Shown: positions 1 to 36,533 of the stretch, one piece after another | How the letters are laid out: every line of letters begins with the position of its first letter | Numbering within the stretch: the stretch's first letter is position 1 | NCBI GenBank assembly: GCA_903907745.1 | Contig: CAIVPF010000147.1 | Location: forward strand, 1-36,533 | DNA length: 36,533 bases | Source of the DNA: an uncultured Cytophagaceae bacterium | GTDB lineage: Bacteria > Bacteroidota > Bacteroidia > Cytophagales > Spirosomataceae | Reading direction: 5' to 3' | The notes under the pieces: model-generated | The model's database searches: none | What the model saw: only the letters and a program-made list of their open reading frames with translations | What the model was told of the DNA's origin: nothing | Translations under genes and position numbers: made by a program

Positions 1-834
1 GATTATTTGATTATCGGCATCGCCACAGTGGGGGGAGTTTTACCAGTAGCCATGTTGGAGATTTTGAAGAAAGGAATTCAATCGGGATTGTCGATCGTCA
101 ATGGCCTTCATGATTACCTACAAGAAAGACCCGATTTAGTGGCTTTGGCAGCGGAACATGGAGTCCAATTAATCGATATTCGCAAACCCAAAAATCGAGC
201 TCAATTATCTTTTTGGTCCGGTGATATTTTTCGAGTTCAAGCGCCGATTATTGCTGTCTTGGGCATGGATTGCGCGATGGGCAAACGGACAACGGCTCGG
301 ATGATCCGACAAGCCAGCGCCCAAGCAGGTATCAAAGCCGAGATGATTTACACGGGTCAAACGGGTTGGTTACAAGGAGGCCAACACGGATTTATTTTCG
401 ATTCTACCCTAAATGATTTCGTGTCTGGGGAATTAGAAAAGGCCATAGTCACCTGTTACGATGAAACCCAACCCGACCTAATTTTACTCGAGGGGCAATC
501 CGCCCTTCGAAATCCCAGTGGTCCCTGTGGCAGTGAATTTTTCATTTCAGGTCAAGCGAAATATACAGTTTTACTTTGTGCGCCTAAGCGAAAATATTAT
601 GAAAATGAGGAACATTGGGGAGAAATTCCTTCGATCGAATCAGAGATCGAATTAATCTCAAAATTAGGTTCCCAGGTTATCGCGGTCGCTTTACATACGG
701 AAGCTTGTTCGCGAGAGGAGGCTTTTGCGTATCAGAAATCTTACCAGGATCGTGTCAAAATCCCGGTTTTATTGCCGCTCGAAGAGGGGGTAGAACCCAT
801 ATTCCCAGTCTTAAGGGCTTTATTGAACGCATGA
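1..834 (+). CDS. DUF1611 family protein (partial, 5' end outside window)
   Basis: The reading frame is open from base 1 and codes before the first possible TTG, so the gene starts upstream and lacks its N-terminus here. The visible part carries the DUF1611 C-terminal domain: a P-loop-like segment GMDCAMGKRTT around bases 265-300, then a conserved core with GQTGWLQGG, LLEGQSALRNP and LLCAPKRKYYE. DUF1611 members lie next to enolase-superfamily epimerases. In marine Proteobacteria and haloarchaea one such member, DgcN, is reported to N-acetylate D-glutamate for the partner racemase DgcA. The stop overlaps the next start as ATGA (831-834), so the two are translationally coupled. The family call is secure. 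The reaction here, D-Glu acetylation or some step in murein peptide use, is inference. Confidence 0.85.
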   Translation, partial: DYLIIGIATVGGVLPVAMLEILKKGIQSGLSIVNGLHDYLQERPDLVALAAEHGVQLIDIRKPKNRAQLSFWSGDIFRVQAPIIAVLGMDCAMGKRTTARMIRQASAQAGIKAEMIYTGQTGWLQGGQHGFIFDSTLNDFVSGELEKAIVTCYDETQPDLILLEGQSALRNPSGPCGSEFFISGQAKYTVLLCAPKRKYYENEEHWGEIPSIESEIELISKLGSQVIAVALHTEACSREEAFAYQKSYQDRVKIPVLLPLEEGVEPIFPVLRALLNA

Positions 835-1898
835 AAATAACCAAAGTCCATGCCTACCTCCGCCATGTCGCTTTAAAAAAGCCCTATACGATTGCGAATT
901 ATACATTTGCGGATGTTTCTTTCGTCTTTTTGGAAATACATTTGGCCAATGGCCTCGTGGGCCATGGCTCCGGCAGTCCCGCGGAAGAGGTGGTCGGGGA
1001 AACGCCGGAACAATGCTTACAAGCGTTGGAATCAGATGTAGTTCAGGCTTTGGTCGGTCGGGACATCGAGGATTTTCAAGCCATCATCCGCGAACAACAC
1101 GCTCATTTTTTACATCAGCCAGGAACGGTGGCTGCGGTGGATTTGGCATTGCATGATGCCTATGGGAAATGGAAAGCGATTTCAGTGTTGGAATTATTGG
1201 GACAAAAATCAGGTCCTTTGCCGACCTCGGTCACCGTGGGGATCATGTCCACCGAGGAGGCCATTCGGGAGGTGAAGGATTTGCATCAACAAGGATTTTC
1301 GATTTTTAAAATTAAAATTGGGGGTCATGTGGAGGAAGATATCGCCAAACTCATTTGTTTACAGGAGGTCTTTCCTAGCGGCATGACCTGGCGGGTGGAT
1401 CCGAATCAGGGCTATGCCTTGCCTGAGTTGATTCGCTTTTTGAAGGCTACGGAGCAGGTACCGCTGGAATTGGTGGAACAGCCCTTGCCTGTCGCTAAAG
1501 ATCCTATGATGTCTCAAATACCGCCTAAATTCGCTCATCTGATGATGGCTGATGAATCCTTGACGGACTTTTCGAGGGCTACATGCTTAGTTGGAGAGCC
1601 TCAACTTTTTCACGTATTTAATCTCAAACTCATGAAATGCGGTGGCATTCAAGCAGCTATGGAGATCGGATCGTTGGCGGCTTCGGCTGGTATAAATCTG
1701 TTTTGGGGCTGCAATGATGAAAGTTGTGTAAGCATCAGCGCGGCACTTCATGCGGCCTATGCTTGCCCGAATACCCGTTTTTTAGATTTAGATGGGAGCT
1801 TTGATTTGGCGGAGGATGTTTTTTCCGGGGGATTTGAGCTTAGAAATGGTTTCCTGCATGTGCTGGACAAACCTGGTTTGGGGGTAAATTTGATCTAA
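831..1898 (+). CDS. Enolase-superfamily dipeptide epimerase (L-Ala-D/L-Glu epimerase type)
   Basis: A 355-residue protein, usual length for the muconate-lactonizing subgroup of the enolase superfamily. The start at 831 overlaps the previous stop (ATGA). A longer frame opens at 615 but runs through the DUF1611 gene and has no family similarity. Catalytic features are all present: KIK (Lys160 and Lys162), metal ligands Asp190 (RVDPNQGY), Glu216 (ELVEQP) and Asp241 (MADES), and Lys266 in NLKLMKCGG. A late DLDG motif (Asp319, Asp321) sits where known L-Ala-D/L-Glu epimerases bind the substrate ammonium group, which favours a dipeptide substrate. It probably converts L-Ala-D-Glu from murein to L-Ala-L-Glu in the cytoplasm. 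The DUF1611 neighbour also allows an N-acetyl-glutamate racemase (DgcA-like) role. Confidence 0.88.
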   Translation: MKITKVHAYLRHVALKKPYTIANYTFADVSFVFLEIHLANGLVGHGSGSPAEEVVGETPEQCLQALESDVVQALVGRDIEDFQAIIREQHAHFLHQPGTVAAVDLALHDAYGKWKAISVLELLGQKSGPLPTSVTVGIMSTEEAIREVKDLHQQGFSIFKIKIGGHVEEDIAKLICLQEVFPSGMTWRVDPNQGYALPELIRFLKATEQVPLELVEQPLPVAKDPMMSQIPPKFAHLMMADESLTDFSRATCLVGEPQLFHVFNLKLMKCGGIQAAMEIGSLAASAGINLFWGCNDESCVSISAALHAAYACPNTRFLDLDGSFDLAEDVFSGGFELRNGFLHVLDKPGLGVNLI

Positions 1899-1899
1899 C

Positions 1900-3237
1900 A
1901 TGGAAACTTTAAAACCGAAAATTGGACTTCGTTCTGCGATCTTTTTAGTGATCAGCGTGATTATTGGTTCTGGGGTTTTCAAGAAAATCGCACCCATGTC
2001 GGAGGCATTGGGATCACCACTATGGGTGGTTTTTTGTTGGGTTTTTGCTGGTCTCATCAGTTTGGCTGGGGCGCTTTCCACGGCAGAATTGGTCAGCATG
2101 TTTCCGAATAGTGGCGGGGAATACCATTATTTTCAAAAGATTTATGGCCGATTTTTCGCTTTTTTATATGGATGGGCTAGTTTTTCGGTCATCAAAACCG
2201 CGGCCATTTCCGCCTTGGCCTATATTTTTTCGCAGTCCTTATTTAGCTTGTTTGATATGTCTTTTCTGGGTTTTCAGGATATCGATATGGCGATTAAATG
2301 TGTAGCTGGGATTTTGATTCTTTTATTGACCTGGCTAAATGTCCGAGGGGTTCATTTGGCGGAAGGTTTTAGTTCTTATTTGACTTATGCCATGTTGCTG
2401 GGAATTGTCTTGTTCATCGGGGCAGGTTTTTCATCGCCACAAGGAAATTGGGCTCATTTTCACCTGGGGCAGGGGCATGTGGCGGATGGGGATTTATTTA
2501 AGGTCCTTATGCTTGCCAGTTTAGGGGCTTTTTGGGGCTATGAAGGTTGGAATAATTTAGGTTTTATCGGCGAAGAGATCAAATTAGCCAAACGCAATTT
2601 GCCCTTGGCACTTGGCATCGGTACCTTGATTGTCATGGTAGCTTACGTAGTATTGAATGTGGTTTTTTTGTATGTATTGCCGATTGATTTTTTTGTGGGC
2701 TTGCAACAATTCCCCAATAAAGTCGCAGCCGTGGAAGTAGCCTCGGCTCTCGGTGGTCCTTGGGGCATGGCCTGCGTGGCAGGATTGATTTTGATTAGTA
2801 CGCTGAATGCGACGAATAGTACGATTTTGATGTCGGCACGCATTTTATATGCCATGGCGCGGGATGGCTTATTTTTTAAACAAGTACAATCCGTTCATAG
2901 GACCTATAATACGCCAGATTGGGCTTTATGGATTCAAGGGATATGGGCGGTGGGCTTGTTGTTTACGGGGTCCTTTGACCAACTCACCGACATGCTCGTT
3001 TTTGCCTCTTTTCTCTTTTATGGAAGTTCTGCCTTAGGTGTTATTTTATTACGTGTGCGAGAACCGGCGCTTGACCGGCCTTATCGGGTGATTGGATATC
3101 CTTGGGTTCCTTTGATTTTTGTGCTATTTTGCGCTATTCTATTTATAGTCACTATTCTAAACCAGCCATTTGAAGCATTTTTAGGCCTTTCGCTCATAGC
3201 CACAGGCATTCCTTGTTTTTTTTGGTTAAACAAATAA
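1900..3237 (+). CDS. APC-superfamily amino acid permease (LAT-like)
   Basis: A 445-residue hydrophobic protein with about 12 predicted membrane segments, as usual for the amino acid-polyamine-organocation family. Near the N-terminus ISVIIGSGVFKK matches the substrate-binding unwound helix 1 of these transporters. GYEGWNNLGFIGEEIKLAKRN in the middle matches the conserved helix 6 and following loop of LAT-type exchangers. It starts one base after the epimerase stop and ends four bases before the oxidoreductase start, so it belongs to the same transcript. It most likely imports the amino acid or dipeptide handled by the two upstream enzymes, but the substrate cannot be read from sequence. Confidence 0.88.
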   Translation: METLKPKIGLRSAIFLVISVIIGSGVFKKIAPMSEALGSPLWVVFCWVFAGLISLAGALSTAELVSMFPNSGGEYHYFQKIYGRFFAFLYGWASFSVIKTAAISALAYIFSQSLFSLFDMSFLGFQDIDMAIKCVAGILILLLTWLNVRGVHLAEGFSSYLTYAMLLGIVLFIGAGFSSPQGNWAHFHLGQGHVADGDLFKVLMLASLGAFWGYEGWNNLGFIGEEIKLAKRNLPLALGIGTLIVMVAYVVLNVVFLYVLPIDFFVGLQQFPNKVAAVEVASALGGPWGMACVAGLILISTLNATNSTILMSARILYAMARDGLFFKQVQSVHRTYNTPDWALWIQGIWAVGLLFTGSFDQLTDMLVFASFLFYGSSALGVILLRVREPALDRPYRVIGYPWVPLIFVLFCAILFIVTILNQPFEAFLGLSLIATGIPCFFWLNK

Positions 3238-3241
3238 CAAC

Positions 3242-4345
3242 ATGAAATCACGTCGCGAATTTATCCAACAATTATCCATTCCTGTTTTACTCATGCCTTT
3301 CGCTTCTTCCGCTGCTGCGTCAGAAACCGCGGTTCCCTATGATGGACCCGTTTTGCGCGTCGCTATTTTGGGATTAGGTGGATATGCGCGCATGGTGGCG
3401 GATGCTTTGCAGAATTGCCAAAAAGCCAAGCTAGTCGCGCTCATCAGCGGCACCCCGACCAAATTAGAGGCCTGGGGCAAAAAATACAATGTCGCACCTG
3501 AAAACCGCTATTCTTACGAGACCGTGAATCAAATCGCGTCTAACCCGAACATCGATGCGGTCTATATCATCACCCCGAATTCCTTGCATAAGCCCTTTGC
3601 CTTACAAATTGCCAAAACCGGAAAGCATGTCATCGTGGAAAAACCGATGGCCCTGAATGCCAATGAAGGCCAAGAAATGATCGATGCCTGTAAGAAAGCG
3701 GGGGTTCAATTATTGGTCGGATATCGCATGCATTTCGAACCTAAAACGCTCGAAGTGGTGCGCATGCGTCAAGCCGGGGAATTTGGAAAAATCTTATTTT
3801 TTCAAGGTCTTTCCGGATTTGTGATTGGGGATCCGACCCAGTGGCGATTGAAAAAAGACATGGCTGGAGGAGGCTCCATGATGGATATTGGGATTTATTC
3901 GATTAACGGGGCACGCTATATGATCGGTGAGGAACCGATCTGGGTGACGGCTCAAGAAACCAAAACGAATCCAGAAAAATTCAAAGAGGGCGTGGATGAA
4001 ACGATTCAGTTCCAACTCGGATTTCCGGGCGGCGCCGTGGCCTCGTGCTTGTCGACCTATAGCTTAAATAACCTCGATAAATTCTATTTAAATGGCACGA
4101 AAGGTTTCGCCGAAATGCAGCCTTCTACGGGCTATGGTCCCATCAAAGGTCGGACGAACAAGGGCGAATTAAATTATCCGCATGTGACGCATCAAACGGT
4201 TCAAATGGATGAATTTGCTTCCATTCTTTTGGAAGGGAAACAGCCGCTGATTCCCGTGGATGGTGCGGAAGGATTGCGGGATTTAAAGATTGTTGACGCG
4301 ATTTATAAGGCAGTGAAAACTGGCAAAAAAGTGTCTTTGGTGTAA
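3242..4345 (+). CDS. Gfo/Idh/MocA family oxidoreductase, Tat-type leader
   Basis: A 367-residue NAD(P)-dependent oxidoreductase of the glucose-fructose oxidoreductase type. The leader has twin arginines (SRREFIQQL, residues 3-11) followed by a hydrophobic stretch ending near residue 28, so export through Tat with bound cofactor is likely. The Rossmann motif GLGGYA lies at 44-49, the EKP catalytic lysine motif at 133-135, and a C-terminal sheet domain follows with GGSMMDIGIYSIN. It starts four bases after the permease, so it shares that transcript. Why a probable sugar oxidoreductase is linked to a glutamate/dipeptide set is unclear. Its substrate may be a murein sugar or an unrelated glycoside. 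Confidence 0.87.
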   Translation: MKSRREFIQQLSIPVLLMPFASSAAASETAVPYDGPVLRVAILGLGGYARMVADALQNCQKAKLVALISGTPTKLEAWGKKYNVAPENRYSYETVNQIASNPNIDAVYIITPNSLHKPFALQIAKTGKHVIVEKPMALNANEGQEMIDACKKAGVQLLVGYRMHFEPKTLEVVRMRQAGEFGKILFFQGLSGFVIGDPTQWRLKKDMAGGGSMMDIGIYSINGARYMIGEEPIWVTAQETKTNPEKFKEGVDETIQFQLGFPGGAVASCLSTYSLNNLDKFYLNGTKGFAEMQPSTGYGPIKGRTNKGELNYPHVTHQTVQMDEFASILLEGKQPLIPVDGAEGLRDLKIVDAIYKAVKTGKKVSLV

Positions 4346-4390
4346 GGAATTTGCATTTTTGAAAATGCATAGGCATCTGACCGGATAGCA

Positions 4391-4424
4391 GGGAATGGCA
4401 AGAAACTGATTTTTTGTCATTCCC
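4391..4424. terminator. Long hairpin between convergent genes
   Basis: GGGAATGGCAAGAAA (4391-4405) pairs with TTTTTTGTCATTCCC (4410-4424) over 15 positions, two of them G-T wobbles, closing a CTGA loop. It sits in the 112-base gap between the converging ends at 4345 and 4458. There is no clear T-run after it on either strand, so it may act as an RNA 3'-end stabiliser as much as an intrinsic terminator. A second, smaller inverted repeat (TGCATTT/AAATGCA) lies at 4352-4369. Confidence 0.55.
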
Positions 4425-4457
4425 CATACCTATTCATTCATCCGAGGATGATCATTT

Positions 4458-5504
4458 TCATAGGGCCTGTGCGGAAAATTCCTGCATGATGCCCACTAAA
4501 TACTGGACACTTTCGATCGGCATGCCGTTGTACATAGAGGCCCTAAATCCACCGATGGTCGGAAATCCTTTGATTCCATAAATGCCTCTTTCTTCGGCGA
4601 AGGTCAAAAATTGCGCTTCGATTTCAGGACTTTTCCCATGAAAACAGGCATTTGCGATCGAGCGTTTTTCGAGTGGTGCACGACCTACGAAATTTGGATT
4701 GGTATCGATTTCCTGGTACATGATGGCCGCTTTTTGTAGGGCATTTTGATACATGTTCGCCACTCCTCCATGGTCCTTGATCCAGCGAAGCATCAGTAAG
4801 GAGGAATAAACAGGAACGGTAGGCAGGGTATGATATAAGGATTGCTCTGCGATATGGGTTTTATAATGAAAGATCTTTGGTGCGGGAATTTTAGTTGGGG
4901 AATCGGAAATATAGGTCGGATTAACGAGCACGCACGTGATACCTGAGATTCCGAAATTCTTTTGGGCAGACGCAAAAATGAGTGCAAACTTCTCAAAAGG
5001 GATCGGCCGACTCAAAAAATCCGAAGTCATATCCGCCACGAGAGGAACATGTACATCGGGAAACTCGTGCCATTGAATGCCGTCGATGGTTTCATTGGAC
5101 ACGACATGTAAATACTTGGCATCCGCGGGAATATCTAGGCGTTCTGGATCTGTCCGATGTACATGGCAATAGGCGGAGGCTGCATCGTAGGCCTTTTCGG
5201 ACCAATAACCCGTATCCACAATCGCAATCGTATCATCCGGATTCACGAGGTTCATGGGAGCGGTGGACAACTGGCTCGATGCTCCGCCGGGTAACCAAAG
5301 GATTTCCCAATGGCTCGGTACCTGATACAATTCCCTGACTAATCGGGTTGCTTCTCCGATAACCTCTCGAAAGGCGGGAGTAAGGTGGCTAATTTCGGCA
5401 ATGGAGAGACCTGAATCTTGATAATTGACGATACCCGCGGCTAATGCTTGGAAAACAGAAGGGGGTAAAATCGCTGGTCCAGGGCTGAAATTGTGTTGTT
5501 GCAT
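4458..5504 (-). CDS. serC: Phosphoserine aminotransferase
   Basis: A 348-residue class V aminotransferase that makes 3-phosphoserine from 3-phosphohydroxypyruvate and glutamate in serine synthesis, and can serve pyridoxal phosphate synthesis. The N-terminal FSPGPAILP is the family hallmark. The PLP lysine is Lys182 in SAQKNFG, with Asp158 in VADMTSDFLSR to bind the pyridine nitrogen. LPGGASSQLS near residue 71 is the phosphate-binding segment, and the C-terminus has GGFRASMYNGM. Length is normal. It lies 61 bases downstream of the RND pump gene on the same strand with no visible terminator between, so it may be partly read from the metal-efflux transcript. Functionally it is a housekeeping gene. 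Confidence 0.96.
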   Translation of the reverse strand: MQQHNFSPGPAILPPSVFQALAAGIVNYQDSGLSIAEISHLTPAFREVIGEATRLVRELYQVPSHWEILWLPGGASSQLSTAPMNLVNPDDTIAIVDTGYWSEKAYDAASAYCHVHRTDPERLDIPADAKYLHVVSNETIDGIQWHEFPDVHVPLVADMTSDFLSRPIPFEKFALIFASAQKNFGISGITCVLVNPTYISDSPTKIPAPKIFHYKTHIAEQSLYHTLPTVPVYSSLLMLRWIKDHGGVANMYQNALQKAAIMYQEIDTNPNFVGRAPLEKRSIANACFHGKSPEIEAQFLTFAEERGIYGIKGFPTIGGFRASMYNGMPIESVQYLVGIMQEFSAQAL

Positions 5505-5565
5505 CTTTAAAAATACCGAAGTATATCAAATTAAGCAAATACAATTTCAGCCCACGGAAAAGGAA

Positions 5566-8500
5566 TTATTTGGACCAAGAGATTAGGCTCTTTTTATGTA
5601 AGCGCTTTTGCAAAGCGGAATGATAAATGAGCGGGAAAACTAATAGAATAAATAAGGTAGCTGTTACCAAGCCCCCAATAATGACTACGGCCAAGGGCTT
5701 TTGGCTTTCAGAACCAATTCCCGTACTCAATGCTGCGGGCAATAAACCAATGGCGGCCATCAATGCAGTCATGACCACGGGTCTAGTCCGGGCACGAACG
5801 GATTGTTGGATCGCAATATGCAAATCAGGTTCTATTTTCGACTGGTGATGGATTTCGGAAATCAAAATCACCCCATTTTGAACACAAATTCCAAAGAGCG
5901 CGATGAATCCTACCCCCGCTGAAATACCAAAATTAATTCCTGTCAGGTGTAAGGCGAAAATACCACCAATCAACGCAAATGGGACGTTGATTAACACATA
6001 ACCGGCATCTTTGGCATTGCCAAACATGATGAATAAGAGCACGAAAATTAGCACGAGACTGATGGGAACCACTTGGCCTAGGCGGGTGGTTGCACGAACT
6101 TGGTTTTCGAATTCGCCGGCCCAACCGATGGAATAGCCGTCCGGTAAATGCACATTATTTTTTACATTTTCCTGAGCTTCCGCTATGGTACTACCTAAAT
6201 CCCGGTCACGAACCGAGAATTTAACCCCGATAAAACGCTTTGTATTATCCCGGTAAATGAAAGCAGGGCCTGTGGATTTTTCTAATTCCGCGATTTCTTT
6301 CAATGGAATTTTGGTTCCGTGAATCGTCGGAATCATTAGGCGCATGATATCTTCCTCATTTTTCCGGTATTCCTGTGCATAGCGAATTCGAATATCGAAT
6401 TTCTTTTCCCCTTCGTATTTTGCAGTCGCCGTTTTTCCGCCAATGGACATTTCAATCACCGCTTGTGCATCGGCTTTCGTTACGCCATACATGGCCATTT
6501 TTTCTTCGTTCAGGTGAATGCTAATTTCAGGTTGCCCTACATTTCTTAAAACCCCAACATCTTTAACCCCTTCCACGTGTTTGATTTGATTTAACACTTG
6601 GTTCGAAATTTCATCCAACGTTTGAAGGTCGTCGCCATAAATTTTAACGGCATTGGAGGCGTTCATACCGGCTACGGCTTCGGCGACGTTGTCGATGATC
6701 GGTTGGGAATAATTGTAATTAATCCCTTGGAAATGCTTTAGGCGCTTATCCATTTCATTGACTAAACCATCAATGCTGAGTTTACGTTTCCATTCCTCTT
6801 TAGGCTTTAAATTGACCTGCATTTGGACATAATAAAATCCACTTGGATCCGTACCATCGTTACTCCGACCCACTTGGGAAAGTACGCCATTGACCTCTGG
6901 AAATTGACGCAATTCATTCCGTAGCGTTTTGACCATTTTCACGGTTTCGGGCAAGGAAGTACTCATCGGTAATTTTGCTTCGACCCAAAGGGCGCCTTCG
7001 TTCAAAGGTGGTAGGAACTCCGAACCTAACCAACGCGTGGAGAAAATCGAAAATACAAACAATAAACCCGCTGTGATCAAGGTGATATTTTGATGTGAAA
7101 AAGTCCAAAGAAAGGCTCGTCCAACCTGCTTATTGATAAAATCGATGAAGAAATTATGCTTCTCTTTGACATTTTTATTCAACAAAACCGAACTTAATAC
7201 AGGCACCAAAGTCAACGTAAACAATAAGGCACCTAATAGCGCAAAACCCAAGGTATATGCCAATGGCGAGAACATTTTACCCTCTACTTTTTGAAAGGCA
7301 AAAATGGGCAACAAGGCTGAAATGATAATTAATTTCGAGAAGAAAATAGCCTTTCCAAGCTCGGTCCCCGTCTTTTTAATCAAACTCATTTTAGCTAGTC
7401 GGTTAAAGGCAGGCATCCCGATTTGCTGTGCTCGATGATCCAAAGCCACAAAAAGTCCTTCGACCATCACGACGGCCCCGTCGATAATAATACCAAAATC
7501 CACGGCCCCCAAGGAAAGTAAATTCGCGCTCATGCCTTTCATTTTCAAACATAAAAAGGCAAATAATAAGGCAAGCGGAATGATGATGGAAACAATGACC
7601 GTCGTCCGCCAATCCGCCATGAACACAAAAACGATGACCGTGACTAAAATGATGCCCTCTAATAAATTATGCATCACCGTTTTGGTACAATAAGCCATCA
7701 AATTATCCCGGTCATAAAAGGTGACCATTTTGACGTCCTCTGGAAGTACTTTGGTATTTAATTCCTCAATTTTCGTTTTTAAACGGGCTAACACATCACT
7801 TGGATTTTCCCCCTTTCGCATCACGACAATCCCTTCCACGACATCAGAGTCATCATTGAGGCCCACTTGGCCCACCCGCGGCATATTGCTTTCGATGACG
7901 GATGCGACATTTTTAACCAATAAAGGATTGCCGTTATTATTATCTACAATTGTATTTTCAATATCCGCGATGGTCTTTACCAACCCGATTCCACGAACCA
8001 CAAAGGCCTGTCCATTTTTTTCAATGACGTCCCCACCCACATTCAAATTGGATTTAGAAATGGCTGTATACAGCTCCAAAGGTGTTAAATCATATTTCTG
8101 AAGTTTGGCTGGATCAATCGCGATTTCGTAGGTTTTTTCTCGACCACCAAAAGCAACGATATCCGCCACACCGGGCACGGCGCGTAATTGTCGGTCGATC
8201 GTCCAGTTTTGAATGGTCAATAATTCACGCGAATCGCGGTCTTTACTTTGTAGCGTATATCGGAAAATTTCACCGGTAGGACCGTAAGGCGGTTGCACGT
8301 CGGGCTCCACATCGTCCGGCAATTTGACGGTGCGTAATAGATTGTTCACCTGTTGGCGCGCAAAAAAATCATCCACATCATCTTCAAAAATGATTTTGAT
8401 GACGGATAATCCGAACATGGTAATACTTCGAACATTTGTTTTTCGCTGGACCGAGTTCATCGATATTTCGATGGGAGTTGTCACAAATCGCTCGACCTCT

Positions 8501-8685
8501 TCCGCACTTCGACCATTCCATTCACTGACCACGATTATTTGGGTATTCGTGACATCTGGAAAGGCTTCGATCGGAATATTTAAATAGGAAATGACGCCAG
8601 CCAAGGTCAACAATCCCACCCAGAAAAAGGTAAAAAACCTGTTTGCGAGCGAAAAGGCTAAAATATTTTTAATGAACTTGTTCAT
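5566..8685 (-). CDS. czcA: CzcA-type heavy-metal RND efflux pump
   Basis: A 1039-residue inner-membrane proton antiporter of the heavy-metal RND family, full length, with the expected duplicated layout of one N-terminal helix, a large periplasmic part, a helix bundle from about 340, and a repeat in the second half. The fourth-helix motif reads DFGIIIDGAVVMVE, giving Asp396, Asp402 and Glu409. These match the proton-relay and metal residues of zinc/cobalt/cadmium CzcA pumps. Copper/silver CusA pumps lack this acidic set, so a Zn/Co/Cd/Ni range is the better guess. The start at 8685 gives MNKFIKNILAFSLANR, typical of the family. It follows the porin gene by 11 bases and ends the efflux gene set. 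Confidence 0.94.
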   Translation of the reverse strand: MNKFIKNILAFSLANRFFTFFWVGLLTLAGVISYLNIPIEAFPDVTNTQIIVVSEWNGRSAEEVERFVTTPIEISMNSVQRKTNVRSITMFGLSVIKIIFEDDVDDFFARQQVNNLLRTVKLPDDVEPDVQPPYGPTGEIFRYTLQSKDRDSRELLTIQNWTIDRQLRAVPGVADIVAFGGREKTYEIAIDPAKLQKYDLTPLELYTAISKSNLNVGGDVIEKNGQAFVVRGIGLVKTIADIENTIVDNNNGNPLLVKNVASVIESNMPRVGQVGLNDDSDVVEGIVVMRKGENPSDVLARLKTKIEELNTKVLPEDVKMVTFYDRDNLMAYCTKTVMHNLLEGIILVTVIVFVFMADWRTTVIVSIIIPLALLFAFLCLKMKGMSANLLSLGAVDFGIIIDGAVVMVEGLFVALDHRAQQIGMPAFNRLAKMSLIKKTGTELGKAIFFSKLIIISALLPIFAFQKVEGKMFSPLAYTLGFALLGALLFTLTLVPVLSSVLLNKNVKEKHNFFIDFINKQVGRAFLWTFSHQNITLITAGLLFVFSIFSTRWLGSEFLPPLNEGALWVEAKLPMSTSLPETVKMVKTLRNELRQFPEVNGVLSQVGRSNDGTDPSGFYYVQMQVNLKPKEEWKRKLSIDGLVNEMDKRLKHFQGINYNYSQPIIDNVAEAVAGMNASNAVKIYGDDLQTLDEISNQVLNQIKHVEGVKDVGVLRNVGQPEISIHLNEEKMAMYGVTKADAQAVIEMSIGGKTATAKYEGEKKFDIRIRYAQEYRKNEEDIMRLMIPTIHGTKIPLKEIAELEKSTGPAFIYRDNTKRFIGVKFSVRDRDLGSTIAEAQENVKNNVHLPDGYSIGWAGEFENQVRATTRLGQVVPISLVLIFVLLFIMFGNAKDAGYVLINVPFALIGGIFALHLTGINFGISAGVGFIALFGICVQNGVILISEIHHQSKIEPDLHIAIQQSVRARTRPVVMTALMAAIGLLPAALSTGIGSESQKPLAVVIIGGLVTATLFILLVFPLIYHSALQKRLHKKSLISWSK

Positions 8686-8696
8686 AGGTGTGCTTG

Positions 8697-9950
8697 TTAA
8701 AATTCAGTATGTACGCGTAATCCCCATACGGAAAGTGGTCCGCGATCTTGGTTATATCCTGGGTTTATAATCCACTGATAATCAGGTGTTAAATATAAAT
8801 GGGTATGGGGTATGGCTACATTATAAAATGCCTCAATGATGGTTTCGCGGCCATACGTTAAATTTCCGTCACCGATCATGAAGCCGTTGCCACCTAATTG
8901 TTGATAGCGCTGATGACTCAAGGAAAGGCCATTGGACACCCAGGCAATTCCGGCAAAATCATCCGGCCTTTTCCATAAAGTACCCCAAAAGTGAAATCCC
9001 AATGACACGGCATCATCGATTTCCGTAAAGGCCCAGGTTTCATTTTTGCCATCGTTCCAGCCATAACGCCCGAAAACGCCTAGCTTATCCAAATAACTGA
9101 GTTCAAAATTTAGGCCAATACCGTATTTCGTTCGAAAATCTTTGCGGGTCGCTGTGATATCAGGTTGCTTGACATTTTGGCCATTGGCGAGATCGTAATT
9201 CCCCATAGCGGCTTGGTTTCGATAAGCTAAAAGTCGAAAAATTGCCGACCATTCCTTGTTGATGGAAATAGGCTTCGTGATTTCGACATTGATTCCATTC
9301 GCCTTATCATATTCATAATCGAGATCGGGTCCATTCGCGGAGGTTGGAACTGCCGAAAATGCGGCTCTTAGTTCATAGCCTTTCGTCACATATTGGGCAT
9401 AAATCCCGGAGGTATAGCCGCGGGTATTGGCTGCATAATCCCAGCTTCCTTGGTTCATGAGTGACCAATTCATGAAATGCACGCGTGGATCGTGGGAATA
9501 GGTATTTAAATCGAAGTAATCGCCTAAGCCAAATTTCCCCACCACGACCTGTAATTGAGTATCGTTTTTGAATTCAAAATTTTGCTCAACAAACAATCGG
9601 GCCACGTAGACCACCGGCTCCGGATTTCCGATCCGAAAGGTTTCCCCATTCGTAAAGCCACCGAGGCCTTTGGCTTGGGAAAGGCCTTTTCCGCCGGAAA
9701 GTTCTGGGTTAAACGTAAATTTTGAACCTTTCCAAAGAGGAACATCCAAAAACAAGGTGGAAGTTAATGACATCGCATTTTCTTCCTCATTGATCAAACT
9801 ATTTGGGCCGGAATATGCGGCCTTGAATCCTCCATGGTATTGATAGACAGCCGTTTGCTGAAAATGCAATTCAAAATTTTTACGCGTGGAATCCTGACTG
9901 ACCAGCGTATAACTTGTGCCTAAAAAATACCAAAAAACGTATTTTTTCAT
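8697..9950 (-). CDS. OprB-like carbohydrate-selective porin
   Basis: A 417-residue outer-membrane beta-barrel of the OprB family. I chose the start at 9950 because it gives a clean signal peptide (MKKYVFWYFLGTSYTLVSQ) and a one-base gap to the adaptor gene. A start at 9971 would add seven residues and overlap that gene. Family features are YQYHGGFKAAYSGPNSL near the mature N-terminus, NPELSGGKGLS, the periodic aromatic strands GDYFDLNTYSHDPR and NWSLMNQGSWDYAANTRGY, and a C-terminal phenylalanine. It sits between the adaptor and the pump of a metal exporter and is clearly co-transcribed. That is unexpected for a sugar porin and suggests a role in metal or metal-ligand passage across the outer membrane. 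Confidence 0.87.
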   Translation of the reverse strand: MKKYVFWYFLGTSYTLVSQDSTRKNFELHFQQTAVYQYHGGFKAAYSGPNSLINEEENAMSLTSTLFLDVPLWKGSKFTFNPELSGGKGLSQAKGLGGFTNGETFRIGNPEPVVYVARLFVEQNFEFKNDTQLQVVVGKFGLGDYFDLNTYSHDPRVHFMNWSLMNQGSWDYAANTRGYTSGIYAQYVTKGYELRAAFSAVPTSANGPDLDYEYDKANGINVEITKPISINKEWSAIFRLLAYRNQAAMGNYDLANGQNVKQPDITATRKDFRTKYGIGLNFELSYLDKLGVFGRYGWNDGKNETWAFTEIDDAVSLGFHFWGTLWKRPDDFAGIAWVSNGLSLSHQRYQQLGGNGFMIGDGNLTYGRETIIEAFYNVAIPHTHLYLTPDYQWIINPGYNQDRGPLSVWGLRVHTEF

Positions 9951-9951
9951 A

Positions 9952-11034
9952 TTAGTCATTAAGCGCATCATAAATCAACATTCCATTTTTAGAGATTACT
10001 TTTTCGCCCGCTTTCAAACCCAATTGAATGTAGGTGGTTTCACCTAATTGCCTAAATACTTCCACTTGGCGCGTTTCGATATTCGCTCGGTCTTTGAAAA
10101 TCATGACCCAATTTTTACTCTTATCAAAAAGGATCGAGGATGAAGGAACAGCGATCATTTGTCCTCGGTCTTTAAACCGAACTTGAACCGTCGCATTCAT
10201 TTCGGGTTTCAATTTATAATTCGAATTAGGAATCCGAATACGTACTTTCATCGCCTTGGTTTCTGGGTCGATGGCAGAAAATATTTTATCAATTTTTCCC
10301 TTATAGACATCATCTGGATAACTTAATGTAGCCACATCTGCATCATAGCCGATTTGAATTTTAGGAATATCGCTCTCATTTACGTTGGCCATCGTCCATA
10401 CTTCATTGATCTCCGCGATGGAAAATAAGACATCGGATTTATCGGCCCGAATTTGTTCGTTTTGGTTGATGTCTTTTTGGATAATGAATCCATTCATCGA
10501 GGCAGTAATATTATAAATCGAGCCTTTCTTTAGGTCATAAATGCTGAAAATTTCACTAATGCGTGCGAATTCGGCTTTTTGTCGGTCTAATTCCCTTTCA
10601 GCAGCAATCACATCCTTTTCAGAGTTTAATTTGCTTTTGAATAATTCGCGAGCTACCTGTAGGTTTTTTTCAGCCACGGCCACATCGCCGATTGCATCTA
10701 ATCGATCCCGATCAAATCCCGCAACTTCTCCACTTCGAATCACGGCGAGCACCTGCCCCTTGTGCACATAATCACCGATCTCTACGTTGATTTTAAGCAC
10801 ATTTCCACCCACCATCGAGTAAATCTGCGCCTCCTTGTTGTTATCGGCTTGGATTTTACCAAACAAGCGAATTTCGTTTTTGACATCCTGAAGACCTGCG
10901 GTATAAAATTCACAACGGGCCAGCATCGTATCACTTAACCGAAAGGCGACTGCCTGTTCGGTTTCTTTTTTTTCTTGGCTACATGCTAAGGCTAAACTAC
11001 CCCCCAAAAGGGCGATCATGATTATTTTTTTCAT
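9952..11034 (-). CDS. RND efflux periplasmic adaptor lipoprotein (CzcB/CusB family)
   Basis: A 360-residue membrane fusion protein that links the RND pump to the TolC-like channel. It has a lipoprotein signal with lipobox LALAC (Cys18), then the split lipoyl domain (VGGNVLKINVEIGDYVHKGQVLAVI and, after the hairpin, ASMNGFIIQKDINQNEQI) around a coiled-coil hairpin at roughly residues 118-165. A beta-barrel domain follows (LKPEMNATVQVRFKDRGQ) and a membrane-proximal domain ends the protein. Length fits the shorter heavy-metal adaptors. It starts one base after the TolC-like gene stop. Metal choice cannot be read from it: I see no His- or Met-rich N-terminal extension. Confidence 0.92.
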   Translation of the reverse strand: MKKIIMIALLGGSLALACSQEKKETEQAVAFRLSDTMLARCEFYTAGLQDVKNEIRLFGKIQADNNKEAQIYSMVGGNVLKINVEIGDYVHKGQVLAVIRSGEVAGFDRDRLDAIGDVAVAEKNLQVARELFKSKLNSEKDVIAAERELDRQKAEFARISEIFSIYDLKKGSIYNITASMNGFIIQKDINQNEQIRADKSDVLFSIAEINEVWTMANVNESDIPKIQIGYDADVATLSYPDDVYKGKIDKIFSAIDPETKAMKVRIRIPNSNYKLKPEMNATVQVRFKDRGQMIAVPSSSILFDKSKNWVMIFKDRANIETRQVEVFRQLGETTYIQLGLKAGEKVISKNGMLIYDALND

Positions 11035-11035
11035 C

Positions 11036-12292
11036 TTAAAAAAGTTCTTTTCCTGTGCTTAATTTGATTTGTTCGGCTGAAGTGGCCAGCTGCAATTTAA
11101 TTCGTGATATTTCTGAAACTGCATTATTATAGGACTCAAAGAAGTCCACAAATTCGAGTAAACTCACATTGCCTTTTTGAAAATTTTCGGTCATTCCTTT
11201 TAAGGTTATTTCAAAATCATCGTTAAATAATTTGGTATTTTTTTGATATTCCCGAACCGTTTGTTGGAATTGATAATAGGTACTTTGCACCTCGGCTTGC
11301 ACCTGGCTTTTCATCCCTTCATAGGCATAATTTTTCGCCTTGATTTGTAATTCAGCAGATTTGATATTTCCCTGGTTTTTGTTCCAAAACATTAAGGGAA
11401 TGGCCATACCCACGTTCACTTGGCGTTGAAATGCGCCACCACGTTGGTCATAGGAACTAAATAAGGTGATGTCCGGTTTGGCTAATTTTTGTTGGAAACT
11501 GAAATATTGCTGCGCAAATTGGGTGTCTTTTTGGCTCAATAATAAGTCCGGGCGATTTTCAAATGCCGTTTGAATTAATAAATCCAACGAAAAAGGTTGA
11601 ATAAAGGCCTTAATATCTTCCTCCTTAATGCGGGGAATCACCATTTGTTTGGTTTGTAAAATGGTTTGGACTTTGGTTAATTGAGCAAAGAAATCAGCAA
11701 ATATAGCCGCACGTTCGTTACTCAAATTCAAGTAAACTCCCTTTAAACGCACAAGGTCTTTTAATGGAATGTTTCCCTTGGCGGTTTGCCCTTCGTAGGT
11801 ATTGATAATGCCATCGAGCATTTTCATTTGGGTGTTGTATTTGTTGATCAATAATTGCTGCTGATTCAATAAATACAAACCGGTATGTAATTCGAACTTC
11901 AATTGACGTATCAAATCCTGAAATGCATATTCTGCCAGCGCCACATTGGTTTTCGCTAGATCGATTTGCGCTTTCCGTTTCCCGCCTAAGAGAATTAATT
12001 GTTCGATTTGAACGCTTTGTTGGCCCCCACTTCCTACATGTAGAATTTGGTTATTTTCTGGATCTATGGCGTTGAAATCAAGTGTCAACACGGGGTTTGG
12101 ATATAAACCTGCCTGAATGACTTGGGCTTTTTGAACGCTGATATTCAGTTCATTGGCCAAAACTAAATAATTCGTTTTGAGGAATAATTGGTCAGCTTCT
12201 ATGAGGGAGATCGATAAAGAATCTTTATCGGCCAGCGCAGAAAAAGTAGAAAGAAATAGTAGAAAAAAAGTAATTAATTTGAATTTTCGCAT
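11036..12292 (-). CDS. TolC/CzcC-like outer-membrane efflux protein
   Basis: A 418-residue outer-membrane factor with a Sec signal peptide (MRKFKLITFFLLFLSTFSALA). It has the internally repeated helical layout of the TolC family: PNPVLTLDFN after the first helices, long heptad-rich helices, a second repeat with RPDLLLSQKDTQFAQQ and LAKPDITLFSSYDQRGG, and GNVSLLEFVDFFESYNNAVSEISRIK near the C-terminus. It forms the exit duct of the metal exporter with the downstream adaptor and pump. It is the first structural gene of the efflux set and is preceded by a tandem-repeat operator at 12332-12350, which suggests it begins a regulated transcript separate from the kinase gene. Confidence 0.93.
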   Translation of the reverse strand: MRKFKLITFFLLFLSTFSALADKDSLSISLIEADQLFLKTNYLVLANELNISVQKAQVIQAGLYPNPVLTLDFNAIDPENNQILHVGSGGQQSVQIEQLILLGGKRKAQIDLAKTNVALAEYAFQDLIRQLKFELHTGLYLLNQQQLLINKYNTQMKMLDGIINTYEGQTAKGNIPLKDLVRLKGVYLNLSNERAAIFADFFAQLTKVQTILQTKQMVIPRIKEEDIKAFIQPFSLDLLIQTAFENRPDLLLSQKDTQFAQQYFSFQQKLAKPDITLFSSYDQRGGAFQRQVNVGMAIPLMFWNKNQGNIKSAELQIKAKNYAYEGMKSQVQAEVQSTYYQFQQTVREYQKNTKLFNDDFEITLKGMTENFQKGNVSLLEFVDFFESYNNAVSEISRIKLQLATSAEQIKLSTGKELF

Positions 12293-12313
12293 GGTTCATT
12301 TTTCAATGTTGCG

Positions 12314-12350
12314 CAAATTCAAAACATCCGCCTTAAAATAAACTTAAAAT
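12314..12350 (-). promoter_or_regulatory. Predicted response-regulator operator and promoter for the metal-efflux genes
   Basis: Two identical CTTAAAAT repeats (12332-12339 and 12343-12350, + strand) lie 11 bases apart, one helical turn. OmpR/PhoB-type regulators characteristically bind direct repeats at this spacing. On the - strand, ten bases further on, comes TGAATTTG (12314-12321), seven of eight matches to the Bacteroidota -7 element TAnnTTTG. No TTTG -33 box is present, as expected for an activator-dependent promoter. The tolC-like start is 22 bases downstream of the -7 box. The repeat abuts the kinase stop. Regulation by the adjacent two-component system is inference. Confidence 0.6.
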
Positions 12351-13723
12351 CATTTATTTATCTCTGGAAGATAGATGGTAAAGGTATTAAGGCTCTCTTT
12401 TTCGTCATGATGGTATTGGATTTTACCACCGTTTAGTGTGATGACTTTGTTCACGAGCACGAGTCCCAAACCGAATCCACGTTTGCCTTGGCTATTTTCG
12501 CCTCTAAAAAAATGTTGGAATAAATAGGGGATTTCCTTTTTGGGAATTCCTGGTCCGGGATTGGAAAATTTAATTTGCAATTCACCCCGAATGGCTTTAA
12601 AGTTGATCTTTGCGGAGGGTTTTGATGAATAATGGACGCAATTGAGCATTAAATTTTGGATGGCCATTTGCATCAAATGAAGGTTGCCCAAGACGGAAAG
12701 CTTTTCTTCATTCTCAATGCCGGGATCTAATACGATATCAAAATTGAATCCTGGGTGTAGTTTTTGGGTGTCTGCTAGGCAATCAAAAACTATTTCATCT
12801 AGGCGGATTTTTTGGAAGGATAATTTGGCATGCGTTTCGACTTTGGCTATTTCCAACAAGGAATTAATCATATCCCCCAACAGTTTCGTGTCTTCCTTTT
12901 GGTTTTTAATGCCAACTCTTAATTTGTCAGCATCTTTTTCCTTTTCTAATTGCTCCAAATTCGACACCAAAATCGAAATGGGCGTTTTTAACTCATGCGA
13001 AATATGATGGATCGCATGCTTTTGAAAATTAAAACTTTCCTTCAATCGAATCATTAAATCATTAAAACGAGAGGCTAAGACATGGATTTCGTCTTTGCGG
13101 TCCGGGATTTGTAAATATTGATTAGGCGTCTCGATGTTAATAATACGGAGGGAGGACGCCATGTCCATGATGGGTTGACTGATTTGTTTAGCCAATACGT
13201 AGGAGGCCAATAGTATCAATCCCAAAAACAAAAAGAATAAGACGATCAACAGGTTTTTTAAATAAGCTAATTTCGAATAGCCAAAAGCATCATAGGCCTT
13301 CGCAATGCCATAATATTGTTTGCCATTGAATTGGAAGGCCACACCAACTAACTCAAAATCATCTTCTTGGGTTTCTATGCTTTGATATTTGGCCCCTAAA
13401 CGATTTAAAATGCCATTCGGGAATTTGATGACCGTATCGTCAATACTTGAATAAATTAATTTTTTCTTTTCATCAAAAATGAGGGTTTTTTCCTTGATTA
13501 ATTTGTTAATCGTGGCCCCACCAAAGTTTTGTAATAAATTGTGATTCAGCTCTTTGGTTTCGGCTAATAAGCTAATGGTGGAAATGATGTGATCCTTGAT
13601 CCGCTGCTGGTATTCTTCCCGACGGTAATTGGAAAACACCGTAAATATCATCAAGAAGGTGATTCCTGTCACTGCGGTGGAAAGCAGTGAAAAGTAAAAT
13701 AAAATGCGTTGTCTAATGCTCAT
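12350..13723 (-). CDS. Sensor histidine kinase of the metal-efflux locus
   Basis: A 457-residue inner-membrane kinase. Transmembrane segments lie near residues 10-30 and 156-178, enclosing a periplasmic sensor of about 125 residues. A HAMP linker runs to about 230, the phospho-acceptor is His243 in HHISHELKTP, and an HATPase domain follows with an N-box (QNLMLNCVHYSS) and G-boxes (NPGPGIP, GFGLGLVLV). The start overlaps the last 11 bases of the regulator gene, as expected for a cognate pair. Its place just ahead of the TolC-like, adaptor and pump genes indicates metal sensing. No obvious metal-ligand cluster is visible in the sensor region, so the signal is not known. Confidence 0.93.
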   Translation of the reverse strand: MSIRQRILFYFSLLSTAVTGITFLMIFTVFSNYRREEYQQRIKDHIISTISLLAETKELNHNLLQNFGGATINKLIKEKTLIFDEKKKLIYSSIDDTVIKFPNGILNRLGAKYQSIETQEDDFELVGVAFQFNGKQYYGIAKAYDAFGYSKLAYLKNLLIVLFFLFLGLILLASYVLAKQISQPIMDMASSLRIINIETPNQYLQIPDRKDEIHVLASRFNDLMIRLKESFNFQKHAIHHISHELKTPISILVSNLEQLEKEKDADKLRVGIKNQKEDTKLLGDMINSLLEIAKVETHAKLSFQKIRLDEIVFDCLADTQKLHPGFNFDIVLDPGIENEEKLSVLGNLHLMQMAIQNLMLNCVHYSSKPSAKINFKAIRGELQIKFSNPGPGIPKKEIPYLFQHFFRGENSQGKRGFGLGLVLVNKVITLNGGKIQYHHDEKESLNTFTIYLPEINK

Positions 13724-14411
13724 TTTTCCCTAAATAATAGCCAAATCCAATTTTTGTTTTGATTAATGGGGTCTCAAAAGGCTTATCGATTTTCTTCCGC
13801 AGAAAATTGATATATACTTCGATGGTATTATTATTTTCATCCAATGAACCACCCCAAATATCCCGGTTCAATTCTCGTTTGGTCACAATTTTCCCATTCG
13901 ATTGTGCCAATTTCATCAGCAGATTGAATTCGCGGGCAGTTAAGGAAATTTCCTTGCGGTTCCGACTAACTTGCATTTGGGTACAATTGATTCTCAAATC
14001 CTCGATTTGCAGAATTTCATCTTCTTGAATGTGAATGCTGGGGCGCCTTTTGAGCAGCGCTTTGATACGCGCGAGAACCTCTTCCATGTAAAAAGGTTTG
14101 GTCAAATAGTCATCTACGCCACATTCGAAGCCTTTGATTTTATCCTCCAATTCAGAAAATGCGGTTAACATCAAGATCGGGGTTTCGGAATTATATTCCC
14201 TGAATTTTTTACTCAATTGAAATCCATCCAAATAGGGAAGGCTAATATCCAAAACGATGCATTCAAACGAATTTGCCTGCATCGTCCGTTGGGCCTGCAT
14301 GCCATCGAAGCAGGCTGACACATCAAAACCTTCTTTAATTAGGTACTCACTTAGGTTTTGACTGAGAATTTTGTCGTCCTCTACAATCAAAATATGATTT
14401 ATTTTACTCAT
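13713..14411 (-). CDS. OmpR/PhoB-family response regulator of the metal-efflux locus
   Basis: A 232-residue transcription factor. The receiver domain has the acidic pair Glu11/Asp12/Asp13, phospho-acceptor Asp55 in CIVLDISLPYLDG, a switch threonine in MLTAFSE and the invariant lysine in YLTKPF. A winged-helix DNA-binding domain occupies about residues 140-230 (LTAREFNLLMKLAQSNGKIVT, NTIEVYINFLRKKI). It overlaps the kinase gene by 11 bases. Its start directly touches the stop of the upstream oxidoreductase gene with no gap. It is the likely binder of the paired CTTAAAAT repeats at 12332-12350. Confidence 0.94.
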   Translation of the reverse strand: MSKINHILIVEDDKILSQNLSEYLIKEGFDVSACFDGMQAQRTMQANSFECIVLDISLPYLDGFQLSKKFREYNSETPILMLTAFSELEDKIKGFECGVDDYLTKPFYMEEVLARIKALLKRRPSIHIQEDEILQIEDLRINCTQMQVSRNRKEISLTAREFNLLMKLAQSNGKIVTKRELNRDIWGGSLDENNNTIEVYINFLRKKIDKPFETPLIKTKIGFGYYLGKNEH

Positions 14412-15809
14412 CTATACTTTATAATACTGCTCCCAACCTTTCCGTGGTGCTGCCCCTACGAGCAATTGGTTCGCCAATTTATTATTCGTAATCTGCTTCG
14501 TATTCCGATCAAATAACAATTTCGTATTTAATTTTTGCGCCATCACACCCAAGGTAAACACTTGACTCAAAGGTCCCGCAATCGCAAAAGGTGAACGCGT
14601 TTTTTCTTGACCCAAGCACGATTTCAAGTAATTTGCGTAGTGATTCGATGGGCTTTTCGGTACTTCGGGTAATCGAGAAGCGATTTCTTTTCCTTTTTCG
14701 CCTAAAATCGAAAGTGTAGAACCATGCGAACCGCCTTTGAAGGTCAAGTCCTTACTATAAATGATTTTTCCAGGGTTCAATTTCGCCGGTTGGATCTTTC
14801 CATTACTCGCCGGTGGAATATTCGGATCTAATTCATTCACGCCATAATCTGCCGGAACCGGTGGAATGTTATTAATGCCATCATACCAAGTGATATCCAT
14901 CGCCGGCATATCCTTACGAGCTGGGAATTTAAATAACAAAGTTGTCGACATGGGATAAAAGTATGGATTGTGGCCATCGGCTTTTAGCATATTCACCTCC
15001 GTCGGCAATCCCAAATCCAAAAATTCATGCGCCGTATCCATGATGTGTGCACCCCAATCGCCCAAGGCGCCTAAGCCGTAGTCGAACCAGCAGCGCCATT
15101 GGCCATTGATAAAATCTTTGTTGTAATCGTGTTTTTGAACTACGCCGTTCCAAATATCCCAATCCAAAGTGCTCGGAATATCCTCCGCATTCGGGAATTT
15201 AGACATTTTCGTATCCCATCCATGCCATCTTCGGGCTGAATTCATGTGGGCGGTCATCGAGGTAACATCCTTGATAATGCCCGCTTCTTTATAGGCTTTA
15301 AATTGGAAATAATTCGCTTCCGAGTGGCCTTGGTTTCCCATTTGGGTCACTAATTTCGGGTATTTCTTCGCCGCCGCCATCATAAGTTCTACCTCATGAA
15401 AGGTACGCGCCATCGGTTTTTCTACGTATACGTGTTTGCCTAAACCCAATGCCATCATTGTAATCGGGAAGTGAGAATGATCCGGTACGCCGATCGCGAC
15501 AGCATCGAACTGATTGCCCATCGCATCAAACATCTTCCTGAAATCCTGAAAACGCGGCACATCTGGGAATTTTTTTAATACCTCCAAGGTTTGAGGAGCA
15601 CCCATGTCCACATCACAAAAGGCCACGAAGTTCACCAAGCCTGTTTTTGCGAATGACATGACGTCGGATCCACCTTGATTACCGATGCCGATACAAGCTA
15701 AATTTACTTTTTCACCCGCGGAGCCTAAGCCATGCGTCAAAATATTCGGGAAGGCCATTGCTGCAGAAAACAATGACGTGTTTTTCAAAAAGGTTCTACG
15801 TGAATTCAT
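14412..15809 (-). CDS. Gfo/Idh/MocA family oxidoreductase with Tat leader
   Basis: A 465-residue exported oxidoreductase. I chose the ATG at 15809 because it gives a clean twin-arginine leader (NSRRTFLKN, residues 2-10). Frames from 15839 or 15836 only add about ten unrelated residues. The Rossmann motif GIGNQG lies at 41-46, DVDMG near 67, and the catalytic EKP at 130-132. The C-terminal half has the long inserts of the secreted Bacteroidota/Planctomycetota subgroup (WRCWFDYGLGALGDWGAHIMD). Members oxidise or reduce sugars bound to NAD(P), some making 3-keto sugars. It lies 44 bases behind the KdgF-like cupin gene and its stop abuts the response-regulator start. ATAGGTTTTTATA lies just upstream at 15818-15830. 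Confidence 0.9.
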   Translation of the reverse strand: MNSRRTFLKNTSLFSAAMAFPNILTHGLGSAGEKVNLACIGIGNQGGSDVMSFAKTGLVNFVAFCDVDMGAPQTLEVLKKFPDVPRFQDFRKMFDAMGNQFDAVAIGVPDHSHFPITMMALGLGKHVYVEKPMARTFHEVELMMAAAKKYPKLVTQMGNQGHSEANYFQFKAYKEAGIIKDVTSMTAHMNSARRWHGWDTKMSKFPNAEDIPSTLDWDIWNGVVQKHDYNKDFINGQWRCWFDYGLGALGDWGAHIMDTAHEFLDLGLPTEVNMLKADGHNPYFYPMSTTLLFKFPARKDMPAMDITWYDGINNIPPVPADYGVNELDPNIPPASNGKIQPAKLNPGKIIYSKDLTFKGGSHGSTLSILGEKGKEIASRLPEVPKSPSNHYANYLKSCLGQEKTRSPFAIAGPLSQVFTLGVMAQKLNTKLLFDRNTKQITNNKLANQLLVGAAPRKGWEQYYKV

Positions 15810-15853
15810 TAGATGGGATAGGTTTTTATAGGACATCAAGTTAAGAAATTATT

Positions 15854-16201
15854 TTATAAAAAATCGGCCCGCATGGGACTAAATACATCGATTAATTCTC
15901 CGGCTTCCAAGCACAGCGCGCCGTGGATTTCCCCACTCGGAACAAAATACACATCGCCCGCCGATAAAATTTTTGAAATTCCCGAAATCGTAATTTCAAA
16001 TTTGCCTTTCGACACATAAGACGCCTGGGTATGTGGATGATGGTGCAAGGTTCCGATAGAACCCGATTGAAAATCGACTTTGGTCAGCATCATGTCGGGA
16101 TTGTGCGCCATGACTTTCCGACGGATGCCATCGCCTAAATCCGTCCATTCAATCTCTTGATCTTCGATTAGCGTATTCGTTTTTGTCATATTCATTTTCA
16201 T
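15854..16201 (-). CDS. KdgF-like cupin protein
   Basis: A 115-residue single-domain cupin. The metal-binding motif is LHHHPHTQASYVSKGKFE, with the third histidine group in PSGEIHGALCLEAGELIDVFSPMR. The late DVFSPxRxDF ending is characteristic of KdgF, which opens 4,5-unsaturated uronates from pectin or alginate into linear keto acids in the cytoplasm. No signal peptide is seen. The paired Gfo/Idh/MocA gene lies 44 bases downstream. The window's GH88 and lyase genes would generate exactly the substrate of KdgF, about 15 kb away. Starts at 16201, 16195 and 16189 are equally plausible. Similar small cupins have other roles, so the specific function is inferred. Confidence 0.78.
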   Translation of the reverse strand: MKMNMTKTNTLIEDQEIEWTDLGDGIRRKVMAHNPDMMLTKVDFQSGSIGTLHHHPHTQASYVSKGKFEITISGISKILSAGDVYFVPSGEIHGALCLEAGELIDVFSPMRADFL

Positions 16202-16227
16202 TTAATCAAATTTCAGGAATTAAATTT

Positions 16228-16235
16228 TATCTTCG
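16228..16235 (+). promoter_or_regulatory. Possible -7 promoter element of the ethanolamine operon
   Basis: TATCTTCG, seven of eight matches to the Bacteroidota -7 consensus TAnnTTTG, lies 21 bases before the permease start in the 55-base gap between divergent genes. There is no convincing TTTG -33 box at the right distance. The similar TATATTCG lies ahead of the GH88 gene. Weak evidence. Confidence 0.3.
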
Positions 16236-16256
16236 TTTACCATAAGTAAATTTCAC

Positions 16257-17579
16257 ATGTCTTCTACTCAACAGCCTCACCTCAAAAAGGTCCTCAGTCC
16301 ACTCATGTTATGGGGCTTAGGCGTAGGCTATGTGATTTCGGGCATGTATTTCGGCTGGAACCTCGGCCTTCCCGAAGGCGGGACCTACGGCCTGGCCATC
16401 GCCACGGGCATCATCATTCTCCTGTATACCTGTTTTAGCTTTTCTTATGCGGAATTGGCCTGTTCGATTCCCAAAGCCGGTGGCGTGTTCGATTATGCCT
16501 CTCGGGCCTTCGGTGCTCGCTTGGGCTTCGTTGCGGGCATGGCCCAATTGATCGAATTTGTCTTCGCTCCCCCCGCGATCGCTTTTGGGATAGGCGCTTA
16601 TTTTAATTTGTTTTTTCCGGATGTGCCCGTCCTGACGATTTCAATCGTCGCCTATTTGCTTTTTACGGGGCTAAATATGTATGGCGTGAAGGCCGCAGCG
16701 ACCTTTGAATTAATCATTACCATCATCGCGGTGATTGAGATTCTGATCTTTGCGGCGGTGACTTTGCCGCATTTCGAGGTGGCTAATTTACATAAAAATG
16801 CGTGGCCGAATGGTTGGAATGGCGTCATCGCCGCGTTGCCCTTTGCGATTTGGTTTTTCCTGGGGATTGAAGGTTTGGCGAATGTGGCTGAGGAAGCAGA
16901 AAATCCCCAAAAAGATATTCAAAAGGGTTTTGGCTATGCGCTTTTAACCTTGGTTATTTTATGTGTTTTGGTTTTTCTTGGGGCCATCGGGGTAGGAGGA
17001 TGGGAAGCCATCGTATATAAAAACGGGCTCTCGGGCGATAGCTCGGATTCCCCCTTGCCGCTGGCGATGAGCCAGATTGTGGGTAGTTCTAGCTTGATGT
17101 TTCATGTATTGTTGACCATCGGTTTATTCGGTCTCGTGGCTTCTTTTCACGGTTTGATTTTAGCGGCGGGTCGGTCGAGTTATGAGTTGGGCGCCAAAGG
17201 CTTTGCTCCTCGTTTTTTGGGACAGGTCAATGAGCGATTTCAAACGCCGGCCAAGGCTTTATTGGCCAATATGGGCATCGGTATCATCGCCCTTTTTACG
17301 AATAAAACGGCGGAAATCATTACGATATCGGTGATGGGCGCTTTGACTTTGTATGCCATCGCGATGCTTTCCTTGCTGAGACTCCGAAAAAAAGAACCAG
17401 AGATGTCTAGGCCTTTTAAGGTACCTTTTTATCCCCTCATGCCGCTCGTGGCTTTGGTTTTGTCCACACTTTGCCTTATTTTTATTGCCTTTCATCAGAC
17501 TACCTTGTTTTTAATTTACGTGGGGATCCTGACGATATGTTATGTACTTTTTGTGTTGATTGTTCAACCCAAAACCTAA
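16257..17579 (+). CDS. eat: Ethanolamine permease (APC superfamily)
   Basis: A 440-residue membrane protein with about 12 helices. The N-terminus LMLWGLGVGYVISGMYFGW and the segments FSYAELACSIPKAGG and AQLIEFVFAPPAIAFGIGAYF are characteristic of the ethanolamine permease branch rather than general amino-acid carriers. The central PFAIWFFLGIEGLANVAEEAENP is the conserved helix 6 region. It is the first gene of a five-gene + strand operon, with four bases to the next start at 17584. The downstream enzymes are those needed to use an amino alcohol through gamma-glutamylation, which supports ethanolamine as the cargo. Substrate assignment rests on subfamily similarity from memory plus context. 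Confidence 0.86.
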   Translation: MSSTQQPHLKKVLSPLMLWGLGVGYVISGMYFGWNLGLPEGGTYGLAIATGIIILLYTCFSFSYAELACSIPKAGGVFDYASRAFGARLGFVAGMAQLIEFVFAPPAIAFGIGAYFNLFFPDVPVLTISIVAYLLFTGLNMYGVKAAATFELIITIIAVIEILIFAAVTLPHFEVANLHKNAWPNGWNGVIAALPFAIWFFLGIEGLANVAEEAENPQKDIQKGFGYALLTLVILCVLVFLGAIGVGGWEAIVYKNGLSGDSSDSPLPLAMSQIVGSSSLMFHVLLTIGLFGLVASFHGLILAAGRSSYELGAKGFAPRFLGQVNERFQTPAKALLANMGIGIIALFTNKTAEIITISVMGALTLYAIAMLSLLRLRKKEPEMSRPFKVPFYPLMPLVALVLSTLCLIFIAFHQTTLFLIYVGILTICYVLFVLIVQPKT

Positions 17580-17583
17580 AACT

Positions 17584-18933
17584 ATGACTGAAAATCAAAT
17601 CCTCGATTATGTCCGCGAACATGCGGATCAGCGAGTTAAAGTAGCCATCACCGACATCGACGGAGTCCTACGTGGAAAATATATTAGTACCGAAAAATTC
17701 TTATCGGCTGTGCAAGGCAACCTTGGGTTTTGCAATGTGGTCTTTGGCTGGGATATGGCCGATGTGGCCTATGAGAATTCCGCCTACACGGGTTGGCATT
17801 CTGGCTACCCTGATGCCCCTGTGCGGATTGATGTTACTTCCTTTCGGGCCATTCCTTGGGAAAATAATATTCCCTTTTTTCTGTGTGAATTAATCGATGC
17901 GCCATCGAATTCGGCGGCGGTTTGTCCGCGGGGCTTGTTGAAGGGCCTGATCTCCCAGGCAGAAAAAGCTGGTTTCAGCCCCTTTTTCAGTCAGGAATTC
18001 GAATGGTTTAATTTCGAAGAAACACCCAATTCCGTGCATGAAAAGAATTTCCAAAATCTGAAGCCACTTTCCCCGGGGATGTTTGGCTATTCGATTTTGC
18101 GGAGCACCTTACGCAATGATTTTTTTGATGCGCTTTTTGGCCAATTGAGCGCCTTCGGCATTCCCCTCGAGGGCTTGCACACCGAAACGGGACCGGGAGT
18201 TTACGAGGCGGCGATTGCCTACTCGGGCATTTTAGAAGCAGCTGATCGGGCTGTTTTGTTTAAATCTTCGGTCAAAGAATTAGCCTATAAAAAAGGCATT
18301 ATGGCTACGTTTATGGCCAAATGGGATGAGAATCTCCCCGGTTGCAGCGGCCATGTGCATCAAAGCCTCTGGGATGCCAAACAGGAAAAAAACCTGTTTT
18401 TCGACGAAAAAACGGGCATGAGTGAATTATTCCAACACTATGTAGCGGGTCAATTGTATTGCTTGCCTCATATCTTGCCGATGGTCGCACCCACGGTGAA
18501 TTCCTTCAAGCGCTTGGTGGAAGGGGCTTGGGCACCGACGACCTTGACCTGGGCGACCGATAACCGGACCGTGGCGCTTCGGGCTTTGCCAGGGAGTAAA
18601 AAAGCGAGTCGTTTGGAAACGCGGGTGGTGGGTTCGGATGTGAATCCCTATTTGGCGATGTCAGCCTGTTTAGCGGCCGGATTGTATGGCATTAAGCACA
18701 AATTAGCCCTTCAGCCTGCTACGGTGGGCAATGGCTATGCGGATGAACGTTATGGTCGTTTGCCTGGAAATTTACAAAAAGCGACCCAAGCGATGAAGGA
18801 ATCGGCGGTGGCGAAGGAATTATTTGGCGAGGAATTTGTGAATCATTTTGTGGCGACACGGGAGTGGGAATGGGCCCAATTCAGCCGAGTGGTTAGTGAT
18901 TGGGAAAAGAAACGGTATTTTGAAATTATTTAA
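17584..18933 (+). CDS. Glutamine synthetase-like gamma-glutamyl-ethanolamine/polyamine ligase
   Basis: A 449-residue ATP-dependent ligase of the glutamine synthetase fold. I took the ATG at 17584 because earlier codons overlap the permease stop and add an unrelated tail. Seen motifs are the N-terminal TDIDGVLRGKYI, the acidic pocket HTETGPGVYEAAIAYS, the nucleotide/metal motif GCSGHVHQSLWD, and NSFKRLVEGAWAP with the late RALPG segment. It is of the PuuA/GlnA4/IpuC kind that joins glutamate to an amine rather than to ammonia. With an ethanolamine permease before it and an alcohol dehydrogenase after it, gamma-glutamylethanolamide is the likely product. Other amines such as putrescine or alaninol are possible. 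Confidence 0.88.
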   Translation: MTENQILDYVREHADQRVKVAITDIDGVLRGKYISTEKFLSAVQGNLGFCNVVFGWDMADVAYENSAYTGWHSGYPDAPVRIDVTSFRAIPWENNIPFFLCELIDAPSNSAAVCPRGLLKGLISQAEKAGFSPFFSQEFEWFNFEETPNSVHEKNFQNLKPLSPGMFGYSILRSTLRNDFFDALFGQLSAFGIPLEGLHTETGPGVYEAAIAYSGILEAADRAVLFKSSVKELAYKKGIMATFMAKWDENLPGCSGHVHQSLWDAKQEKNLFFDEKTGMSELFQHYVAGQLYCLPHILPMVAPTVNSFKRLVEGAWAPTTLTWATDNRTVALRALPGSKKASRLETRVVGSDVNPYLAMSACLAAGLYGIKHKLALQPATVGNGYADERYGRLPGNLQKATQAMKESAVAKELFGEEFVNHFVATREWEWAQFSRVVSDWEKKRYFEII

Positions 18934-18935
18934 AA

Positions 18936-20084
18936 ATGGATTTTACGCAAATAAGACAATTTAATTTCCCCACCGTCATTCGGTTCGGGGTGGGTGCTGT
19001 GAAAGAATTAGCCCCTTATGTAGCTCAACAAGGATTTTCAAAACCCCTCATCGTAACCGATCCGGTCATAGCCGAACTAGGTTTTTTCAAACAAATTGTG
19101 GCCGATCTGCAGCGGGCCGGTTTTTCGGTGGAGGTATTTTCCAGTATCCATAAAAATCCAGTAAAATCGGATGTCTATGCGGGAACGGCGGTGTGGGATG
19201 CCACAGGTCGCGATTGCCTGATCGGAATCGGTGGAGGCGCCGCCTTGGATGTGGCGAGGGCGATCGTCTTACAGGTGAATCACCGAGAAGATTTGTTTAA
19301 ATACGATGATTTGATCGGTGGTGATGTCTATGTGACGAACGAAGTTCCGCATTTTATTACCATTCCGACGACCTCGGGAACAGGCTCGGAAGTGGGGCGC
19401 TCGGCGATTATTGCCGACGATGATACGCATCAAAAAAAGATCTTATTTTCACCCAAATTATTAGCCAAAATCGTCTTCGCAGATCCGATGTTGACTATGG
19501 AATTACCTGCCTTTGTGACGGCAGCCACGGGCATGGATGCTTTGACGCATAATATGGAGGCCTATTTGGCCAAAAACTATCATCCCATGTGCGATGGAAT
19601 CGCCTTGGAAGGGATGCGTTTGGTTTCGGAATCGTTGGTACAAGCGGTGAAAAATCCGAGCATTGAATCAAGGTCAAAGATGTTATTAGCTTCGATGATG
19701 GGCGCAATTGCGTTCCAAAAAGGCTTGGGTGTGGTGCATTCTTTGGCACATCCGCTGTCGTCTTTGTTGGACACCCACCATGGCCTCGCGAATGCGGTGA
19801 ATATTCCCTACGGTATGCGCTTTAATATAGCGGGTTTTGAGGATCGATTTGCGCGGATGGCCCAGACTTTGGGTCTTTCGGAACATTCGGGAGATGCGGT
19901 GGTGTCTTATTTGTTTGACTTGAATACCCAAGTAGGCATTCCACATCGTTTAAGAGACATTCAGGTGAAAGAGGAACATTTGGATACCTTGGCGGCCTTG
20001 GCATTTGCTGATTTTGCGCATCCCAATAATCCCAAACCGGTTTCTCAAGCAGATTTTAGAGCCCTTTACGGAGAAGCCTTATAG
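18936..20084 (+). CDS. Iron-containing alcohol dehydrogenase
   Basis: A 382-residue group III alcohol dehydrogenase. The NAD-binding loop reads GIGGGAALDVA (97-107, with Ala where Ser is usual), followed by TIPTTSGTGSEVG near 143-154. Metal ligands are Asp201 and His205 in MDALTHNMEAY, His268 in VVHSLAHPL, and His282 in THHGLAN. It starts two bases after the ligase stop and ends three bases before the amidase. Its predicted job is to oxidise the hydroxyl of gamma-glutamylethanolamide to the aldehyde. This is the step that separates this operon from the putrescine pathway, which uses the amine oxidase PuuB. Function within the operon is inferred from order and chemistry. Confidence 0.9.
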   Translation: MDFTQIRQFNFPTVIRFGVGAVKELAPYVAQQGFSKPLIVTDPVIAELGFFKQIVADLQRAGFSVEVFSSIHKNPVKSDVYAGTAVWDATGRDCLIGIGGGAALDVARAIVLQVNHREDLFKYDDLIGGDVYVTNEVPHFITIPTTSGTGSEVGRSAIIADDDTHQKKILFSPKLLAKIVFADPMLTMELPAFVTAATGMDALTHNMEAYLAKNYHPMCDGIALEGMRLVSESLVQAVKNPSIESRSKMLLASMMGAIAFQKGLGVVHSLAHPLSSLLDTHHGLANAVNIPYGMRFNIAGFEDRFARMAQTLGLSEHSGDAVVSYLFDLNTQVGIPHRLRDIQVKEEHLDTLAALAFADFAHPNNPKPVSQADFRALYGEAL

Positions 20085-20087
20085 ACT

Positions 20088-20783
20088 ATGGTTCGCATCG
20101 GCATTACGGAATCAGATACCAATTTTAAAAACTATCCCACTTGGATCCAAGGGGATGGGGTAGAGGTAATTTCGCTTTCTTATCTGAATCAAAACAAAGC
20201 TGATTTTGCGCGATGCGATGGGTTTGTCTTGTCGGGCGGGGCGGATATGCATCCCTCAGGTTATGGAAATTCGCGGGTGGATTATCCTTGGGCCACGTCT
20301 TTTAATGAGGTGCGTGATGCCTTTGAACGCGAGGTTTTTCATTTTGCATGTATACATGAAAAGCCAGTCTTGGCGATTTGCCGGGGCTTGCAATTAGTCA
20401 ATGCTGCCCTCGGGGGTACGCTGATTCAGGATTTACAAGAACAGGGTTTTTCGAATCACCGCAAGGGGCCGGAGGCGGATGGCCAGCATGCCATTTCCGT
20501 GGAGCCTTCTAGTCTATTATTTTCGATTTCTGGTCAATCGCAAGGTCTCGTTAATTCAGCTCATCATCAAGGCTTAGACCGAATTGCGGAATCGCTTCGG
20601 GTGACTTCTTGGTCGGAAGACCGGGTGGTGGAGGCGATTGAATATATCGATTTTGACCAAAAACCATTCTTTTTAGGGGTCCAATGGCACCCTGAGCGCT
20701 TAGCTATCCAAGCAAGCCAGCAAGCCTTTTCCAAGAATATCCGTCAGGCATTTTTAGATGCCGCAACTCATACAAACGAATGA
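20088..20783 (+). CDS. PuuD-like gamma-glutamyl hydrolase (class I glutamine amidotransferase fold)
   Basis: A 231-residue cytoplasmic enzyme of the peptidase C26 family. The nucleophile is Cys98 in AICRGLQLVN, with His201 and Glu203 in GVQWHPER completing the triad. The oxyanion region is VLSGGADMHP near 47-56. Family members such as PuuD split gamma-glutamyl-GABA into glutamate and GABA. In this operon the matching substrate would be gamma-glutamylglycine, giving glycine and recycling glutamate for the ligase. It overlaps the aldehyde dehydrogenase start by ATGA at 20780-20783, so the two are coupled. The family call is firm and the substrate is inferred. Confidence 0.91.
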   Translation: MVRIGITESDTNFKNYPTWIQGDGVEVISLSYLNQNKADFARCDGFVLSGGADMHPSGYGNSRVDYPWATSFNEVRDAFEREVFHFACIHEKPVLAICRGLQLVNAALGGTLIQDLQEQGFSNHRKGPEADGQHAISVEPSSLLFSISGQSQGLVNSAHHQGLDRIAESLRVTSWSEDRVVEAIEYIDFDQKPFFLGVQWHPERLAIQASQQAFSKNIRQAFLDAATHTNE

Positions 20784-22144
20784 ATATCATTAATCCAGCT
20801 ACCGAAGCATTGATTGCCCAAGTTGACGCAGACACGGCCGAAACCCTAGCTCTAAAATTTCAGCGCCTCCAAGCTGCGCAAGCGGCCTGGGCGGCAAGAT
20901 CAATAGAAGAACGCTCGGCGATTTTGCTTCGCTTTGTTGACCTATTGAAACAAAACATCGAAACCCTCGCATCGATTTTGACGGCGGAAATGGGGAAGCC
21001 TTTGCAACAAAGTCGGAATGAAATTAATGGCGCCTCTGGCAAAGCTACCTGGCTCGCGGAACATGCGCCGACGTACCTGGCCGACGAACTCATGTCCGTT
21101 TCCGAGCAAATGACCGAAAAGATTGTCTATGAAGCTTTGGGGGTGATTTGTAATATTTCCGCTTGGAATTATCCCTATAATGTGGGGGTGAACGTATTTG
21201 TTCCGGCGCTCTTGGCCGGGAATGCGGTCATGTATAAACCTTCTGAATTCGCGACGATGACGGGGATGGAAATCGCTCGATATCTACATGAAGCGGGGGT
21301 ACCTGAGGATGTGTTTGTCCTCGCGATTGGCGAGGGAGAAGTAGGAAAATGTTTATTAGACCTTCCTTTTCAAGGCTATTATTTTACGGGATCTTACCCA
21401 ACGGGCAAATACATCTACGAACGTGTGTCTGAAAAAATGGTGCCTTGTGTCCTTGAATTAGGTGGCAAGGATCCGGTCTATGTCGCGGAAGATGTGGTGG
21501 ATGTGGCTGGCGCTGCGGCGGGCATTGCGGATGGGGCATTTTATAACAATGGGCAAAGTTGCTGCTCCGTCGAGCGGATCTACGTCCACGAAAAAATCTA
21601 TGATGAATTCGTCGAGGTATTTGTGACCGAGGTTAATTCCTGGAAAATAGGCGCGCCGACAGAAGAAGGAGTGTACATTTCAGTCCTCACTAGAAAAAAT
21701 CAAATCGCGGTATTAGAGGCTCAAGTGGCCGATGCGCTCAGCAAAGGTGCTCGTGTGTTAACGGGTGGCGCGGCGATCGAGGGGAAGGGATATTATTTTG
21801 CGCCAACGGTCTTCGTTGACGTGCAGCAAAACATGGCCCTCATGCAGGAAGAGAGTTTCGGCCCGATCATCGGAATCATGAAAGTACGTTCAGATGCGGA
21901 GGCGGTTCAGGCGATGAACGACACGGCCTATGGTTTAACGGCGGGGGTGTATGCTGCTTCTCAAACGCGGGCAGAAGCAATCTTAGCTCAGGTGAATTCC
22001 GGCTCAGGCTATTGGAATTGTTGCGACCGCGTCAGCGCTGCCCTACCATGGAGTGGCCGAGGCCATTCGGGATTCGGATCCACACTTTCCCATGTGGGTT
22101 TACGAGCCTTCACGAAAACAAAATCATATCATTTACGGAAATAA
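20780..22144 (+). CDS. Aldehyde dehydrogenase (NAD(P)+), predicted gamma-glutamyl-aminoaldehyde type
   Basis: A 454-residue ALDH-superfamily protein. Catalytic residues are visible: Asn130 in SAWNYP, Glu226 in LELGGKDP, and nucleophile Cys261 in NNGQSCCSVERIYV, with Cys262 next to it. The cofactor-binding FTGSYPTGK is at about 202-210, and EESFGPI is near the C-terminus. The start overlaps the amidase stop as ATGA. It would oxidise the gamma-glutamyl aldehyde made by the preceding alcohol dehydrogenase to the acid. It is the last gene of the operon and is followed at once by a strong hairpin with T-run. Confidence 0.92.
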   Translation: MNIINPATEALIAQVDADTAETLALKFQRLQAAQAAWAARSIEERSAILLRFVDLLKQNIETLASILTAEMGKPLQQSRNEINGASGKATWLAEHAPTYLADELMSVSEQMTEKIVYEALGVICNISAWNYPYNVGVNVFVPALLAGNAVMYKPSEFATMTGMEIARYLHEAGVPEDVFVLAIGEGEVGKCLLDLPFQGYYFTGSYPTGKYIYERVSEKMVPCVLELGGKDPVYVAEDVVDVAGAAAGIADGAFYNNGQSCCSVERIYVHEKIYDEFVEVFVTEVNSWKIGAPTEEGVYISVLTRKNQIAVLEAQVADALSKGARVLTGGAAIEGKGYYFAPTVFVDVQQNMALMQEESFGPIIGIMKVRSDAEAVQAMNDTAYGLTAGVYAASQTRAEAILAQVNSGSGYWNCCDRVSAALPWSGRGHSGFGSTLSHVGLRAFTKTKSYHLRK

Positions 22145-22171
22145 AAAAGAGACGCTGAGGCGTCTCTTTTT
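22143..22171. terminator. Bidirectional intrinsic terminator
   Basis: A perfect GAGACGC/GCGTCTC stem (22149-22155 with 22160-22166) closes a TGAG loop, flanked by six A on the left and five T on the right. It therefore works for the + strand aldehyde dehydrogenase, whose stop it overlaps, and for the - strand cytochrome gene ending at 22196. Confidence 0.92.
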
Positions 22172-22195
22172 GAAGGCTTTGAAAATAGCTCAGGC

Positions 22196-24115
22196 TTATT
22201 TCTGCGCATTAATCCAAGCGGCTAATTTTTTAATGTCGCCTTTGGGTAAATGGCCCATTGGTGGCATCGGGGTCGAATATTCTGGCCAATTCGAAGGTTT
22301 AGGCATCGCGATTAAAGCTTCGATTTGCGCATTGGTATATTTCCGTTTCGCCACTTCCGTATAGGCTGGACCCACCGCTTTTTCGTTCACTTTGTGACAA
22401 GCGAGACAAGTATGTTTCGTTAAAAGGGCCTTTGCTTCTTTATCTGAAATGATGCTGGCTGCGATTTTTGGACCGGCTTCTTTGGTTTGATTATCGGGTG
22501 TGTTGGCTTCCTTACTCGGATCCGTTAACTCCTTTTTCGCCTTAGGCTTGGGAGTTTGCAAAGGGATATTTGCCTTAGCCCCCGCAGGAATGGCGTTTAA
22601 AGTATAATAAGCTGTACCGTGCAAAAGCGGATTCGATTCTACCTCCGAAAGGACGCCTTCGGGAACGATGCTGTGGATATAACCTTCGCGTAAATTATCT
22701 ACGACCAAACGAACTTTTAGGCCATCCGCTGAAACTTGGGCTCCACGAACGGGATTCTCTTTGCGGTTGACCATCGGACTGCCATAGACCGGATGGTATT
22801 TGTAGATATACGAACTGACATCGTAATTGTTGATATCCGCGGCTAATTTCCGGTTCACCGGCAAGGTAAATTCGATCTCAAAACCATCCGGCATCGCGCG
22901 AACAGCCTTCATCTCAAAGGGTGTTTTTCCCGTAAACAATAGGCGCTCTAAACCGAAATCCTCTCGTCCGATGGAACCCCAACCGCGATTGGTACCCCCC
23001 ACGAACATACTATTATCGCTACCCCAAGTCATGCGTAAAACACCTGAGCGGAAGCCCGACATAAAGTCAAAGGACGCCCCTTGGTATCTACCATTCACCT
23101 TTTCTAAAAATACACGGGCGATTTTGGACATTCCTTGATCTCCTACGAATACTTGACCCGCAAATGGACCAAATTTCCCTTTGCCATCATCGACTAATAA
23201 CTCGGAGGTCGATACACCTAAAACCCCATAGGGCAACCAAACCGCCGGAGATTTTATTCCCATGTTCGGTAAAGTTTTCGCCATTTCATAAATCGTAGTC
23301 ATCGGCTTCGCCTCGGTCTCCACATATTCTGGTTTCACTAGCGGATTATCGCGTGGGTCAACTAAATTAAAGACCATTTCCTTGCGCATCTTTACGGGAG
23401 ATTCTGGTCGGTCCGCCCAATTCAATGAGGCTGGATGTCCTAAGAAATCCCCTTTTTCCACATGGGAAATGAATCCGGAACCTTGCCAATCGCCCTGGTT
23501 ATCTCCATAGAAGAATTCGCCATCCACCATACCGATGCCACAAGGGGACCGCATGCCAGCCGCGAAAGGCTCCATTTTTCCATCAGGACTGATTTTGATC
23601 GTCCAACCGCGCCAAGGCACCGTGGATTTCCCTGCCCACCAATCCGTGTTACCAAAGGCCACATTGCCCGTGATGTAAAAAGATCCGTCTGGCCCGATTT
23701 TGGGTCCATAAGAATACTCATGGTAATGTCCCGAAATAGGCCATGAATAAACAGTTTCATAACGTTCTGCCTTTCCGTCCCCATTTTTGTCTACAAGACG
23801 GGTTAATTCGCCGCGTTGGGCACAATACAAAAAGCCATCCTTATACGCCAAACCTAAGATTTCATGTAATCCGCTGGCGAATTTTCGGAAATAAGGTCGG
23901 GTGGAATTCGGATTTTCGATGATGTACACATCTCCTCGACGGGTCGATGCCGCCATGTCGCCATTCGGCAATAAGGCTAATCCACCCACCTCCAATACAA
24001 TCCCTTCGGGTGTAGCGATTTTCGCGATTTTATAATAATCAGATTCTACGGGTTTTTGGCCAATAAGGCGCGTTCCCATCAATAATAAACAAATTAGTAC
24101 GTGATATTTTTTCAT
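22196..24115 (-). CDS. Exported beta-propeller/cytochrome c fusion protein
   Basis: A 639-residue secreted or periplasmic protein. The ATG at 24115 is used because it gives the signal peptide MKKYHVLICLLLMGTRLIGQ. A TTG at 24124 only adds three residues. The first two thirds resemble the PQQ-dependent sugar dehydrogenase/sorbosone dehydrogenase propeller (GGLALLPNGDMAASTRRGDVY, LAYKDGFLYCAQRGELTRL). The last 75 residues are a class I cytochrome c domain with haem motif CLACH at 570-574 and a likely axial Met in STPMPPMG near 617-620. A Pro/Lys-rich linker joins them. Such proteins are thought to pass electrons from oxidised sugars to the respiratory chain. It lies 18 bases behind the DUF1080 gene. 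Substrate unknown. Confidence 0.85.
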   Translation of the reverse strand: MKKYHVLICLLLMGTRLIGQKPVESDYYKIAKIATPEGIVLEVGGLALLPNGDMAASTRRGDVYIIENPNSTRPYFRKFASGLHEILGLAYKDGFLYCAQRGELTRLVDKNGDGKAERYETVYSWPISGHYHEYSYGPKIGPDGSFYITGNVAFGNTDWWAGKSTVPWRGWTIKISPDGKMEPFAAGMRSPCGIGMVDGEFFYGDNQGDWQGSGFISHVEKGDFLGHPASLNWADRPESPVKMRKEMVFNLVDPRDNPLVKPEYVETEAKPMTTIYEMAKTLPNMGIKSPAVWLPYGVLGVSTSELLVDDGKGKFGPFAGQVFVGDQGMSKIARVFLEKVNGRYQGASFDFMSGFRSGVLRMTWGSDNSMFVGGTNRGWGSIGREDFGLERLLFTGKTPFEMKAVRAMPDGFEIEFTLPVNRKLAADINNYDVSSYIYKYHPVYGSPMVNRKENPVRGAQVSADGLKVRLVVDNLREGYIHSIVPEGVLSEVESNPLLHGTAYYTLNAIPAGAKANIPLQTPKPKAKKELTDPSKEANTPDNQTKEAGPKIAASIISDKEAKALLTKHTCLACHKVNEKAVGPAYTEVAKRKYTNAQIEALIAMPKPSNWPEYSTPMPPMGHLPKGDIKKLAAWINAQK

Positions 24116-24133
24116 GTCTGTCAAAGGCTAGAA

Positions 24134-25927
24134 TTACCAAAGAATGGAATAGTGAACTTGTTCCGCAGCGGGCAAGGTGAGGACTTTTGAAAGGCCTTGG
24201 GTTTCTATAGTTGCCCCCGTGGCTTGGATGTAATAGGATTTCCCGTCCAAAACATAGGTGTTTTCATTCACCTGTTTGATGTCCGTGGAAAGCCCTATGC
24301 GAACCTTTTGACCTGCCTTTGCATTTTTGATCTTTAAGGTTCGGTCCAAATATTTGTGGTCCACAATTCGGATTTTATCGGTCACATCCGCTCCCCCTAT
24401 CTCATAAAGAAAGGTAGGGTTTTCATCCTGATCTACTTCATAGCCTTTGATTTTATAGGGCTCTGAAACCACATCGCTTTGAGAAAATAAGTTTTCCTGA
24501 AGGCTGAGGGAAGGAACATTTGGAAGTCCGAGGACGACACCGCGTGGTCGGGATGAACCATCTCCGCGGGAATCCCACATGGGGGTGGTGTTTAAGAAAT
24601 CGCCTTTCCAGATTTGTGCGATGGATCCATTATCCAAATCATAGGTATAATGCAGATTGGCAGGGTTTCCCACATTTACGGCATGCACGACGCGCTTGGT
24701 TTTCTTGCCGTTTTTATACAGGTCCATGAAGGAGCGGAAAATGGTTGGGTTTTTAGCGTCCATTAAAATCGGGTCATCGCTGCTCGAATTGAGGAAAGAA
24801 CCGAAACTGTGGTAGGCGGTCGATCTGAATTCAGGCCCTTTAAGCCAAAAGCCTAATTTATTCGCGGAGCTTTTATTCTTCTTGAAAACCGTGATTTCGA
24901 GGGCGACTTTACCCGCTGGAAGATCCACGATTTCAGTCCGGCGGCGATTATTTTCTTGGATTAATTCCTTGTAAATTTCGACACCGTTCAGCTTAATGAT
25001 GTGTTTTCCTCCGATTTCAAATTCCACTTGGTGTTTTCCTGCTTTTGGAATTTCAAAAGACGTTTTGAGGATTTCTGCAAAACCGAAGGGCTTCGCACTG
25101 ACGTCCCAACTAATCTTTTCCGTTACGCCACTTACATCCGCTTTTTTGTCTTTAAATTCTTCTGGGGATGTAAAAACGCCATAAAAAACTTGGTAGCTTA
25201 CCGGATCCATGGTTGCGGGTAAATTACTTAAGTCGGTGATTTCCATGTTGCGAAAGGCAACCGCACCGTGGTCACCTTGGATCATGATGGGTCCTTTGGC
25301 AACTTCCGTTTCAGCAATAGGTCCGCCAGTAGGGCCGGTTAATTCGACATTTTCATGTAAAATGGCTCCGTTTAATTTGACCATAAGGACTTTGGCGTTT
25401 GCGATTTTGGTGCCTTGGGCATCGAAGCGGGGCGCTTGGAAGGAGATTTCCATGTGTTGCCACAAGCCAGGTGCCAAACACGCATTCACTCGGGGCGCAT
25501 GACCTTCGTATAAATATTCTTGTGGGATGAATTTTCTGCGTTTGTAGATTCCCCCACAATCGCCGGTTCCGGGATTTTTAACGCCCCAAGAATCCATTAA
25601 TTGGATTTCATAGCGACCTTGTAAATAGAATCCGGAATTCGATTCCGCCGCCATCATGAAGTCGAAAGAAGCATCGAAATCACCGTATTCCTTGGCGGAA
25701 ATGAGGTTAGCTTTATTTGTTTTATCTGGCAGATTGACTAAAATACCGGTGCCGGGAATGAGGCTTAAAACGCCATGTTGGGATAAATCCGCCTGCGCAT
25801 CGGAGGCGATTTGCCAATTGGCCTTGTTTGTATGTTGCCAAAACGACAAGTCCTTCAGCGGCAGGCTGGTTTGGGCTTGAAGGGCCATGGGAATGAATAG
25901 GACGAGCGTCCAAAGTGTTTTTTTCAT
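24134..25927 (-). CDS. DUF1080 (3-keto-disaccharide hydrolase-like) secreted protein
   Basis: A 597-residue exported protein with signal peptide MKKTLWTLVLFIPMALQAQ. Residues about 30-235 form a DUF1080 domain, a concanavalin-like fold (FDFMMAAESNSGFYLQGRYEIQL, GDCGGIYKRR, PIMIQGDHGAVAFRNMEI). DUF1080 enzymes of Bacteroidota act on 3-keto-glycosides made by Gfo/Idh/MocA dehydrogenases. A middle segment at about 255-360 looks like a small PA14-like carbohydrate-binding sandwich (GKHIIKLNGVEIYK). The final 230 residues, with MWDSRGDGSSRPRG, I cannot assign. It has ATAGGTTTTTATA upstream at 25940-25952 and lies between the transporter and cytochrome genes on one transcript. Confidence 0.83.
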   Translation of the reverse strand: MKKTLWTLVLFIPMALQAQTSLPLKDLSFWQHTNKANWQIASDAQADLSQHGVLSLIPGTGILVNLPDKTNKANLISAKEYGDFDASFDFMMAAESNSGFYLQGRYEIQLMDSWGVKNPGTGDCGGIYKRRKFIPQEYLYEGHAPRVNACLAPGLWQHMEISFQAPRFDAQGTKIANAKVLMVKLNGAILHENVELTGPTGGPIAETEVAKGPIMIQGDHGAVAFRNMEITDLSNLPATMDPVSYQVFYGVFTSPEEFKDKKADVSGVTEKISWDVSAKPFGFAEILKTSFEIPKAGKHQVEFEIGGKHIIKLNGVEIYKELIQENNRRRTEIVDLPAGKVALEITVFKKNKSSANKLGFWLKGPEFRSTAYHSFGSFLNSSSDDPILMDAKNPTIFRSFMDLYKNGKKTKRVVHAVNVGNPANLHYTYDLDNGSIAQIWKGDFLNTTPMWDSRGDGSSRPRGVVLGLPNVPSLSLQENLFSQSDVVSEPYKIKGYEVDQDENPTFLYEIGGADVTDKIRIVDHKYLDRTLKIKNAKAGQKVRIGLSTDIKQVNENTYVLDGKSYYIQATGATIETQGLSKVLTLPAAEQVHYSILW

Positions 25928-25976
25928 GAGTAAATTGGAATAGGTTTTTATAAGATCTAAAGATAAGGGGAAATTT

Positions 25977-26900
25977 TTATTTGTTTTTCCAATAATTCGC
26001 TAAACTCGATCCATTGATATTCATCACGGGGCCAAATATCGCAGCGTGTAATCCGAGCGTAGCCACTTTGTTCATCGCCATGGCTAAACCAGAGGCAAGG
26101 CCAGCGTTTTGAAGACCCACTTCGATGGCGATGGTGCGGCAGTCTCGTTCGGGCAATTGACACACCCGACCCCCCCAATAGCCTAAAACAAATCCCAAGA
26201 CGTTATGTAAAAAACAAGCCAAAACTAACAATGGCCCTACCGCCAGAAGCGCATCCCGGCCATTGGCGGTAATGATGACGATGATCGCCCCGATGCTGAT
26301 CATGGAGATTGCGGGCAATTGTTCTTGAAACCAAGCCCAGCGATTTCCCACGAGTTTATTGTACATCACCCCTAAGAGAATCGGAATTAAAATCAATTTA
26401 CTGATTTCCCAAATCATGGCGATAAGGTCGATTTCGATCAATTGGCCCGCTAAATTTTTCATTAATATAGGCGTCAGTAAAGGCGCGATGAAGGTGGCAA
26501 TCGAGGTCAGCGTCAGAGAAAGGGCCACATTAGCCTTCGCCAAATAGGACATCACATTCGAAGCCAAGCCACAAGGCATACATCCCACGAGAATGATGCC
26601 GGCAGAAATTTCACTGGGAAAATCGAAGACTTTGGTGAGACCCCAGCCCAATAGTGGCATGATGGAAAATTGGAAAAATACGCCTAGGGCAACGGCTTTT
26701 GGCGACTTGAGTACCTCTTGAAAATCACTGATTTGCATCGTAGAACCCATGCCAAACATGATTAATTGCAAGAGCGGAATGATGAATATTTTAAATTTGA
26801 AATCCCCGATGCCAATAAAGGGCGCGGGAAACAAGAGCGTAATGCCTACGGCGATGATAATGCAAATCGTAAAGTATAGGCCTTTCAGCGATTGTTTCAT
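25977..26900 (-). CDS. Bile acid:sodium symporter family transporter
   Basis: A 307-residue inner-membrane protein with about nine to ten helices, the bacterial length for this family. Key motifs are the sodium-site segment GMGSTMQISDF near residue 50, the crossover helix IILVGCMPCGLASNVMSYLAKAN (about 100-122), and the second-half motif EVGLQNAGLASGLA. Bacterial members carry organic acids such as pantoate, pyruvate or keto acids rather than bile acids. It leads the - strand set with DUF1080 and the cytochrome protein, suggesting import of an oxidised sugar or keto acid. The start at 26900 is preceded by two AAACCT repeats. Confidence 0.88.
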   Translation of the reverse strand: MKQSLKGLYFTICIIIAVGITLLFPAPFIGIGDFKFKIFIIPLLQLIMFGMGSTMQISDFQEVLKSPKAVALGVFFQFSIMPLLGWGLTKVFDFPSEISAGIILVGCMPCGLASNVMSYLAKANVALSLTLTSIATFIAPLLTPILMKNLAGQLIEIDLIAMIWEISKLILIPILLGVMYNKLVGNRWAWFQEQLPAISMISIGAIIVIITANGRDALLAVGPLLVLACFLHNVLGFVLGYWGGRVCQLPERDCRTIAIEVGLQNAGLASGLAMAMNKVATLGLHAAIFGPVMNINGSSLANYWKNK

Positions 26901-26919
26901 AGAGGTTTATAGGTTTTGC
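26901..26919 (-). promoter_or_regulatory. Doubled AAACCTAT-type leader element
   Basis: Read on the - strand this is GCAAAACCTATAAACCTCT, ending directly at the ATG of the transporter gene. It holds two AAACCT copies. The same core precedes or touches the starts of several other sugar-related genes in the window (26991, 25927, 15809, 30305, 34139, 36104). Function unknown; it may be a translation-start context or a regulator site. Confidence 0.4.
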
Positions 26920-26954
26920 TCATAAATATAGCCAAAAACGATTATACTTTTTAC

Positions 26955-26962
26955 TAAATTTG
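26955..26962 (+). promoter_or_regulatory. -7 promoter element for the + strand lyase gene
   Basis: TAAATTTG is an exact match to the Bacteroidota -7 consensus TAnnTTTG. Transcription would begin near 26969. That makes the ATG at 26970 improbable and supports translation from 26991, which also starts the signal peptide. A -33 TTTG at normal spacing is not visible. Confidence 0.5.
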
Positions 26963-26990
26963 CTTTCCTATGTATCCAATTTACAAACCT

Positions 26991-28145
26991 ATGAAATACC
27001 TGTTTGGCCTATTTTTCTCCCTTTTTTTTATAAACCTCAGCCTCGCGAAAGGTCACCCAGATTATTTAAAAAGAGCCAACAAAGTTCTGATTCAAAAGAA
27101 ACTTTATTCCGTCATGAATAAGGTGCAAATTCCCCCTTCAGGCGATAAGCATGACTATATGAGCCAAGGGCCTTATTGGTGGCCAGACCCTAGCAAGCCC
27201 GATGGCAAACCCTACATCCGAAAAGACGGAGAACGAAATCCGGAAATCAAAAACATCACAGATTCGGATGAAATGGATGATTTAATCCTGGATGTGGAGG
27301 CTTTGACCGAGGCCTATAAACAAACGAAAAATAGTATATATGCCGATTTCGCCGCCAAACTCATCAAAACTTGGTTCATCGATCCCGCTACCAAACAAAG
27401 CCCCAATTTGAAATTTAGCCAAGGTATTCCAGGCATCAACGACGGCCGGGGAATCGGGCTCATCGAAACTCGTTTTTTATTCAAAATCACCAATGCGGCG
27501 ACCCAATTGCAAGGAAGCAGCGCATGGACTGCCACAGATCATCGCCAATTAAAACAATGGTTTCAGGAATTTTTGACTTGGATGACCACGAGTGAAATCG
27601 GGCTAGATGAGGCCGATGAGCACAATAACCACGGTACTTATTATGACGTTCAGGTGATTGATTATGCACAATTTACGGGCCAGGTAGATGTAGCGAAAAA
27701 ACAAGTTGAGGTAACCAAAGGTCGGATGGCTTCGCAGTTGAAGCCCGACGGCTCCCAACCCCACGAATTAGCCCGCACCAAATCCTTCGGTTATTCGCTC
27801 ATGAATCTGGAAGGCTTTTTTATCATCGCGGAACTTGCGAAAAAACAAGGGATTGACCTATTTACGTATCAGACTCCCGAAGGCGCCAGCCTGAAAAAAT
27901 GCCTTGATTTTTTAGTGCCTTATATTAAAAAGGAAAAGGTGTGGACGTACCAACAAATCGCCGAAATCCATTGGGCAGACACCGAAGAACTCCTTCGAAA
28001 AGCGGCCATTTATTATAAAGATCCAGCCTATGGGCTTTTGGCTGATCAGGTTAGTGCGTATGTACCCTTGAAATTTTCTGGGCTGTATTTTGCAAAAGGC
28101 GAAAAAAGTTTTTTAAATGTAGGCACTGAACCCCATAAATACTGA
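26991..28145 (+). CDS. PF05426-type (alginate lyase-like) polysaccharide lyase
   Basis: A 384-residue exported lyase of the alpha-toroid class (PF05426, which includes PL5, PL38 and relatives). I chose the ATG at 26991 because it opens the signal peptide MKYLFGLFFSLFFINLSLA. The ATG at 26970 lies at the predicted transcription start. Conserved segments are GPYWWPDP (60-67) with YIRKDGERNPE, GRGIGLIET (152-160), and the predicted catalytic NNHG at 212-215, with FGYSLMNLEG later. Members cleave uronic-acid polysaccharides, including alginate and glucuronan, by beta-elimination. It is a paralogue of the lyase at 30302-31441, which shares the WWPDP, RGIGLI/RGIGII and NNHG blocks. A small exported protein follows after ten bases. 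Confidence 0.87.
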   Translation: MKYLFGLFFSLFFINLSLAKGHPDYLKRANKVLIQKKLYSVMNKVQIPPSGDKHDYMSQGPYWWPDPSKPDGKPYIRKDGERNPEIKNITDSDEMDDLILDVEALTEAYKQTKNSIYADFAAKLIKTWFIDPATKQSPNLKFSQGIPGINDGRGIGLIETRFLFKITNAATQLQGSSAWTATDHRQLKQWFQEFLTWMTTSEIGLDEADEHNNHGTYYDVQVIDYAQFTGQVDVAKKQVEVTKGRMASQLKPDGSQPHELARTKSFGYSLMNLEGFFIIAELAKKQGIDLFTYQTPEGASLKKCLDFLVPYIKKEKVWTYQQIAEIHWADTEELLRKAAIYYKDPAYGLLADQVSAYVPLKFSGLYFAKGEKSFLNVGTEPHKY

Positions 28146-28155
28146 GGCTAATCCC

Positions 28156-28491
28156 ATGAAAACCATCGGTTTTTTCTTGTTTTTTATCTGTCTGTCGGGG
28201 ACTTTGCATGCCCAAACCAAAAAGACCTATGCCAAGCCAAACGTGAATTTCGGCTGCACTTTTGAGGATGGATTTTTTGAGGCTACCATCGTAGCCACGA
28301 AAGGGAATCAAGTCGAACATTTTAAAACTCCGGTTTATATTCAGGGTTGTCAAGTGCTGTCCATCCCCACCGAAAAAGTCCCCAAGGATTGGTGGGTATT
28401 ATTTCCACCCACAGATATCGACGATGCAGGGAATACCCTGATCAAAGCCGAAAAGGGGATTCAATATGAGGTACATTTGATTTTGCCTTGA
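28156..28491 (+). CDS. Small exported protein of unknown function
   Basis: A 111-residue protein with a clear Sec signal peptide (MKTIGFFLFFICLSGTLHAQ), giving about 91 mature residues. Two cysteines (NFGCTFEDG and IQGCQVLS) could form a disulfide. Tryptophans in KDWWVLFPP and the short strand-like pattern suggest a small beta-rich domain. I do not recognise a family. It begins ten bases after the lyase gene on the same strand and so probably shares its transcript, which suggests a periplasmic or surface role in the same polysaccharide use. Coding evidence is the signal peptide, the operon position and the lack of any competing gene. Confidence 0.75.
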   Translation: MKTIGFFLFFICLSGTLHAQTKKTYAKPNVNFGCTFEDGFFEATIVATKGNQVEHFKTPVYIQGCQVLSIPTEKVPKDWWVLFPPTDIDDAGNTLIKAEKGIQYEVHLILP

Positions 28492-28502
28492 AATAAATAC
28501 CC

Positions 28503-30305
28503 TTAAGGGATTGGCGTTAGACTTACCTTAAACACCTCTTGGCTGTTTGGTCTCATAGCTACCTTAAAGCCCACAAATCGGGTGCCCGGATTTTTGGCAT
28601 CGTAATCGTGGCTGGGCTCGGTCGACCAGGTTTCCCAAGTCCCTTCAATTCCCTCAAGTTCTAATTTCATTTTCTTCCCTTTAATTTCCAGGGTCGCAGT
28701 TCCTTTCGGGCCCGGGCTAAAACTCGCGGCGGTGACCAGGGTCCATTGAACCATCGTATATTGATCTCGACTTTTGATTTGGTCTTTGATTTCAAGTTTT
28801 TGTTGGTTTACCAAAGCGACATTTCGCTGGGCTGAGGCCACTTGGTCCCCGTAAATCGAACTTAAATCCATGGCTATTTCCATCTGGGCTGGGTCTCGAC
28901 TGAGTACTTGGATTTCGGCTTTTCCACTAACTTGTTGGTATGCCTGATTGATCGTCAGTGTATTATGGGCGAGGTTATTGTATCGAAAGACATCCCAGCG
29001 CTGGGAATTTTGTTGCATCCCCCACAAGTTCACCCCTTTGGATTCCAGCGACTCATATTCCTGCATCCCAAAATCCATCGCCCAGCGTTCGCCTAAGGCA
29101 TCAAATACAAAACTACCCACATCCATATGTCCATGGCTGACGGAGGGAGAGCCGGCTTTTACGCCCACATACAGCGCATTCGGGTCAGTCCATGAGCTTT
29201 GCATCATGGCTACTGGATTTTTTCCTCCGCCTACGAACATCAAATCCTTGGGCATGACTTGATTGGCCAGGGAAATTCGAGAACCCCAGACAAGTGCCAT
29301 GGGCAGGAGCCGGTCATTTTCGGACTTAGTCCATTCTTTAATGGTGTTGATCTCGGTATACAGGAGATCAGGTTTTTGGGTTTTTTGGGCAAACCAAAAC
29401 ATCGCCGGGTGAAATCCCAACCCACCACCGGCATCGGAATAATTGAAATTCTTTTTGGATGGGCCGACCATGTGTAATAAATACGTGGGTGTTGCCAAAA
29501 AACCAGGCTTTTGGTTCAATCCAAAATCTGAGCCATAGGCCTTTTCGATGGCATCATTAAATAATACTTGGAAGGATGTCCCATAGCCCCAATAGCCATA
29601 GCCTTCTGGATAAGCGCCTTCTGGGGCGAAATCGGCCATGGGCAATTCGATGGACTTAATGGCTCTTTGGATGATTTTTTGGGTTAATTCAGGTTCATCC
29701 TCCGCGATGGCCAGGGCGCCAAAGCTCATTCCAGCATTACAAACTTGATTCCAATTATTGCTTGATTTCAGCCAGGAGTTGTATTTTTTATCCTCGGAGG
29801 GTTCGATGCCTTTGTGTAAAATAGCCTCGCGAATTGTTTTTCTCGCCGCTAGGGATAATGCATCATAAAGCCAGTCATAGCCGATGGCCATGGCCATGGT
29901 CATTTCGGCGACGTCAAGGAAATGGCTAGGATTCCAATCCGAGAAATTCGCCACATTCACTAATTCTTTTTCGGCGCGCTGAGCGTATTTTTTGTCACTT
30001 GTCAAGCGAAAGGCATAGGCTAAGGTGAATTGTCGCCGCAGCATCTCCCGCGATTTGTCTAATAATCGTCGGCCTATTTGAATGCGTTGCAACAAAGGTT
30101 TATCGATGTAGCGATCTGCATCTTCGATCACCATGTTGTGTACTTTTTGCCATAGCACATCTTTTTTAATCGTTTCTTTGATGGCTTTCTCCTCGTTTTT
30201 AAGGAATAAAATCCGGGGGTGCTTTTGGGCGGCTTTGACTAAATTCAGGTTTTGCGCCTGAGCGAAAGCGAGGGGAAAAAGGAATAAGAAAAATAGCTTT
30301 TTCAT
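28503..30305 (-). CDS. Heparinase II/III-family polysaccharide lyase
   Basis: A 600-residue exported lyase. The ATG at 30305 gives signal peptide MKKLFFLFLFPLAFAQAQ and overlaps the upstream stop by ATGA (30302-30305). An open frame reaching 30464 merely runs into the upstream gene. An alpha-toroid domain covers about residues 20-340, with SNNWNQVCNAG (182-192) and PEGAYPEGYGYWGYGTSF (228-245) as conserved substrate-site blocks. A beta-sheet domain follows with SVSHGHMDVGSFVFDALGERW (388-408), where the histidine and metal residues lie. It cleaves uronic-acid polysaccharides by elimination. Substrate (heparin-like, alginate-like or other) is not determinable. It is the last gene of the lyase operon. 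Confidence 0.9.
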   Translation of the reverse strand: MKKLFFLFLFPLAFAQAQNLNLVKAAQKHPRILFLKNEEKAIKETIKKDVLWQKVHNMVIEDADRYIDKPLLQRIQIGRRLLDKSREMLRRQFTLAYAFRLTSDKKYAQRAEKELVNVANFSDWNPSHFLDVAEMTMAMAIGYDWLYDALSLAARKTIREAILHKGIEPSEDKKYNSWLKSSNNWNQVCNAGMSFGALAIAEDEPELTQKIIQRAIKSIELPMADFAPEGAYPEGYGYWGYGTSFQVLFNDAIEKAYGSDFGLNQKPGFLATPTYLLHMVGPSKKNFNYSDAGGGLGFHPAMFWFAQKTQKPDLLYTEINTIKEWTKSENDRLLPMALVWGSRISLANQVMPKDLMFVGGGKNPVAMMQSSWTDPNALYVGVKAGSPSVSHGHMDVGSFVFDALGERWAMDFGMQEYESLESKGVNLWGMQQNSQRWDVFRYNNLAHNTLTINQAYQQVSGKAEIQVLSRDPAQMEIAMDLSSIYGDQVASAQRNVALVNQQKLEIKDQIKSRDQYTMVQWTLVTAASFSPGPKGTATLEIKGKKMKLELEGIEGTWETWSTEPSHDYDAKNPGTRFVGFKVAMRPNSQEVFKVSLTPIP

Positions 30306-31441
30306 AGGTTGGAATAGGAATGCCATAAGATCGGATTTCGAATGGGTACGTTTCGGATGACTTCTTGATTCGTTGGGAAATGCGCTAATTTTTTCCAGGT
30401 ATTCATAGCGGCCGTGTCCCCATGAATGCCGGCGAAGAAGAGGCAAGGTTGGGCGATGGGCCATTGGTCAAAATACATAATATCGGCCGGATAGGCCCAT
30501 TTGGATTTGTCTTGGATGAAAGGGCTTAGGAATTGAATGCCTTTTTGGATGCCCCTGCCGTCTGGCATTTTCCAATCCCAAACCTGAAGTACATGCGCGA
30601 GTGTGGCCATGATGTCCAGATTAAAGAGCGAATAGCCATAGGGTTTGGTGCGTTTTAGTTCCAAAGGGAATGAGCCATCGGCCGCCATTTGGTTTGGAAT
30701 GAAGGCTTGCATATAGCGTTTTCGGCAAAAATCGACCAAGCCTGCATTGCCCGTAAAGGAGGCGAAAACTGCCACCTGAAGTGCCCAACAAGTTCCGTGA
30801 TTATTCTGCGCATCCCGTTCTGCGAGGCCATAGGGATGTGTGGTCATCCACGTGGTATATTCCTTAAACCAGGCCACACAAGCTGCATAATCTTCCGGTG
30901 AAATCTGGGATTTCAATGCTTCGAGGGCCTTGACGACCTCCAAAAAATGAATCGTATCGATGATGCCGATGCCCCTGCCCGTAACTTTCCCTTTAATGGC
31001 CTGTGCATATAAAAGGGAAGGATTCATGCGTGTTTCTGGGTCGATGAACCAAGCCTGAAAATGAGGAATGGCCGCGAGGGCATAGCGTTTTTGACCACTT
31101 AATTTATATGCGGAAGCGAGGGAGGCTACGATATCGCTGAAGCGAATCATGGCGAGGCGATGGGCGACGAAATTCTCGGGATTCGTTTCGCCGTCCCGCT
31201 GGATATAGGGTCCCTCGGGATTCGCTGGATCAGGCCACCAATAATCTCCTTCAGAATAAAAATCATGAGCACCTCCAGCGGAGCGGGGGCAGAGGCTAGC
31301 GGTGACGGTGATCGGTTTGAGGGCGATTTGTTTGTTCGCTTTTTCGATGGTTTTGGCGATGAGTTCTTTCGGATAAATCGCTACAGCTTGGGCATTTGGA
31401 AGCGCGGAAAGGAATAGAAAAGTGAATAAGATTATTTTCAT
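30302..31441 (-). CDS. PF05426-type (alginate lyase-like) polysaccharide lyase, second copy
   Basis: A 379-residue exported lyase. The start at 31441 gives signal peptide MKIILFTFLFLSALPNAQA and overlaps the sulfatase stop by ATGA. A frame to 31465 adds eight unrelated residues. Conserved blocks are GDYWWPDP (65-72), YIQRDGETNPE, GRGIGIIDT (155-163), and predicted catalytic NNHG at 213-216, followed by PYGYSLFNLD. It is paralogous to the + strand lyase at 26991 but clearly diverged, so the two may differ in mode or position of cleavage. Its stop overlaps the start of the heparinase-like gene, keeping the two lyases in one translational chain. Confidence 0.88.
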   Translation of the reverse strand: MKIILFTFLFLSALPNAQAVAIYPKELIAKTIEKANKQIALKPITVTASLCPRSAGGAHDFYSEGDYWWPDPANPEGPYIQRDGETNPENFVAHRLAMIRFSDIVASLASAYKLSGQKRYALAAIPHFQAWFIDPETRMNPSLLYAQAIKGKVTGRGIGIIDTIHFLEVVKALEALKSQISPEDYAACVAWFKEYTTWMTTHPYGLAERDAQNNHGTCWALQVAVFASFTGNAGLVDFCRKRYMQAFIPNQMAADGSFPLELKRTKPYGYSLFNLDIMATLAHVLQVWDWKMPDGRGIQKGIQFLSPFIQDKSKWAYPADIMYFDQWPIAQPCLFFAGIHGDTAAMNTWKKLAHFPTNQEVIRNVPIRNPILWHSYSNL

Positions 31442-32970
31442 TTGACGCCGATGTTTTGGGCCCATTGGGTATATTTAGCTAGTAAATTTTTGCGTTTTTC
31501 AGGCATGCTATCCGCCAAATCATGCGCTTCAATTCGATCGTTTTTCAGGTTATATAATTCCCATTTTTTGACTTCATCGTCCCAAACTAATTTCCAATCG
31601 CCTTCTCTTATCGCTCTATTGCCAAAATGTTCCCAAGCAATAAAATCTTGCGACTCCCTTTTATTTTGTTTGAGGATGGGCACTAGGCTTTTGCCCTCGA
31701 CGGCCTTTGTTGATTTAGTGAGCGTTAATTCCATGATGGTCGGAAAGATGTCCATGATGTGTCCCACTTGGTCACTTTGAAAGCTTTTTTTAATGCCGGT
31801 GGGGTATGAAATAATTAAAGGCGTCGAAATTCCCCCTTCATGCATCCAATGTTTGTACATCCGAAAAGGCGTATTACTCGCATAGGCCCATTCTTTTCCA
31901 TAGGTGGTGTAGCTACCAGGGGCGCCAATTTTCGTGGTCAACGAAGCATTGTATTTGTCCTGCCCTAAATCTTTGGATGAACGATCGTCTAATACTTCAT
32001 GGCAGGCGCCATTATCTGAGAGGAAGAAAATAACGGTATTGTCAAAGGTTCCATTGGCTTTTAATTCTTGGATGATTTTGCCAATTCCTTGATCCATCTT
32101 GTCGACCATGGCTGCATAGGTAGCCATTTTTTCGATCCACATTCTCTTGTCGGCTTCTTTTTCGAAATTCACAAGCGCAGGATCCGATCCGGGTAAATGG
32201 TCAATGTTGGGGTTTAACTTAATTTTATTTTGTTTGTCAAATCGCTGCTTCCGTAAAGCTTCCCACCCTTGCGTGTATTTGGATGTATAGGAATCAATCA
32301 AATCCTGGGGCGCATGGATCGGCCAATGCGGCGCGGTATAGGCTACATAAAGAAAAAATGGCTTTCCTGTGGAATGATTTTTCTGAATATAGGAAACGGA
32401 TTTATCTGAAATCGCATCGGTAAAATAGTAATTTCCATTGGGCGCAAAGGGCTCGTTATCTTCTATGAGCTGGCGTTTCGGCAATAATTCATAATAACTA
32501 TTGGCCCCAGAAATTAATCCATAAAAGTGATCAAACCCTCTTTGGTTAGGCCAATCGGGCTTTTTTTCGCCCACATGCCATTTGCCAGTCATGTAGGTAT
32601 TGTATCCATTCTTTTTTAATTCTTCGGCGATCGTGGGGGTATTTACGTTTAAAAATCCTTGGTAAGAGCCTGTTTTATTTCGGTCATAATCACCGGTGTT
32701 CACCATGCCACCCATCCCCGCTTGATGTGGATACATACCTGTGAGGAGGGAGGCTCTGCTGGGGCAGCAGCGTCCGGCATTGTAAAATTGGGTAAAAATG
32801 GCGCCTTTTTTTCCCAGTAAATCAATGGTAGGTGTTTTGATTTCGGATCCAAAAATGCCAATATCGCTATAGCCCATGTCGTCGACCAAGATCACGATGA
32901 TGTTCGGTTTTTTCTGGGCGAATAAAGGGGCGGTCAGGAGCCAAAAAGCGAATAAAATCAGATATTTCAT
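31438..32970 (-). CDS. Type I (formylglycine) sulfatase
   Basis: A 510-residue exported sulfatase with signal peptide MKYLILFAFWLLTAPLFAQ. The metal site begins with IILVDDMGYSD-like VILVDDMGYSD (Asp30, Asp31). The maturation motif CCPSR places the formylglycine precursor at Cys68, and SLLTGMYPHQAG completes the signature. Later SDNGACHEV supplies metal residues. Maturation needs a sulfatase-modifying enzyme, which is not in this window. It overlaps the GH88 stop (ATGA, 32967-32970) and the next lyase start (31438-31441). With uronate lyases and GH88 around it, it should remove sulfate from oligosaccharides of a sulfated uronic-acid polymer. Which position it desulfates cannot be read. Confidence 0.94.
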   Translation of the reverse strand: MKYLILFAFWLLTAPLFAQKKPNIIVILVDDMGYSDIGIFGSEIKTPTIDLLGKKGAIFTQFYNAGRCCPSRASLLTGMYPHQAGMGGMVNTGDYDRNKTGSYQGFLNVNTPTIAEELKKNGYNTYMTGKWHVGEKKPDWPNQRGFDHFYGLISGANSYYELLPKRQLIEDNEPFAPNGNYYFTDAISDKSVSYIQKNHSTGKPFFLYVAYTAPHWPIHAPQDLIDSYTSKYTQGWEALRKQRFDKQNKIKLNPNIDHLPGSDPALVNFEKEADKRMWIEKMATYAAMVDKMDQGIGKIIQELKANGTFDNTVIFFLSDNGACHEVLDDRSSKDLGQDKYNASLTTKIGAPGSYTTYGKEWAYASNTPFRMYKHWMHEGGISTPLIISYPTGIKKSFQSDQVGHIMDIFPTIMELTLTKSTKAVEGKSLVPILKQNKRESQDFIAWEHFGNRAIREGDWKLVWDDEVKKWELYNLKNDRIEAHDLADSMPEKRKNLLAKYTQWAQNIGVK

Positions 32971-34139
32971 TTCTTATTTTTTTGACGAACAAGTGCCTCC
33001 AAGAAATAATAATCTGCGTAAATAATAGGAGCGTCGATTTCGAAGCCATTCGGTAATCCACCCGTACTATGCAAAAGCATCATGCCATGAGCCGAGGCGA
33101 CTGGAGCCAAATAAGAAGAGGATGTCAGGCTACTTAAAATTTGATCCGCATAGTTTTGGTAATAGGTTTTTTTATAAGGTTGCAAAGTAGCCAAATCATA
33201 AAATGCCGAAGCCATTAGTGCTGCAGCCGAGGCATCACGTGGTGCATGCGGGATTTTAGGATCATCGAAATCCCAGAATGGAACGAGATCCAGCGGCATG
33301 CGGGGATGCTTCAATAAGAATTGGGCGATGTTTTCGGCCAAATGCAAATATTCCTTTTTGCCCGTTTCCCGGTAACACATCGTATAGCCATACAATGCCC
33401 AGGCTTGTCCACGGGCCCAAGAAGATTCGTGTGCAGCGCCTTGGTGGGTATTTTTTTTCAGGACTTGGCCTGTATTGGGATCATAATCGATGACATGGTA
33501 GGAGCTGAAATCGGGCCGAAAATGGTTTTTCATCGTCGTATTCGCGTGGGAAACGGCAACCTTGTAAAAGGCAGAATCTTTAGTTTCTTTAAAGGCCCAA
33601 AAAAGTAGTTCGAGGTTCATCATGTTGTCGATGATGGTGGGGTTTACCCACTTATCCCGACTATGGTCCCAAGAGCGAATCACCCCGGTATTGGGATTAA
33701 ATCGCTTGATGTTTGTCCGAGCGGCTTGGATCAATATGTCCTTATAAGCCGGATTTTGCGTCAGGCGCAAGCCATTTCCAAAACCTGTGAACATTTTGAA
33801 ACCCATGTCGTGGGTGCCGGCATTCATTTTTTCCTTTTCGAGGGGCAAAGTGAAATTTTCGGCTTGGGCGGCCCATTTTTTGTTGCCCGTCAATTCATAG
33901 AGGTACCATAATTCCCCGCCAAAAAATCCGGAGCACCAGTCTTTGGAACCTACTAAAATCAAGGAGTCATTCCGTACCGTGCGAGGAAAAATCTTCTCGC
34001 CTTTGGGGATCGCGTAAATGGAGGCTTCACGAAGGGCATAGTCCATTTGGGATTCTAATTTCGAATAAAGGGGGTTTTGGGCATTGACGAGGAATGCGCA
34101 ACATACCAAAAAAATGGAAGCCAATAATTTCATCTGCAT
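32967..34139 (-). CDS. GH88 unsaturated glucuronyl hydrolase
   Basis: A 390-residue exported glycoside hydrolase with signal peptide MQMKLLASIFLVCCAFLVNA. The (alpha/alpha)6-barrel carries the two acidic residues of this family: Asp111 in GTHDMGF and Asp171 in IIDNMMNLELL. SSWARGQAWALYGYTM (239-254) and RDASAAALMASAF (301-313) are further family blocks. It releases the terminal 4,5-unsaturated uronic acid that lyases leave on oligosaccharides, so it fits directly with the adjacent lyases. The ATG at 34139 is preceded by AAACCT; the ATG at 34133 is an alternative. Its stop overlaps the sulfatase start (ATGA). Confidence 0.94.
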   Translation of the reverse strand: MQMKLLASIFLVCCAFLVNAQNPLYSKLESQMDYALREASIYAIPKGEKIFPRTVRNDSLILVGSKDWCSGFFGGELWYLYELTGNKKWAAQAENFTLPLEKEKMNAGTHDMGFKMFTGFGNGLRLTQNPAYKDILIQAARTNIKRFNPNTGVIRSWDHSRDKWVNPTIIDNMMNLELLFWAFKETKDSAFYKVAVSHANTTMKNHFRPDFSSYHVIDYDPNTGQVLKKNTHQGAAHESSWARGQAWALYGYTMCYRETGKKEYLHLAENIAQFLLKHPRMPLDLVPFWDFDDPKIPHAPRDASAAALMASAFYDLATLQPYKKTYYQNYADQILSSLTSSSYLAPVASAHGMMLLHSTGGLPNGFEIDAPIIYADYYFLEALVRQKNKK

Positions 34140-34155
34140 AGGTTTAATTCGGGTA

Positions 34156-34163
34156 CGAATATA
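34156..34163 (-). promoter_or_regulatory. Possible -7 element before the GH88 gene
   Basis: TATATTCG on the - strand differs at one position from TAnnTTTG and ends 17 bases before the GH88 start. It lies in the 42-base gap after the heparinase-like gene, so the GH88-sulfatase-lyase-lyase chain could have its own promoter. No matching -33 box is seen. Confidence 0.3.
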
Positions 34164-34181
34164 TCAAATTTTCGCCCAGGT

Positions 34182-36104
34182 TTATTTAATTACGAATTGA
34201 TAATTCCCCTTATTCCCTGAATCTTTGGAGGTGAAAATAATTCGTTGCACCGGCCGATTCGCCCATTTCGTTTTAAAGCTTCGGTATTCAGGGCCTTCGG
34301 TGGATGGCAGATCGATCGCCACTGTCCATTTTTTCGCATCATATTGAATTTCATGTGCATCGCCTGTAGAAGTTTTTAGGCCTAATTTTCCCGGCATGCT
34401 GGTATCGATGGTGCATAGGGTGATGAAGGCTTGTTGGACCGGCTGTTTCAGCTCATTTAATTCATATAGATCCTTCAGTTCCACTTGGTTTTTCACCTTA
34501 TTGAATTGCAGACTGCGTTTCCAGGTTTTGATACCAGCTTCAGCGGGATAGGCTTTGGCCAAATCCAAGGTCATTCCTGAGACTTTATCGGAAATGTTTG
34601 ATTGAACCGCCGTGGCTTCGAATGTTCTTCCTGCCTTCTGTCCCTGCCCGTTAATTAGCGGGAGGTTATGGTATTCCGACTGCGTAAACCATAGCGAATA
34701 GCGCTGCGCCGAAAAGGTGCGTGCGGTGTAATTTCCCCGACCGGCATCGATGATCACCGGTTCGCCTTTGTCATAATATACAAAATCACCAATGTCATTG
34801 TGATTATGGCTTTCCGCATTATGTCCCCCATGGGCTGCGAAAAATTGACTGCCTTTTCTAGAAGTTATTACTTGGATGTCATTAAACCAATAATCGCCAA
34901 GTTCTGGATGTGCTACTTTTTCCTTTGGCATAGTCGCATAGGCCATTAAATTCCATAGATGTCGGTGTTTTTGAGATCCGCCGATACTAATCGCAGGCTC
35001 AAATTGCTGGTTCGCCCACTGCCCAAAAGCCATCAATGGCGCATCATTCAATGCCTTTCCAAAGCGATACAACATAATACCATCCGGTTTTAGGGTCGGA
35101 TCAGCATCCGCAAAATTCACAAAATAGTCATTCGAGATATGCATTTTATAGACATAAGAGGCCATTTTTTGGATGAAGGGCTCATTGTAAATCTGGCATT
35201 TTTCCCCCGTGGCGGAGGCGAGTACTTGTAAGGCATCAAAGGCACTGGCGCCCGCAGCGAACCAATAGGAAGGGCCTTCGTCACAACCTGCATCGTCCCC
35301 CAAGCCATTGAAATACAAATCCAAATAATTCATGTGCGTATATAAATTCGATAAACGAGTCGTCTCATTTTTCTCCAATAATAGATTCGCGAGCATGACG
35401 TTCGAAATAATCCAAGGATTCCAGTTATTCACCGGGCGGGTTGGGCTGAGCCAACCGTAGCGTTTTTGATCTAAAATCGGAATCATGATTTTCTTATTGA
35501 CCTCATAATAAATTCGAGGGCGAATAAGTTTAGAGATTTTATCAAGTTTAGCGCCCATAAAATAATCAGTCAAGGCTAATCCCGCGGCGGTTTCGGCTCC
35601 GAATAATTCGACGGTCGGGTCTTCCGCATCGGGCATACCGCTACCGGCTTTTTGAACCGATAAATGGGCGGGAACTCCCCAATACGTTTCTTCACAAATA
35701 TTCCACACATAATTCATGATTTTCTCCGTGAAGCGGCCCTTGTCTTCCAGCGTTTCTGCCATGACTAGTTCCATCAGGTTATTGCGTTTCCCGAAGGACA
35801 CTTTCCCGTGTTCTTCCCGGTCTCCTGAACGCATATATTCCATGAGAAGACTGGCATCCAAAATAGGGATGGGTGCTTTCATGATGCGTTCTGCGCGTTG
35901 GATCAGCTCCGCTTGTTCCTTCTCGGGGATGATGGCTAGCCAGGCTTCGCGGGTTTTGGGATAGGGGGCATAGGCTTTTTGGGAAATGAGGGCTTGTTGG
36001 ACCATCTCTTTCGAAAATGCTTTTCCGAGGAAATTGCGAGGCGTCACTTGGGCGAATGCCAAATTTGTGGCCAATACGACAAATAAAAGGATGTATTTTT
36101 TCAT
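34182..36104 (-). CDS. Heparinase II/III-family polysaccharide lyase, second type
   Basis: A 640-residue exported lyase with signal peptide MKKYILLFVVLATNLAFAQ. The alpha-toroid part includes PVNNWNPWIISN (224-235) and DEGPSYWFAAGASAFD (275-290). The beta-sheet part includes GGHNAESHNHNDIGDFVYY (426-444) and IDAGRGNYT, all typical of heparinase II/III-like enzymes. It differs strongly from the lyase at 28503-30305, so the two probably cut different linkages. It is the first enzyme gene after SusD. Its ATG stands nine bases from the T-run of the SusD terminator, leaving almost no room for a separate promoter. The exact PL family cannot be fixed without a search. Confidence 0.89.
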   Translation of the reverse strand: MKKYILLFVVLATNLAFAQVTPRNFLGKAFSKEMVQQALISQKAYAPYPKTREAWLAIIPEKEQAELIQRAERIMKAPIPILDASLLMEYMRSGDREEHGKVSFGKRNNLMELVMAETLEDKGRFTEKIMNYVWNICEETYWGVPAHLSVQKAGSGMPDAEDPTVELFGAETAAGLALTDYFMGAKLDKISKLIRPRIYYEVNKKIMIPILDQKRYGWLSPTRPVNNWNPWIISNVMLANLLLEKNETTRLSNLYTHMNYLDLYFNGLGDDAGCDEGPSYWFAAGASAFDALQVLASATGEKCQIYNEPFIQKMASYVYKMHISNDYFVNFADADPTLKPDGIMLYRFGKALNDAPLMAFGQWANQQFEPAISIGGSQKHRHLWNLMAYATMPKEKVAHPELGDYWFNDIQVITSRKGSQFFAAHGGHNAESHNHNDIGDFVYYDKGEPVIIDAGRGNYTARTFSAQRYSLWFTQSEYHNLPLINGQGQKAGRTFEATAVQSNISDKVSGMTLDLAKAYPAEAGIKTWKRSLQFNKVKNQVELKDLYELNELKQPVQQAFITLCTIDTSMPGKLGLKTSTGDAHEIQYDAKKWTVAIDLPSTEGPEYRSFKTKWANRPVQRIIFTSKDSGNKGNYQFVIK

Positions 36105-36113
36105 AGGTTTAGG

Positions 36114-36151
36114 ATAAAAAAATATCCCATAGGTGGAGACCTATGGGATAT
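36114..36151 (-). terminator. Intrinsic terminator after susD
   Basis: ATATCCCATAGGT (36122-36134) and ACCTATGGGATAT (36139-36151) form a perfect 13-base-pair stem with a four-base loop. On the - strand it is followed by seven or more T. It lies between the SusD stop at 36169 and the lyase start at 36104. Partial read-through would explain how the enzyme genes are expressed below the SusCD genes. Confidence 0.88.
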
Positions 36152-36168
36152 GATGGAATGGTTTCAAA

Positions 36169-36533
36169 TTACCAGCCTGGATTTTGTTTCATGCTTGGAT
36201 TCAAGGCGATTTCATTGATTGGCAATGGCCACAAATAATCGCGGTTTGGATCGAATTTACGGAAACTCGCATCCTGAGTGATGATGAAATTGTCTTTCGT
36301 TACATTCACCTTAACGGTAGTACCAAATTCCTTAAAGAAGAAATTTCCTAAAACCGGTTTAGGTAATTCGATTTCAGCGGTTTTCCAACGAATCAAATCC
36401 CAATAGCGGAATCCTTCTTGGGCTAGTTCCACACGTCTTTCTCGACGAATTTCATCCCGCATCGCTAGGCTGTTTGTGTTCGCAAAATCATTTGTTAATG
36501 CAGCTACACCACCACGCTTACGTAAACGGTTAA
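36169..36533 (-). CDS. SusD/RagB-family outer-membrane glycan-binding lipoprotein (partial C-terminus)
   Basis: The reading frame stays open to the end of the window, giving about 121 C-terminal residues; the N-terminus lies beyond base 36533. MRDEIRRERRVELAQEGFRYWDLIRW, shown here only in part as RRERRVELAQEG and RYWDLIRW, is the hallmark C-terminal block of SusD proteins. The ending YLWPLPINEIALNPSMKQNPGW is equally typical. SusD is a surface lipoprotein that captures oligosaccharides and delivers them to the SusC transporter. Its presence marks the following lyase, GH88 and sulfatase genes as a polysaccharide utilization locus. SusC is expected just outside the window. Confidence 0.95.
   Translation of the reverse strand, partial: NRLRKRGGVAALTNDFANTNSLAMRDEIRRERRVELAQEGFRYWDLIRWKTAEIELPKPVLGNFFFKEFGTTVKVNVTKDNFIITQDASFRKFDPNRDYLWPLPINEIALNPSMKQNPGW

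Follow-up and report, generated by a model that had tools for sequence, protein, structure and literature searches.

The window analysed here, a stretch of 36,533 nucleotides from the genome of an uncultured Cytophagaceae bacterium, carries five closely spaced genes on the forward strand.

16257..17579, + strand: permease of the APC family, ethanolamine-permease (Eat, TIGR00908) type; TIGR00908, 437.5 bits (cut-off 381.75)
17584..18933 (ATG start), + strand: glutamine-synthetase (GS)-like ligase, proposed gamma-glutamylethanolamide synthetase; Pfam Gln-synt_C, 317 bits
18936..20084, + strand: iron-type alcohol dehydrogenase (FeADH), proposed gamma-glutamylethanolamide dehydrogenase; Pfam Fe-ADH and ADH_Fe_C
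20088..20783, + strand: hydrolase, Peptidase_C26 (PuuD family), proposed gamma-glutamylglycine hydrolase; Pfam Peptidase_C26, 163 bits
20780..22144, + strand: aldehyde dehydrogenase (ALDH), proposed to convert the gamma-glutamyl aldehyde to gamma-glutamylglycine; Pfam Aldedh, 421 bits

The order, strand and spacing given in a preliminary description of this DNA were confirmed, with gaps of 4, 2 and 3 bases followed by an ATGA overlap between the hydrolase and ALDH genes, and the five families named there were borne out by the TIGR00908 and Pfam matches. The ligase start listed by the open reading frame program is a TTG at 17560; an ATG lies at 17584. The permease, predicted by family to take up ethanolamine, is the sole product of the operon above a curated NCBIfam cut-off, and among the families listed none of the four enzymes passed one, so that family membership leaves the substrates of these enzymes unfixed. 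The FeADH has D201, H205, H268 and H282 at the metal-ligand motifs, and we take these to be the metal ligands. The hydrolase has C98, H201 and E203 within AICRG and WHPE, presumably its catalytic triad, and the ALDH has E226 and C261 within ELGGKD and GQSC, to which we assign the catalytic roles. The ligase retains the metal and glutamate residues (E138, E140, E201, E208, H257, E345 and R347), whereas the position of E327 in true glutamine synthetases, described as essential for glutamine synthesis in the available text of PMC6529630, aligns with W316. This tryptophan is found in 38 of 38 rows of the ligase's clade and also in the amine ligase PauA7.

Conservation of the operon in Bacteroidota

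The search for the same gene order suggested in the preliminary description recovered it widely by tblastn synteny. The complete order occurs in 45 of 80 named Bacteroidota loci (the best 80 of at least 593), in 12 of 20 loci taken from relatives, some of which coincide with named loci, and in 5 of 41 loci taken from a 296-genome sample of the phylum, the operon's own genome apart; carriers include Pedobacter, Chitinophaga and an Emticicia. Rows had to cover at least 45-50% of the query length, and the named-locus count also required identities of at least 45% for the ligase and 50% for the ALDH, thresholds which exclude weak minus-strand ALDH matches at L101, L104 and L110. The five genes are a conserved unit, and their order is far beyond chance. 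Neighbouring gene families, on the other hand, are poorly kept: among proteins of at least 90 residues no regulator or sixth gene is conserved with the operon, the best neighbour family reaching 8 of 63 loci. This general count suggests that an amine oxidase is not part of the unit.

Of the 35 incomplete named loci (from the same best 80 of at least 593), 16 lack the full run even though 7 kb flank the ligase on each side, and several of these have not even a permease nearby, which counts against the ethanolamine reading; the other 19 have less than 7 kb on at least one side. In 11 genomes chosen from the incomplete loci, an FeADH is present that is 73-80% identical in 10 and 52% identical in one. 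In those 10 genomes it sits apart from the fetched ligase locus, in one case split over two contig ends; at L101, where no more than 1.4 kb of contig follows the ligase, the two genes are not demonstrably separate. FeADH and ligase thus co-occur across genomes, which favours the amino-alcohol reading. In the phylum sample, FeADH matches at E<=1e-100 were found in exactly 6 of 296 genomes, namely the operon's own genome and the five others in which the operon was detected. In plasmid records, a GS-like ligase stands no more than about 3 kb from each of the first eight FeADH matches, four of these rows being one P. denitrificans plasmid.

Phylogeny and context of the ligase

In a tree of 50 chosen rows, the window ligase groups with 17 further five-gene rows in a single clade (support 100/98), separate from the GlnA4-like and Phaeobacter-type ligases (branches 100/99), and it is 33-37% identical to four aligned ethanolamine-type ligases. 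PuuA, ipuC and L197 form long branches in this tree, in which an Embleya (Streptomycetaceae) ligase from the same kind of cluster represents S. coelicolor GlnA4, and Ruegeria and Paracoccus ligases stand in for those of MED193 and C. salexigens, which lie outside it. We take 5dm3 to be the C. salexigens ligase; its record title says "L-glutamine synthetase". The formation of gamma-glutamylethanolamide by GlnA4, cited in the preliminary description, therefore does not hold as a precedent by descent. The tree rules out a substrate call through orthology to GlnA4 or the Phaeobacter-type ligases, and the call is weakened by the difference in clade. The window ligase may nevertheless work like the ethanolamine gamma-glutamylases, as a non-orthologous enzyme. 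Two further observations count against the ethanolamine reading. The column taken to correspond to D50, the residue with which PMC6529630 aligns D81 or D69 of GlnA4, holds an acid in 17 of 18 five-gene rows but in 1 of 10 GlnA4/Phaeobacter-type rows, in a loosely aligned region. Moreover, two alphaproteobacterial members of the wider ligase clade adjoin aminotransferases and spermidine/putrescine-type ABC genes.

Related ligases also occur in other contexts. In one of these, found in 33 further loci (12 of them represented in the tree), the ligase is accompanied by a HAD hydrolase and a kinase-like protein, a set that is uncharacterised. Its Bacteroidota ligases are 48-63% identical to the window ligase, and the other four operon genes are not near. 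A search for a substrate signature compared the columns invariant in the 18 five-gene rows with those in which 11 or all 12 of the kinase/HAD rows agree, and it gave no column with differing residues, so the ligase sequence itself leaves the substrate unfixed. For the kinase-like neighbour, structure prediction gave a model of low quality (mean pLDDT 60), whose matches to small-molecule kinases of the APH type are weak (best E 2e-5, TM 0.41); an aminopropanol kinase ranks ninth. It is conceivable, if rather doubtful, that GS-like ligases came to gamma-glutamylate ethanolamine on two or more occasions, in Bacteroidota through a lineage other than that of GlnA4 and the Phaeobacter type, and that the kinase-like/HAD set puts the same ligase to a second, undescribed use, which might involve a phosphorylated gamma-glutamyl intermediate.

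Proposed pathway and alternative substrates

Gene content, order, conservation, catalytic residues and co-occurrence are seen directly; all of the reactions, and ethanolamine as the substrate, are what we infer, and we consider it likely that the operon serves B12-independent use of ethanolamine by gamma-glutamylation. The permease would take up ethanolamine, which the ligase would join to the gamma-carboxyl group of glutamate at the expense of ATP. The FeADH would oxidize the alcohol of the resulting gamma-glutamylethanolamide to an aldehyde, the ALDH would convert this to gamma-glutamylglycine, and the C26 hydrolase would release glycine and regain glutamate. The roles of ligase, alcohol dehydrogenase, ALDH and gamma-glutamylglycine hydrolase, as assigned by family, are thus putatively encoded together. 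Glycine could then enter the glycine cleavage system, GcvP being encoded in the same genome. EutB gave no match in this assembly (92.9% complete), and the E. coli positive control was detected. Homologues of the operon permease (62-63% identity) adjoin clusters in Bacteroidota loci L081 and L085 comprising a GlnA4-type ligase, a short-chain dehydrogenase (SDR), an aldehyde dehydrogenase and a glutamine amidotransferase; PMC6529630 describes this same set in Streptomyces. The amino-alcohol route, most likely for ethanolamine and independent of B12, put forward in the preliminary description is thus favoured by the permease score, the lack of an EutB match and the co-occurrence of FeADH and ligase, whereas the ligase clade, differing from the known type, speaks against it.

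A different short amino alcohol, such as 3-amino-1-propanol, alaninol or isopropanolamine, might instead undergo the same chemistry, which would then lead to beta-alanine, alanine or another product, not glycine. We regard this as unlikely: the permease exceeds the ethanolamine cut-off and its subfamily recurs within GlnA4-type clusters of Bacteroidota, even though the divergent ligase clade would suit such a substrate, the FeADH scores highest among curated families with 4-hydroxybutyrate dehydrogenase (336 bits, cut-off 500), and ipuC of Paenarthrobacter, which carries an isopropylamine annotation, is no more distant (38-39%) than the GlnA4/Phaeobacter-type ligases.

We consider it very unlikely that the operon serves a PuuA-PuuD-like route for polyamines or alkylamines, in which the FeADH would act on a different alcohol. 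The hydrolase belongs to the PuuD family and the ligase weakly matches the gamma-glutamylputrescine synthetase model (192.6 bits, cut-off 650), but the permease is far below the cut-offs of the polyamine-antiporter models that it matched, no branch of the ligase tree is longer than that of PuuA, and the general neighbour count, which is not specific to PuuB, gives no conserved sixth gene, the FeADH being constant instead. Most improbable is a nitrogen-assimilation paralogue, in which case the ligase would be a standard glutamine synthetase and its neighbours accidental. The ligase has the GS fold and retains the metal and glutamate residues, but E327 is replaced by W, the score with the type I GS model is 212 bits (cut-off 429), the genome encodes two other GS-fold genes, and the five-gene order is kept across families.

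Relation to known ethanolamine routes

Ethanolamine forms the head group of one of the major membrane lipids. The preliminary description had held that a complete B12-independent version in this phylum was not well described. The pathway itself, with the same enzyme roles, has been published for Phaeobacter (PMC10132767, citing Chromohalobacter and Agrobacterium, the species being C. salexigens and A. tumefaciens) and for Streptomyces (PMC6529630), and is therefore not new; any novelty could lie only in the phylum and in the composition. The literature searched, mostly non-subscription papers available in part, did not name a gamma-glutamyl ethanolamine pathway in Bacteroidota. Flavobacterium is among the genera reported to use ethanolamine in PMC9397018, by a route that the passage does not name, so ethanolamine use in the phylum is itself not new. 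If our assignment holds, many Bacteroidota would have their own B12-independent, compartment-free ethanolamine use, which surveys seeking only EutBC or the TRAP protein EtoX would overlook. The operon also provides a defined gene set for direct substrate tests of a new ligase lineage.

The operon of Phaeobacter sp. MED193 (ETAGA, GETADH, GAADDH, GGAH and EtoVWX; PMC10132767, available text) carries out the same four reactions as proposed here, with uptake by the TRAP transporter EtoVWX where the window operon has an APC permease. A Paracoccus alcaliphilus cluster (RpiR, TRAP transporter, ligase, ALDH and FeADH) shares that layout except for the hydrolase. The hydrolase of the Ruegeria cluster is an N-formylglutamate amidohydrolase, whereas that of the window is of the C26 family, and the Phaeobacter-type ligases belong to a different clade. 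The window FeADH is 38% identical to that of Ruegeria and 42% to that of Paracoccus, and its ALDH is 34-38% identical to seven ALDHs of Phaeobacter-type clusters, which are 49-67% identical to one another. We do not claim replacement by an unrelated ALDH: among the matches listed (12 plasmid rows), the highest-scoring is still the ALDH that belongs to the Paracoccus albus cluster (259 bits, the next 214), which makes divergence as likely as replacement.

The GlnA4 cluster of Streptomyces coelicolor (PMC6529630, in the part available) shares the ligase, aldehyde dehydrogenase and amidotransferase-type hydrolase, with a permease in other Streptomyces, but has an SDR in place of the FeADH and a ligase of another clade. 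This type, defined by an SDR and a GlnA4-clade ligase, is also present in Bacteroidota (L081 and L085), in L208 and, in another gene order, in L205; the window operon is not of this type. The E. coli Puu pathway shares the ligase, aldehyde dehydrogenase and PuuD hydrolase roles, but it uses the amine oxidase PuuB where the window operon has an alcohol dehydrogenase, and the ligases are 31% identical. A plasmid cluster of Photobacterium sp. GJ3 resembles the window operon in having a permease, ligase (45%), ALDH, FeADH and amidotransferase-type hydrolase in one run; its ligase falls in the sister clade of the Bacteroidota ligases. Its gene order differs, and its ALDH and hydrolase are closer to those of the other clusters.

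A conserved five-gene operon

The operon is real and conserved. Open reading frames and Pfam/NCBIfam searches place its five genes on the strand and at the coordinates first proposed.

Features of the window
1900-3237: second APC permease, 71.7 bits only to the ethanolamine model, preceding a Gfo/Idh/MocA gene
5566-14411, reverse strand: AcrB-type RND pump, OprB-like porin, and outer-membrane efflux protein, with adjoining histidine kinase and response regulator
14412-16201 and 22196-25927: sugar-oxidoreductase-type genes flanking the operon
16257-22144, forward strand: five-gene operon
26970-28142 and 28503-30464: alginate-lyase and heparinase II/III-like domain proteins, perhaps belonging to a uronate polysaccharide locus

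The permease is an APC protein of the ethanolamine type (437.5 bits versus an NCBIfam cut-off of 381.75), and the other products are recognized by Pfam/NCBIfam as a GS-like ligase, an iron-type alcohol dehydrogenase (FeADH), a C26-family hydrolase, and an aldehyde dehydrogenase (ALDH); no listed NCBIfam family (25 of 43 listed for ALDH) is matched above its cut-off by any of these four enzymes. The catalytic residues of the ligase are present (E138, E140, E201, E208, H257, E345, and R347), as are FeADH D201, H205, H268, and H282, hydrolase C98, H201, and E203, and ALDH E226 and C261, which we take to be the catalytic positions of these three enzymes.

The five genes form one conserved unit. 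The preliminary description had called for a search of Bacteroidota for the same gene order, and all five genes were found in this order and on one strand in 45 of 80 named loci, the 80 strongest ligase matches among at least 593 loci encoding a relative. Carriers include Pedobacter, Parapedobacter, Olivibacter, Solitalea, Chitinophaga, Flavisolibacter, Rhodocytophaga, Lacihabitans, Emticicia sp. CRIBPO, one Flavobacterium, and many MAGs, with median identities to the window products of 64% (permease), 67% (ligase), 76% (FeADH), 41% (hydrolase), and 65% (ALDH). The surroundings are variable, the most frequent neighbor family occurring in 8 of 63 loci, those of the window and its near relatives. 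The window's own flanks encode a Gfo/Idh/MocA protein (best model glycoside 3-dehydrogenase, with a score below its cut-off), a cupin, a cytochrome-c-domain protein, and a 3-keto-disaccharide hydrolase. Of these, the cupin gene and both genes downstream of the operon are also present in 7-8 of the 63 loci, again near relatives.

A ligase match at E<=1e-60 was obtained in 42 of 296 Bacteroidota genomes, 34 at >=53% identity (own genome counted) and 8 at 33-36%; the 33 others at >=53% carry either the five-gene order (5 genomes) or a set in which the ligase is accompanied by a kinase-like protein and a HAD hydrolase (28 genomes). FeADH at E<=1e-100 occurs in six genomes, namely the own genome and the five five-gene carriers. 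Of the 35 named loci without the complete run, 11 whose fetched stretch around the ligase lacks FeADH were followed up by searching their genomes for this gene, together with one control (L112). FeADH at 73-80% identity lies elsewhere in 10 of the 11, once split between two contig ends, and the remaining genome encodes one at 52%; at one of these loci (L101) the ligase contig stops 1.4 kb downstream, so FeADH may still adjoin the ligase there. In six loci of Emticicia and related bacteria (L109, L115, L122, L124, L127, and L142), the ligase stands apart from the other four genes, flanked by an ATP-grasp-like protein, which at 26.0 bits falls just short of its 27-bit cut-off, and by a second conserved protein, some 444 residues long, that by eye resembles a GntP-type permease; FeADH was found elsewhere in both genomes tested.

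The ligase lineage and its sister set

In 28 of 28 other phylum loci (L051-L078) and five loci of relatives (L193-L197), the ligase, 48-63% identical to that of the window, is followed by the other set.

Feature of the 33 sister-set loci
about 8340-10270 (oriented), downstream of the ligase: protein of about 347 residues and HAD hydrolase

Three open frames separate the two genes in L053. The remaining four genes of the operon were not found in the stretches fetched for these loci. The 347-residue protein may be kinase-like, its fold matching APH-type kinases weakly; the L054 member has no Pfam match at 0.001, matches of seven members at a threshold of 1 are all at chance level (one to APH at 0.16), and a PDB sequence search gave no match. 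The five-gene ligases form a single clade (100/98) among the sister-set ligases, with no alignment column separating the two.

Of the 38 genomes of the window's genus that were searched, 18 (own included) have a ligase match, and four of >=90% completeness have none. Two operon versions occur there (L188-L191, L202, and L203), one window-like with 81-95% ligase identity and the other, in six genomes, with 63-64%. Because L188, representing the latter, joins L047 from another family (100/99) and one genus holds two versions, the data fit passage of the operon between lineages of the phylum.

Ethanolamine as the probable substrate

Gamma-glutamyl ethanolamine catabolism is the best reading of the gene content. 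The window ligase falls outside the group of GlnA4/Phaeobacter-type ligases, the 10 rows of that group and the 38 window-side rows each being joined by 100/99 branches, and it is 33-37% identical to four aligned members and 38-39% identical to Paenarthrobacter ipuC. Contexts also differ inside its own wider clade: in Photobacterium GJ3 and Legionella lytica the ligase is accompanied by ALDH, FeADH, and amidotransferase, with a permease too in GJ3, whereas on two alphaproteobacterial plasmids the ligase adjoins an aminotransferase and spermidine/putrescine-type ABC genes. The ethanolamine assignment therefore rests on the permease and the gene company, not on the ligase.

The permease type argues for ethanolamine. 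At E<=1e-100 it occurs in 12 of the 296 genomes, nine at >=55% identity, comprising the own genome, the five others with the operon, and G158, G064, and G190, whose ligase is GlnA4-like; the remaining three, at 45-47%, include two whose ligase is of the kinase/HAD type. The permease of G158 and G064 (L081 and L085) adjoins a GlnA4-type ligase, SDR, ALDH, and amidotransferase, and that of G190 lies on a different contig from the ligase. FeADH in turn argues for an alcohol as substrate. The top eight plasmid matches to it, four from one P. denitrificans plasmid, lie within ~3 kb of a GS-like ligase, as do at least 13 of 25 among the matches listed. The check for eutBC proposed at the outset detected no EutB in the own genome, which encodes GcvP and two GS-fold genes besides the operon ligase.

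The B12-independent route had been thought little described in this phylum; the pathway itself is known, and no description of this operon or its ligase lineage turned up in the papers searched. In one review, Flavobacterium is listed with other genera reported as ethanolamine users (PMC9397018). The set of GlnA4-type ligase, SDR, ALDH, and amidotransferase is that published for Streptomyces (PMC6529630). According to PMC10132767, growth of Phaeobacter on phosphorylethanolamine raises the proteins of its ethanolamine cluster, and EtoX binds ethanolamine; as its text names no iron type, FeADH corresponds to the Phaeobacter alcohol dehydrogenase by position. The cluster of Paracoccus alcaliphilus, in which RpiR and three TRAP genes accompany ligase, ALDH, and FeADH, has the Phaeobacter layout as given there, the hydrolase excepted.
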